47,926 bases of DNA, taken from positions 1 to 47,926 of the forward strand of contig CABZKA010000012.1 of assembly GCA_902526165.1 (NCBI GenBank), given 5' to 3'. Below are positions 1 through 47,926 of the stretch, one piece after another (positions within the stretch are counted from its first letter, which is position 1; every line of letters begins with the position of its first letter). Source of the DNA: an uncultured Bacteroidota bacterium (GTDB lineage Bacteria > Bacteroidota > Bacteroidia > Flavobacteriales > Flavobacteriaceae). A program made the translations under genes and the position numbers. The notes under the pieces are model-generated. The model saw nothing but the letters and a program-made list of their open reading frames with translations. It searched no databases and was not told where the DNA came from.

Positions 1-2
1 GT

Positions 3-2030
3 GATGGAAAAATAGGTTCTTTTCTTCACGTATTAACATTGAAAGAAGCCAATAGATTGCAAGAGCTGGCACAGAAGTCTAGATTGAAAATTCCATTATT
101 AATTGGTATTGATGCGATTCATGGCAATGGAATGGTAGCTGGCACAACAGTCTATCCATCTCCAATTTCGTTGGCATCAACTTTTGATGAAAAAATTGCT
201 CACCAAATCGGCAAAGAAACAGCTATTGAGGTGAGAGCTTTTGGATCACATTGGTCTTTCACACCAAATATAGATGTTTTGAGAGATCCAAGATGGGGAA
301 GAGTCGGTGAGACTTTTGGTGAAGATCCTTATTTAGTAGGAAATTTTGGTGTAGAGATGATCAAAGGTCTTCAGTCTGATGATTTCTCTGGCTATGATCA
401 TGTAATTGCTTGTGCAAAGCATTTTGCAGCCGGTTCAGAGCCTGTTAATGGGTTAAATGTGTCACCTATGGATATATCAGAAAGAACCTTAAGGGAAATT
501 TATTTAAAACCTTTTAAAAGAGCTGTGGATGCAGGTGTTTACTCTGTGATGGCTGCACATAATGAAATAAATGGTATTCCATCTCACATGCACAAAGAAT
601 TATTGACAGATGTAATGAGAGATGAGTTCGAGTTTGATGGCTTTTATGTCAGTGATTGGCTTGATATAAATAGAATTAACAGTCTACATAGAATTGCCAG
701 AGATTTTAAGGAAGCCATATTTTTTGCTGTTGATGCTGGAATGGATATGAACATGCATGGTCCAAATTTTTTGGAAAATGTTGTAAAATTGGTTGAAGAA
801 GGGAAATTAAATCGAGAAAGGATCGACTTCTCAGCAAGAAAAATATTATATGCAAAATTTAAATTAGGTCTGTTTGAAAATCCATTTGTTGATCCAAACG
901 AAATACAAAATAAAGTCTTTACTGAAGAGCACAAAGAAACTGCACTTAATGCAGCTAGAAAATCCATTGTATTGCTAAAAAACGATGGAATATTACCAAT
1001 GTCAAAAAACAGAGGAAAAAAGATATTGGTAACAGGACCAAATGCTAATAATCATTCTGTTCTTGGCGATTGGGTTTGGGCTCAACCTGAAGAAAATGTA
1101 ACAACAATTTATGAAGGGATAAGCTCACTTGGTTCAAGTAAGGGTTTTAATATTGATTTTTATGATTCAAACGAAGATATAAGATCAATTTCTGACAGTG
1201 ATATTAGACGAACAGTGAATTATGCTAAAAATTATGATCAAATAGTTGTGGTTGTTGGAGATAACTCTCAGAGAAATTTAAAAAATAAAAGAACTGCAGG
1301 AGAGAATATGGGAAGAGCAAATTTAAATTTAGCCGGAAGACAATTACAATTGGTTAGAAAGTTAAAGGAAATCAATAAAAATGTTGTTGTGATATATGTT
1401 AATGGTAAACCTATCGCAGAGCCGTGGATTGATAAAAATATTTCTGGTGTAATTGAGTCTTGGGAATCTGGTAGTATGGCTGGAAAAGCCGTGGCTGATG
1501 TTCTTTTTGGAGATTTTAACCCTGGAGGAAAACTCCCTTTAACTTTCCCCAGAAGTGTTGGTCAATTACAAATGATATATAACCACAAGCCATCTCAATA
1601 TTTTCATAAATATGCGTTTGAAAAAGTTACCCCATTATATCCTTTTGGACATGGTTTGAGCTATTCAAATTTTATTTATTCAGACTACACAATAGATAGT
1701 GTTTACAATGATAAAGTTTCACTTTCAGTAAAGATTACAAATGATAGTGAATATGATGGTGAAGAGGTTGTTCAGCTTTATTTCAAAGATTCATACAGTA
1801 GCGTAACTAGACCTGTTAAAGAACTGATTCGTTACGAAAGAGTTTTTGTTAAATCTGGTGAAACAATTTCTGTCAATTTTGATATTGCAATAGAGGAGTT
1901 AGCTTTTTACGATATTAATATGAACTATTGTGTTGAAGCGGGTGAGTTTGAGTTTATGATTGGTAGTTCATCTGACGATAAAATGTTGATAACAGAAAAA
2001 GTTATGATTGATAAAAGGTACGATTTTTAG
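3..2030 (+). CDS. Glycoside hydrolase family 3 beta-glycosidase, 5' end outside the window
   Basis: Hydrolyses beta-linked glucosides or related oligosaccharides, probably in the periplasm. The frame is open to the left edge and the codons before the first possible TTG (position 39) read as GH3 sequence, so the start and any signal peptide lie outside the window. The TIM-barrel part shows the family marks DPRWGR, KHFAA and FYVSDW. The Asp of SDW (codon at 654) is the expected nucleophile. The second alpha/beta domain has GENMGR near the usual acid/base region. The C-terminus carries the PFGHGLSY motif and a fibronectin III-like domain, as in BglX-type enzymes. The stop codon directly abuts the stop of the convergent beta-helix gene with no base between. 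Family is secure. Exact substrate is inference, though the sulfatase and beta-helix neighbours suggest marine polysaccharide degradation. Confidence 0.93.
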   Translation, partial: DGKIGSFLHVLTLKEANRLQELAQKSRLKIPLLIGIDAIHGNGMVAGTTVYPSPISLASTFDEKIAHQIGKETAIEVRAFGSHWSFTPNIDVLRDPRWGRVGETFGEDPYLVGNFGVEMIKGLQSDDFSGYDHVIACAKHFAAGSEPVNGLNVSPMDISERTLREIYLKPFKRAVDAGVYSVMAAHNEINGIPSHMHKELLTDVMRDEFEFDGFYVSDWLDINRINSLHRIARDFKEAIFFAVDAGMDMNMHGPNFLENVVKLVEEGKLNRERIDFSARKILYAKFKLGLFENPFVDPNEIQNKVFTEEHKETALNAARKSIVLLKNDGILPMSKNRGKKILVTGPNANNHSVLGDWVWAQPEENVTTIYEGISSLGSSKGFNIDFYDSNEDIRSISDSDIRRTVNYAKNYDQIVVVVGDNSQRNLKNKRTAGENMGRANLNLAGRQLQLVRKLKEINKNVVVIYVNGKPIAEPWIDKNISGVIESWESGSMAGKAVADVLFGDFNPGGKLPLTFPRSVGQLQMIYNHKPSQYFHKYAFEKVTPLYPFGHGLSYSNFIYSDYTIDSVYNDKVSLSVKITNDSEYDGEEVVQLYFKDSYSSVTRPVKELIRYERVFVKSGETISVNFDIAIEELAFYDINMNYCVEAGEFEFMIGSSSDDKMLITEKVMIDKRYDF

Positions 2031-4541
2031 TTAGTCAATATTAACAGAGCCATTTATTGTTAAAGATCCACTGTTTGTAAGGGTTCCATTTATATTTAAC
2101 ACTCCACTACTTGATATCGTTAAAGAACCACTTGAATTAATTATTAAATCCTTTAGATTGACTGTAGTTGATATTTCAGGTGCATTAGATGCACTTACAA
2201 TTAGTGGGGATCTTCCCAAGGTTGGTACCACACCTGCACTCCAATTATTAGCTGTCGTCCATGCAGAACTTTCGCTACCATCCCATGTGTTTAACCTCTC
2301 ATAAGCGCCCATATCAAATCCGTTACCTTGAGGACGGGAAGTACCAGAAATATCAAAATCTGACTCATATGATTGATCAGTTGCAACATGATCAAGAGCT
2401 GGACTACCAATGGATAGGGAATAATCTCTGGATGAGAGAGTGTTATTGGTTGCATCAACAAATTGAGGATTTGCTTCTGTAAAATCAGAACTGTTCAGTG
2501 ATTGATTACCACCTGAAACATTGCCTGTTGTACCTGCTAAGTTTTTTGTTGAACCAAAATTAACATTTTCAACAACCCAGCCAGATTCAACATAGTTAAC
2601 GTATGCAGTATCATTTCCAAATCTTGCCTCACTTATATTATTAAGAACGTTTACATTAGAGGATGAATGAACAACTATTCCAGAGTAGTTCTGTCTTCCT
2701 GAACCTAGAGCACTCTTCCACGAATCTGAATAGCTTCCCCAGTCAGGATCACCAGTTGACGGCACTTCTCCATTTCCATAAACAGTATTATTATAAACAT
2801 TGGCATAGTCAGTTTTATGAACAACAACTCCATTCATTCCATTTGCATATGAAACATTGTTAGCAAATAGGAATGTTCCATAGTATTTATTATCACCTGA
2901 TTCCTCTCTTGAGCTTCCCGATACATTGGTAAAATAATTAGGATTTGATCCTCCTGAATCATCCGAATCCCATGCATTTCTAGTAATATAGCAACCTGAT
3001 CCATCAACAATTTTATTTCTTCCACCACATGCATAACTATCTAAGGTCGTATCATAGTTTCCAGATCCATCTTCGCATGAGTAGCTAGGATTATAGTATA
3101 CCAACTTGTTAATGTTTGCATATGTAATGTTATTTTCAATTCTCATCTTAATTTTTGTATTTGTATTATCTGCATCTCTGTTAAGACTTTGAGCAATTAC
3201 AATTCCACTTTCTCCATTGTAAGACCACCAAGTGTTGTTGTATACTGTATTATATGAAATTCGAGCATAATCTGAATTATTTAATCTTATACCCGAATTT
3301 GGACAATCATAAACCTCATTATTATGCAAATTTAAATAATATCCACCCCAAATGGCAATTCCTCTACCATGGTAAAAATTTCTATATGTTGATGTACCTG
3401 CTGAGCCACTTCCTGCGGATGCTCTATTTGCTATTGCCATGGTTCTATTTAGGTTAGCTTCAGTATAATTAATATTTTGATTTGGCCCTTGAATTTTAAA
3501 GCCTGCAATTTCAATATGTTGAATTGCAGTTGAGCTTGAACCAAGTACAAACCCTCCCTTTCCGTCAAATTGAATAAGCGGTGTCTCATGAATTTCATCA
3601 TCATCAACGTAATTTCTGATTACAATTGGTCTATTAATACTTCCGTTTTTATCATTTAAAAAAACTTGGGAATCATTATTATTTGTACCATTTCCATCTG
3701 CGTCATATTTTGTTGTATTTCCTATGTTTAAATAAGGTGTATTATCATCTGTTCCACTTGACTGATTATTAGCATATGACGCATCGTTATCTCCATCATA
3801 ACTGTTGTTTTGGTATGTGCCTGACCTCACATACACCAAATCACCTGTTTTATAATTTGTATTATTCAAGATTGCATTTTTAAGGCTATTAAATGGGGAT
3901 GCTAAAGTCCCAGACCCGTTACTTCCGTCATCCACATACCATGTTGTAAAATCTGAATTGTTATTGTCTTTTTCTAGAACAATGTTATCAAGTAAATAAA
4001 TTCCTGGTGACTTAAAATTAATTCTTAGTCTTCCTGTATTGGATGATCCGTTCCCAGTTGCCGTCAACTTGAGTCTTACGTAATGCCAACCCTTATATCT
4101 AATTTTATAGTTATTGTCTCCTAGTGATGTCCCATAGCTTGTTCCATCTATCAAAACAAACTGTAATTCTTGACCAATTTCTCCCTTTACATAAAAAGAT
4201 ACATTCCAAAACTCACCAGTTCCAATAGTTATGGGACATTGGTTGTTTCTTGACCACATCCTAACATCGTTATCTAAATAATTGTCAATTGATGATACGG
4301 TAACTTTAAGTGCTCCAGGTGAACCTGCACCAACCTCAGCATAATAAAAATCATTAGTATCGATCGCGAACGTACTGGATTGACCACTTTTTGTTGAGTA
4401 CCAGTATGTATTAAGATCACTCTCATCAAAATAACCCCCTTGGTTACTGGTTGTAGTCACCGTATTTAAACATTGAGATTTTAAATTACCAACTATGAAA
4501 AAAAATGATAAAACAATAAATAGGGCTTTATTATATCTCAC
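2031..4541 (-). CDS. Secreted right-handed beta-helix protein with carbohydrate-binding-like N-domain
   Basis: Start is GTG, with no closer in-frame ATG and a TGA a few codons upstream. A signal peptide ends near NLKSQC. Residues about 25-190 look like a jelly-roll carbohydrate-binding module (CBM4/9-like) ending in a LLDNIVLEK strand. From about 200 the WYVDDGSNGSGTLASPF motif opens a parallel beta-helix with many Asn-rich turns (YNNTVYGNG type), as in polysaccharide lyases. It closes with GFDMGAYE, typical of choice-of-anchor Q proteins. The tail after WDGSESSAWTTANNWS is a repeat-rich beta domain like that in the neighbouring 760-residue protein. No clear T9SS sorting domain is visible at the end. 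A lyase role is possible, but I see no catalytic signature that proves it. Confidence 0.8.
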   Translation of the reverse strand: MRYNKALFIVLSFFFIVGNLKSQCLNTVTTTSNQGGYFDESDLNTYWYSTKSGQSSTFAIDTNDFYYAEVGAGSPGALKVTVSSIDNYLDNDVRMWSRNNQCPITIGTGEFWNVSFYVKGEIGQELQFVLIDGTSYGTSLGDNNYKIRYKGWHYVRLKLTATGNGSSNTGRLRINFKSPGIYLLDNIVLEKDNNNSDFTTWYVDDGSNGSGTLASPFNSLKNAILNNTNYKTGDLVYVRSGTYQNNSYDGDNDASYANNQSSGTDDNTPYLNIGNTTKYDADGNGTNNNDSQVFLNDKNGSINRPIVIRNYVDDDEIHETPLIQFDGKGGFVLGSSSTAIQHIEIAGFKIQGPNQNINYTEANLNRTMAIANRASAGSGSAGTSTYRNFYHGRGIAIWGGYYLNLHNNEVYDCPNSGIRLNNSDYARISYNTVYNNTWWSYNGESGIVIAQSLNRDADNTNTKIKMRIENNITYANINKLVYYNPSYSCEDGSGNYDTTLDSYACGGRNKIVDGSGCYITRNAWDSDDSGGSNPNYFTNVSGSSREESGDNKYYGTFLFANNVSYANGMNGVVVHKTDYANVYNNTVYGNGEVPSTGDPDWGSYSDSWKSALGSGRQNYSGIVVHSSSNVNVLNNISEARFGNDTAYVNYVESGWVVENVNFGSTKNLAGTTGNVSGGNQSLNSSDFTEANPQFVDATNNTLSSRDYSLSIGSPALDHVATDQSYESDFDISGTSRPQGNGFDMGAYERLNTWDGSESSAWTTANNWSAGVVPTLGRSPLIVSASNAPEISTTVNLKDLIINSSGSLTISSSGVLNINGTLTNSGSLTINGSVNID

Positions 4542-4592
4542 TATTAATGAATTAAAAAAGTAGCGTAATTTGAGATTATTTCAATAAATATT

Positions 4593-4751
4593 CTACCAGT
4601 CCCATGGATCACCAGGTGGCGACGATGCTGCACTCTTTTTTGGGTTTAGGATTATGAATGTTCCAATAGCTGTCATCGCAGCATATTTTCCAAACTTTTT
4701 TATGGCTTCTTTTCTTGTAATTTTTGATTGTTTGTTCTTCTTCATAGCCAT
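4593..4751 (-). CDS. 52-residue basic protein between two surface-protein genes
   Basis: A short frame gives a 52-residue protein starting MAMKKNKQSKITRKEAIKK, with a hydrophobic stretch (YAAMTAIGTFIILNP) and a Pro/Gly/Trp tail (SSPPGDPWDW). The ATG at 4751 sits one base after the stop of the upstream 760-residue gene, so translation is probably coupled. A second Met two codons later is also possible. The pattern (basic front, single hydrophobic segment, small Pro/Gly tail) recalls short proteins I associate with flavobacterial T9SS substrates, but I know no function. It may be an inner-membrane anchored or exported peptide. The tight spacing and coherent composition argue that it is real. 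Confidence 0.6.
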   Translation of the reverse strand: MAMKKNKQSKITRKEAIKKFGKYAAMTAIGTFIILNPKKSAASSPPGDPWDW

Positions 4752-4752
4752 G

Positions 4753-7035
4753 TTAGTTTAATTTGAATTTTTTAATCGTTAATCCATCTTTTGACTCTAT
4801 CCTTAAAATTTTCATTCTACTATCCAATTCATCTATGTTTGATTTATGGATGAATTCTGCTTCTTTCACAAGCCTACCTGAATAATCAAATATTTTTGCT
4901 TTGTATCTTTGATTCGGATTTCCAATTATAGACAAATTTGAACTGCTATTTTTGAAAATTCTTAAATCATTGTCAGTTGGCAATTCTGGTATAAGCCCGT
5001 CAGTAAAGTGTAGGAAAAATCTATTATGACCATTAACTTCGTTGTCGAGATCAATTTTTAATGTGTTATCAAACTTTATAATAGTATTATTAAGTCTATC
5101 CTCAAGGAAAATATTATACAAATCACTTAGATCTCTTTCAATAAATGAAAGTTCGATCGAGGAAGATTCTGTCTCAATACCCAAAGGAATTATAACATCT
5201 TTTAAATCAGAATAGGGCAGGGCCTGTATATCCATATCTACTCCTTGGTCGTTTTCAAGTAATCTTGTGTACATATAAGCAGAATTTTTAATGAAAAACT
5301 TACCCCCGTCATAACCTTTGTCTAATCCTTTAGATGATTTGTCACTAAAGTAAAGCTTAATTTTATCAAATTCGTTTGTTTCAAGATCTGTTAATTTGAT
5401 ACTTATAACTGCTTTATTATCACTTGCTGATCCATTTGCAGTAGATGCATTGAAATTTCTAAATGATCCATTTTTTTGCATGGATTCATTAAAAGTAACA
5501 GAAAGAGCTGTTCCATTTGTTTGGGTTGAAGGTAGGCGAATAAAAAAACCTTCTCCAGGTGCAATATGTTTAACATCAGTTGATGACTGATTGTAAACGT
5601 TCCACTGTAAACCATCCCAAGCCCAAATTTGTTCATAACTATCATCCAAAGCTAGAGTGTTAGCACTTAGAAAATTATCTGCTGAATCTGAATCAGCTTC
5701 TTGATTTAGGGCAACATATGCAGGAAATGGGTTTCCAACTAACTGATAAGCTCCATACGTTCCAGATTCTTTATATAGACTAAAAGTTTCAGCAGAAGAT
5801 TGTGAAGTTGTGGTCCCTGAAATTGTTATATCTTTTGAGCCAGTTCCATCAGGGCTAATGATAAATCCTGTGCTAGCAGTTAAGTCTCTATTTCCGCTGT
5901 TACTACCACTACCTAAATTTCCAGAATTCCCTGAAGAATCATAATAGGAGTAAGTACTGCTACTATTATCAAAATAACCTAAAAAACTCTTTCCGCTTTT
6001 TGTTCGGAGGTTACCATTATCAATCAAATCTTGTATAGTCTCATTGGTCACAGGAATTCCAAGAAGCGTTATTTCACTATCGCTATCAAGTGTCCTGACA
6101 AAATCGAGGGTATAACCACCAGTGTCAGCAGTGGCAATAATAGAACCTGAATTGGATTGACTTGTTTTTAATATAAATTTTCCAGATCCATCACTCGCCA
6201 AGTTTTTTTGTGCTGATGATGTATTGGTGGATGTTAGACTTCCAGTTACGTTAACTGTTAAGCTGGAAGCAGAAAGTTTAATTTGTCTTGCACTAACATC
6301 TCCATTGACTGTTATTCCACCGGTGGACGCTGTTCCTCCACTGTAGTCAGTATTATTGTCAGCTGACCCGTAAAACAATAAGTCGCCTCCCATGTTTGAC
6401 ATACTAACGGTTGAACCAAATGTTACAGTATGAAGGTCTGCAAAAATCAAGTCCTTATCATTATCACCACTTGTTATTGTTCCATTAAAATTTAATGAAT
6501 GGCCATCTTTATCAAATACAAACTTTAATGATGTATCCGCTGATAGGGTGAGTGTACTTGAGCTAGACCAAGTAATGGAGTTAGCTGTAGCTTGACTACT
6601 TGTTCCTACTTTAAACTGTTTTGTTCCATTTGCTGGACCATCAATTGTCATATTAGCATTTATTGTCCAATGACAATTTCCTCTATTGTGTTGCCAAACT
6701 TGAGTTGCTCCGTCGCCTTCTAAAGTAAGTGTATTGGATCCGCCTGATGCTTGATCAAGAGTCCATGAACCACCTGTATTACCACCATGTTTAAATTGTT
6801 TTAAAGTAATATCAGCATCTAAAGTAATCGTAGTTGAACTATAACTATCACCACTGACTATTGCTACAGCTGATGAGCCTGATGGATACCCTGCACAGCT
6901 CCAATTACCTGCATTTGTCCAATTGGTATTATTTGCACTATCACCCGCAGTCCAAGTACAAGTACTATTTAGTGCTTGAGAGTTAGTTATAAAGGGAAAT
7001 GAGAATATGACTAAAAAAAATAAAAAATTTTTCAT
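4753..7035 (-). CDS. Large secreted T9SS-sorted surface protein, Ser/Thr/Gly rich
   Basis: Begins with a clear signal peptide (MKNFLFFLVIFSFPFITNSQ). The N-half holds an AGNWSCAGYPS-type domain and a long series of short beta strands rich in Ser, Thr, Gly and Asn. This is a beta-solenoid-like region, and related sequence occurs at the end of the neighbouring beta-helix protein. The middle has a PFPAYVAL...IWAWDGLQWNVYNQ stretch common in Bacteroidetes surface proteins. The final 75 residues (IFDYSGRLVKEAEF ... GLTIKKFKLN) fit a type A T9SS C-terminal sorting domain, so the protein is probably exported and anchored to the cell surface. Lies at the head of a three-gene group with the 52-residue and beta-helix genes. 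No enzymatic motif is seen; a structural or adhesive role is inferred. Confidence 0.82.
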   Translation of the reverse strand: MKNFLFFLVIFSFPFITNSQALNSTCTWTAGDSANNTNWTNAGNWSCAGYPSGSSAVAIVSGDSYSSTTITLDADITLKQFKHGGNTGGSWTLDQASGGSNTLTLEGDGATQVWQHNRGNCHWTINANMTIDGPANGTKQFKVGTSSQATANSITWSSSSTLTLSADTSLKFVFDKDGHSLNFNGTITSGDNDKDLIFADLHTVTFGSTVSMSNMGGDLLFYGSADNNTDYSGGTASTGGITVNGDVSARQIKLSASSLTVNVTGSLTSTNTSSAQKNLASDGSGKFILKTSQSNSGSIIATADTGGYTLDFVRTLDSDSEITLLGIPVTNETIQDLIDNGNLRTKSGKSFLGYFDNSSSTYSYYDSSGNSGNLGSGSNSGNRDLTASTGFIISPDGTGSKDITISGTTTSQSSAETFSLYKESGTYGAYQLVGNPFPAYVALNQEADSDSADNFLSANTLALDDSYEQIWAWDGLQWNVYNQSSTDVKHIAPGEGFFIRLPSTQTNGTALSVTFNESMQKNGSFRNFNASTANGSASDNKAVISIKLTDLETNEFDKIKLYFSDKSSKGLDKGYDGGKFFIKNSAYMYTRLLENDQGVDMDIQALPYSDLKDVIIPLGIETESSSIELSFIERDLSDLYNIFLEDRLNNTIIKFDNTLKIDLDNEVNGHNRFFLHFTDGLIPELPTDNDLRIFKNSSSNLSIIGNPNQRYKAKIFDYSGRLVKEAEFIHKSNIDELDSRMKILRIESKDGLTIKKFKLN

Positions 7036-7117
7036 ATACTATATAATAATTTTGAATTTATTAAAATATCTGCAAAAAAAAAAGTTAATTGATGAAGATT
7101 CGATAAATGGATATATT

Positions 7118-7921
7118 TTAACCAAAGTCGCTAGATATATTTTCCTTGATTCCTTCAAGATGTTTAAAGTAATTAAAATCCTTACTATTATAAATGAGTA
7201 TTGAAATTTGACCACCGTTAGATTGAGTAGGATCATGAATTAGAACATCAATTTTTAGATCTCCTTTGGTTAATGAGAAAACTAAATCAATTGATTTTTC
7301 TTCACTAAAAAAGCTTTCACTAATGGTATATTCACCATTAATTAGTTTTTTGTGACTGTCGTTTTGTTCACTACTCCTCTTGTCATTAATCGACATGGGT
7401 TCTCTTATTTGATCAGAGTATCCAACAGAGCTTAAAAAATCTAAAATTCCTTTCAAACTATCTTTGTAGTTACTTTCAGTTCCTGCTTCAGAGCTAAATA
7501 ATTTGACACCAATTAACCCTTCTTTAGGTGTATAATAAAGTTTGCCAAAGAGCTCAACTTCAATGATTGAAACATTTACAAACTTACCACTCAGATTCGG
7601 GTCACCCAATCTATCACCTGGACCTAATACTTGATTTAATTTTCCTTCTCCAACTCCATCCCATCCTCTTGGATCGTTTTGTAAACTAAATTTGTGATTC
7701 ACACCAGGAAAAGTAATATTGTAGTATTTACTGTACTTATTGGTTTCATACTCATTTGTTGCTGTTTCCCTAGTCATTCCATTGTAAAACCCACCATATA
7801 ATTTTGTATTTAGAATAATTTCATTAAGTTCTTTTAATACAGGATTTACTTGTTTTTGAGTATAAATAACATTTGAAACAATTAGGAACGAAAGGATTTG
7901 AATAAGTTGTTTCATTTTCAT
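7118..7921 (-). CDS. Secreted protein of unknown function
   Basis: I do not recognise the family. ATG codons at 7921 and 7915 are both usable and a TTG at 7927 is less likely; I chose 7921. A signal peptide is evident (QLIQILSFLIVSNVIYTQ). The mature part is mixed alpha/beta without repeats or a Cys lipobox, with a Gly/Asp-rich segment (NDPRGWDGVGEGKLNQVLG) near residues 80-105. A perfect -7-like TATATTTG lies at 7925-7932. If that were used, transcription would start almost at the start codon, favouring the 7915 ATG. It follows the sulfatase by about 50 bases on the same strand and may be cotranscribed with it. Confidence 0.7.
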   Translation of the reverse strand: MKMKQLIQILSFLIVSNVIYTQKQVNPVLKELNEIILNTKLYGGFYNGMTRETATNEYETNKYSKYYNITFPGVNHKFSLQNDPRGWDGVGEGKLNQVLGPGDRLGDPNLSGKFVNVSIIEVELFGKLYYTPKEGLIGVKLFSSEAGTESNYKDSLKGILDFLSSVGYSDQIREPMSINDKRSSEQNDSHKKLINGEYTISESFFSEEKSIDLVFSLTKGDLKIDVLIHDPTQSNGGQISILIYNSKDFNYFKHLEGIKENISSDFG

Positions 7922-7974
7922 TTGCAAATATACTAAATGTATGAAAATGATTAAAATGAAAATAAAAACATTAT

Positions 7975-9411
7975 TTAATTTCCTGATCTGATAGATAAAA
8001 GATCTGGCGGTGGATCTAAGTCTTTTTTATGCTTTTCAATCAGATCACTTATTTTATTTATAATACCTGGATTTTCATCAGCTATATTATATTTTTCTGA
8101 TGGGTCTTCACTAAGATTGAACAATAAAGGTTTATTCAAAACTCTTTTTTTGTTCTTATCAACATAATTTTTAGCATTATAATACTTGCTAATATTATAT
8201 TCATATGCTCCCTGAGTAATAAAATGAGCTTTGTAATCGTTTAACCTTGCGGCATATATCTCTCTTTGTCTGTAAAATAAAATAGATTTCCTATCACTGG
8301 AATCATGATTAATTAGCGTACTTTTTAAGCTGAATCCATCAATGATTCTATCGTTTGGAATATCAACGCCTGCAAAATCTAAAATTGTTGGAAAAATATC
8401 CATTGTTGAGCCCAAGTCAGTTATTGTACCAGATTTTATTGATCCTCCCCAAAACAGTCCTGGAACTCTTTGCCCCCCTTCCCATGTTGTACCTTTTCCT
8501 TCCCTAAGAAGTCCAGCTGATCCTCCGTGAGTATCATAAGGTAACCACGGACCATTGTCTGATGTGAAAATAACCACTGTGTTTTTATCAAGATTCTCAT
8601 CAATAAGTTTTTTCATTATTCTACCCATATTAAAATCTATTTCTTCAATAACATCTCCATAAAGACCTGCCTCGCTTTTTCCATAAAAATCCTTAGAAGC
8701 ATAAAGTGGGGTATGAGGCATGTTGTGGGCTAAATAAATAAAGAAATTATCTGTTTTATTTTTATCTATAAAATCAATTGCCTTATCTGTGAATCTTTTT
8801 GTTATGGTTTTTTGGTTTGCGGGTCTCTCTATGATCTGAGTATTTTCCATTATCGGAACATTATAATTATCAGAGTTTATATCATCTGATTCGTATTGCT
8901 GCCAATAATTATCTCCTGGACAACAAGTAATACCATTAATTTTATCCATATCATTCGAATATGGAATACCGTAATAATAGTCAAAACCGTGGCCAATGGG
9001 TAAGTACTCTTTTTTGTGACCTAAATGCCACTTACCAATTGCAGCAGTTTTATAACCATTTTCACTTAGTTTTTCAGCAATTGTAATTTCCTTAGATGGC
9101 AATCCAAATTCTGAGTCTGGAAATAATACCCTATCCTCTTTACCAATCATCCCGTTTCTGATCGGTAGCCTTCCTGTTAATAATGCAGCTCTACTGGGTG
9201 TGCAAACGCTTGAAGCTGAATAAAATTGTGTCCATTTTTGTCCCTCAATAGCCATGATATCAAGATTGGGTGTTTTTATGGTTGGATGACCATAACTCGC
9301 AACATCTCCATAACCCATATCATCAACAAATACAACAATGAAGTTTTTGTTTTTCTCAACATTATCGCAGGAAACTAATAAGAAGTAGAATAGTAAAAAA
9401 AACCTTTTCAA
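7975..9411 (-). CDS. Lipoprotein sulfatase of the alkaline-phosphatase superfamily (S1 type)
   Basis: Removes sulfate esters from sugars or aryl compounds. [12 protein letters not shown] carries the CxPSR motif, whose Cys70 is the formylglycine precursor needing a maturase encoded elsewhere. Metal ligands are visible in FVDDMGYGD (Asp30, Asp31) and TSDNGPW. Catalytic basic residues are seen in GKWHLGH and HNMPHTP. Length of 478 residues is normal. The N-terminus (FYFLLVSC) is a lipoprotein signal, so the enzyme is probably anchored in a membrane facing the periplasm or surface. Start is TTG at 9411; no ATG is available before the core. With the GH3 enzyme and the beta-helix protein it suggests use of sulfated algal polysaccharide. 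Substrate position is not determinable by eye. Confidence 0.92.
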
Positions 9412-9424
9412 AGTATTAATATAA

Positions 9425-9455
9425 AAAAAAGAGGCGAATTGAATTCTCCTCTTTT
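9425..9455 (-). terminator. Rho-independent terminator of the 9477-10190 gene
   Basis: An imperfect hairpin pairs AAAGAGG with CCTCTTT, and its inner GAATT/AATTC extends the stem. It is flanked by an A-run on the left and a T-run on the right, so it can act in both directions. It lies 20 bases after the stop of the minus-strand gene at 9477 and just upstream of the sulfatase start, separating the two. Confidence 0.75.
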
Positions 9456-9476
9456 ACCAATTTTTTAAAACAATTC

Positions 9477-10190
9477 CTAATTGAAAGATCCGTAGTCTTT
9501 TAGTATTGTTAAACTGTAGTGGTTAAGGATTTTGGTTTCTCCTTTTGTTTGATGATATTCAGTCCATTCATCTACGTTTTTTTCACCATCTACCTTGGAT
9601 TGCATTAACTGATTCAAGTTATTTGCACCAAGTGCGACCCAATGTGTAGCTGCTCCATCTCTATTAACACCCATAGGAGTACCAACATCATATGTACCAT
9701 AGACAACCATTCCACCGTTTGCTGAATCCTTCGTGTCATCTATAAGCTTCGAAAATGCTGCCAACCATTGAGTTGGATTAGAAACCTCAAGATCATAAAT
9801 TTGTATGTAGGGCTTTGTTACAGGATTTACCCCATTCGAGCCTAGAATTCTTCCAGAGTATCTTGGACCCCTTTTATCAATATGAGGATTAGTTTTATCT
9901 CTGAAATCAGCCCAATCCTCAGGCGTCTTTGGTTCAGATATTGACCATTTACCAAGCTCACCAAATCTTACTACTCTATGTGTGCCGTCTACATTTCCTC
10001 TGTCCATTCTTTCTAAATACAAACCACCAGATTCAAACTCAACGTTTCCCCAAAATTCATCATAGGCTTCAGCAATTGATCCCTGACTTCCTTGCTTCAC
10101 ATCAAAGTAATAAACTGAAAATGATGGTGTTTGTGAAAAAGATACCGTAAGAAATAAACTAAATAAAGATATTAATATTGTATTCTTCAT
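9477..10190 (-). CDS. Secreted protein of unknown function, dimeric alpha/beta-barrel-like
   Basis: Starts at ATG with a signal peptide (MKNTILISLFSLFLTVSFSQ). The mature protein of about 217 residues has repeated aromatic beta-strand/helix patterns (YYFDVKQGSQGSIAEAYDEF; WLAAFSKLIDDTKDS; THWVALGANNLNQLMQ). Two similar halves resemble proteins of the EthD/antibiotic-monooxygenase fold, but I cannot name a family. It stands alone, with its own terminator downstream. A possible promoter upstream has TTG, then 20 bases, then TATCTTAT. Divergent from the NTF2-like lipoprotein pair. Function unknown. Confidence 0.7.
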   Translation of the reverse strand: MKNTILISLFSLFLTVSFSQTPSFSVYYFDVKQGSQGSIAEAYDEFWGNVEFESGGLYLERMDRGNVDGTHRVVRFGELGKWSISEPKTPEDWADFRDKTNPHIDKRGPRYSGRILGSNGVNPVTKPYIQIYDLEVSNPTQWLAAFSKLIDDTKDSANGGMVVYGTYDVGTPMGVNRDGAATHWVALGANNLNQLMQSKVDGEKNVDEWTEYHQTKGETKILNHYSLTILKDYGSFN

Positions 10191-10344
10191 ATTCTGAATT
10201 TTAAATTATTACTATAAGATAATTATTACATTCTCAATTTTCAATATTTATTATTATTAGATCATTAATTTTAATTAAAATTAAATTTTTCGCAATCTGA
10301 GGGTTGTTTATTTACACTATTTTTAAAATAAATAATTAATAAAT

Positions 10345-10863
10345 ATGAAAAAACTAAACATTAAATATTTTACAATAATAACAGCTATGTTTCTTATTAG
10401 TTGTGAATCACCCACTGTTGGATATAATACCTATGAAAGAGCTAAAGACTTTAAATTTTCTTTAGGATCTGAAGAGAGCATTGAAGTTGCAATGAATTTT
10501 GATAAAGCTTGGGGCGATCGTGATTTTGAAACAATGACTGAATTGGCCTCTGATTCAATTAAGTTTTCCTTTTTTAATGGAGTTGAAAGAGATTTAGACT
10601 TTGTCAAAGATTTAGCTCTTAGACAAGATTCTATTAGAGAAGCTAATGGTTCATCAGTTGAAGCTGATTTGAAGCATGTATACTCTGTTGTTTTAAATCC
10701 TGAAAGTGGCTTTGATTTTGTTCAATCAGCCGTTGTTTATACAGCTACTGATTCAGTCGGTAATATCAATAAGTGGAGAGTTTTTGAACGATTTGCAGTC
10801 AAAGATGGCAAAGTTCAAAGATTTGGAGGAGCATGGCAAGATATTCCTGAAGAAACCGAGTAA
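10345..10863 (+). CDS. NTF2/SnoaL-like lipoprotein, first of a tandem pair
   Basis: Lipoprotein signal with lipobox FLISC near residue 20, so anchored to a membrane. The mature part reads as a single NTF2-like cone (VAMNFDKAWGDRDFETMTELASDSIKF ... RVFERFAVKDGKVQRFGG), a fold used both by small enzymes and by ligand-binding proteins. No catalytic residues could be assigned. The next gene, 10 bases downstream, encodes a second lipoprotein of the same fold, so the pair likely arose by duplication and is cotranscribed up to the hairpin at 11397. Confidence 0.75.
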   Translation: MKKLNIKYFTIITAMFLISCESPTVGYNTYERAKDFKFSLGSEESIEVAMNFDKAWGDRDFETMTELASDSIKFSFFNGVERDLDFVKDLALRQDSIREANGSSVEADLKHVYSVVLNPESGFDFVQSAVVYTATDSVGNINKWRVFERFAVKDGKVQRFGGAWQDIPEETE

Positions 10864-10873
10864 ATTAAATAAT

Positions 10874-11380
10874 ATGAAAAACTCAATTTTAATAACGTTT
10901 ATTTTCGCTTTGTTTTTTACATCGTGTGGTGATATTCCCTTTGATACATCTGAAAGAGGAGGTTTGATGATGGCAACGGACGATAAAACAATAATCATTG
11001 AAAGCCTCGCAAAGGCATATACAGAAGGAAATTTCGATATGGCCAAAGATTATTTCGCAGAGGATGGTGTTCATTATGTCAATAATGATGAATATACCAA
11101 TGATGAGATCATAGCTGGATATAACTTTCACTCATTGCTTTATGATGAAATGGAGCATTTAACTCCATGGGTGACTACTATGTATTATAATGATGGTAGT
11201 ATTTACACAAACCAATGGGCTGAATGGACTGGAAAATCTAAAATTACAGGCGAAGTTCAGACAAACAACTTCCACTGTTGGTGGAAGTGGGAGGGAGATA
11301 AAATCGTTTCTACTGCTTGCTATTTCGATACAACAGATATAGACAAGGAAACTGCCCTTTATGCAGAGCAGAGTCAGTAA
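10874..11380 (+). CDS. NTF2/SnoaL-like lipoprotein, second of a tandem pair
   Basis: The in-frame opening extends further left into the previous gene, but the ATG at 10874 starts a good lipoprotein signal (MKNSILITFIFALFFTSC), so I use it. The 168-residue product has the NTF2-like pattern LAKAYTEGNFDMAKDYFAEDGVHY near residues 45-70 and a C-terminal strand rich in Trp (FHCWWKWEGDKIVS). Similar in size, signal and fold to the gene upstream but clearly diverged. Cellular role unknown; a membrane-anchored small-ligand binding or hydrolytic function is possible. Confidence 0.75.
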   Translation: MKNSILITFIFALFFTSCGDIPFDTSERGGLMMATDDKTIIIESLAKAYTEGNFDMAKDYFAEDGVHYVNNDEYTNDEIIAGYNFHSLLYDEMEHLTPWVTTMYYNDGSIYTNQWAEWTGKSKITGEVQTNNFHCWWKWEGDKIVSTACYFDTTDIDKETALYAEQSQ

Positions 11381-11396
11381 AATTTTTTACTTAAAT

Positions 11397-11434
11397 AAAA
11401 AAGGGAAATCTAAATTAAGAGTTTCCCTTTTTTT
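11397..11434 (+). terminator. Strong bidirectional terminator
   Basis: AAAAAAGGGAAA pairs with TTTCCCTTTTTT around a 13-base loop. It follows the plus-strand lipoprotein pair and faces the convergent propeller gene, so it can stop both. Its GGGAA/TTCCC core and its position next to a tRNA-Arg-like sequence resemble the hairpin at 15683. Confidence 0.85.
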
Positions 11435-11440
11435 ATGAAT

Positions 11441-11480
11441 CTGGCAAATTTCAAACTTGCAACTTTTGAGTCGTAATCAG
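11441..11480 (-). pseudogene. Decayed 3' portion of a tRNA-Arg(ACG) gene
   Basis: Aligned by eye to the intact tRNA at 15722-15795 in the same orientation, about 34 of 42 columns match. The match covers the anticodon loop (TTACG), the 3' side of the anticodon stem, the variable loop and the T arm. The T stem still folds (GCAAG with TTTGC around TTTGAAA), although four of its bases differ from the intact copy. The 5' half and acceptor stem are missing. On the minus strand the fragment begins a few bases after the stop codon of the propeller gene, which looks like a recombination joint. Confidence 0.65.
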
Positions 11481-11485
11481 TGATT

Positions 11486-12574
11486 TTATAAATTTTCTTG
11501 TTTCCAAAATGCTATTCCACCTGCTTGTTTTCCAACCTCAACAGAGCTTATAAGCTCATAATTTTCTAAACTTATTACATCAACAATTCCTGGTTCTCCG
11601 CCAATTCCTTCAACAGAGATAAATGCATATTTACTATCTGATGATATAGCTATTCCATGTGAAACACTAGTGGTATTTTTAATTTCTCTCAAAAGTTTTT
11701 TATCCTCCAGGCTCCAAATAGCTGTTTTTCCTTCACTTTTAATAGTACCAATCAGTAATTTAGCATCTGGAGATATTTCTAAATTGTAAGGGCCTTTTCC
11801 TGTATTAAATCTATCAGAAACTTTCCACTGATCTAAATCAACTTCAATTACTTCATCAGAACCATTTCCAGCTATATATGCTAAATTCTTATTGGGATGC
11901 GGAATAACCCATGTTGGTTTAACCATCGAATGTTTCATGCCATCCATTGATTTCATGTCATCCATTGAATGTTTCATACCATTCTTTTTCATCATTTTAT
12001 TTTCAAGATCTAAGGTTCTACTAACCTCAAGATCGAGTGCATCAACCTCGAATAATTCACCTGACATCATAGCAACCGAATATTGAAATAAGCCATCTGG
12101 GGAAATTCTAGATCCATGAGGCATAGATCCTGTTGTTATTGTTGTAATTTCAGTCATTGTTACTGGGTCAACAACAGACACAGTCGAAGGTTTCATGCTT
12201 CCATGAAGATTAAAATTTACACAATATAGAAATCCAGTTGTGTTTGAAACTTGCATTGACGCAGGAAATAAACCCAGTGTCGTTTCACCTAAAATTTCAT
12301 TGCTTTCAGTTGAGTATTTAACTAATTTACCAAAGGGGTTGCCGTGAGCTAACGAAAGGTACCAAAACTTACCGTTTGGATCTACTGTAATTCCGTGCGG
12401 ACCTTCAATTTCAGTAGGGTAAGTTCCAACTGTAATTCTTTCAAGCTCATTAATCTCATTGTTTTGAAATTTTAGTAGTGAAACTGTATCATCTGATTCA
12501 GATGCAACGTATACGTAGTAACTTTGAGACATAACAAAATTACTGACTAAAAGAAATAAAATAAGTCTTACCAT
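11486..12574 (-). CDS. Secreted YncE/YVTN-type beta-propeller with a Met-rich loop
   Basis: A signal peptide (MVRLILFLLVSNFVMSQ) follows the ATG at 12574; a TTG two codons earlier is less likely. Repeated blades of about 45 residues (VDPNGKFWYLSLAHG; ISPDGLFQYSVAMMSG; IPHPNKNLAYIAGNGS; ISPDAKLLIGTIKSEG) mark a seven-bladed propeller of the YVTN/40-residue type. Between two blades, residues about 190-218 form an insertion with eight Met and two His in motifs such as KHSMDDMKSMDGMKHSM, resembling Cu(I)-binding Met loops of periplasmic copper proteins. It lies 16 bases downstream of the LVIVD-repeat gene and is probably cotranscribed with it. Role unknown; copper binding is inference. Confidence 0.82.
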   Translation of the reverse strand: MVRLILFLLVSNFVMSQSYYVYVASESDDTVSLLKFQNNEINELERITVGTYPTEIEGPHGITVDPNGKFWYLSLAHGNPFGKLVKYSTESNEILGETTLGLFPASMQVSNTTGFLYCVNFNLHGSMKPSTVSVVDPVTMTEITTITTGSMPHGSRISPDGLFQYSVAMMSGELFEVDALDLEVSRTLDLENKMMKKNGMKHSMDDMKSMDGMKHSMVKPTWVIPHPNKNLAYIAGNGSDEVIEVDLDQWKVSDRFNTGKGPYNLEISPDAKLLIGTIKSEGKTAIWSLEDKKLLREIKNTTSVSHGIAISSDSKYAFISVEGIGGEPGIVDVISLENYELISSVEVGKQAGGIAFWKQENL

Positions 12575-12590
12575 GTTCAATTGTTAGTAA

Positions 12591-14630
12591 TTAGTCCACA
12601 TATTGATTGGTCATTGAATTATTTGGTTTAAGCTCAGAAACTTTAGCTACACCAATTCCTGTATTGAAGTCAGAATAAAAAACGTGACCCTTGTATAGTT
12701 GAGCACCCCAAACCATAGTGTCATTCGGAATATATCCATCCGCTGTTCCAGTTAAAATATATCCGATTTCTCTTCCTTGTTTATATAGATCACCAAGCAA
12801 GTCTCCACTAATATCAACTATTCTGACTCCCCCAGTATACATACCAACGTATAAAATATCATTATCAATCCAATAATTATGTGATCCATGACCTGGCAGT
12901 TCATATCGAGCAATCTCCATAGGATTTTTAACATCTGAAAAATCAACAAAATGTAAAAATCCAGCAGTTTCGTTTGTTCCATTTGGATTTACACCATTAG
13001 GAAAAATTTCATCTCCCATAACGGCATAAAACTTACCAGTCGATTTACTTTTAAATGGAAATGTTGCGTGGTTCGCTCCACTGTCATATGTGTAGTTTCC
13101 AAAAGCAACAGGGTTTGAGGGTGTTCCTCCAGCAATTCCATTTCCAACATCAACTAGGTAAACTCCATCTCTCCAGTTTGAAGAATATGCTATGCCATCT
13201 TCAACCCAAACATCATGGATAGCTTGACCTTCTTTACCTAATTCGAACATTCCAACTTCAACTGGATTTGTTGGATCTTCAATATTTAAAATGTAATATT
13301 TTTGACCTGCGCTAAGTGCGTAAACATGCTTTTCATCAATAAAAAGATTATGAACTCCGCCTGTCAAGTTCTTAGTATATTCTTTAATTATATTTACATC
13401 GTAGGGGTTTGTAACATCAATTATAATAATTCCATTTTTTCTGTTCGAGGCACCTTCTCTACTAATTATTGCAATTTTTCCGTCGGGAGAAACTTTAACA
13501 TCATTGACTGTTCTGGCATCGACTTGAACACTATCAATCTTTTTAATGTTAGATGGATCAGTAACATCCCAGAAATATGCTGTCCCATCTGCGCCCCATG
13601 TTCCTGTTACAGCATAATCTCTTTTATCTACTCCCTCAAAAACCCAAAAATCTGATGTGTGTTTATCATTTACAGATCCTGCTCCTATTTTTTTTACTTC
13701 TCTTTGAACTTTTCTCTGAAAAACATTAATTATTTTTGATTTTGAAGTATTTCCAAATGAAGCTGTTAAAATATATTTTCCAGCTACGTCACCTACAAAC
13801 CTACCATCTTGTAGAATTAATCCAGATGCAGAATTGCTCTTATCAAAAGATTTCCCTGTAAATGAATACTTAATTTTAATATCACTAATAAGATTACCTC
13901 TTTTATCATATGCATCAGCTTTTAAATTTACTACATCTCCTGTTCTAACTTCTTCAGGTTTTTGTAAGCTCAAGTTAATATTAGCAACAGGATTTTTTTC
14001 AATACTTATTGTCCTTGATGACTTAATTCCATCAAAAACAACAGTAATAGTTGCTGATCCAGATTCTAAAGCTAAAACATTGTTGGAATCATCAATATTT
14101 AATTTATTATTGGATGAGTTAATTGAAAATTCCAAATTGGAAAAATATCTTTCCGCATTATCAGATTTCCAATAGTCAATATCTCTAACAACATCCATTT
14201 GATCAGTAATTTTATATGATAAAGGAATATAAGTGTTCGTATATATAGACTCATCTCCAGTAATTATGTCTATGCTTTTAACTTTCGGGTAATTTATTGT
14301 GACATTGAATGTTCTTCTTATACTTTTTCCGCTTCCATAGCAAATTGCAACAACTTCATGATAACCTGGCTCAACAGCCTTTATTGTTCCATTAGCTCTA
14401 TTATATTCTATTGCTTTTCCATTCATATTGAAAGCACCTTTTTTATAATAGTAATACTGCCTTTCACAATCATACTTTTTTCCCTCATTATCAACTGAGT
14501 ATGTAATTGGTTTATAAATTTGACCAATATCTAACTTTAATTCATCCAAATCAGATATTACACTTTTTTCTTGCGCAACTACTGTTGTTATAAATAAGGA
14601 TAGAATAAGTATTAAAAACCTGTTTTTCAT
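12591..14630 (-). CDS. Secreted protein with Ig-like domains and LVIVD-repeat propeller
   Basis: A signal peptide (MKNRFLILILSLFITTVVAQ) is followed by two or three bacterial Ig-like (Big) domains to about residue 310 (VTINYPKVKSIDI; GSATITVVFDG; GKYILTASFG). From about residue 320 come LVIVD-type repeats (AYFWDVTDPSNIKKIDSV; GIIIIDVTNPYDVNIIKEY; YYILNIEDPTNPVEVGMF; DGVYLVDVG; GGVRIVDISG), which form a beta-propeller in extracellular proteins. No transmembrane segment or T9SS tail was seen. It heads a two-gene unit with the Met-loop propeller. The binding partner is unknown. A hairpin with flanking A and T runs lies 33 bases upstream of its start. Confidence 0.82.
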   Translation of the reverse strand: MKNRFLILILSLFITTVVAQEKSVISDLDELKLDIGQIYKPITYSVDNEGKKYDCERQYYYYKKGAFNMNGKAIEYNRANGTIKAVEPGYHEVVAICYGSGKSIRRTFNVTINYPKVKSIDIITGDESIYTNTYIPLSYKITDQMDVVRDIDYWKSDNAERYFSNLEFSINSSNNKLNIDDSNNVLALESGSATITVVFDGIKSSRTISIEKNPVANINLSLQKPEEVRTGDVVNLKADAYDKRGNLISDIKIKYSFTGKSFDKSNSASGLILQDGRFVGDVAGKYILTASFGNTSKSKIINVFQRKVQREVKKIGAGSVNDKHTSDFWVFEGVDKRDYAVTGTWGADGTAYFWDVTDPSNIKKIDSVQVDARTVNDVKVSPDGKIAIISREGASNRKNGIIIIDVTNPYDVNIIKEYTKNLTGGVHNLFIDEKHVYALSAGQKYYILNIEDPTNPVEVGMFELGKEGQAIHDVWVEDGIAYSSNWRDGVYLVDVGNGIAGGTPSNPVAFGNYTYDSGANHATFPFKSKSTGKFYAVMGDEIFPNGVNPNGTNETAGFLHFVDFSDVKNPMEIARYELPGHGSHNYWIDNDILYVGMYTGGVRIVDISGDLLGDLYKQGREIGYILTGTADGYIPNDTMVWGAQLYKGHVFYSDFNTGIGVAKVSELKPNNSMTNQYVD

Positions 14631-14662
14631 TTCAATTAAATTAATTTATTAATATAAATAAT

Positions 14663-14699
14663 AAAAAAAAGGGAATCAAGTACGATTCCCCATTTTTTT
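14663..14699. terminator. Orphan bidirectional terminator or attenuator in a divergent gap
   Basis: GGGAATC (14671-14677) pairs perfectly with GATTCCC (14684-14690) around a 6-base loop. Eight A's precede it and seven T's follow. It sits between divergent genes (12591-14630 on minus, 14840-15589 on plus), where no gene ends. It may attenuate the propeller operon, or be left over from a lost gene. Confidence 0.65.
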
Positions 14700-14839
14700 G
14701 AGCTAAAAGAAAATTATTTAACTATAATTTATTAATAAAAGTGATTAAAAAATATCATATCCATAAAACATATATTTTTTCAAATCTTTTGCTTTTAAAA
14801 GAGCAGATTACTAGATACTTTTATATCAAATAATTCAGG

Positions 14840-15589
14840 ATGAAAAAACTATTTACACTTTTAGCATTAACTATCGGATTTAGTATGAATGCACAAATGA
14901 GCGACAATAGCAGTGGCACAACAGCAAGTGGAACTGCTGCTACAGCAATGGGATATCTAACAACAGCAAGTGGAACTGCTTCTACAGCAATGGGATATAG
15001 CACAACAGCAAGTGGAGATGTTTCTACATCAATGGGATATAGCACAACAGCAAGTGGAAATGAGTCTACAGCAATGGGAAGAAGCACAACAGCAAGTGAT
15101 TTTGGTTCTTTAGTAATCGGACAATACAATTCTTCAGGTTCTTCTGTTACAAATAACGCCACTTCATTTAATACAGCAAACACAGCTTTTGTGATTGGAA
15201 ATGGTACAAATTCCTCAAACAAATCGGATGCTTTTAAAGTAATGTTTAATGGAGATGCTACGGTTAGTAACGATTTAACAGTAAGTGGAGATGTAGTGAT
15301 TTCATCCGATGCAAGATTAAAGTCAAACATAGTATCTCTTGGTTCTACACTTCCTAAACTATTACAAATAGATGGTAAGTCCTATGAGATGAAAGGCAAA
15401 CAAAAAATAGGCGTACTTGCACAAGAGATAAAGGAAGTATTTCCTGAACTTGTAAGTAAAGATGACAATGAAATGTTAGCAGTAAACTATCAAGGATTAG
15501 TGCCTGTACTTATTAATGCATTGAAAGAGCAACAAAGCGAAATAGATGAACTAAAAGAGATGGTTCAATCATTAGTTTCAAAAGAATAA
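14840..15589 (+). CDS. Secreted YadA-head-repeat protein with S74 self-cleaving chaperone domain
   Basis: Signal peptide (MKKLFTLLALTIGFSMNAQ), then four 14-residue repeats (ASGTASTAMGYSTT type) like the trimeric YadA/Hep_Hag head. A spacer follows, and then from about residue 150 a C-terminal S74 domain: SSDARLKSNI, KQKIGVLAQEIKEVFPELV, NYQGLVPVLINALKEQ and a short terminal coiled coil. In endosialidase and phage tail fibres this domain trimerises the stalk and cuts itself off with a Ser-Lys dyad; the Ser and Lys are present here. A phage-type stalk on a secreted signal suggests a small trimeric surface fibre. Divergent from the propeller operon and next to tRNA-Arg. Its phage or host origin is unresolved. 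Confidence 0.85.
   Translation: MKKLFTLLALTIGFSMNAQMSDNSSGTTASGTAATAMGYLTTASGTASTAMGYSTTASGDVSTSMGYSTTASGNESTAMGRSTTASDFGSLVIGQYNSSGSSVTNNATSFNTANTAFVIGNGTNSSNKSDAFKVMFNGDATVSNDLTVSGDVVISSDARLKSNIVSLGSTLPKLLQIDGKSYEMKGKQKIGVLAQEIKEVFPELVSKDDNEMLAVNYQGLVPVLINALKEQQSEIDELKEMVQSLVSKE
14924..15091 (+). repeat. Four tandem 42-base repeats within the S74 protein gene
   Basis: Units begin at 14924, 14966, 15008 and 15050. Each encodes a 14-residue YadA-head repeat starting ASG and ending TT. A fifth, degenerate unit (ASDFGSLVIG) follows. Near-identical codons between units 1-4 (GCAAGTGGA, ATGGGATATAGCACAACA) suggest recent slippage or unequal crossing-over, so copy number probably varies between strains. 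Confidence 0.9.
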
Positions 15590-15682
15590 ACAATATACTT
15601 CGTGGAGATAAAAGTAAGTGTATAATAAATTAAGAATATTTAAAGAAAATCAGTCAAAGTAGTGTACGATATAGTGTACAAT

Positions 15683-15716
15683 AAAAAAAGGGAACAAACA
15701 TATTTTGTCTATTCCC
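15683..15716 (-). terminator. Terminator of the tRNA-Arg transcript
   Basis: On the minus strand GGGAA and TTCCC pair, with an inner ACAAA/TTTGT, and a run of seven T's follows. It begins about six bases after the tRNA 3' end. On the plus strand the T-run is weak, but the hairpin may still help end transcription of the S74 gene. Confidence 0.75.
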
Positions 15717-15721
15717 TCTTG

Positions 15722-15795
15722 TGACCTCGGCAGGATTCAAACCTGCAACCTTCTGAGCCGTAATCAGATGCACTATTCAGTTATGCTACGAGGCC
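15722..15795 (-). tRNA. tRNA-Arg (anticodon ACG)
   Basis: Complete cloverleaf of 74 bases. The acceptor is GGCCTCG/CGAGGTC with one G-U pair and discriminator A. The D stem is GCAT/GTGC, the anticodon stem TCTGA/TCAGA with loop TTACGGC, and the T stem GCAGG/CCTGC. CCA is not encoded. The A34 of ACG would be read as inosine after TadA editing, decoding CGN codons. Oddity: the D loop has A instead of G at position 19 and the T loop has T instead of C at 56, so the conserved G19-C56 tertiary pair is replaced by A19-U56. Confidence 0.93.
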
Positions 15796-15890
15796 TTATA
15801 TCTGTTAAATACTAAATAGTACAGTTGTTAAAAAAGCATTGTATACGACCTATTATGCGACATCCTTTGCTTTTGTACTATTTATATGCA

Positions 15891-15922
15891 AATTTATTAC
15901 ATTTATAACAATGAAAAAACTA
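15891..15922 (+). repeat. 32-base leader/start-codon repeat, copy 1
   Basis: Identical over 32 bases to 17535-17566. It spans the last 20 bases of the leader (ending ATTTATAACA) and the first codons ATGAAAAAACTA of the secreted-protein gene at 15911. Similarity fades upstream into related TTTATAT-rich sequence. The second copy drives a mini-cistron rather than a full gene, which implies a copied expression leader. Confidence 0.85.
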
Positions 15923-16249
15923 ACCTTATTATTGTTACTTGTTCCAATACTTTCTTTTGGGCAAGATCTCGAAGTTCAATGGTTTGCTAACGACCAAAGA
16001 GATGAGACTATTAAAACCGTTTTTATAACAGATGAGAATGGAACAGAAAAAGTCAAAGACTTTGAAGCAAAAAGCAGTATAGATCTAATTAAAAAGTTTG
16101 AAGCAAAGGGATATGAAGTTTATGAAATTAACACCGTTGTATTTCAACAAGCTTACGTGATAAAATATATTATTTGGTTTAGAGAAGTGAATGAAAACCC
16201 AACACAAAATATAATTGACGGAGTAAAAGAACTCATTAAGAAAAAATGA
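15911..16249 (+). CDS. Small secreted protein, unknown function
   Basis: The open frame extends upstream, but the ATG at 15911 starts a clean signal peptide (MKKLTLLLLLVPILSFGQ) and lies in the duplicated leader, so I use it. The mature part of about 94 residues is alpha/beta (VQWFANDQRDETIKTVFITDENG; SSIDLIKKFEAKGYEVYEIN; AYVIKYIIWFRE; IIDGVKELIKKK) with no known motif. Its TGA stop overlaps the ATG of the following mini-cistron (ATGA). It is the first gene of an array of tiny genes after the tRNA. Confidence 0.65.
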   Translation: MKKLTLLLLLVPILSFGQDLEVQWFANDQRDETIKTVFITDENGTEKVKDFEAKSSIDLIKKFEAKGYEVYEINTVVFQQAYVIKYIIWFREVNENPTQNIIDGVKELIKKK

Positions 16250-16269
16250 AAAAACTAATTCTACTATGA
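16246..16269 (+). CDS. Mini-cistron encoding MKKLILL, coupled on both sides
   Basis: Eight codons. The ATG overlaps the stop of the upstream gene (ATGA) and its own TGA overlaps the ATG of the next gene (ATGA at 16266). The peptide copies the start of a signal peptide but ends there. It may work as a translational re-initiation leader rather than as a peptide. One of four near-identical instances. Confidence 0.45.
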   Translation: MKKLILL

Positions 16270-16511
16270 ATATTGAAGTAAAAATTGGTATGTTAATTTT
16301 GTGGGTTCTTTATACTGTTGGTCTTACAGTTGGTGCAATTATAGGTATTAAGTATGGTCTATTTAGAAATCCATTTAAAGACAAGTGGGGAAGATGGAAA
16401 GATGATGTCTCAAGGAAAGAACAAATTATTTGGAATTTTTTTATTATTACTGGGGGTATACTATTAGCAAATATATTAGCTCCTTTCTTTTTCAATTTAT
16501 GGAAAAACTAA
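16266..16511 (+). CDS. Small two-segment membrane protein, unknown function
   Basis: 81 residues with two transmembrane segments (about 8-28, LILWVLYTVGLTVGAIIGI; about 56-76, FFIITGGILLANILAPFFF). A basic, Trp-containing loop (NPFKDKWGRWKDDVSRKEQ) lies between them. No recognised family. The ATG overlaps the stop of the preceding mini-cistron, so it is probably translated by re-initiation. Its own 3' end overlaps the next mini-cistron at 16499. Confidence 0.6.
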   Translation: MNIEVKIGMLILWVLYTVGLTVGAIIGIKYGLFRNPFKDKWGRWKDDVSRKEQIIWNFFIITGGILLANILAPFFFNLWKN

Positions 16512-16540
16512 TTCTACTATTAGTATTAATTTTATATTAA
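16499..16540 (+). CDS. Mini-cistron encoding MEKLILLLVLILY
   Basis: Fourteen codons in a frame overlapping the end of the upstream gene. It shares GAAAAACTAATTCTACTA with the other mini-cistrons. The hydrophobic 13-residue product could insert in the membrane, but a leader role is equally likely. It stops three bases before the ATG of the next membrane-protein gene. Confidence 0.4.
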   Translation: MEKLILLLVLILY

Positions 16541-16543
16541 ATT

Positions 16544-16762
16544 ATGGAAACCATTGATTACATTTTTATATTTTGCGTTATACTTGGCGTTTGTGCAATA
16601 TCGGTTACGATTATACATCCATTAATCCCGAATGAGGCGTTGTTTGAGAGTAAAGAAATTAATATTAAAAGAGGAAAAAAAATTGGTTCTATAATTGGTA
16701 TTATTATAGGAATTTTCATATGTTATTATTGTTGGGAAAATGGTTATTTTGATTTTTTATAA
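16544..16762 (+). CDS. Small two-segment membrane protein, unknown function
   Basis: 72 residues with transmembrane segments at about 5-25 (DYIFIFCVILGVCAISVTII) and 47-65 (IGSIIGIIIGIFICYYCW). A charged linker (SKEINIKRGKKIG) lies between them. No known family. It follows a MEKLILL mini-cistron by three bases and precedes another by ten, so it belongs to the repeated leader-gene arrangement. Confidence 0.55.
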   Translation: METIDYIFIFCVILGVCAISVTIIHPLIPNEALFESKEINIKRGKKIGSIIGIIIGIFICYYCWENGYFDFL

Positions 16763-16772
16763 AAAATACACT

Positions 16773-16802
16773 ATGAAAAAACTAATTCTACTATTACTAT
16801 GA
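16773..16802 (+). CDS. Mini-cistron encoding MKKLILLLL
   Basis: Ten codons. The first 21 bases are the same as in the mini-cistron at 16246, plus two extra Leu codons. Its TGA overlaps the ATG of the next tiny gene (ATGA at 16799). Confidence 0.4.
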   Translation: MKKLILLLL

Positions 16803-16900
16803 AAGAATCTAAAATATCTTTAGGTGCAGGGATAGGATTACTTGCAGGAATTATAATTGGAAGGTCTTTTATATGGGAACTTGGTCGTTATTATAAATAA
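16799..16900 (+). CDS. 33-residue single-span membrane peptide
   Basis: Product MKESKISLGAGIGLLAGIII continues GRSFIWELGRYYK: a short charged start, one Gly-rich transmembrane segment and an aromatic/basic tail. Overlaps the upstream mini-cistron stop by ATGA. No family recognised. Length and context make this tentative. Confidence 0.4.
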   Translation: MKESKISLGAGIGLLAGIIIGRSFIWELGRYYK

Positions 16901-16920
16901 TTAACCCTTCATTAACCATA

Positions 16921-16968
16921 ATGGCACTTGGATATTGGGTTGGAAATTATATTGGTAAAAATTTTTAA
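16921..16968 (+). CDS. Possible 15-residue peptide (MALGYWVGNYIGKNF)
   Basis: Lies 20 bases after the 33-residue gene and has a similar Gly/aromatic flavour. It could be the displaced tail of a frameshifted longer membrane protein. Very short, so only weakly supported. Confidence 0.2.
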   Translation: MALGYWVGNYIGKNF

Positions 16969-16976
16969 ACATCTTC

Positions 16977-17099
16977 TTACTCATCAATAATTTTTAAATA
17001 ACCCTTTTCACTTCCATTCACCAATACGAATTCGAGGAGCTTGTTAACCATCTTGCCTGGCCATATCTCAAAAACAAAAGATATTTTAGGTTGATATAA
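16977..17099 (-). pseudogene. Start-less C-terminal gene fragment
   Basis: A 40-codon frame without a usable start reads PKISFVFEIWPGKMVNKLLE followed by a tail ending GYLKIIDE and TAA. Its composition is protein-like and richer in GC than its surroundings. It overlaps the last codons of the minus-strand membrane gene in another frame. It probably represents the end of a lost gene; the family is not recognised. An internal ATG would give 24 residues. Confidence 0.3.
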
Positions 17100-17481
17100 T
17101 TAAGAGTTTTAATACCCAAAAAGAAGTCCTCACAACATTTAAACGTAATAATTTTTTATGAGCTCTGATACTAAAGGCAGAGTTTAAGCTGTTGTGAACT
17201 GGGACAATCAAAAAGAATGTAGTTAACCATATCAATGCAACAATAGTTGATGGAAACAGAAATGTGTTTTTTATAATTAAGTATAATGTAGATAATAATT
17301 CTATAATCATAATTGGCCCGACAATAAAAAACATTTTTTTTGTGTATGAACTATGAAAGGATCTGAAATTAGAATTATCATAATTTTTAAATGATGGATA
17401 AATGATAAGCTGAACCATTACAGAAATGGCAATTAAATATATATTTGAATAAATATTTATTTTCAAAAAAAGTTGTTCCAT
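17086..17481 (-). CDS. Four-span integral membrane protein, uncharacterised family
   Basis: 131 residues with four transmembrane segments (about 12-30, 48-68, 76-97 and 116-130). Characteristic positions are a Tyr-Pro after the first segment (QLIIYPSF), a Phe/His-rich loop (FRSFHSSYTKK), a Gly-Pro-Ile in the second segment (IVGPIMIIELL), a VPVHNSL motif and a terminal LNVVRTSFWVLKLL. I have seen this pattern in uncharacterised membrane proteins of marine bacteria, often near carotenoid or photolyase genes, but cannot assign a function. It is encoded against the direction of the surrounding small-gene array. Confidence 0.7.
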   Translation of the reverse strand: MEQLFLKINIYSNIYLIAISVMVQLIIYPSFKNYDNSNFRSFHSSYTKKMFFIVGPIMIIELLSTLYLIIKNTFLFPSTIVALIWLTTFFLIVPVHNSLNSAFSIRAHKKLLRLNVVRTSFWVLKLLIIST

Positions 17482-17534
17482 TTTTAGATTAAATTAAAAT
17501 GTAACAATAGATGTTTTATATCTTTATATATACG

Positions 17535-17566
17535 AATTTATTACATTTATAACAATGAAAAAACTA
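17535..17566 (+). repeat. 32-base leader/start-codon repeat, copy 2
   Basis: Identical to 15891-15922. Here the copied leader plus ATGAAAAAACTA continues into only three more codons before TGA, forming the mini-cistron in front of the 71-residue gene. Confidence 0.85.
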
Positions 17567-17578
17567 CTTTATAGATGA
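17555..17578 (+). CDS. Mini-cistron encoding MKKLLYR
   Basis: Eight codons directly after the duplicated leader. The TGA overlaps the ATG of the gene at 17575 (ATGA). Same design as the mini-cistrons at 16246 and 16773, although the sequence after MKKL differs. Confidence 0.4.
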   Translation: MKKLLYR

Positions 17579-17790
17579 ATATAATAATCTTTTTAATAGG
17601 TGTGATAATAACACTAATCTATTGCATGTCTTTTGTATGGGAAATCAAACAAGAGAAGGAGCGAAAGGAGAAGGAGTTATTTGATAACAAATACTACTAC
17701 ACAAGAAATCCATCAAATGAAAGAATGAAACAACCTAAACGAAAGAAAGGTTCCCAGAGTAGAATGAAAAATTATAATTGGAAAAAATGA
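17575..17790 (+). CDS. Small single-span membrane protein with basic tail
   Basis: 71 residues. One N-terminal transmembrane segment (IIIFLIGVIITLIYCMSFVW) is followed by a strongly charged cytoplasmic-type tail (EIKQEKERKEKE ... KQPKRKKGSQSRMKN). No family recognised. It starts in an ATGA overlap with a mini-cistron and ends in an ATGA overlap with the S9 peptidase start at 17787, so the three reading frames form a translationally coupled chain. Confidence 0.6.
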   Translation: MNIIIFLIGVIITLIYCMSFVWEIKQEKERKEKELFDNKYYYTRNPSNERMKQPKRKKGSQSRMKNYNWKK

Positions 17791-20555
17791 GGGGATTGGT
17801 CATACTCTTACTAATAATAACTTCAAACCTACACTCACAAAAAAAAATATTGGATCATCAAGATTTTGATATCTGGAATAGAATACAAAATTCCCGAATT
17901 TCCTCTAACGGTAATTATGTAATGTATTCAATTCAAAGAGGGGAGGAGGATAGTTTTTTAAAAATAAAAGATAAGAATGCTAATTTGATTTTTGAACATG
18001 ATCGTGGTGAGAGAGGTGTTTTTTCTTATGACTCCAAACATGCAGTTTTTATAATCAAGGAATGGAATGATTCAATTACTGAAATGAAAAGAAGAAAAGT
18101 AAAAAAGGACAAAATGCCAAAGGATACGCTTGGGATTTTCAACCTAAAGGATAAATCTTTGATTAAATTATCACACATCAAATCATATAAGAGTCCGGAA
18201 AAGTGGTCAGGTTTTATTGCTTACACTTATGATTTTATTAAAAAAAATAAAAAACAAAAAGATTCAACCAGAACAAAGGAAAAAAGTAAAAAACCAAGTA
18301 TAAAAAATGGATATCCACTTGTTATTAGAAACTTGAATACTAAGCTGGAGGATACTATTCAATTTGTGACAGATTACACATTTTCTAAAGAAAAAAAAAT
18401 AATTTCATACATAACCACTGGGGATGATAATTTTATTAAGCCTGGAATTTATATTAAAGACCTAAATAATAATTCAACAAAACATATTTTCGAATCACAT
18501 GTAAAAACAAAGTACTATAAACTTAATTTAAGTAATAGTGGAAAAAAAATAGCTTTCATTGTTGACACTGATTCCACAAAATCCTATAAGAGAAATAAAG
18601 AGTTGTATGCTTGGAATTCTAAAGATGATTTAAAATTAATTTTAGATCGAAAAGCCTCACCAAAAGGTTACCATGTTTCATCAGATGGTCAAATTAGTTT
18701 TTCAGATGATGAAACCAAATTATATTTTGGTTTAGCATTGCCTGAAATATATCAAGATACTTTACTTCTAAGAGAGGAAATTGTTGATGTTGAGGTTTGG
18801 ACTTATGATGAACCAAGACTGTATACAATTCAAGAGATGCAGTTAAATAATGACAAGAAAAAATCATTCAAATCTGTTTATAATTTTAATAATGAAAAAG
18901 TTATTCAAATATCAAATAAAGAGTTCCCAAATGCAGTAATATCTGAGCACGGAAATAGTGAATATGCATTGATAAGTAATCCTCAGCCATACCAATTAAG
19001 CTCTCAATGGACTGCACTTTTTTCAAAAAATGATTTAGCTGTAAAGAATATAAAAAATGGAGACTCTGAAGTTGTGATAAAAGGTAATCCAAGTTTGGCG
19101 AGATTAAGCCCACAAGGCTATTATGCGTATGGATATAATCAAGTTGATAGTACATGGTATACATACAACCTAAAAAAATCAAAATACACTGAGCTTACCA
19201 GAAGAAAAATATTTTATAATGAATTAAGTGATTATCCTAATTACCCAAGTTCTTATGGCATGGCAGGTTGGAGTAAAAATGACAAAACCATTTTTATTTA
19301 TGATCGTTATGATATTTGGGAGTTTGATCCGGATACTGGAAATAGTAAGCGTTTAACAAATGGTCGTGAATCAAAAACTTCTTACAGGCTAATTCGACTG
19401 GATAATGAAATTAAATTTATTGATACCTCGCAAAATTTATTAATGATTACATTCAATGAATTAACAAAAAACTCCGGTTATTATGAATTTGATTATAAAA
19501 AAAATATTGGTCAGCAACTTTTGGATGGTCCATACAGATATTCATCACCCAAAAAAGCTAGATTATCTGAAAATATTATTTTTACGCGACAATCATTTGT
19601 AGAATATCCTGATATTAGATTATCTAACCTAAATTTCAAATCTGATAAAATAATTAGTAATGCCAATCCACAGCAAGTTAATTATAATTGGGGCACATCA
19701 GAGTTGGTTAATTGGTCATCTTTGGATGGTATGAAATTGAGTGGAATGTTGATAAAGCCTGAAAATTTTGATCCATCAAAACAATATCCAATGATTGTAA
19801 ACTTTTATGAAAAAAGTTCTAATGGTCTGCATACCCATAGGGCACCAAGTCCAGGTAGATCTTCTATCAATTATAGTTTTTATACAAGTAGGGGTTATTT
19901 AATTTTTAATCCTGATGTACACTATAAGGTTGGATATCCAGGTGAAAGTGCTTTTAATTGTGTTATTCCTGGAATAACGTCTTTGATTGAAAAAGGATTT
20001 GTCGATAAGGATAATATCGGTGTACAGGGTCACAGTTGGGGAGGTTATCAAATAGCATATTTAGTTACAAAAACTGATATTTTTAAAGCAGCAGAGTCAG
20101 GAGCTCCAGTTGTAAATATGATTAGTGCATATGGTGGTGTTAGATGGGATACCGGACTCAGTAGACAATTTCAATATGAGCATACACAAAGTAGAATTGG
20201 AGGAACACCTTGGGAGTATCCTCAGAGATACTTTGAAAATTCACCAATATATAATATTGATAAAATAAACACCCCCCTTCTAATAATGCACAACGATAAA
20301 GATGGCCATGTTCCTTGGTATCAAGGTATTGAGTTTTTTATGAGCTTAAGACGTTTATCCAAACCTTCTTGGTTGTTAAATTATAATGACGCAAGACACT
20401 GGCCACTAAAAATGAAAAACAGAAAGGATTTTAACATTAGAATGCAACAGTTCTTTGACCATTATTTGAAAGGGGCAAATATGCCTGTTTGGATGCAGAA
20501 AGGAGTTCCCGCAATTGAAAAAGGGATTAATCAGGGTTATGATTTGGTCAAATAA
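17787..20555 (+). CDS. Secreted prolyl-oligopeptidase family (S9) serine peptidase
   Basis: Cleaves peptides in the periplasm or outside. The ATG at 17787 overlaps the upstream stop and begins a signal peptide (MRGLVILLLIITSNLHSQ); a TTG three codons earlier is less likely. The N-terminal 600 residues are an irregular beta-propeller with PD40-like strands. The C-terminal alpha/beta hydrolase shows GHSWGG with nucleophile Ser750, Asp839 in NDKDGHVP and His871 in ARHWP. Length of 922 is typical for the large Bacteroidetes S9 group. The propeller contains a Lys-rich, low-complexity insert near residues 155-175. Transcription probably enters from the small-gene array. It converges on cruF with a 16-base gap and no visible terminator. 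Confidence 0.92.
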   Translation: MRGLVILLLIITSNLHSQKKILDHQDFDIWNRIQNSRISSNGNYVMYSIQRGEEDSFLKIKDKNANLIFEHDRGERGVFSYDSKHAVFIIKEWNDSITEMKRRKVKKDKMPKDTLGIFNLKDKSLIKLSHIKSYKSPEKWSGFIAYTYDFIKKNKKQKDSTRTKEKSKKPSIKNGYPLVIRNLNTKLEDTIQFVTDYTFSKEKKIISYITTGDDNFIKPGIYIKDLNNNSTKHIFESHVKTKYYKLNLSNSGKKIAFIVDTDSTKSYKRNKELYAWNSKDDLKLILDRKASPKGYHVSSDGQISFSDDETKLYFGLALPEIYQDTLLLREEIVDVEVWTYDEPRLYTIQEMQLNNDKKKSFKSVYNFNNEKVIQISNKEFPNAVISEHGNSEYALISNPQPYQLSSQWTALFSKNDLAVKNIKNGDSEVVIKGNPSLARLSPQGYYAYGYNQVDSTWYTYNLKKSKYTELTRRKIFYNELSDYPNYPSSYGMAGWSKNDKTIFIYDRYDIWEFDPDTGNSKRLTNGRESKTSYRLIRLDNEIKFIDTSQNLLMITFNELTKNSGYYEFDYKKNIGQQLLDGPYRYSSPKKARLSENIIFTRQSFVEYPDIRLSNLNFKSDKIISNANPQQVNYNWGTSELVNWSSLDGMKLSGMLIKPENFDPSKQYPMIVNFYEKSSNGLHTHRAPSPGRSSINYSFYTSRGYLIFNPDVHYKVGYPGESAFNCVIPGITSLIEKGFVDKDNIGVQGHSWGGYQIAYLVTKTDIFKAAESGAPVVNMISAYGGVRWDTGLSRQFQYEHTQSRIGGTPWEYPQRYFENSPIYNIDKINTPLLIMHNDKDGHVPWYQGIEFFMSLRRLSKPSWLLNYNDARHWPLKMKNRKDFNIRMQQFFDHYLKGANMPVWMQKGVPAIEKGINQGYDLVK

Positions 20556-20571
20556 TAACTTTCTAAAATTA

Positions 20572-21204
20572 TTAAAGATTTAAGCCTAAGAAAAGAAAAA
20601 AAACAAATATTGCTAAGTATAAGTTGACTGAAAAATCTAACTCTTTATATTTAAATAGAAGCTGGTAGAAACATTGAGTAAGTAAACCTGTAATAAACCA
20701 ACCACTATAATTTGATAATGGCACAACCGAATCTTTAAACTCCCAAAAATCAAGAGTAGGGGCTACAGGTTCAATAAAAAAATCAATAAATAACATCAAT
20801 AGTGAACCCAATAGAATTGATGGGATTTTTCTCCCTTTACATATTTGATTTGAAATACTTCCTGAGATAGTAGTAAGGATAATCCAGTTCATTCCAATCA
20901 AAAAAGGAACTCCGAAAAGTTTGGGGCCTAGATTTCGACCATATGAATATTCACCAAATAATAAACCATAATTAACCCCCAAGAATTCAACAAAGATACC
21001 TGTCCAAAAAATCAGAGCTATACAAAATAATTCACGTTTATGAAGTTTAATTTGATTAACCATCAAAAGGAGGCTTGTTAAGAACAAATTAATGGGCGTA
21101 AAGGAGGCAAAAAATATAAAATCATAGAATAAGAGACCCAGTAATCCAGAAATATGCACTAACCATATTAGAAAAATTGATAAGTATGTTTTATTAATTT
21201 TCAA
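20572..21204 (-). CDS. cruF: Carotenoid 1,2-hydratase (CruF/DUF422 type)
   Basis: Integral membrane protein of 210 residues with about seven transmembrane segments. The conserved FVEFLGVNYGLLFGEYSYG, LFGVPFLIGMNW and FIDFFIEPVAP are marks of the CruF family, which adds water to the psi end of gamma-carotene or bisanhydrobacterioruberin to give a 1'-hydroxyl. TTG start; the first 11 bases overlap the end of crtD, so translation is probably coupled. Together with crtD and crtA it should modify the acyclic end of a monocyclic carotenoid. Function assigned from family motifs and neighbours. Confidence 0.85.
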   Translation of the reverse strand: MKINKTYLSIFLIWLVHISGLLGLLFYDFIFFASFTPINLFLTSLLLMVNQIKLHKRELFCIALIFWTGIFVEFLGVNYGLLFGEYSYGRNLGPKLFGVPFLIGMNWIILTTISGSISNQICKGRKIPSILLGSLLMLFIDFFIEPVAPTLDFWEFKDSVVPLSNYSGWFITGLLTQCFYQLLFKYKELDFSVNLYLAIFVFFLFLGLNL

Positions 21205-22654
21205 TTAGATCGGATATGATTTTTGATGATAATATACAAAGTGGTATTCCACCTCCAGGATGAACACTACCTCCACTAAAAAACACATTTTTTATCTTTT
21301 TAGAAAAGTTTGGATGTCTTAAAAATGATGAAAACAGATCATTGCTGGATGTTCCATATAAAGAACCTAAATATGAGTTTGTGTTTTTGTCTAAATCAGC
21401 AGGACTATAAACTTTTTCATCAATGAGTTTTCCTTTGATATCAATATCCAAAACTTTCTCAATTTTCTTGATAATAATTTCTTTTAGAATTTTAATTTCT
21501 GAATTCCAGTTTTGATTTGCGTTGTGTGGTGCGTTAACCATAACAAACCAGTTTTCAGAATTTTTAGGTGCGTCATTTTTTACATCCTTGGATGTTATAT
21601 TTAAATAAACTGTTGGATCATTATAAATTTGTTTTTTTTCAAAAATTGATTCAAATTCTTTTTTGTAATCTGATGAAAAAAAGATATTATGCAAGTCTAA
21701 ATCAGTTTTGATATTCTTCATGCACCAATAAAAAATTACTGCTGAACTCGATCTCTCAGATTTAAGTGATTGATGACTAATATTATTGCCTAGGAGTTTA
21801 GTGTAGAAATGATGTGTGTCTACGTTTGAAATAAAATAATTTGAAAAGATTTTTTTATCATTATTAATTTCCAAATATTTAATCTCATTCTTCTCAATTT
21901 TTAATTTGGTTACTTCACTTTTGAAATGAAATTTAACCCCAATTTTTTTTGCTAGATTAAATAAACTATTTGTTATTTCATGCATTCCGCCCTCAGGAAT
22001 ATACGTTCCATAATGATTTTCCAAATGTTGGATTAAGCTCATCATACCTGGTGTTTTGTAGGGGGATGAACCATTGTATGTTGCGTACCGATTAAAAATC
22101 TGAGTCAAATACTTATTTTTTAACTCCTCACTATTAACTTCACTTAGCGTCTTGTTTATTTGAAAAATATTAAAATTAAAAAGTGCTTTAAGAGTATCTA
22201 CGTTAACATAAGTTGATAGTTTGTGAAGTGATTTTTTTAAAAAAATCTTTTCAGTAAGATTGTATTTCTTTTCCGCTTTTTTTAAATAATTTTTTACACG
22301 AGAACTTGGAACCTCAAGCTCCTTTTCAATCTCTTTAAAAAACTTTTTTTTGTCCGAGTAAGCAGTGAATTTTTTTCCATCATCCCAAAAGTATTTGCAA
22401 TGAATTTTTTTCTTTCTGTAATTGAAAAAATTTCGAGGATTTTCATTAGAAATTGTAAAAAGCTCATCTACTAGGTGAGGCATTGTAAACAAAGAGGGTC
22501 CTGCATCAAACCTGAAATCACCTAATTTAAAAGTGCTTAATTTGCCTCCTGGGTAATTATTTTTCTCATAAACATCTACATCAAAACCTTGATTTTTGAG
22601 TCTTATTGCTGAGCAAATACCTCCAATTCCAGAACCTATGATAGCTACTTTCAT
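21194..22654 (-). CDS. crtD: Carotenoid desaturase (CrtD/CrtI family)
   Basis: 486 residues with the N-terminal FAD-binding motif VAIIGSGIGGICSAIRL and the adjoining YEKNNYPGGK. The C-terminal FFSGGSVHPGGGIPLCILSS signature is that of the phytoene desaturase family. Because it sits between crtA and cruF, a 1-hydroxycarotenoid 3,4-desaturase (CrtD) is more likely than phytoene desaturase (CrtI), which in flavobacteria usually lies beside crtB; no crtB is in this window. The start ATG at 22654 is two bases from the crtA stop. Family certain; CrtD versus CrtI is inference. Confidence 0.85.
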   Translation of the reverse strand: MKVAIIGSGIGGICSAIRLKNQGFDVDVYEKNNYPGGKLSTFKLGDFRFDAGPSLFTMPHLVDELFTISNENPRNFFNYRKKKIHCKYFWDDGKKFTAYSDKKKFFKEIEKELEVPSSRVKNYLKKAEKKYNLTEKIFLKKSLHKLSTYVNVDTLKALFNFNIFQINKTLSEVNSEELKNKYLTQIFNRYATYNGSSPYKTPGMMSLIQHLENHYGTYIPEGGMHEITNSLFNLAKKIGVKFHFKSEVTKLKIEKNEIKYLEINNDKKIFSNYFISNVDTHHFYTKLLGNNISHQSLKSERSSSAVIFYWCMKNIKTDLDLHNIFFSSDYKKEFESIFEKKQIYNDPTVYLNITSKDVKNDAPKNSENWFVMVNAPHNANQNWNSEIKILKEIIIKKIEKVLDIDIKGKLIDEKVYSPADLDKNTNSYLGSLYGTSSNDLFSSFLRHPNFSKKIKNVFFSGGSVHPGGGIPLCILSSKIISDLIEN

Positions 22655-22656
22655 AT

Positions 22657-23325
22657 TTAATATTCCCGAGTTTTGATATCAATTATTTCAAATCTTGCAA
22701 AAAGATCCTCGCTATACCATTTTCTTTCTCTTGTTTTTTTAATAATCTCTGAATGTGCTTTATTTTTATAAGCAAAATCGCTAATAGCCTTATGATTTTT
22801 CCAAACACTAAAGGTTGCTTGTGAAAGAAGGGGTAATTCGCCTATACCTTTATAAAACTCAACTCCACCAGCATTCTTAATTGAATCAGATGCAGATGAT
22901 ACATTTAGCCAAAAATCTAATTGTTTACTGAGTTTTATTTTACCCCTGGTAATAACACCAATTTTATTATTCACATTAGTTTTTTTACTTCTGTTTACTT
23001 TAAAAGGATTAATATTGTCCCACAAGCCGTTCGAAAAAATAGGTTCCATAATGTAATCAACCCTTTTTTTTGCTTTCTTTTTTATTTCTTTAGCGTGGTC
23101 GCTATTTTCAATAAAATCATTTATTAGATCAGGTTTTTTCCAAACACACAGTAATGAATAAACATTAAAATCGGGGTAGATAAATCCTCCTTTACCACCG
23201 GTCCCAAGCATTTTATAGAATGTTAAATCCTTTTTATTTTGAAAATATTTTTTAGATTCGGCCATTTGTTTAAAAGCCCAAAACTTATTTGATTCGTAGT
23301 GAAAAAAGGAAATGGATACCGCCAT
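22657..23325 (-). CDS. crtA: CrtA-type carotenoid 2-monooxygenase/ketolase
   Basis: 222 residues with the spheroidene monooxygenase pattern: N-terminal SISFFHYESNKFWAFKQM, the GTGGKGGF loop, the NVYSLLCVW strand, then GVEFYKGIGELPLLSQATFS and SDFAYKNKAHSEII. CrtA introduces a keto or hydroxyl group at C-2 of 1-hydroxy carotenoids. First gene of a minus-strand operon with crtD and cruF (gap of two bases, then an 11-base overlap), divergent from crtY. This is the order of reactions expected for keto-myxol or flexixanthin-like end groups. Which oxidation level it reaches cannot be read from sequence. Confidence 0.85.
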   Translation of the reverse strand: MAVSISFFHYESNKFWAFKQMAESKKYFQNKKDLTFYKMLGTGGKGGFIYPDFNVYSLLCVWKKPDLINDFIENSDHAKEIKKKAKKRVDYIMEPIFSNGLWDNINPFKVNRSKKTNVNNKIGVITRGKIKLSKQLDFWLNVSSASDSIKNAGGVEFYKGIGELPLLSQATFSVWKNHKAISDFAYKNKAHSEIIKKTRERKWYSEDLFARFEIIDIKTREY

Positions 23326-23398
23326 GGTTTTACCATATCAAAATTAATGCTATTCTGTTAATTGAAAATATAATATCTTTATTTTTTAAATAATTTTT

Positions 23399-24544
23399 TT
23401 GAAAAAGAATTACGATTTTATTTTCTGTGGTTATGGTCTGTCTTCATCTGTAATTCTTTTTAAAATGTCAAGTATTGACTATTATTTAGATAAAAAAATC
23501 CTAATAATAGAGAGTAAAAAAAAAGATATAAATAAAACATGGTGTTTTTGGGATAATAATAATTCAAAGTGGAATCCTTTTTTGTCTAAAAAATGGTCAA
23601 AATTAAACTTTAAAACCAATGATCTAAGTCTGGATTTTGAATTAAATGAGATGACTTATAATATGATTAAGAGTCAGGATTTTTTTAACGCAATTAAAAA
23701 AACTGTAAAATCTAAAATGAACGTTGAAGTATTGTATGATGATGTTTTGTCAATTGATCAGCAAACAAATACTGTTAAAATAAATACTTTAAACAAATCA
23801 TTCATAACTGACAAAGTTTTTAATAGTATTCCAACTTTTTCACCTTATAATGAAAATTCAAATTTGAAAATGCTATTACAACACTTTAAGGGCTGGACAA
23901 TCAAATCAAAAAATAAATGTTTTGATCAAGAAAAGGCAACCATTATGGATTTTTCAATTGATCAAAAAAATGAAACTCGTTTTTTTTATATTCTCCCCTT
24001 AAGCTCAAATGAAGCATTAATTGAATTTACTCTCTTTTCAAAGAAAAAATTAAATGATTCTGAATATGATAAAGCAATTTCAAACTATTTATTCAAAGCT
24101 GGTATATCTGAATATAAGATTATCAGTAATGAAAAGGGAGTAATACCAATGACTTGTTTTGATTACTCAAAATACAACTCTAAAAATCTTATTAACATAG
24201 GTACATCTGGCGGTTGGACAAAACCCTCAACTGGTTATACTTTTAAATTTATAGATAAAAAGTCAGATCAGTTACTAAAATTTTTAGACAAAGAAACTGA
24301 TTTTAGAAAATTTAATAAAAAAACAAGATTTTGGTATTATGATAGAATATTTTTAGATGTTTTGTATTACCAAAATCATCTCGGTTCATATTTGTTTGAA
24401 AGACTCTTTTTGAAAAATAAAATTGAAAGAATTTTCAGATTTTTAGATAATGAGTCTAATATACTTGATGATTTAAAAATCCTTTTATCTTTTCCAAAAT
24501 ATTTATTTACAAAAACTTTTTTTAAGACACTTTTTACTAAGTAA
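23399..24544 (+). CDS. crtY: Lycopene beta-cyclase
   Basis: 381 residues. Starts with TTG and reads MKKNYDFIFCGYGLSSSVIL, a dinucleotide-binding front (FxGxGLS) typical of CrtY. Further marks are TWCFWDNNN, the GWTIKS segment, FFYILPLSSNEALIEFTLF, and GTSGGWTKPSTGYTFKF near residue 280. It forms one or both beta-ionone rings of carotenoids. Divergent from the crtA operon with a 73-base AT-rich gap holding both promoters. With cruF/crtD/crtA present, a monocyclic (gamma-carotene) intermediate is expected. Confidence 0.88.
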   Translation: MKKNYDFIFCGYGLSSSVILFKMSSIDYYLDKKILIIESKKKDINKTWCFWDNNNSKWNPFLSKKWSKLNFKTNDLSLDFELNEMTYNMIKSQDFFNAIKKTVKSKMNVEVLYDDVLSIDQQTNTVKINTLNKSFITDKVFNSIPTFSPYNENSNLKMLLQHFKGWTIKSKNKCFDQEKATIMDFSIDQKNETRFFYILPLSSNEALIEFTLFSKKKLNDSEYDKAISNYLFKAGISEYKIISNEKGVIPMTCFDYSKYNSKNLINIGTSGGWTKPSTGYTFKFIDKKSDQLLKFLDKETDFRKFNKKTRFWYYDRIFLDVLYYQNHLGSYLFERLFLKNKIERIFRFLDNESNILDDLKILLSFPKYLFTKTFFKTLFTK

Positions 24545-24619
24545 TATAAATTAATACAACTTAATTAATTATTATATTCTTATTTTAAGGAGCTTTAAAT
24601 ATTAATATCATAAAAAAAT

Positions 24620-24676
24620 ATGCTAAATTTTATTAAATCATTAATTTTTACTATATTTATGACAAGTCCCGTGTAG
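24620..24676 (+). CDS. Possible 18-residue hydrophobic peptide
   Basis: ATG at 24620 gives MLNFIKSLIFTIFMTSPV before TAG. A good Shine-Dalgarno-like AAGGAG lies too far upstream (about 30 bases), so initiation is doubtful. It runs into the foldable element described next. Listed only as a possibility. Confidence 0.15.
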   Translation: MLNFIKSLIFTIFMTSPV

Positions 24677-24722
24677 ACTGGGATTTATAATATAGTCGCG
24701 GGTGGAGAGAACGCATCCTGAA
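24662..24722 (+). ncRNA. Foldable GC-richer leader element, candidate cis-regulatory RNA
   Basis: Within a very AT-rich gap this segment is markedly GC-rich. CCCG (24668-24671) can pair with CGGG (24699-24702), and inside it GACT (24676-24679) with AGTC (24694-24697). GGGTG (24700-24704) could alternatively pair with CATCC (24714-24718), excluding the outer stem, so two exclusive folds exist. A TATATTTA -7-like box lies at 24653, placing the element at the 5' end of the transcript for the DUF4278-like gene. It matches no riboswitch I know. Confidence 0.35.
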
Positions 24723-24758
24723 AAATCGTTACATATGTTTTAATTTTAAAATGAATGT

Positions 24759-24896
24759 ATGAAGACTTCAAACCTAACTATTCAAAAATATTTAACATAC
24801 AGAGGTGTTAAGTATAATCCAAACAATATTACTAGAGATAATAAAAAGTCATCTAATAATTTGGGAGTTTACAGAGGAGTAAAATTTGCTCTATAA
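24759..24896 (+). CDS. 45-residue DUF4278-like protein
   Basis: A short frame encodes a 45-residue protein with two copies of a Tyr-Arg-Gly-Val motif: KYLTYRGVKYNPN near residues 10-22 and LGVYRGVKF near 35-43. Tandem L-T-Y-R-G-V-x-Y motifs are the hallmark of DUF4278, small proteins frequent in cyanobacteria and other marine bacteria, of unknown function. It is preceded by the foldable leader and followed by a clear terminator, so it forms its own transcription unit between crtY and the asparaginase gene. Confidence 0.65.
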   Translation: MKTSNLTIQKYLTYRGVKYNPNNITRDNKKSSNNLGVYRGVKFAL

Positions 24897-24918
24897 AAAA
24901 TAAACTTTAATTGTAATT

Positions 24919-24945
24919 AAGGCTCTATTATTAGGGCCTTTTTTT
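24919..24945 (+). terminator. Rho-independent terminator after the DUF4278-like gene
   Basis: AAGGCTC pairs with GGGCCTT (one G-U) around an 8-base loop and is followed by seven T's. It lies 22 bases after the small gene and just before the stop of the convergent asparaginase gene. Confidence 0.88.
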
Positions 24946-24954
24946 ATCTAAATT

Positions 24955-25905
24955 TCAATCTTTAAACATTTTAACAATGAAATCACTGTTATTGGTTTTA
25001 AAACCCCTGTACATCCCTGGGGAGTTAAATTCCATCATTACATTACCATTTTTATCTATTCCAATTACACCCCCTGTTGCACCCATATTGCCAACCTTAT
25101 CGTGAATTGATATCCGTGCAGCATCTCTCAAGGTTTTGTTTTGATATTCCATCATTGCGGAAATATCATGTGCGACTACATTTCTAATAAAATACTCTCC
25201 CCATCCTGTTGCAGAGATTCCACATGTTTTATTATTTGCATAGGTTCCAGCCCCTATGACTGGAACATCCCCAATTCTATTCCATTTTTTATTCATCATT
25301 CCACCAGTTGAAGTTCCTGCTGTAATATTTCCAGATTTATCAATAGCCACGCAACCAACAGTGCCGTATTTATTGTCTTTTATTCTTTTAATCTGATTTA
25401 GTTGACTTTCTATTATAAAGTAATCGTTACTAGTCGTTTCTAATCCAACATCTTTCGCAAAATTTTCTGCACCTTCGCCCGATAAAAAAACATGCTTTGA
25501 TTTTTCCATAACCGCACGTGCAGCAGAAATAGGATTTTTAATGATTTTTAAAGTTGCAACTGCTCCCGCGTTTAAATCTTGACCTGTCATAATCGAGGCA
25601 TCCATTTCAACTGTTTCCTCGTTTGTAAGGACAGACCCTCTTCCAGCATTGAAAAGTTCAGAATCTTCAAGTATCTTGATAGTTTCTTCAACAGCATCTA
25701 TACTTTTACCCCCATTCTCAAGAATAGAATACCCAACCTTGAGAGCTTCTCTCAACTTATCCTCATATTTATCTTGTAATTCTTTCGAAGTATTCTCTCT
25801 TATGACTGTCCCAGCACCACCATGAATAACTATTGCATAATTATTTATTGATTTTTCACATGAAAAAAAAAGTAAAATGATAATAAATTTTAAATATTTA
25901 GTCAC
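24955..25905 (-). CDS. iaaA: Isoaspartyl peptidase / plant-type L-asparaginase (Ntn hydrolase), lipoprotein
   Basis: Hydrolyses isoaspartyl dipeptides and L-asparagine. Conserved marks: AIVIHGGAGT at the front, LEDSELFNAGRGSVLT, MDASIMTG, and the autocleavage site KYGTVGCVAID, where Thr182 becomes the N-terminal nucleophile of the beta subunit. Substrate-binding region is GTSTGGMMNKKWNRIGD. Total length 316 is normal. The leader IIILLFFSC is a lipobox, so the enzyme is probably periplasmic and membrane-anchored. GTG start at 25905 because no ATG precedes the leader. Monocistronic between convergent and divergent neighbours. Confidence 0.93.
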   Translation of the reverse strand: MTKYLKFIIILLFFSCEKSINNYAIVIHGGAGTVIRENTSKELQDKYEDKLREALKVGYSILENGGKSIDAVEETIKILEDSELFNAGRGSVLTNEETVEMDASIMTGQDLNAGAVATLKIIKNPISAARAVMEKSKHVFLSGEGAENFAKDVGLETTSNDYFIIESQLNQIKRIKDNKYGTVGCVAIDKSGNITAGTSTGGMMNKKWNRIGDVPVIGAGTYANNKTCGISATGWGEYFIRNVVAHDISAMMEYQNKTLRDAARISIHDKVGNMGATGGVIGIDKNGNVMMEFNSPGMYRGFKTNNSDFIVKMFKD

Positions 25906-26091
25906 AATGAGTTTTTTGTTATAAAATACCTGTATCCAATGATTAGTAACTGCATTTTTGAGGCTTTATTTAATTCTAATCCATTTTTTGAATAGCTAGG
26001 TAGCATTTTTTTATTCAATTTTGCTAGAAGTTTATATATGGTTTTCATTTCTATCGCAATATACAATTCATGTAGTATCTTAGCAAAGTAT

Positions 26092-27021
26092 ATGTTGAAT
26101 CAGCTTTTTTTTCTGATAATCGGTCTTTTAATGTTAGTTACAGGTAGTAATTATCTTTTAAAATCCTCAGTTGACCTATCATTAAAGTATAAAATTTCAA
26201 AAGTGGTTATTGGTTTAACTGTGGTTTCAATCGCAACTTCAGCACCTGAACTTTTAATAAGTATAAGTTCAGTTCTGAAAAACTCTAGTGACATTGCAAT
26301 TTCAAATGTAATAGGTTCAAATATTGCAAATTTTGGTCTTGTTTTAGGTCTTGCACTTTTTTTCTCAAAAATTAAAATCAATACCAAATTAATATATCAA
26401 GATTGGAATTTCTTAATGATTGTAAGTGTGATTTTTTCTCTCTTCGCTTTAACAAAAGTTGAAATTAGTAGGATTGAAGGCATTGTACTCTTTACTTTTT
26501 TAATTGCGTCTCTGATTTATATTTTTAAAAACTCAAAAGACAATGAGGTATCCTCAAATGATAAATACCGTTCAAACACCAAGTTGATTGCTATGATAGT
26601 TATATCGTGTTTAATGCTGTTTTTTGGATCTGAATTTTTTGTTGATTCATCAATTTATTTTGCAGATTATTTTGGTGTTTCTGAAAGAATTATTGGTTTA
26701 ACAATTGTTGCTATAGGAACAAGTTTACCTGAAGTTGTTACAACATTAGTTGCTGTGTTCAAAAAGGAGCTAGATATTTCTGTAGGAAATATTATTGGAT
26801 CAAATATTTTTAATATTTTGGCTGTTATAGGGATAACATCGATTATCAAACCTTTAAAAATTACAAATAAATTAAATCTTCAATTTGATTTATCAATAAT
26901 GTTTGTTTTCATGTTATTCTTATTTCTTTTTTATTCTTTTTCAAAAACAAAAATATTAGGAAGAATTCATGGAGTTATTTTACTTGGTTCATTCACCATC
27001 TATTACCTTGTTATTATATAA
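26092..27021 (+). CDS. Calcium/sodium:cation exchanger (CaCA family, YrbG-like)
   Basis: Exchanges Ca2+ or Na+ for a counter-ion across the inner membrane. Two inverted repeats carry the alpha motifs: GLTVVSIATSAPELLISI near residues 40-57 and GLTIVAIGTSLPEVVTTLVA near 205-225. Each is followed by an N-x-(I/L)-G-S-N motif (NVIGSNIANFG; NIIGSNIFNIL). About ten transmembrane segments. The open frame extends 18 codons further upstream, but the ATG at 26092 gives the usual start (MLNQLFFLIIGLLMLVTGS). The 309-residue length fits bacterial family members. Ends at a bidirectional terminator shared with the glutamine synthetase gene. Confidence 0.92.
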   Translation: MLNQLFFLIIGLLMLVTGSNYLLKSSVDLSLKYKISKVVIGLTVVSIATSAPELLISISSVLKNSSDIAISNVIGSNIANFGLVLGLALFFSKIKINTKLIYQDWNFLMIVSVIFSLFALTKVEISRIEGIVLFTFLIASLIYIFKNSKDNEVSSNDKYRSNTKLIAMIVISCLMLFFGSEFFVDSSIYFADYFGVSERIIGLTIVAIGTSLPEVVTTLVAVFKKELDISVGNIIGSNIFNILAVIGITSIIKPLKITNKLNLQFDLSIMFVFMLFLFLFYSFSKTKILGRIHGVILLGSFTIYYLVII

Positions 27022-27025
27022 AAAA

Positions 27026-27045
27026 AACACCCCAAGAGGGGTGTT
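27026..27045. terminator. Bidirectional terminator between exchanger and glutamine synthetase genes
   Basis: AACACCCC pairs perfectly with GGGGTGTT around the loop AAGA. An A-run precedes it and a short T-run follows. It lies directly after the exchanger stop and 25 bases after the convergent gene's stop. Confidence 0.9.
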
Positions 27046-27070
27046 TAGTAATTAAAATCTATTAGACTAA

Positions 27071-28078
27071 CTAGACTTTAGCTGATTTGACAGTTTTTAT
27101 GATTCTAGCTGCAATTTTATAAGGATCACCATTTGATGCAGGTCTACGATCTTCTAACCATCCTTTGTAGCCTTTCTCCACCGTTATGATAGGAATTCTA
27201 ATCGATGCTCCTCTATCAGAAACTCCGTAACTGAACTGCGTGATTGATTGAGTTTCATGCTCACCAGTTAATCTTTGATCATTGTAGGCACCATAAACAG
27301 CAATGTGTTCATTAACAACAGGTCTGAAAGCTTCACAAATAGCTTCATATGTTTCTTTGGATCCACAAGTTCTAAGAGTTGAATTTGAAAAGTTGGCATG
27401 CATACCTGAACCATTCCAATCAGTTGCTCCCAATGGTTTAGGATGATATTCAATAGCTAGACCATAATCTTCGGCTAATCTTTCTAAAAAGTAACGAGCT
27501 ACCCAAATTTCATCTCCAGCTTTCGCTGCACCTTTAGCAAAAATCTGGAACTCCCATTGACCAGCAGCAACTTCAGCATTAGTCCCTTCAATGTTGATTC
27601 CAGCATCGATACATATATCTAAATGTCTATCCATAATTTCTCTTCCGAAAGCATTTTTTCCACCAACTGAACAATAAAATTGACCTTGTGGAGTTTGGTC
27701 TTTTGGGAAACCTAATGGTAGGTTGGTTTCAGGATCCCACAAGAAATATTCCTGCTCAAATCCAAACCAAAAATCATCATCATCATCATCAATAGTCGCC
27801 CTTCCATTTGATTCATGAGGTGAACCATCAGAACTTAAAACTTCATTCATAACAATAAACCCATTTTTTCTAACTGGATCAGGATAAATTGCAACAGGCT
27901 TTAGTAGACAATCTGAAGAACCACCAGGGGCTTGTTGAGTTGAACTACCGTCAAAAGCCCATACTGGACAATCTTCTAGTTTACCACTAAAATCAGATAC
28001 AACTTTTGTTTTACCACGCAGGCTTTGGGTTGGCTTGTATCCATCCAACCATAAATATTCAAGTTTAGATTTGCTCAT
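27071..28078 (-). CDS. glnII: Glutamine synthetase type II
   Basis: Makes glutamine from glutamate, ammonia and ATP in the cytoplasm. At 335 residues it is the short, eukaryote-like GSII rather than the long GSI or GSIII. Conserved blocks: LEYLWLDGYKPTQSLR, WAFDGSSTQQAPGGSSDC, FGFEQEYFLWD, EVAAGQWEFQI, GSGMHANFS, HETQSITQFSYGVSDRGASIRIP and EDRRPASNGDPY. A run of Asp (IDDDDDDFWF) before the EQEY motif is slightly unusual. The promoter-like motif upstream is shared with the porin-Amt genes at 33325, which fits common nitrogen control. Confidence 0.96.
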   Translation of the reverse strand: MSKSKLEYLWLDGYKPTQSLRGKTKVVSDFSGKLEDCPVWAFDGSSTQQAPGGSSDCLLKPVAIYPDPVRKNGFIVMNEVLSSDGSPHESNGRATIDDDDDDFWFGFEQEYFLWDPETNLPLGFPKDQTPQGQFYCSVGGKNAFGREIMDRHLDICIDAGINIEGTNAEVAAGQWEFQIFAKGAAKAGDEIWVARYFLERLAEDYGLAIEYHPKPLGATDWNGSGMHANFSNSTLRTCGSKETYEAICEAFRPVVNEHIAVYGAYNDQRLTGEHETQSITQFSYGVSDRGASIRIPIITVEKGYKGWLEDRRPASNGDPYKIAARIIKTVKSAKV

Positions 28079-28100
28079 ATTAGATTTGTTTTAGATCAAA

Positions 28101-28123
28101 TAAATGTATAGTTATTTTGCAAA
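28101..28123 (-). promoter_or_regulatory. Shared promoter-like motif upstream of glnII
   Basis: On the minus strand TTTGC, ten A/T-rich bases, then TACATTTA, ending 22 bases before the glnII ATG. The same layout occurs before the genes starting at 33325 and 35913. Confidence 0.5.
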
Positions 28124-28285
28124 AAAAAATGATACGTAATATCAAAGTTTTCCGTTTTTATGAACATCATAATTTTAGTACTAAAAAATTATTTTTTTAT
28201 TAATAAATAGACTTAAAATATGTTTTTTCTTCAATAGTATTTAACAAATAAATTGGTCAATTTTTTAAGTAAAAACAATAAGCAT

Positions 28286-28293
28286 TATCTTTG
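28286..28293 (+). promoter_or_regulatory. -7 box of the purM-prfA-pyrF operon
   Basis: TATCTTTG matches the Bacteroidetes TAnnTTTG consensus exactly. The -33 region is a weak TTTTTAAG. It lies 17 bases before the TTG start of purM, implying a very short leader. Confidence 0.6.
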
Positions 28294-28309
28294 ATAAATA
28301 ATTAGTCTT

Positions 28310-29479
28310 TTGAATATCGACAACAAATATTATCACAGGGGTGTTTCGTTCGACAAAAAAGATGTTCATGACGCTATAAAGAATATCGATCAAGGTCTAT
28401 ACCCCAATTCATTTTGTAAAATTATTCCTGACATAATTAATAATGACGATGAAATGTGTCTTGTCATGCATGCTGATGGTGCAGGAACAAAATCATCACT
28501 AGCTTATGCATACTGGAAAGAAACCAATGACTTTTCTGTTTGGAAAGGAATCTCTCAAGATTCTCTAATCATGAATATTGATGATCTTATATGCGTTGGA
28601 GCTACAAAAAATATAGTTGTATCCTCCACAATAGGAAGGAACAAAAAATTAATTCCTGGTAAAGTTCTCAAAGAAATCATCGAAGGAAATGAGCAGGTTA
28701 TTAAAATGCTAAACTCTTTCAATTTGAATATAATGTCATCAGGAGGTGAAACTGCTGATGTTGGAGATTTAGTCAAAACAATCATTGTTGATAGTACAGT
28801 TTTTACTAGAATGAAAAGAGATGATGTGATTGAGAATAAAATAAAATCTGGTAATGTAATTATTGGCCTTGCCTCATTTGGAAAATCTACATATGAAAAA
28901 GTATACAATGGTGGAATGGGTAGTAATGGGTTAACTTCAGCAAGACACGATGTATTTAGTAATGAATATAGAAAAAAATATCCCGAAACTTTTGATAATG
29001 ACTTACCCGAAAATCTGATTTATACAGGATCAAAAAAACTAACTGATCGTATTGATGGAGTTGAATTAAATGCTGGCAAATTAGTTTTATCACCCACTCG
29101 TACCTATGCACCAATAATCGATAAAATATTTCAAAATATTGATAGAAAAAGCATCGATGGTATCATTCATTGCAGCGGAGGTGCACAAACAAAAGTTTTG
29201 AATTTTATTGATAGTTTACACATTGTAAAAGACGATTTATTTGAAATACCACCTCTTTTCAATATGATTCAAGGAGAATCAGGAACAAATTGGAGAGAAA
29301 TGTATCAGGTTTTTAATATGGGACATAGGATGGAAATATATGTTGATAATAAATATGCAGATAGAATTATATCCATCTCTAAAAGTTTTAATGTTGATGC
29401 TAAAATAATTGGTAAAGTTGAAGAAAGTGACGTAAAAAAATTAACAATTATTTCCGAAAAAGGAAAATTTATTTATTAA
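28310..29479 (+). CDS. purM: Phosphoribosylformylglycinamidine cyclo-ligase (AIR synthetase)
   Basis: Fifth step of de novo purine synthesis: closes the imidazole ring using ATP. The 389-residue length matches the longer Bacteroidetes form. Motifs: [20 protein letters not shown] at the front, [17 protein letters not shown], the [11 protein letters not shown] segment, [22 protein letters not shown] and [13 protein letters not shown] is the only start that keeps the N-terminal motif and fits the promoter at 28286. Its TAA overlaps the prfA ATG by one base (TAATG), so translation is coupled. Confidence 0.95.
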
Positions 29480-30546
29480 TGTTAGAAAAACTTAAAGAAT
29501 TAGAAGAAAAATTCAAAGAACTATCTAATTTGATTATTCAGCCTGATATAATGTCTGACCAAAAAAAATACGTTAAGATCAGTAAGGAGTATAAGGATTT
29601 GAAAGAGATTATCGATAAAAAAACAGAATATGAAAATATTTTAAAAAATATTGAAGAAGCTGGTGATATTATTAAAAATGAGCATGATAGAGAAATGCTT
29701 GAGTTAGCAAATTCTGAAATGGTGATATACAAAGAAAAGTTGGTTAATTTGGAGGATCAATTAAAAATATTATTGATTCCCAAAGATCCTGACGATTCAA
29801 AAAATATTGTTATGGAATTAAGAGCTGGTACTGGTGGGGATGAAGCAAGTATTTTTGCTGGAGATTTATTCAGGATGTACTCAAAATATGCTGAAAAACA
29901 AGGCTGGAAAGTCAATCTTGTAGACTGTAATGAAGGTACTGCAGGTGGCTATAAAGAAATAATCTTTGAAATAAATGGCGAAAATGTATATGGAACCATG
30001 AAGTTTGAATCTGGTGTACATAGAGTTCAAAGAGTTCCCCAAACTGAAACTCAAGGAAGGGTCCATACTTCTGCATCAACAGTCATGGTTTTGCCAGAAG
30101 CAGAAGAGTTTGATGTTGATTTGGATATGCAAGATGTAAGAATTGAACGGACAACATCAACAGGTCCTGGAGGACAATCTGTTAATACAACCTACTCTGC
30201 AATTAAACTTCATCATGAACCAACTGGTATTATTGTTAGCTGTCAAGACCAAAAATCACAACATAAGAACCTTGAAAAAGCGCTTAAAGTACTAAGATCA
30301 AGATTGTATGAGTTGGAGATTAGTAAAAGAAAAGAGGAGGATTCACAAAAGAGGAATTTGATGGTGTCTTCAGGTGACAGATCTGCTAAAATAAGAACCT
30401 ACAACTACCCGCAAGGAAGAGTTACAGACCACAGAATCAATTTAACCTTGTATGACTTACAAAATATTGTTAACGGAGACATAGATAAACTTGTTGAGGA
30501 ACTCAAACTCCATAATAATATAGAACTAATGAAAAGTGATAAGTAA
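29479..30546 (+). CDS. prfA: Peptide chain release factor 1
   Basis: Recognises UAA and UAG stop codons and releases the finished peptide. 355 residues. The GGQ loop at residues 231-233 (TGPGGQSVN), the preceding [22 protein letters not shown] and [11 protein letters not shown] are all present. The codon-recognition region is in domain 2 ([15 protein letters not shown]). The N-terminal third is a charged helical domain. Coupled by TAATG overlaps to purM before it and pyrF after it, an arrangement I recall as common in flavobacteria. Confidence 0.96.
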
Positions 30547-31343
30547 TGAAATTAAATCAATTAGAGCGCAATATTAAATCTAAAAAATCATTTTTATGTT
30601 TAGGACTAGATACAGATATAGATAAAATACCAAAACATCTATTTAAGTATTCCGATCCTGTATTTAAATTCAATAAGATTTTAATTGATGAATTAAATAA
30701 AAAAATTGTTGCAGTAAAAATCAATACGGCTTTTTATGAAAGTAGAGGAGCATCTGGTTGGACTTCTATGGAAAAAACTATTAAATATCTAAATAAAAAT
30801 TATTCAGAGCTTTTTACTATTGCAGATGCCAAAAGAGGTGATATTGGAAATACGTCAAAAATGTATGCAAAAGCTTTTTTTGAAAACTTAAATTTTGATT
30901 CAATAACTCTGTCTCCCTATATGGGAGGTGACACTTTAACTGAATTCCTTGATTATGAGGATAAATATCCAGTTATACTTGCTTTAACGTCAAACAAGGG
31001 TGCTGAGGATTTTCAATTGCCAAATAATTTATTCGAAGATGTTATAGTTAAATCTAAAAACTGGAAAAATTCTGATAAAATTATTTATGTTGTTGGAGCA
31101 ACAAAATCTGATTTTCTAAAAAAAATCAGAGATATTATACCTGATAATTTTTTATTAATTCCTGGAATTGGTGCCCAAGGCGGAGACGTAGATGAAGTAA
31201 TTAAATCCTGTACAACCACTGAAAACAAAAAGATACTGATCAACATATCTAGATCAATAATTTATGCAGGAAGTAATGAAAACTTTGTTACAGAGGCAGT
31301 AAAAAAAGTCGATGAATTCAATAGTTCTATTAATTTTAAATAA
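30546..31343 (+). CDS. pyrF: Orotidine 5'-phosphate decarboxylase (long, class 2 type)
   Basis: Last step of UMP synthesis. 265 residues. The catalytic Lys/Asp motif is ADAKRGDIGNTSKMY. Other conserved parts: CLGLDTDIDKIP, VKINTAFYESRGASGW, TLSPYMGGDTL, FLLIPGIGAQGGD and ISRSIIYA. This is the longer class usually seen in Actinobacteria and Bacteroidetes. Start overlaps the prfA stop (TAATG). Ends at a hairpin terminator, closing a three-gene purine, translation and pyrimidine operon. Confidence 0.95.
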   Translation: MKLNQLERNIKSKKSFLCLGLDTDIDKIPKHLFKYSDPVFKFNKILIDELNKKIVAVKINTAFYESRGASGWTSMEKTIKYLNKNYSELFTIADAKRGDIGNTSKMYAKAFFENLNFDSITLSPYMGGDTLTEFLDYEDKYPVILALTSNKGAEDFQLPNNLFEDVIVKSKNWKNSDKIIYVVGATKSDFLKKIRDIIPDNFLLIPGIGAQGGDVDEVIKSCTTTENKKILINISRSIIYAGSNENFVTEAVKKVDEFNSSINFK

Positions 31344-31377
31344 AAAGGGCCGTCACTGGGAAGTAACAGCCCTTTAT
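31343..31377 (+). terminator. Terminator of the purM-prfA-pyrF operon
   Basis: AAAGGGC pairs with GCCCTTT. The 18-base interior can pair further (GT..AC). A-rich on the left and moderately T/A-rich on the right. It may also serve the convergent amt gene. Confidence 0.75.
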
Positions 31378-31424
31378 AATTAGAAAAAATTAAAACAACT
31401 AACTAAAAATTATAAATTTTCTAA

Positions 31425-32648
31425 TTATTTTACACTGAAATCAGCGTATGCACCTGTACCATGCTCAGCAATATCAAGTCCTTGAGCTTCTTCAGCTTCA
31501 GATACTCTAAGACCTATTAAAGCTTTAACTAATAGTACTATTAAACCAGCTCCAATGCAACAGAATAAGCCTGCTATACCAATGACAGCAGCTTGAATTC
31601 CAAGTTGATCCAATCCTTTACTTGCACCAAATATTCCACAGGCCAATGTACCCCACATACCACAGAAGAGGTGAACAGGGATCGCTCCAACTGGATCATC
31701 TAATTTAGCTTTATCTAATAAAGCAACACCACCCAAAACAATTGGACCAGCAATTATACCAATATATATCGCCTCTGCAGGAGACATTAAGTCAGCTCCA
31801 GCTGTAATTCCAACTAATCCACCAAGAACACCATTCATGAACATTGTAATGTCTAATGTTCCATAAACTAATTTAGCAGTTAAAGCACAAGCTATACCAC
31901 CTGCGGCTGCTGCTAAACATGTTGTTACTAGTACAAGGGAAGTTAATGCTGGGTCAGCAGATAATACTGAACCTCCATTAAATCCGAACCATCCTAACCA
32001 TAGAATTAGTACTCCAGCTGCAGAGAGAGGTAGATTTGAACCAGGAATCGCTGATGGATTTCCATCTTTATCAAATTTACCTTTTCTAGCGCCTAAGAAG
32101 AAAATTATGATTAGAGCTCCCCAACCACCTACAGAGTGTACCAAAGTAGAACCTGCAAAGTCAATGAAACCCATTTGTGAAGCCCATCCGCCTCCCCATT
32201 GCCAAGAACCAACAATAGGATAAACAATAGCAACATACAAAGATGCTATTAATATGAATGAGAAAATTTTAATTCTTTCAGCGACAGCTCCAGATATAAT
32301 TGTTGCAGCAGTAGCTGCGAACATAGCTTGGAACAAAAAGTCTGTCCAGTATGTATAGCCACCGTCAGCGTAAGTTAATTGATCGTAACCTTCACCTGGA
32401 TCAATGAAAGGCCCAGCAAAGCCAACCGCTTGACCTATAAAAAAGTCACCAGGATACATTAAATTGAAACCTACTAGGTAGTAAATAATAATACCAGCTG
32501 TGATTACGAAAAAGTTTTTAAACAGTATGTTGACAGTATTTTTCTGTTGTGTTAATCCAATTTCAAGGAATGAGAATCCAAGGTGCATGAAAAACACAAG
32601 AAACGTACATACCATCATCCATACGTTGTTTGTAGTTAATAATTCCAT
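31425..32648 (-). CDS. amt: Ammonium transporter
   Basis: 407 residues with eleven predicted transmembrane segments. Family marks: FFMHLGFSFLEIGLTQQKN near the front, DFLFQAMFAATAATIISGAVAERI, the DFAGSTLVHSVGGWGALI signature, LWLGWFGFNGGS and HLFCGMWGTLACGIF. The pore His pair sits in the LVHSVGG and VHLFCGMWG segments. The C-terminal tail (EAEEAQGLDIAEHGTGAY) is the usual cytoplasmic end that interacts with PII proteins in other bacteria. It follows the porin gene by 32 bases and is probably cotranscribed from the promoter at 33347. Confidence 0.96.
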   Translation of the reverse strand: MELLTTNNVWMMVCTFLVFFMHLGFSFLEIGLTQQKNTVNILFKNFFVITAGIIIYYLVGFNLMYPGDFFIGQAVGFAGPFIDPGEGYDQLTYADGGYTYWTDFLFQAMFAATAATIISGAVAERIKIFSFILIASLYVAIVYPIVGSWQWGGGWASQMGFIDFAGSTLVHSVGGWGALIIIFFLGARKGKFDKDGNPSAIPGSNLPLSAAGVLILWLGWFGFNGGSVLSADPALTSLVLVTTCLAAAAGGIACALTAKLVYGTLDITMFMNGVLGGLVGITAGADLMSPAEAIYIGIIAGPIVLGGVALLDKAKLDDPVGAIPVHLFCGMWGTLACGIFGASKGLDQLGIQAAVIGIAGLFCCIGAGLIVLLVKALIGLRVSEAEEAQGLDIAEHGTGAYADFSVK

Positions 32649-32680
32649 ATATATATTTATTTTATAGTTATTGTTTAATG

Positions 32681-33325
32681 TTATAAACTAAATCCAAAAA
32701 CTAGAAATGCAGCTTCTGCATCAGGGTTAATGATGAATGATCCAAAAACTGGCAATGAGAAGTCTTCAGTAATAGCGATATCTTTTGATCCACTAAACGA
32801 AACATTGACTAAACCACTATCACCACCTGCATAAAAACCAACGTCTCCATCGCTACCGTAACCTACAGCAACGCCAACAGGACCGATTGGAAACCCAGCT
32901 TCAACATAAAGAGCTCCATGATCTGTAAAATAGCCAACGGTTAAATCAACGGGACCTAGGCTTGTAGAACCGCTAACTTCAACGTCACCATCAAATACAT
33001 CACCAGCGCCACCAGCACCTGGGAAAGTATAATTAGTAACAGTTAGAGCTAGGGGACCAAAGTCATAAGATACCCATAAATCTAGTTCGTTTCCATCATA
33101 TCCAGCTTCGGCTTGATTGAAACTTCCCCAGACTCCACCAGTAAGGTTACCAGCACCAAGCTCCATCCAAGGTTGAACAGCAAGACCAGTACCATACTCA
33201 GTACCTCTCCAGACATAAGAACTAGCAACATCAGCTCCAAAATCTTGAGATTTTATTTCCTGTGTTGGAGTAAAGCAAAAGACTAAACTCACTAGGAATA
33301 AATTGTATTTAATAAGTGTTTTCAT
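32681..33325 (-). CDS. TorF-type putative outer-membrane porin
   Basis: Signal peptide (about 26 residues, ending EIKSQ), then a 12-strand-like beta-barrel with alternating Gly/aromatic strands. It begins ADVASSYVWRGTEYG, as in the TorF/Gcw_chp family, and ends with a C-terminal aromatic strand (AAFLVFGFSL). Short Gly/Asp/Val-rich turns (PGAGGAGDVFDGDVEVSG) are prominent, and it is more acidic than its neighbours. Placed immediately before the ammonium transporter. Such porins often accompany amt in Bacteroidetes, so uptake of ammonium or another nitrogen compound across the outer membrane is a reasonable inference. Confidence 0.82.
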   Translation of the reverse strand: MKTLIKYNLFLVSLVFCFTPTQEIKSQDFGADVASSYVWRGTEYGTGLAVQPWMELGAGNLTGGVWGSFNQAEAGYDGNELDLWVSYDFGPLALTVTNYTFPGAGGAGDVFDGDVEVSGSTSLGPVDLTVGYFTDHGALYVEAGFPIGPVGVAVGYGSDGDVGFYAGGDSGLVNVSFSGSKDIAITEDFSLPVFGSFIINPDAEAAFLVFGFSL

Positions 33326-33346
33326 AATTATAATTATTTATTTATT

Positions 33347-33368
33347 TAAATGTATTTTATTTTGCAAA
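33347..33368 (-). promoter_or_regulatory. Shared promoter-like motif upstream of porin-amt
   Basis: On the minus strand TTTGC, nine A/T-rich bases, then TACATTTA, ending 21 bases before the porin ATG. Nearly the same sequence (TTTGCAAAATAA) precedes glnII. Confidence 0.5.
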
Positions 33369-33503
33369 TCAGCAATGTTGATAAGTCTTCTATTGCTATA
33401 TTTTTATGGAATTTTAAATTTTTAAGTCCAATACTTGAGTAATTCACAAAAATTATAGCTCTAAATTTTTAATATAATATTTGGCGCTATTTAATAGTCT
33501 GTC

Positions 33504-33878
33504 TTACAGGTATTTACTTATTTTCATTCCAATGTATACAGATAAAATACCTATTGTAATGCTTAATAATAAGTAAGAAAAAAAATAAAAAAGCTGGTTA
33601 TTATTAATTAATGTCAAACTTTCTTGACTGAATGATGAAAAAGTAGTAAACCCTCCACAAAAACCAACAGTAAACAAAATTAAAAAAGAGGGGTTCAATT
33701 CAGAGTTTTTAATAGACCAACCAAGAGCCAAACCAATTAAAAAACATCCCAACAGATTAGTTATAAAAGTCGGATAGGGAAAATCAAATTTTTTTAAAAA
33801 AATTATTTCAGAAATAAGGTATCTAAAAACAGATCCCAAACCGCCGCCTATGAAGATTAAAAATATATTTTTAATCAT
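33504..33878 (-). CDS. crcB: Fluoride channel (CrcB/Fluc)
   Basis: Dimeric fluoride exporter of the inner membrane. 124 residues with four transmembrane segments. Marks: IGGGLGSVFRYLIS, the TNLLGCFLIG segment carrying the pore Asn, and GFCGGFTTFSSFSQES. The ATG at 33878 (MIKNIFLIF) is preferred over a TTG two codons earlier. Its first 8 bases overlap the end of the upstream 62-residue gene, so the two are coupled. No fluoride riboswitch could be found; the upstream gap is too short to hold one. Confidence 0.92.
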   Translation of the reverse strand: MIKNIFLIFIGGGLGSVFRYLISEIIFLKKFDFPYPTFITNLLGCFLIGLALGWSIKNSELNPSFLILFTVGFCGGFTTFSSFSQESLTLINNNQLFYFFSYLLLSITIGILSVYIGMKISKYL

Positions 33879-34059
33879 TAACAATTTTTTTTAGAACCAA
33901 AAGCAATGAAAAAAAAACCACGAATCCAATTAAAACCCAATGCACTCCTTTGTAAGTATTCTTGAGAAATTTCAAATCTTTTCGATAGTTGTAAACAATA
34001 ATAATGGTAAAAGTAACTATAAAGAAAATAGCAAAAATCAGCTGACCAGATGAAAACAT
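33871..34059 (-). CDS. Small two-span membrane protein coupled to crcB
   Basis: 62 residues: MFSSGQLIFAIFFIVTFTII and a second hydrophobic segment (HWVLIGFVVFFSLLLVLKK), with a basic loop between (NYRKDLKFLKNTYKG). I recall similar short proteins just upstream of crcB in flavobacteria, but no function is established. The overlap of its stop with the crcB start suggests a fixed ratio of the two. It may be a partner or assembly factor of the fluoride channel; that is inference. Confidence 0.7.
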   Translation of the reverse strand: MFSSGQLIFAIFFIVTFTIIIVYNYRKDLKFLKNTYKGVHWVLIGFVVFFSLLLVLKKIVND

Positions 34060-34077
34060 GGATCAAATATAGCTTAA

Positions 34078-34728
34078 CTATCTGGATCCTAAGCTAGTCC
34101 AGTCATCAATATCTTTCACTTCCCATTCAGAGTTTGATGTACTGGTACCGGATGAGTTTTCCCAATTTGAATTTCCCTTACTGATTGATGATTTTCTAAC
34201 AAGGGTGTGATCTTTTGTTGCACCAGTTACACCAGCCACATTCCATCCAGCCGGTCCAGGGTCAGAACTTTGAACACCAATAACATCTAAAATAACAGTA
34301 TGGTTTCCAGAAGAGTCAATACCAAAAATAGCTATTGCATCATTGCCATTGTAGTGAACAGGACTTTCATATGGGAGAGCTAAGTCTGATTTTGCAATGA
34401 TATCAGGGTCAGCAGCATCGGTACATATAATATACACTGAGTTGGCAGCTAAGGTTCCACCAAGTGCCAACTCTCTTTCTCCATTATCTCCCCATGCGGT
34501 ACCATTATTTGTACCTTTAATTTGATAGTTGTTTAAATTAACTATAGTAGAGCTCGGATTGTATATTTCAATATATTTGTTGTTGGATGATCCTTCTGCA
34601 TATTCAGAGAAAAATAAATTCACTGTCTCATTTCCAGACCCTCCTCCATTGTTAACATCTGATGAATCATCAGAACCATCGCTACATGCAAAAAGAAATA
34701 ATATAAAAATTAAAAAAAATCTTTTCAT
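34078..34728 (-). CDS. Lamin-tail-domain lipoprotein
   Basis: Lipobox FLFACSDG near residue 15, then an Asp/Gly/Asn-rich linker. An LTD (lamin tail) domain spans about 35-150: NLFFSEYAEGSSNNKYIEIYNPS ... VNLNNYQIKG ... NDAIAIFG. The C-terminal stretch (TKDHTLVRKSSISKGNSNWE ... WTSLGSR) is shared with the next gene. LTD domains in bacteria occur in secreted nucleases and surface proteins, but no nuclease domain is present. Paralogue of the larger gene upstream (12-base gap); probably cotranscribed. Function unknown. Confidence 0.82.
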   Translation of the reverse strand: MKRFFLIFILFLFACSDGSDDSSDVNNGGGSGNETVNLFFSEYAEGSSNNKYIEIYNPSSTIVNLNNYQIKGTNNGTAWGDNGERELALGGTLAANSVYIICTDAADPDIIAKSDLALPYESPVHYNGNDAIAIFGIDSSGNHTVILDVIGVQSSDPGPAGWNVAGVTGATKDHTLVRKSSISKGNSNWENSSGTSTSNSEWEVKDIDDWTSLGSR

Positions 34729-34740
34729 ATTAATTTGTGA

Positions 34741-35913
34741 TTAATCTGTTGTATGAGTACCCAAGTAGGTCCAAGTATTTTGAGGATATACAATCCACTC
34801 AGAGTCACTTTCACTAGTTCCTCTGGAGCTGTCCCAGTCTGAATTCCCCTTTTTTACACTGGGTTTTCTAACAAGTGTGTGTTCTTTTGTTCCATTGGTT
34901 GTTCCTGCTACATCCCAACCAGATCCAGGATCACCTTGCCAGTTACCAAGCACATCAATAACTGTAAAACTACTTTCTGTGCCCTTCACTAACTTAAACC
35001 CATCATCACCATTAGATAAATATCTAAATTCGTGATCAGCTTTTGCTAAAATAGAGGCATCTGCTTGCGGGTGAGCAATGACATAAACACCTCCAGCCGC
35101 AACTTTAGCACCTGCAGGAAATGTGTTCCAGTATTCATGTTGTCCAGGTGTGTTTGGAGCATTTGAAACATTTGGAAATGCATACTCTGTTAAATCAACT
35201 TCGGCACCTGTTGGATTATAAATTTCTAAGTATTTGTTGTTACTTGTACCCTCAGCATATTCACTAAAAAATATAGTAGTGGTTACAACTGGATCTGGAT
35301 CAGGTGCATCAGGAAGTGTGATTGATGCTGTTCCAATATTGCTGTCGTACTCACCATCATTGGCTTTGAAAGTAAAGGAATCAGACCCATACGCATTAGC
35401 GTTTGGTGTGTAGGTAGCCGTACTGCCACTCAAACTTACGGAACCTTTGGTGGGTTGTCCAACAATTGAAAACGTAATGCTATCTCCCTCAGGATCAGAT
35501 CCAGTTAAAGTAATCGTTATTGCAGAACCGTCTGAAGTTGCTGATACATTATTAACGGTAGGAGGGTTGTTCACATTTCCAGTAATTGTGATTGTAATGT
35601 TGGCTACATTGCTAACATTATTTTCCGAATCGTAAACTCTATAAGAAAAATTATCTACACCATTTGTATTGTCGTTGGGTGTATAAGTTAAAACATCACC
35701 TGAGACTGAGCCAGTTCCCAAACTAGCATAAGATTCAAGTGCATAAATTATACTGTCGCCATCAGGATCTTGTCCTAATAATTTAACAGTAATTGTTGCT
35801 CCTCCATCAGTAAGACCAGTGACATCTTCAGCCGTTGGATTGGCGTTGTCATCAGGGGAACATGAAATAAAAATAAAGATTGATAATAATAATAGTGAGT
35901 AAATATTTTTCAT
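34741..35913 (-). CDS. Lipoprotein with two cadherin-like domains and a lamin-tail domain
   Basis: Lipobox FIFISCSPDD near residue 19. Residues about 27-110 and 113-205 are two tandem bacterial cadherin/Ig-like repeats (DPDGDSIIYALESY; GSDPEGDSITFSIVGQP). Both carry the Ca-binding-type D-x-D-x-D and a TYTPN turn. Residues about 215-335 are an LTD domain (IFFSEYAEGTSNNKYLEIYNP). The C-terminus (HTLVRKPSVKKGNSDWDSSRG) is shared with the smaller neighbour, so the pair arose by duplication with loss or gain of the cadherin part. A surface adhesion or matrix role is possible. It has the same promoter-like motif as glnII. Confidence 0.84.
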   Translation of the reverse strand: MKNIYSLLLLSIFIFISCSPDDNANPTAEDVTGLTDGGATITVKLLGQDPDGDSIIYALESYASLGTGSVSGDVLTYTPNDNTNGVDNFSYRVYDSENNVSNVANITITITGNVNNPPTVNNVSATSDGSAITITLTGSDPEGDSITFSIVGQPTKGSVSLSGSTATYTPNANAYGSDSFTFKANDGEYDSNIGTASITLPDAPDPDPVVTTTIFFSEYAEGTSNNKYLEIYNPTGAEVDLTEYAFPNVSNAPNTPGQHEYWNTFPAGAKVAAGGVYVIAHPQADASILAKADHEFRYLSNGDDGFKLVKGTESSFTVIDVLGNWQGDPGSGWDVAGTTNGTKEHTLVRKPSVKKGNSDWDSSRGTSESDSEWIVYPQNTWTYLGTHTTD

Positions 35914-35941
35914 TGTGTGAGTAGTTATAATTTGTTTACAA

Positions 35942-35964
35942 TAAATATATTTTTTTTTTGCAAA
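35942..35964 (-). promoter_or_regulatory. Shared promoter-like motif upstream of the lamin-tail genes
   Basis: On the minus strand TTTGC, ten A's, then TATATTTA, ending 28 bases before the ATG. Third instance of the arrangement seen before glnII and the porin gene. Confidence 0.45.
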
Positions 35965-36095
35965 CTATGATGTTAATAAATATTTATTTATTTCACTTTT
36001 GAGGATTTTAAATTTTTAGACAAAAAATCTATTGATATCAACAAAATATTCCACCCTATTATTTTAAATTTATAAATAATCAAAAATTATTTCAC

Positions 36096-36479
36096 ATGAA
36101 AAAACAATTGAATGCAGTTAAAGATTTCCATGATACATTTGGTTTGAATTATAATAATTCTCCAACAGTAAATTTGGAAAAAAAAATTATTGAGTTAAGA
36201 TTTAACTTAATGAAAGAGGAAAATGAAGAGTATATTGAAGCTGCAAGAAATAATGATATTACAGAAATAGCCGATGCTTTGGGAGATATGCTTTATATTT
36301 TATGCGGAACAATAATTGAGCATGGAATGTCTGACATCATAGAGGATGTTTTTGACGAGATTCAAAAAAGCAATATGAGTAAATTGGGAGCAGATGGAAA
36401 ACCAATATATAGAAAAGATGGTAAAGTTATGAAGGGCCCTAATTATTTTAAACCAAACTTTTCAAAATTTTTCAGTTAA
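36096..36479 (+). CDS. MazG-like all-alpha NTP pyrophosphohydrolase
   Basis: 127 residues, all helical. The metal-binding pattern of the MazG/dUTPase-2 superfamily is visible: LMKEENEEYIEAARNND (E-x-x-E-type) followed by EIADALGDMLYILCGT (D-x-x-D-type). The tail GKPIYRKDGKVMKGPNYFKP is typical of the phosphoribosyl-ATP-pyrophosphohydrolase-like subfamily seen in Bacteroidetes and phages. Probably hydrolyses a non-canonical (d)NTP to the monophosphate in the cytoplasm. Its end overlaps the convergent ilvE end by 8 bases. Exact substrate unknown. Confidence 0.85.
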   Translation: MKKQLNAVKDFHDTFGLNYNNSPTVNLEKKIIELRFNLMKEENEEYIEAARNNDITEIADALGDMLYILCGTIIEHGMSDIIEDVFDEIQKSNMSKLGADGKPIYRKDGKVMKGPNYFKPNFSKFFS

Positions 36480-37521
36480 TTTTATATTTCCAATTTTCAA
36501 AATCATTGGAAATATTGTATTGGATGTTGTTTAATTTTTCTTTAAGAAAACTTGATATTGAATTTTTTTCAGAATTGAGTGTATACAATTGATCTCTGTG
36601 TCCAAAGGATTTTATTGACAAGACGACAACTGCTGTTCCGCTTCCAAATATTTCTTTTAAGTTTCCCGATTTATACTCTTTTATAATTTCATCTATCGTA
36701 ATTTCTCTTTCATAAACATCAATCCCATAAAACTTAGCAAGTTCGATTATGCTTTTTCTTGTTATTCCATCTAGAATACTATCAGAAGTTGGTGAAGTGA
36801 TTAGTTTTTTACCAATAACAAAAAATAAATTCATTGTACCAGCTTCCTCAATTGCATTGTGATTATTTGAATCAGTCCATATAATTTGTTGAAATCCCTG
36901 TTCAATTGCTAGTTTAGTAGGGTAGAAGGCAGCTGCATAATTTCCAGCAGCTTTTGCATAACCCACACCACCCTTAGCAGCTCTGCTGTATTTTTCTTCA
37001 ATCTTGACACTAATTTCCATGTCACCGTAATAGGATTTACTAGGGCTACATATTATTAAGAATGTATATTCATTAGCTTCAGATGCATTGATTGAAGGCT
37101 CAGATGCATAAACAAAAGGTCTAATATAAAGAGCATTTCCAAAACCTTTTTTTACCCATTCCGAATCAATTTTTAATAATTTATTCAAACCATTAAAAAA
37201 TATTTTTTCATCAATTTCAGGAATAGCTAATCTTTGGGAAGACTTATTAAATCTTTTAAAGTTTTCTTCAGGTCTGAATAGAAATAAATCATCATTTTCA
37301 CTTTTAAAACACTTCATTCCTTCAAAAATTGCTTGTCCATAGTGAAGTACTCTGGCGGAGGGGCTTACTGAAATATTTTTATAGGGTCTAATTTCACCAG
37401 ACGACCATTTTCCATTTTTATATTCTGAAATAAACATGTGATCGGTAAAAATTTTCCCAAATGTTAGATTTGTAAAATCAACATCGTCTATTCTTGATTT
37501 TTCAATAAGATTAATTTTCAT
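36472..37521 (-). CDS. ilvE: Branched-chain amino acid aminotransferase
   Basis: PLP enzyme interconverting Leu, Ile and Val with their keto acids. 349 residues, the longer eukaryote-like BCAT form. Marks: FGKIFTDHMFISEY, VLHYGQAIFEGMKCF, YIRPFVYASEPS, and GYAKAAGNYAAAFYPTKLA, where the Lys carries PLP. Others are EEAGTMNLFFVIG, SILDGITRKSIIELA and FGSGTAVVV. The divergent gap to the epimerase gene is only 56 bases, so the two promoters overlap. The 3' end overlaps the MazG-like gene by 8 bases. Confidence 0.95.
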   Translation of the reverse strand: MKINLIEKSRIDDVDFTNLTFGKIFTDHMFISEYKNGKWSSGEIRPYKNISVSPSARVLHYGQAIFEGMKCFKSENDDLFLFRPEENFKRFNKSSQRLAIPEIDEKIFFNGLNKLLKIDSEWVKKGFGNALYIRPFVYASEPSINASEANEYTFLIICSPSKSYYGDMEISVKIEEKYSRAAKGGVGYAKAAGNYAAAFYPTKLAIEQGFQQIIWTDSNNHNAIEEAGTMNLFFVIGKKLITSPTSDSILDGITRKSIIELAKFYGIDVYEREITIDEIIKEYKSGNLKEIFGSGTAVVVLSIKSFGHRDQLYTLNSEKNSISSFLKEKLNNIQYNISNDFENWKYKIN

Positions 37522-37530
37522 CTAATAATG

Positions 37531-37559
37531 TTGTGATATAAAATTACAAATTAACTTTG
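37531..37559 (+). promoter_or_regulatory. Promoter of the TIGR01777-type epimerase gene
   Basis: TTG (37531) and TAACTTTG (37552-37559) are separated by 18 bases, a good match to the Bacteroidetes -33/-7 consensus. Predicted transcription start is near 37565, just before the ATG at 37578. This argues against any start at 37557. Confidence 0.7.
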
Positions 37560-37577
37560 TATCAATTCAATCTTGAA

Positions 37578-38474
37578 ATGAAATTTCTAATAACAGGTGG
37601 AACAGGGCTAATCGGAAAAAATATTGTCCAATTATTGATCAAGAATAATCATCATATTAATATTCTTTCACGAAAGAAAAAAGACAATTCAAAAAATTTA
37701 AGTTTTTTCAAATGGAACCCAAAAAGACAAACGGTTGATTATGATTCAATTAATGATGTTGATGTTGTCATTAATCTCGCTGGTGAAAATATTTTTGGTT
37801 TGTGGACAAGCTCAAAAAAAGAGAGGATATTAAAATCAAGACTTCAGTCTCTACAACTCTTAAAAAAATTAATAAAATACAGATCAAATAATGTCAAGCA
37901 AATAATTTCTGCATCTGCAATTGGCATTTTTCCAAATTCTCAAGAAGCTGTTTATAATGAAGATTCAGATTTAAAGGGTAAAACATTTTTAGCTAATGTT
38001 GTTGAACAATGGGAAAAAGAAATTGAGTCTTTCAAAGAATTTAAAATTGCTGTTACAACCATAAGAATAGGTATGGTTTTTAGTGAACTTGGTGGCATTA
38101 TAAAAGTTTTAAGATTTATTTTAAATTCTAGAATTTTATTACTTATTGGAAATGGTAATCAAAAAATTTCCTGGATTCACATAAACGATCTTTCAGAAAT
38201 TTTTTACAAACTATCATTAAAAAACTACAGCGGTTTAATTCATGCAGTAAATAGTAACCCAACAACTATGTTAGATTTGTTTAAAAAACTCTCTGACAAT
38301 TACAGTTTTTGTTTTAAAATCTTTACTCCAAATATAATTTTGAAATCATTGTTTAGAGTTTTTTTCATGAAAGATTTTTATGATGATATTGTAAATTCAA
38401 GCAAGAATGTTGTTTCTATTGAGATGAAAAAAATAAGTCATAAGTTCAAGTATACTGAATTAAATGATTTGTAA
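37578..38474 (+). CDS. NAD(P)-dependent epimerase of the TIGR01777/YfcH family
   Basis: 298 residues with an extended SDR fold. The N-terminal KFLITGGTGLIGKNIVQLL binds the cofactor. VVINLAGENIFGLWTSSKKERILKSR is the YfcH-family signature, followed by SASAIGIFP, TTIRIGMVFSELGG and ISWIHINDL. The C-terminal DUF1731 part is short. Substrate unknown in all members. The ATG at 37578 is chosen because the promoter predicts transcription starting at about 37565, after the alternative 37557 start. Confidence 0.9.
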   Translation: MKFLITGGTGLIGKNIVQLLIKNNHHINILSRKKKDNSKNLSFFKWNPKRQTVDYDSINDVDVVINLAGENIFGLWTSSKKERILKSRLQSLQLLKKLIKYRSNNVKQIISASAIGIFPNSQEAVYNEDSDLKGKTFLANVVEQWEKEIESFKEFKIAVTTIRIGMVFSELGGIIKVLRFILNSRILLLIGNGNQKISWIHINDLSEIFYKLSLKNYSGLIHAVNSNPTTMLDLFKKLSDNYSFCFKIFTPNIILKSLFRVFFMKDFYDDIVNSSKNVVSIEMKKISHKFKYTELNDL

Positions 38475-38487
38475 AAAACCATGACAT

Positions 38488-38520
38488 TTTGGCAATTTAG
38501 TTTTGTTGGCAGTAAATTTG
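38488..38520 (+). promoter_or_regulatory. Promoter of the grpE-dnaJ operon
   Basis: TTTG (38488-38491) and TAAATTTG (38513-38520) are separated by 21 bases, an exact match to the Bacteroidetes consensus boxes. It lies 13 bases before the grpE ATG. No heat-shock CIRCE-type inverted repeat was seen. Confidence 0.72.
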
Positions 38521-38533
38521 AATAAATTTCAAT

Positions 38534-39028
38534 ATGCCTGAAAAAAATAAAAAAACTGCCCCTAAAAAACCTACTTTAAAGGAACAAATTAAATTATTAA
38601 ATAATGATATTGAATCTGAAAAAGACAAGTATCTAAGACTATTTGCCGAGTTTGAAAATTTTAGAAAAAGAACTTCTAAAGAGAGGATTGAATTATTTAA
38701 AACTGCATCAAAAGAGCTAATGTCAGCATTATTGCCGGTATTGGATGATATGGATAGAGCATTAAGGGAGTTTGAGAAAGACAATAATGTTGATTATACA
38801 GGTTTCAAATTAATACATAACAAGTTTTACGACATCTTAGTAAGCAATGGTTTATTAAAAATTGACGTTAGTGCAGGAACAACATTTGATGCTGAAAAAC
38901 ACGAAGCTATCACTCAAATTAAAGCACCCTCCAAAAAAATGGTGGGTAAAATAATTGATGTGGTCGAAAATGGTTATTTAATTGGCGATAAAATTTTAAG
39001 ATATCCTAAGGTTGTCGTTGGAAATTAA
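38534..39028 (+). CDS. grpE: Nucleotide exchange factor GrpE
   Basis: Speeds ADP release from DnaK. 164 residues: a Lys-rich N-terminus, a long coiled coil ([20 protein letters not shown]) with the [11 protein letters not shown] motif, then the beta-domain ([12 protein letters not shown] ... [22 protein letters not shown]). These are standard GrpE features. Two bases separate its stop from the dnaJ start, so the two are cotranscribed and probably coupled. dnaK is not in the window. Confidence 0.95.
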
Positions 39029-39030
39029 AA

Positions 39031-40134
39031 ATGAAGGAGGATTATTATAAAATATTAGGTCTAGATAAAAACGCAACTGACTCTGAAATTAAGAAGGCTT
39101 ACAGAAAATGCGCTATTAAATATCATCCTGATAAAAATCCAGGAGATAAAAAAGCTGAAGAAAAATTTAAAGAAGCTGCAGAAGCCTATGAAATATTAGG
39201 AAATCCTGAAAAGAAATCAAAATATGATCAATTTGGACATTCAGCCTTTCAAGGTGGCGGTTTTGGTGCTGGTGGTATGGATATGGAAGATATTTTTAGT
39301 CAATTTGGAGATATATTTGGAAGTGCTTTTGGTGGTTTTGGTGGTTTTGATGGCTCATCAAGATCTAGAACAAGTAAAGGAACTAACCTTAGGATTAAAG
39401 TTTCATTAACAATTGACGAAATAGCAAATGGCACAAATAAAAAAATTAAGGTAAAAAGAAAAGTTCAAGCTCCAGGACTAGAATATTCTACCTGTCATGT
39501 TTGCAATGGTACGGGTCAGGTTACTAAAATAACTAATACAATATTAGGAAGAATGCAATCTACTTCAATTTGCAGCAATTGCGGCGGAAGCGGAAAGATT
39601 GTTACAAAAAAACCACCTGGCAGTGACGCAAATGGTCAAATTTTAGTAGAGGAAACAGTTGATGTTAAAATTCCAGCAGGGGTAGAGGATGGAATGCAGT
39701 TGAGAGTATCAGGAAAAGGAAATGATCCAGTTTCTAATGGAATTAGTGGTGATCTTTTAATATTAATTGATGAAAAAGAAGACACCAATTTAAAAAGAGA
39801 AGGAAATAACCTTCACTATGATTTATATATAAGTATATCTGATGCAGTTCTTGGCGCAAGCAAGGAAATTGATGTTGTTGGAGGGAAAGTTAGGATCAAG
39901 CTAGAACCTGGTTTACAATCTGGAAAAATTTTGAGACTGAAAAATAAAGGACTAAAAGCTTTGAATGGACCCGTTGGTGATTTATTGGTTCATGTTAATG
40001 TTTGGACGCCAAAAACAATGAATAAGCAACAAAAAGAATTTTTTGAACAAATGAAAGATAGTGAACATTTCAAGCCAAACCCAGATAAAAATCAAAAATC
40101 CTTTTTTGATAAAGTGAAAGATATGTTTTCTTAA
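39031..40134 (+). CDS. dnaJ: Chaperone DnaJ with a half zinc finger
   Basis: 367 residues. J domain at 1-70 with HPD ([10 protein letters not shown]), then a Gly/Phe-rich linker (FGGFGGFDG) and the substrate-binding C-domains. The central zinc region contains only two CxxCxGxG motifs (CHVCNGTG and CSNCGGSG) instead of four. Thus one zinc site remains and the site formed by motifs 1 and 4 is absent; the equivalent first motif is replaced by [11 protein letters not shown] recall the same reduction in other flavobacterial DnaJ proteins, so it is probably a lineage trait and not damage. Confidence 0.95.
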
Positions 40135-40152
40135 GTTTGTAAAAAAAAAACA

Positions 40153-41316
40153 ATGCCAAATATATTAATTGTAGAGGATGAAGAAGCTATTCGAAGAGTA
40201 CTAAAAAAAGTACTTACTGAAGATGATAATAAAAATAAAATTATTGAGGCATCTGATGGTGTAGAAGCAATAAATAAAATTAAATCAGAAAATCTTGAAC
40301 TTGTAATCTGTGATATTAAAATGCCAAAAAAAGATGGCATTGATGTTTTAAATTTTCTAAAAACTTTTGATGATAAAATCCCTATAATAATGATTTCCGG
40401 TCATGGTGATTTAAAGACCGCAGTTATGGCCATGAGAAAAGGTGCATTTGATTTTATTGAAAAACCACCAGATCTAAATAGTTTATTATCCTCTGTTAGA
40501 GAATCTTTAAAAAATAAAGTTCAGCTAAAAAAGAAATCAAATAAGCAAACTAAACAAACTAAATATGATATTGTTGGTGAATCAAAAAAAATATTAGAGT
40601 TAAAACAAATAATTGAAAAGATCTCTCCGACCAATGCAAGAGTAATGATTTTAGGTCCAAATGGCTCTGGAAAAGAGCTTGTTGCAAGACAAATTCATAA
40701 TAATAGTTTAAGATCCGATGGACCATTCATTGAAGTAAATTGTGCTGCTATTCCATCTGAATTAATAGAAAGTGAATTATTTGGTCATCTAAAAGGATCA
40801 TTTACTTCTGCCCACAAGGATAGAGTTGGTAAGTTTGAGGCTGCAAATAATGGAACAATTTTCTTAGATGAAATAGGTGATATGAGTTTATCGGCTCAAT
40901 CAAAAGTATTAAGAGCGATTCAAGAAAGTAAAATTCAAAAAGTTGGTAGTGAAAAAGATATTTTTGTAGACTCCAGAATTATTGCAGCAACAAATAAAGA
41001 TTTAAAAACACTAATTAAAGAAAACAAGTTCAGAGAAGACTTGTATCATAGAATAGCTGTTATAGAGCTGAATGTACCCAAATTAGATGACAGAAAAGAT
41101 GATATAGTTCTTTTAGTTGATCACTTTTTAGAGCAGTTATCTAACACCAACGATAATGGAATTTTCACCATGGATTCCAAGGCAGTTAAACTACTAACTA
41201 CCTTTTCATGGAAAGGTAACGTTAGAGAACTTAGAAATGTGATTGAAAGACTGACTATATTATCAGAAAATAATAATATTATTTCTGACGATGTAAAGAA
41301 ATTTTCTGGAAAATAA
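40153..41316 (+). CDS. NtrC-family response regulator lacking a DNA-binding domain
   Basis: 387 residues. Receiver domain at 1-120 with acidic pocket (VEDEE), phospho-acceptor Asp54 (ICDIKMPKKDG) and Lys104 (IEKPP). AAA+ domain from about 140: Walker A GPNGSGK at 168-174, Walker B GTIFLDEIGD, sensor motifs (RIIAATNKDLK) and VRELRNVIERL. The sigma-54 contact loop reads GSFTSA at 215-220 instead of GAFTGA. The protein stops at residue 387 with no Fis-type helix-turn-helix, so it may act without specific DNA binding or through a partner. It is 18 bases after dnaJ and 5 before the M28 gene, so likely in one operon. No sensor kinase is nearby. Confidence 0.92.
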   Translation: MPNILIVEDEEAIRRVLKKVLTEDDNKNKIIEASDGVEAINKIKSENLELVICDIKMPKKDGIDVLNFLKTFDDKIPIIMISGHGDLKTAVMAMRKGAFDFIEKPPDLNSLLSSVRESLKNKVQLKKKSNKQTKQTKYDIVGESKKILELKQIIEKISPTNARVMILGPNGSGKELVARQIHNNSLRSDGPFIEVNCAAIPSELIESELFGHLKGSFTSAHKDRVGKFEAANNGTIFLDEIGDMSLSAQSKVLRAIQESKIQKVGSEKDIFVDSRIIAATNKDLKTLIKENKFREDLYHRIAVIELNVPKLDDRKDDIVLLVDHFLEQLSNTNDNGIFTMDSKAVKLLTTFSWKGNVRELRNVIERLTILSENNNIISDDVKKFSGK

Positions 41317-41321
41317 TAATA

Positions 41322-42689
41322 ATGAGATTTATATTAATTTTTCTTTTTACTCTCACGCTTTATTCACAATCTGATGAAAAGGTAATTTCATCAATTTTCT
41401 CGAAAGCTTTGACTGAAAGTAAATCCTATAATTGGTTGGATCACTTATCAAATCAGATTGGAGGAAGGCTTTCTGGATCACTCGAGGCTCAAAAAGCAGT
41501 TGAGTGGTCTAAAGATGAACTTGATAAACTCGGCTTTGATGATGTTTATTTACAACCCGTAATGGTTCCAACATGGATTCGTGGTCCTAAAGAATTTGCA
41601 TTAATTGAAACCGAACCTGGAATTACTTTTAATGTTAATATTACTGCCCTTGGTGGTTCAGTAGCAACCCCATCAGTTGGTTTAAAAGCAAATGTTATTG
41701 AGTTATCAAGTCTTGAAGAACTTAAGGCGCTAGGAAAAGAAAAAATTGATGGTAAAATTGTTTTTTTTAATAGACCCATGGATCCAACTTACATAAGCAC
41801 TTTTACATCATATGGTACTGCTGTTGATCAAAGAGCTCTTGGTGCTTTAGAAGCATCAAAATATGGAGCAATTGGTGTAATTGTAAGATCAATGAACTTG
41901 AGGGTTGATGACTTTCCTCACACAGGTGGTTTAACCTATGGCAATTTACCAAAGAGCAAAAGAATACCAGCTGCTGCAATCAGTACCCAAGGAGCCAATA
42001 AATTAAGTGATCTACTTAAAATAAAGCCTAACTTAAAATTTCTTTTTAGACAACAGTGTAAAACTGTCAGAGATTCTCAATCTTATAATGTAATTGCTGA
42101 AATCAAAGGTACTGAATACCCGAACGAAGTTATTTTGGTTGGAGGTCACCTAGATTCTTGGGATATTGGTGATGGAGCACATGATGATGGTGCTGGGGTT
42201 GTTCATTCAATGGATTTACTTAATATTTTTAATAAAATCTCTTACAAACCAAAAAGAACTATAAGAGTTGTTTTATTTATGAATGAAGAAAATGGTGGAA
42301 GAGGTTCAAACAAGTATAAAGAGGTAGCTGATCGAGATGGAGTTAATCATATATTTGCAATAGAATCTGATGCCGGGGGTTTTAGACCTCTTGGTTTTTC
42401 TTTTACTTGTAATGACGTTAATTTTTTGAAGATTTTAGAATGGAAAAAACTTTTTGCCCCATATTTTGTTAATGTTTTCATCAAAGGTGGCAGTGGTGCA
42501 GATATATCCAATCTAAGAAAACCAGACAATATTTTAGCAGGTTTGAGACCAAATTCTCAAAAGTATTTTGATTATCATCACACTGAAATCGATACTTTTG
42601 AAAATGTTAACAAAAGAGAATTAGAATTGGGTTCAGCAGCTGTAGCCTCACTGGTTTATTTATTTGATAAATACGGCATTCGGAATTAA
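41322..42689 (+). CDS. Secreted M28-family zinc peptidase
   Basis: Aminopeptidase or carboxypeptidase Q-like enzyme, 455 residues. Signal peptide MRFILIFLFTLTLYSQ. A PA domain is inserted at about 130-230. Zinc ligands in GGHLDSWDIGDGAHDDGAG (His, Asp), MNEENGGRGS (Glu-Glu pair) and later ESDAGGF and DYHHTEIDTF (His). Exported to the periplasm. Its TAA overlaps the ATG of the PAP2 gene by one base (TAATG), so the two are coupled. Confidence 0.93.
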   Translation: MRFILIFLFTLTLYSQSDEKVISSIFSKALTESKSYNWLDHLSNQIGGRLSGSLEAQKAVEWSKDELDKLGFDDVYLQPVMVPTWIRGPKEFALIETEPGITFNVNITALGGSVATPSVGLKANVIELSSLEELKALGKEKIDGKIVFFNRPMDPTYISTFTSYGTAVDQRALGALEASKYGAIGVIVRSMNLRVDDFPHTGGLTYGNLPKSKRIPAAAISTQGANKLSDLLKIKPNLKFLFRQQCKTVRDSQSYNVIAEIKGTEYPNEVILVGGHLDSWDIGDGAHDDGAGVVHSMDLLNIFNKISYKPKRTIRVVLFMNEENGGRGSNKYKEVADRDGVNHIFAIESDAGGFRPLGFSFTCNDVNFLKILEWKKLFAPYFVNVFIKGGSGADISNLRKPDNILAGLRPNSQKYFDYHHTEIDTFENVNKRELELGSAAVASLVYLFDKYGIRN

Positions 42690-43276
42690 TGTTCGATAAA
42701 TTAAAAAGTCTGGATATAGACTTGTTAATCTTTCTTAACAATTTAGGAAGTGAACAGTTTGATTCTTTATGGCTCATAATTACAAACAAATACACTTGGA
42801 TACCACTTTATATTTTTTTAATATATCTACACCTTTATAATATAAGATTAAAAATTAGATCAATTTTTTTATTTTTCTTTGTTATTGGAATATTGATTTT
42901 ATTTACAGATCAGTCTAGTAATTTATCTAAGCAGTTTTTTGAAATTTTACGTCCTTGTAACGATGAATCTATTTCAAGACTTATCAGAGTAGTTAAAACA
43001 GGTTGCGGAGGTTTGTATGGGTTTTTCTCAGCTCACGCAGCAAATTCTTTTGCTATAGCAACTTTCTTTTATTTCATACTCAATAAGTACAACAGAATAG
43101 GAAAATTTCTTTTCATATGGGCAATAGTAATCTCTTACAGCAGGGTTTACTGTGGTGTCCATTTCCCCTCAGATATTATAATTGGTGGTGCATATGGATT
43201 AATTGCAGGATATATAGCTTATATTTTTTATCAAAATCTGATGAAGAATCAGTCTTTTTTCAGTAAATCAGAATAA
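42689..43276 (+). CDS. PAP2-family membrane phosphatase
   Basis: 195 residues with five or six transmembrane segments. The three phosphatase motifs are readable: SKQFFEILRPCNDE (K-x6-RP), SAHAANSFA (PSGH-type, with SAH), and SRVYCGVHFPSDIIIGG (SR-x5-H-x3-D). Likely acts on lipid phosphates such as undecaprenyl pyrophosphate or phosphatidylglycerophosphate. Coupled to the M28 peptidase by TAATG. Its last 28 bases overlap the end of the convergent msrA gene, which is unusually deep for convergent neighbours. Confidence 0.9.
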   Translation: MFDKLKSLDIDLLIFLNNLGSEQFDSLWLIITNKYTWIPLYIFLIYLHLYNIRLKIRSIFLFFFVIGILILFTDQSSNLSKQFFEILRPCNDESISRLIRVVKTGCGGLYGFFSAHAANSFAIATFFYFILNKYNRIGKFLFIWAIVISYSRVYCGVHFPSDIIIGGAYGLIAGYIAYIFYQNLMKNQSFFSKSE

Positions 43277-43842
43277 TTAGATTTAAATTTTTCAATTCTA
43301 GGGACAGATACATTCCATATGTAAGGATTATTTGGGTTTTTTATTTTGTAATCTTGATGATAACTTTCTGCCAAATAAAATCTTTCAAAATTCTTAACCT
43401 CTGTGACAATTAGGTCATATACTTTATTGTCTAGTAATCTTTTGATTTCTTTTTCAATTATAATCTTTTCTTCATTAGTCTCGTAAAAAGCAATAGATCT
43501 GTAGTGTGGCCCAATATCTGGCCCTTGTTTGTTTAGAGTTGTTGGATCATGTGAGGCAAAAAAGATTTCTACTAGTTTTGAAAAACTTATTTGATTAGGG
43601 TTATAGGATACTTTTATACTTTCTGCATGACCTGTTTTTCCAGTAAGAACTTGCCTGTATGACGGGTTTTTCAGCCAACCACCAGAGTATCCTGAAACGA
43701 CATCATTAACCCCCTCTAAACTTTCATATATAGATTCTACACACCAAAAACAACCGGATGCAAAATATGCATTCTTTAGTTCAGTTTGTCCGTAAGAAAT
43801 TGATAGAAAGAAAAATGTTAAAAATGGGACTTTAAACTTCAT
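43249..43842 (-). CDS. msrA: Peptide methionine-S-sulfoxide reductase, exported
   Basis: Reduces Met-S-sulfoxide in proteins. The catalytic GCFWC motif is near residue 31 (FASGCFWCVESIYES). GYSGGWLKNPSYRQV, TGHAESIKVSYNP, FFASHDPTTLNKQGPDIGPHYRS and the C-terminal YHQDY complete the family pattern. Residues 1-18 form a signal peptide ([16 protein letters not shown]), so this copy should work in the periplasm. No C-terminal resolving Cys pair is evident. The start overlaps the glycosyltransferase gene by 11 bases, and the end overlaps the convergent PAP2 gene by 28. Confidence 0.94.
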   Translation of the reverse strand: MKFKVPFLTFFFLSISYGQTELKNAYFASGCFWCVESIYESLEGVNDVVSGYSGGWLKNPSYRQVLTGKTGHAESIKVSYNPNQISFSKLVEIFFASHDPTTLNKQGPDIGPHYRSIAFYETNEEKIIIEKEIKRLLDNKVYDLIVTEVKNFERFYLAESYHQDYKIKNPNNPYIWNVSVPRIEKFKSNYSDLLKKD

Positions 43843-44947
43843 TTATTATACTTATTATTTTTCTTGAGTAATTGACCCAGGAGAATTTGTTTTTAAGCCG
43901 CTTAAGATTTTCAAAATTAAAATTTTTATCATTTAAAGCGTAATTGATAACCTTACTCATGCTTTTAACATTAGCTTCACAAATATATCCATTTCTAGAA
44001 CTTATAAATTCTCCTATTCCACCAACTCCAGTAGTTACAATTTTCTTTTCAAAACCTAAAGAAAGAGCAGTTACGCCACTTTGAGATGAAGTTTTGTTAG
44101 GCTGAATAACCAAGTCTGCAATTGAAAACCAATGATTAATAATATTTCCCTCCACATACTCATCAAAAATTTTAATATTTTTTTCAATCCCTAGCGTCTT
44201 AATTTGACTTAAATATTTTTTCTTATCACTATAAAATTCACCAACAATTAGTAATATCAACTTTTGATTTTTTTTTATTAGCTCAGCCATTGACTCGATT
44301 AAAAGGTCAAGACCCTTGTAGCCTCTCACCAAACCAAAATGTAATATATATCGATAATTTGAATCTAATTTTAAAATTTTTATAGACTCATCTCTGTTAA
44401 GTATCTTGTTGTTTTTAATTGGGTGATATAATCGTTTAATCACTAAACTATTTGAACAAATTTTTTTTAATGAATTGGTTGAGTTTTTTGACAGAGTAAT
44501 TGCAATATCAAGAGAATTTAGATAAAACTTTAACATAGAGTAATCTAATGGGAATCTCTCGTGTGGAAGAACATTATGAATTATACCAACTTTTTTTATA
44601 GATTTTTTACTAAATCTATTTATAATCCCAAAAAGAAATGATACCACCGGATTCCAGTGTGTAGTTATAATTGTGTCGATCTCTTTTTCATTAATTATTC
44701 TAATAACTTTTTTATAATCAAATGGATTATAAATATTAAAGTTTTGAAAATTTTTATATTCAGTTCTTGATTTTATAAACTGTGATTTTCCAGGAAAAAG
44801 AAAGTTTGGGTAATTTTTTTTTAGTGATATAACGAAAACACTACATAAATCTTTTAGATTTTTATACGATATGTAATTAAATTCTGAAATACCGCCTCTT
44901 AGTGGTGGGTGAGGACCAATAATTAAAATTCTTTTATTGTTCTTCAA
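43832..44947 (-). CDS. GT4-family glycosyltransferase
   Basis: Retaining GT-B enzyme of 371 residues. The N-lobe starts [20 protein letters not shown] with a Gly-rich acceptor loop. The C-lobe has [18 protein letters not shown], the [17 protein letters not shown] strand, and [20 protein letters not shown] containing the donor-binding region. No signal or membrane segment, so it acts at the cytoplasmic face. TTG start at 44947 overlaps the secA end by 14 bases; next in line is msrA with another overlap. Likely assembles cell-surface polysaccharide, but donor and acceptor are unknown. Confidence 0.88.
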
Positions 44948-47926
44948 CTATAATCCAGTTTCCGGAGTTAATAAGGTTTTGAGCCTGCTTAAACTTTAGT
45001 TCTTTTTTTTCACCGCTTTGCATATTTCTAACGGTTACCCTTTCATTTCTTCCTATTTTTCTCTTTTCTCGAGTTATTGTTTCAACCATATTATTTTTTT
45101 GAGAAACATTGCCACCAATATCTCTATTTCGTCTGGCTAGCTCATCACTGTTTAATACTTCCTCTTTTGAGGTTTTATAAGCTTGTTGTCTTCTTGTCTG
45201 TCTGTCTTCTTTAATTTCATTTGGATCTCTACTAGGTAAGTCAGCCTTCATTAAAAAGGTTAATATATCCTTATTTAAATTATCAATCATTGAGAAAAAA
45301 AGCTCTTTTGCCTCAAACTTATAGATAAGAAGTGGATCTTTTTGCTCATGAACAGCCAATTGAACTGATTGTCTAAGTTCATCCATCTTTCTGAGATGGG
45401 TTTTCCATGTTTCATCAATAATAGCCAACGATATATTTTTTTCGAAATCATCAATTAACTTCTTTCCTTTTGAATCATAAGCACTTTTTAAATTAGTTAC
45501 AATATTCATTGTTTTCTTACCATCAGTAAATGGGACAACAATTCTTTCATATCTATTTTTAGGGTTTTCATGTACATTTTTAATTATTGGAAAAACCTTA
45601 TCTATGTTTTCTAAATTTTTTCTTTCATAATTTTCTAATATACTTTTGTATAGTCCGTTAACTAGTTTAATCTCATCTTGTGATTCAAAGTCTTTTTTAG
45701 TAATCGAGGATGTAATTCCAAAACATCTTATTAAATTGAATTCAAAGTCCTTGAAATCATTTTTATTTTTTGCATCTAAGTAAATATTTTCAGCACTTTC
45801 AAAAATCATATTTGCAACATCAACTTTTAACCTGTTTACATCTAAAGCATTCTTCCTTTTCTTGTATATCACTTCTCTTTGCATATTCATTACATCATCA
45901 TATTCAAGAAGTCTTTTTCTTATACCAAAGTTGTTTTCTTCAACTTTTTTTTGTGCTCTCTCGATCACAGAGTTCATCATCGAATGTTCAAGTACATCGC
46001 CTTCTTTGTGACCCATTCTGTCCATCATTTTCGAAACTCTTTCAGTTCCAAATAACCTCATTAAATTATCTTCTAGTGACACAAAAAATTGAGTACTCCC
46101 AGGATCACCCTGTCTACCGGATCTTCCTCTTAACTGTCTGTCGACTCTTCTAGAATCATGTCTTTCAGTTCCGATTATTGCTAATCCACCCTTGTTTTTT
46201 ATGTTATCTGAAATTTTAATATCTGTTCCACGTCCAGCCATATTAGTTGCTATAGTAACTACACCACTTTTTCCTGCCTCTGCCACAACATCAGCTTCTT
46301 TCTTATGTAATTTTGCATTTAGTACATTGTGATGAATTTTTTTTCTTGTTAGCATTCTTGATAGTAGTTCAGAAATTTCAACTGATGTTGTACCAATAAG
46401 AACTGGTCTCCCAGAATTTGATAATTCTGCAACACAATCTATTACGGCGTTGTATTTCTCTCTTTTTGTTTTGTATACTAGGTCGTTTCTGTCATCACGA
46501 ATTACAGGTTTGTTTGTAGGAATTTCAGTAACTTCAAGTTTATATATATTCCAAAATTCACCTTCTTCTGTAACTGCTGTTCCTGTCATACCTGACAACT
46601 TTCTGTACATTCTAAAGTAGTTTTGTAAAGTTATTGTGGCAAACGTTTGGGTAGCATCCTCAATTTTTACATTTTCTTTAGCCTCAATTGCTTGGTGCAA
46701 TCCGTCTGAATATCTTCTTCCTTCCATTATCCTACCAGTTTGCTCATCAACAATCATTACTTTGTTGTTCATCAAAACATATTCAATATCCTTTTCAAAT
46801 AAAGTATATGCTTTCAAAAGCTGATTCATAGTGTGAATTCTTTCACTTTTCTCGTTAAAATCATTAAAAATTTTATCTTTTTTCTCTGCCTCCTTCTCAC
46901 TTGAGTAATTTTCATTTTCAATGTTTGCAATCTCTGAAGATAAATCAGGAAGAATAAAAAAATTAGAGTCATTTGTATTATCAGATAAATGATCTATACC
47001 CTTATCTGTCAACTCTATTTGATTGTTTTTTTCATCAATTGTAAAATATAAATCTGCATCAATCTTTGGCATTTCCCTATTATTATCTTGCATGTAAAAG
47101 TTCTCTGTTTTAAGAAGAGTTTGTTTTACTCCCTCCTCACTCAAAAACTTTATAAGGGCTTTGCTTTTTGGTAAACCTCGGTAAGCTTGTAAAAGTTTAA
47201 ATCCTCCATTTTCATTGTCCCCTGACATTATAAGTTTTTTTGAATCTGATAAGATTTTAGTAACAAGCTGTTTTTGAGTTTGAACTAGGGAAGAAATTTT
47301 GGGTTTTAATATTTCAAATTCGTGATTATTTCCTTTTGGGACAGGTCCTGATATAATCAGTGGAGTTCTAGCATCATCAATTAATACAGAATCCACTTCA
47401 TCTACTATAGCGTAACTGTGTTTTCTTTGAACTCGATCCTCATCTCTGTTTGCCATATTATCACGCAAATAATCGAATCCAAATTCATTATTTGTTCCAT
47501 ATGTTATATCAGCCAGATAAGCATTTTTTCTTTCAGTTGAGTGAGGTTTATATTTATCAATACAATCGATTCTAAATCCATGAAACTCAAAGATTGGTGC
47601 CATCCAAGTGCAATCTCTTTTTGCCAGGTAGTCATTTACAGTAACCAAGTGAACACCATTTCCTGTTAGTGCATTTAAAAATACAGGTAATGTAGCAACA
47701 AGTGTTTTTCCTTCACCAGTTTGCATCTCTGCTATTTTCCCCTTGTGAAGTGCAATTCCTCCGATCAATTGAACATCATAATGGACCATATCCCAAATAA
47801 TTTCTTTTCCAGCAGCGTCCCATGTGTTACTCCAAATTGCTTTATCATTTTTAATTGAAACATAATTTTTAGTATTAGCATACTCAGCGTCCATTTCTGA
47901 GCATGAAACCTCAATATATTTATTTA
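44934..47926 (-). CDS. secA: Protein translocase ATPase SecA, 5' end outside the window
   Basis: Motor of the Sec pathway. The frame is open past the first visible Met to the right edge and reads as SecA there ([10 protein letters not shown]-like context), so perhaps 100 or more residues are missing. Walker A is in [25 protein letters not shown] carries the DEAD-type motif. GRGTDI, the arginine finger area ([14 protein letters not shown]) and the helical scaffold follow. The pre-protein cross-linking region contains the long insert usual in Bacteroidetes. The C-terminus ends [13 protein letters not shown] ... NWIIVEEQ, without the Cys-rich SEC-C zinc motif that binds SecB; this is common in flavobacteria. 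Followed by overlapping GT4 and msrA genes. Confidence 0.97.

Follow-up and report, generated by a model that had tools for sequence, protein, structure and literature searches.

Signal-peptide module stubs ahead of small membrane-protein genes in a variable tRNA-Arg island of a flavobacterial genome

Gene content of the island

The window, by which we mean the whole 47,926-nt stretch of DNA analysed, carries a variable island that runs from a tRNA-Arg gene to a conserved right flank (Table 1). Two relatives, G008 and G020, have the same tRNA-Arg, the same genes on its left side and the same right flank, with different genes in between. Half copies of the tRNA-Arg (41 nt) lie at the far end of the island in G020 and G016, and no second copy was found there in the window, G012, G005 or G008. 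A PF00589 tyrosine recombinase is encoded in a tRNA-Asn island of G016; a Pfam scan of seven window ORFs (15.9-20.6 kb) and the left neighbour returned no recombinase match. The pattern of a presumed att arm matched 2/23 genomes of the genus. Enrichment of tRNAs near leader regions was modest: the regions chosen for leader or homology hits (259 kb) contained 20 tRNAs, further regions (139 kb) 6 and controls (180 kb) 8.

Four short frames of the MKKL type, here called mini-cistrons 1 to 4, were found in the window, three with an exact ATGA overlap with the next gene and one stopping 3 nt short of it. The initial annotation had listed these frames, four different small membrane proteins downstream of them (81, 72, 33 and 71 aa) and an ATGA overlap between the 71-aa gene and the S9 peptidase. 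All of the coordinates hold, a hydrophobic segment is present in 4/4 downstream products, and the last overlap was confirmed. An unbroken chain with one repeated start had also been described. The gene order stands, but about 650 nt with a reverse-strand gene separate the 33-aa gene from mini-cistron 4. Mini-cistrons 1 to 3 do begin alike, but mini-cistron 4 has only ATGAAAAAACTA in common with them and has at its start a separate copy of a 45-nt repeat, the promoter-and-start core of which (at most 3 mismatches) occurs in 7/23 genus genomes.

Table 1. Features of the island and its left border (positions in the window)
Feature	Position	Strand	Remarks
tRNA-Arg (ACG), left anchor of island	15721..15795	-	ARAGORN, Rfam; similarity to relatives ends just past the tRNA
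Variable island, tRNA-Arg to conserved right flank (from 20565)	15796..20564	.	compared with G008 and G020
Direct repeat copy 1: promoter-like sequence and ATGAAAAAACTA	15878..15922	+	91% identical to copy 2
112-aa protein, module-type signal peptide	15911..16249	+	stop overlaps mini-cistron 1 start
Mini-cistron 1, MKKLILL-stop	16246..16269	+	nt 1-20 identical to the signal-peptide module; ATGA overlap with 81-aa gene (start 16266)
81-aa membrane protein	16266..16511	+	homolog in G004 (L119); stop codon falls within mini-cistron 2
Mini-cistron 2, MEKLILLLVLILY-stop	16499..16540	+	starts inside 3' end of 81-aa gene; stops 3 nt before 72-aa gene (start 16544)
72-aa membrane protein	16544..16762	+	hydrophobic segment
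Mini-cistron 3, MKKLILLLL-stop	16773..16802	+	module-identical through nt 28; ATGA overlap with 33-aa gene (start 16799)
33-aa product	16799..16900	+	agreement with 50-aa glycine-rich membrane protein of relatives confined to residues 1-21
131-aa protein breaking the chain	17086..17481	-	homolog in G019
Direct repeat copy 2: promoter-like sequence and mini-cistron 4 start	17522..17566	+	45-nt repeat
Mini-cistron 4, MKKLLYR-stop	17555..17578	+	7 codons and ATGA in 9/14 loci; ATGA overlap with 71-aa gene (start 17575)
71-aa membrane protein	17575..17790	+	stop overlaps S9 start (ATGA, 17787)
S9 peptidase, 922 aa	17787..20555	+	PF00326, 2e-27

The pattern ATGRAAAAACTA was observed 7 times in the window against an expectation of 0.09, and the 20-mer of mini-cistron 1 (at most 3 mismatches) 4 times against 0.03. 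The baseline sample comprised 228 kb, made up of the window and nine 20-kb stretches of relatives; in it, 6/183 genes of at least 100 aa are preceded by a mini-frame (ATG start, 4-20 codons) that ends at -4, and 1/183 by such a frame starting with M[KE]K. An A occupies position -3 at three of the four downstream starts, and likewise at 3/4 mini-cistron starts. According to the relevant part of PMC6847099, Flavobacterium johnsoniae favours A at -3, and its presence here speaks against the idea that the downstream genes are otherwise poorly initiated. The 72-aa protein had no tblastn match at E 0.01 across 42 compared loci.

A signal-peptide module shared by unrelated genes

The recurring DNA stretch is the 5' end of a signal-peptide module (MKKLILLLLFIPLVSFGQ) that is dispersed and heads unrelated gene bodies. 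Within the examined regions it heads 28 genes of at least 60 codons, which fall into 25 body groups (blastp, 1e-3). Codon sharing was measured on 25 group representatives, the three related genes being dropped. Over codons 8-18, 76% of the 1972 comparisons between pairs with the same residue show an identical codon, far exceeding the codon-usage expectation given by a resampling null (n = 1000, mean 42%, maximum 50%). The module 20-mer (at most 2 mismatches) is present in 21/23 genus genomes, and three genomes from two further genera have 20, 16 and 2 copies. A longer module pattern, allowing no mismatches, matched 3/299 sampled family genomes and was absent from both sampled genus genomes, the window's own included. 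A literature search found nothing on signal peptide shuffling among unrelated Bacteroidetes proteins or on MKKLILLLLF, and the matches listed for identical signal peptides with bacterial mosaic recombination appeared unrelated.

Mini-cistrons 1 to 3 are stubs of this module. At the mini-cistron 3 junction, 7 nt (TTACTAT) are common to the module and the context of the homolog in G019. The initial annotation had offered signal-peptide starts as recombination sites, and the 25 unrelated bodies together with this one junction support that idea, which is better shown than its other proposal, a bicistronic leader. Mini-cistrons 1 to 3 themselves are scarcely conserved. G020 (L095) carries the same mini-cistron as mini-cistron 3, and the frame is lost in G015 (L098). 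The 81-aa gene, with its ATGA overlap in the window, has a GTGA overlap with a mini-cistron of its own in its sole close homolog, in G004 (L119).

Stubs ahead of small membrane proteins recur outside the window, also in a second genus. In G008 a 57-aa membrane protein has MKKLTLIL-stop at -4, and in G026 a 40-aa membrane protein has MKKLLLLL-stop at -4 and a 66-aa one has MKKLILLLLFPLIKL-stop at +1. Eight further places with in-frame ATGA candidates were checked: one in G008 and one in G014, the latter's start being uncertain, were plausible, and the remaining six sit within longer open frames. A gene within 40 nt is lacking for many module stubs, and some stub-led genes encode something other than a small membrane protein.

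Simulated random or short-homology joins produced a -4 overlap in 13-28% of stubs. The recount of real cases took leaders within 3 mismatches in the listed loci and comprised 29 stubs of fewer than 30 codons and 98 longer frames; two stubs contained in open frames 387-390 codons long were excluded and homologous cases were counted once. It required ATG starts and 28 codons and so did not register the stubs of G004 (GTGA) and G002 (cut-off 71-aa gene), and it added stub-led genes at offsets -20, -28, +2, +19 and +39. By the leader alone, the -4 overlap was found in 3/11 stub-led genes (p = 0.16 to 0.63); a single gene among these 11 (G005, offset -28) is a poor leader match. With two families reached by the ATGA pattern or by homology it was found in 5/13 (p = 0.02 to 0.29). 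Because 3/11 matches random joining, the ATGA overlap by itself proves nothing. An excess of 5/8 families was rejected both against the 6/183 baseline genes, as a hand-made list with unlike denominators, and against the join simulation, since the list was hand-made and the systematic recount matches the null. With the overlap frequency gone as evidence, confidence in the leader reading was lowered.

Conservation of mini-cistron 4 ahead of the 71-aa gene

The 71-aa gene was compared at 14 loci, a set that left out a weak G019 match (40% over 35 residues). At the nine loci with mini-cistron 4 its length is exact, with zero indels, and an in-frame stop lies directly ahead of the 71-aa start in 9/9. 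At the other five, an upstream gene ends at -4 (one locus) or at 0 (one), a 10-codon stub ends 11 nt before the start (one), or nothing was found (two). Mini-cistron 4 differs at 0-0.25 per site compared with 0.09-0.36 at third positions of the 71-aa gene, its divergence being below that of third positions in 34/36 pairs and above in 2/36. The 40 nt upstream are 0.45-0.72 different (ungapped) between the tRNA-Arg group and other loci. All changes fall in codons 3 to 7, with ATG and codon 2 unchanged. According to the part of PMC6847099 concerned, AUGs close upstream of starts are under-represented in Bacteroidetes, which makes the kept AUG at -20 notable. The stop is dictated by the ATGA of the 71-aa gene itself, and the rest of the mini-cistron could persist as DNA or be re-supplied by recombination. 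L145 lacks precisely the 20 nt of mini-cistron 4; L143 and L145 have related upstream regions and form a natural pair with and without it. In G002, a version is present without the overlap. Among the four mini-cistrons, apparent signs of selection are confined to this one.

The 71-aa protein is nearly restricted to the genus among the genomes searched. Its profile matched 4/299 sampled genomes, the window's own among them; two matches were weak and the other two came from the window's own genome and one of the genus, so a family-wide spread was rejected. The Pfam comparison gave a sub-threshold match only. A viral origin was likewise rejected, as 59 viral_contigs stretches matched a pattern and none was confirmed to encode a relative.

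Interpretation and comparison with known systems

We take the mini-cistrons to be stubs left by recombination, which probably serve as bicistronic leaders, with a probability of about 0.5. In this reading, a join within the variable island fuses the first codons (7-13 here) of the dispersed 5' module (ATGAAAAAACTAATTCTACTATTACTATTTATTCC..., MKKLILLLLFIPLVSFGQ) out of frame to a small membrane-protein gene, using short homology close to the start codon of the captured gene. Such a join would leave a module codon such as CTA or TTA and then the captured gene's TGA (CTA/TGA); with the stop coming from the captured gene, the way the join is made can itself create the overlap. Initiation would probably take place at the A-rich ATGAAAAAACT, and ribosomes terminating at the ATGA would probably restart on the membrane-protein gene. 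A stub of a signal peptide would then work as a bicistronic leader, and ahead of the 71-aa gene such a leader has apparently been retained by selection. Translation of the stubs, reinitiation and any benefit are what we infer; the module DNA in unrelated genes, its stubs, the homology at one junction and the conservation of mini-cistron 4 are observed. For the leader proposed in the initial annotation, this conservation is favourable and the 81-aa gene gives a hint (ATGA here, GTGA in G004), but the scarce conservation of mini-cistrons 1 to 3, the absence at L145 and an overlap rate like that of random joins tell against it.

It is a real possibility that the mini-cistrons are mere scars of gene shuffling, roleless, with overlaps that follow the join positions. 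The 13-28% from random joins and the 3/11 by leader alone fit this, as do the common stubs with no following gene, the frame lost in G015 and the missing mini-cistron at L145. Against mere scars stand a frame and ATGA kept in 9/14 loci with divergence below third positions in 34/36 pairs, and an 81-aa gene overlapped in both known lineages at different places.

The 20-nt block before the 71-aa gene may instead be conserved for its DNA sequence, serving as a promoter-proximal site or a joint for recombination, with the frame incidental. Homology between differing neighbourhoods does start at ATGAAAAAACT, several loci have a similar joint AAAAAATGAAAAAAC at the 3' end of the 71-aa gene with different genes following, and in G009 the AAAAAATGAAAAAAC joint is fused, apparently by deletion, with a ATGAAAAATAG that lies within the S9 gene. 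We nevertheless regard this as improbable: a pure DNA joint needs no frame, yet nine loci have neither indel nor in-frame stop, and substitutions fall in codons 3 to 7 with ATG and codon 2 constant.

Sequencing or assembly frameshifts, which would make the mini-frames the true N-termini of the downstream proteins, are hardly credible even though the repeated DNA is a signal-peptide start and one homolog of the 33-aa gene, in G019 (L103), has an in-frame upstream ATG (not the module). None of the homologous loci examined has a module stub that shares its frame with the following gene, the relationship that the initial annotation had named as pointing to frameshifts, all nine stub loci have the in-frame stop ahead of the 71-aa start, a combination that rejects such an error for mini-cistron 4, and assemblies of different origin agree. 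A programmed -1 frameshift fusing mini-cistron 4 to the 71-aa protein was rejected, as no common slippery sequence was seen by eye in the nine loci.

The initial annotation knew of no described system of this form, which was too strong. The ORF-11 / ORF-18 leader at attI1 of class 1 integrons works alike in the account given in part of PMC8876359: a short leader frame lies at the recombination point, the captured gene gives the stop, and terminating ribosomes restart on that gene. In this manner, the TGA within the ATGA of the following gene terminates mini-cistrons 1, 3 and 4, but not mini-cistron 2. Unlike the one fixed leader of attI1, the stubs here are many, dispersed and signal-peptide-derived, without Shine-Dalgarno, and their coupling is predicted from sequence. 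No integron integrase or attC site came to notice in passing. Leader genes, short upstream frames near a gene start that are proposed to feed ribosomes, have been put forward as a general reinitiation boost, with a Bacteroidetes distance peak at 11-14 bp; as described in the relevant part of PMC4833913, they do not overlap the structural gene, whereas 3/4 stubs here overlap by 4 nt, and, unlike leader genes, the stubs have one DNA ancestor. Termination-reinitiation coupled pairs have ATGA overlaps (PMC6728339, in the part concerned), as do three of our cases, the other having a 3-nt gap, but the upstream partner here is a stub of 7-13 codons. In attenuation leader peptides the stop lies at least 40 bp from the gene (same part of PMC4833913). 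The stops of mini-cistrons 1 to 4 lie at -4 to +3 nt, and folding z is -0.66 to -1.24 around mini-cistrons 2-4 and -3.08 around mini-cistron 1, a stretch also inside coding sequence; an attenuator was rejected on the distances and on structure unconvincing for mini-cistrons 2-4. The island resembles tycheposons and tRNA-linked aquatic islands, as far as the part of PMC10872708 concerned describes them, in its tRNA border and variable cargo, with a tyrosine recombinase in one relative and partial tRNA copies in relatives. Unlike tycheposons, the window has no second tRNA copy, nor was a recombinase noticed among the genes of its island.

A more speculative proposal, which we consider doubtful, is that ATGAAAAAACT is a universal joint that combines one gene's stop, the next start and recombination homology. 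If so, cassettes of small genes would be swappable at ATGAAAAAACT and still translationally coupled whatever their neighbours, and wherever a captured protein must lack a signal peptide the stub would already be in place to load ribosomes. A 5' module of start codon and signal peptide is common, at the DNA level, to many unrelated genes in these small genomes, and this suggests a possible route to the translation of newly captured genes in bacteria that hardly use Shine-Dalgarno sequences.

A dispersed signal-peptide module

With at most two mismatches, ATGAAAAAACTAATTCTACT was present in 21 of the 23 genomes of the genus; 20-mer copies numbered 20 and 16 in two genomes of a second genus and 2 in one genome of a third. 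Of the 84 copies of this type of repeat in the regions fetched from the genus, 62 start frames of at least 30 codons, many of them a signal peptide near MKKLILLLLFIPLVSFGQ. The 28 genes headed by this module (start codon plus signal-peptide DNA; at least 60 codons, two genes from the second genus) fell into 25 body groups without mutual similarity (blastp 1e-3). Over codons 8-18 of the 25 group representatives, codon choice in same-residue pairs agreed in 76% of 1972 comparisons, a figure with a slight remaining bias from the choice of regions, mostly by the first 20 nt and in some cases by longer BLAST matches; codon-usage resampling (1000 times) gave a mean of 42% and a maximum of 50%. The module is common DNA and not protein-sequence convergence.

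Mini-frames and the origin of stubs

The sequences of the four mini-frames match the initial annotation exactly, and their repeated start is far more frequent in the window than expected by chance. Three end in an ATGA overlap, and mini 2 stops 3 nt short of the next start. The start of mini 1 and the stop of the gene for a 112-aa secreted-type protein share an ATGA, and mini 2 begins within the last part of the 81-aa gene, the stop codon of which falls within the repeat. Mini 4 does not belong to one chain with the others: a reverse-strand 131-aa gene separates it from them, and it carries a separate copy of a 45-nt repeat (promoter-like sequence plus start). TACATTTA, immediately 5' of the mini-4 start, resembles TAnnTTTG, the flavobacterial -7 element; our guess is that the transcript starts very near the mini ATG.

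Features discussed, with positions
Feature	Sequence	Positions	Strand	Remark
Mini 1	window	16246-16269		precedes 81-aa gene
Mini 2	window	16499-16540		precedes 72-aa gene
Mini 3	window	16773-16802		precedes 33-aa gene
Mini 4	window	17555-17578		precedes 71-aa gene
Frame overlapping mini 3	window	16799-16900
tRNA-Arg	window	15721-15795	-
Variable island	window	15796-20564
S9 peptidase gene	window	17787-20555
249-aa protein	window	14840-15589		adjoins tRNA-Arg
Three leader stubs	L104 (G002:C28)	117-587	reverse
Apparent S9 deletion	L125 (G009:C19)	~317
tRNA-Asn island	L090 (G016:C7)	2795-12840		~10 kb

The frame overlapping the end of mini 3 matches a 50-aa protein of other genomes over its first 21 residues and then diverges; its 5' part is retained and its 3' part replaced or degraded. 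Yet another 3' part follows the matching 5' part in genome G019.

Mini 3 is module sequence up to nt 28, and from 7 nt before the end of module identity it matches the G019 context of its downstream gene, TTACTAT being common to both. The module contains CTA TTA CTA T, and a join at TAT to a TATGA gene start gives an in-frame TGA overlapping the ATG. With 0, up to 10 and up to 30 nt of native DNA upstream of the captured start, simulated joins produced this overlap (-4) in 28%, 19% and 13% of stubs (short frames made of the first module codons), respectively; joins via 4-nt homologies did so in 24%. Among 11 stub-led genes, their stubs found by the leader alone, three have it (p 0.16 to 0.63). 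Given this count and the 13-28% of the simulated joins, the ATGA overlap needs no selection and is explicable without it. Numerous stubs lack any gene within 40 nt. Several of the 11 genes encode small membrane proteins (81, 72, 33 or 50, 40, 66 and 66 aa); the others do not. In the second genus, stubs end at -4 of a 40-aa and at +1 of a 66-aa membrane protein. The 81-aa gene has its ATGA overlap in the window, and in G004 an 11-codon stub overlaps it by GTGA; this one pair gives the impression that coupling was retained as its position shifted.

Shine-Dalgarno sequences are seemingly unused in initiation or reinitiation in Bacteroidetes (PMC6728339); A at -3 favours initiation, and AUG is under-represented in the vicinity of starts (PMC6847099). 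ATGAAAAAACT is rich in A and would be expected to recruit ribosomes well, and a ribosome terminating at ATGA would already be on the start of the next gene. Stopping at ATGA and restarting is the logic of ORF-11, the leader frame in attI1 of class 1 integrons, as described in PMC8876359; here the steps are proposed from sequence.

The variable island and tRNA genes

The window corresponds to contig C12 in an assembly of 1.2 Mb (33 contigs, 73% complete). The locus is variable from tRNA-Arg up to 20565. G008 and G020 have tRNA-Arg, the left-side genes and the right flank in common with the window, and the intervening genes differ. A window-identical 41-nt half of tRNA-Arg was found where the variable stretch ends, opposite the complete tRNA, in G020 (L173, G020:C6) and G016 (L091, G016:C9), preceded in each by nearly the same arm sequence; the G020 copy differs at two sites from that genome's complete tRNA-Arg. 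No second copy was found in the window, G012, G005 or G008, and the contigs of G002 and G009 are cut. G016 has another island, bounded by a complete tRNA-Asn on one side and a partial tRNA-Asn copy on the other; it encodes a tyrosine recombinase (PF00589, 4.9e-9) and contains six leader-type genes, each longer than 100 codons (leader within 4 mismatches). Around leader regions, tRNA density showed a modest rise only.

Next to tRNA-Arg in the window lies a 249-aa protein with YadA-head repeats and a Peptidase_S74 chaperone domain. In G002, three leader stubs occur within 500 nt next to tRNA-Arg, with a 20-nt overlap between the middle one and the start of a 66-aa membrane protein. In G009, most of the S9 peptidase gene is apparently deleted between two ATGAAAAA-type sequences, so that the 71-aa gene is followed by a remnant of 47 codons.

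Mini 4, the 71-aa gene and the reading of the stubs

The 71-aa membrane protein is conserved and, among the genomes searched, almost restricted to the genus. Source records of its profile loci name Cryomorphaceae, Flavobacteriales, Flavobacteriaceae or Bacteroidetes, mostly uncultured isolates and metagenome assemblies, presumably of ocean surface bacteria. At 9 of 14 loci, in several neighbourhoods, a stub of exactly seven codons ends in the gene's ATGA; in two genomes (G009 and G017) the stub frame has an additional ATG further upstream. A 58-aa gene stops at -4 in G021, a 175-aa gene directly ahead in G007, and a 10-codon stub 11 nt ahead in G002; neither a stub nor an upstream gene end was found ahead of the gene in G015 (TTG start) or locus L145.

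Pairwise differences among the nine stub loci amount to 0-25% of sites in the 20-nt stub and 9-36% of third positions in the 71-aa gene; in 34 of the 36 pairs the stub is the less divergent. Over the 40 nt preceding the stub, the tRNA-Arg group (window, G012, G005, G009) differs from the other loci by 45-72% (ungapped); in G001 and G017 a common upstream region is visible with an offset. Upstream of the gene, L143 resembles L145 in sequence, but L145 lacks exactly the 20 nt, which sit between TAAATGA-like repeats.

The initial annotation had proposed a copied bicistronic leader or, alternatively, recombination at signal-peptide starts, and it is supported in part. We rank first the reading of the stubs as products of recombination; second, they are probably bicistronic leaders, and the signs of selection, judged from sequence comparison, appear limited to mini 4.
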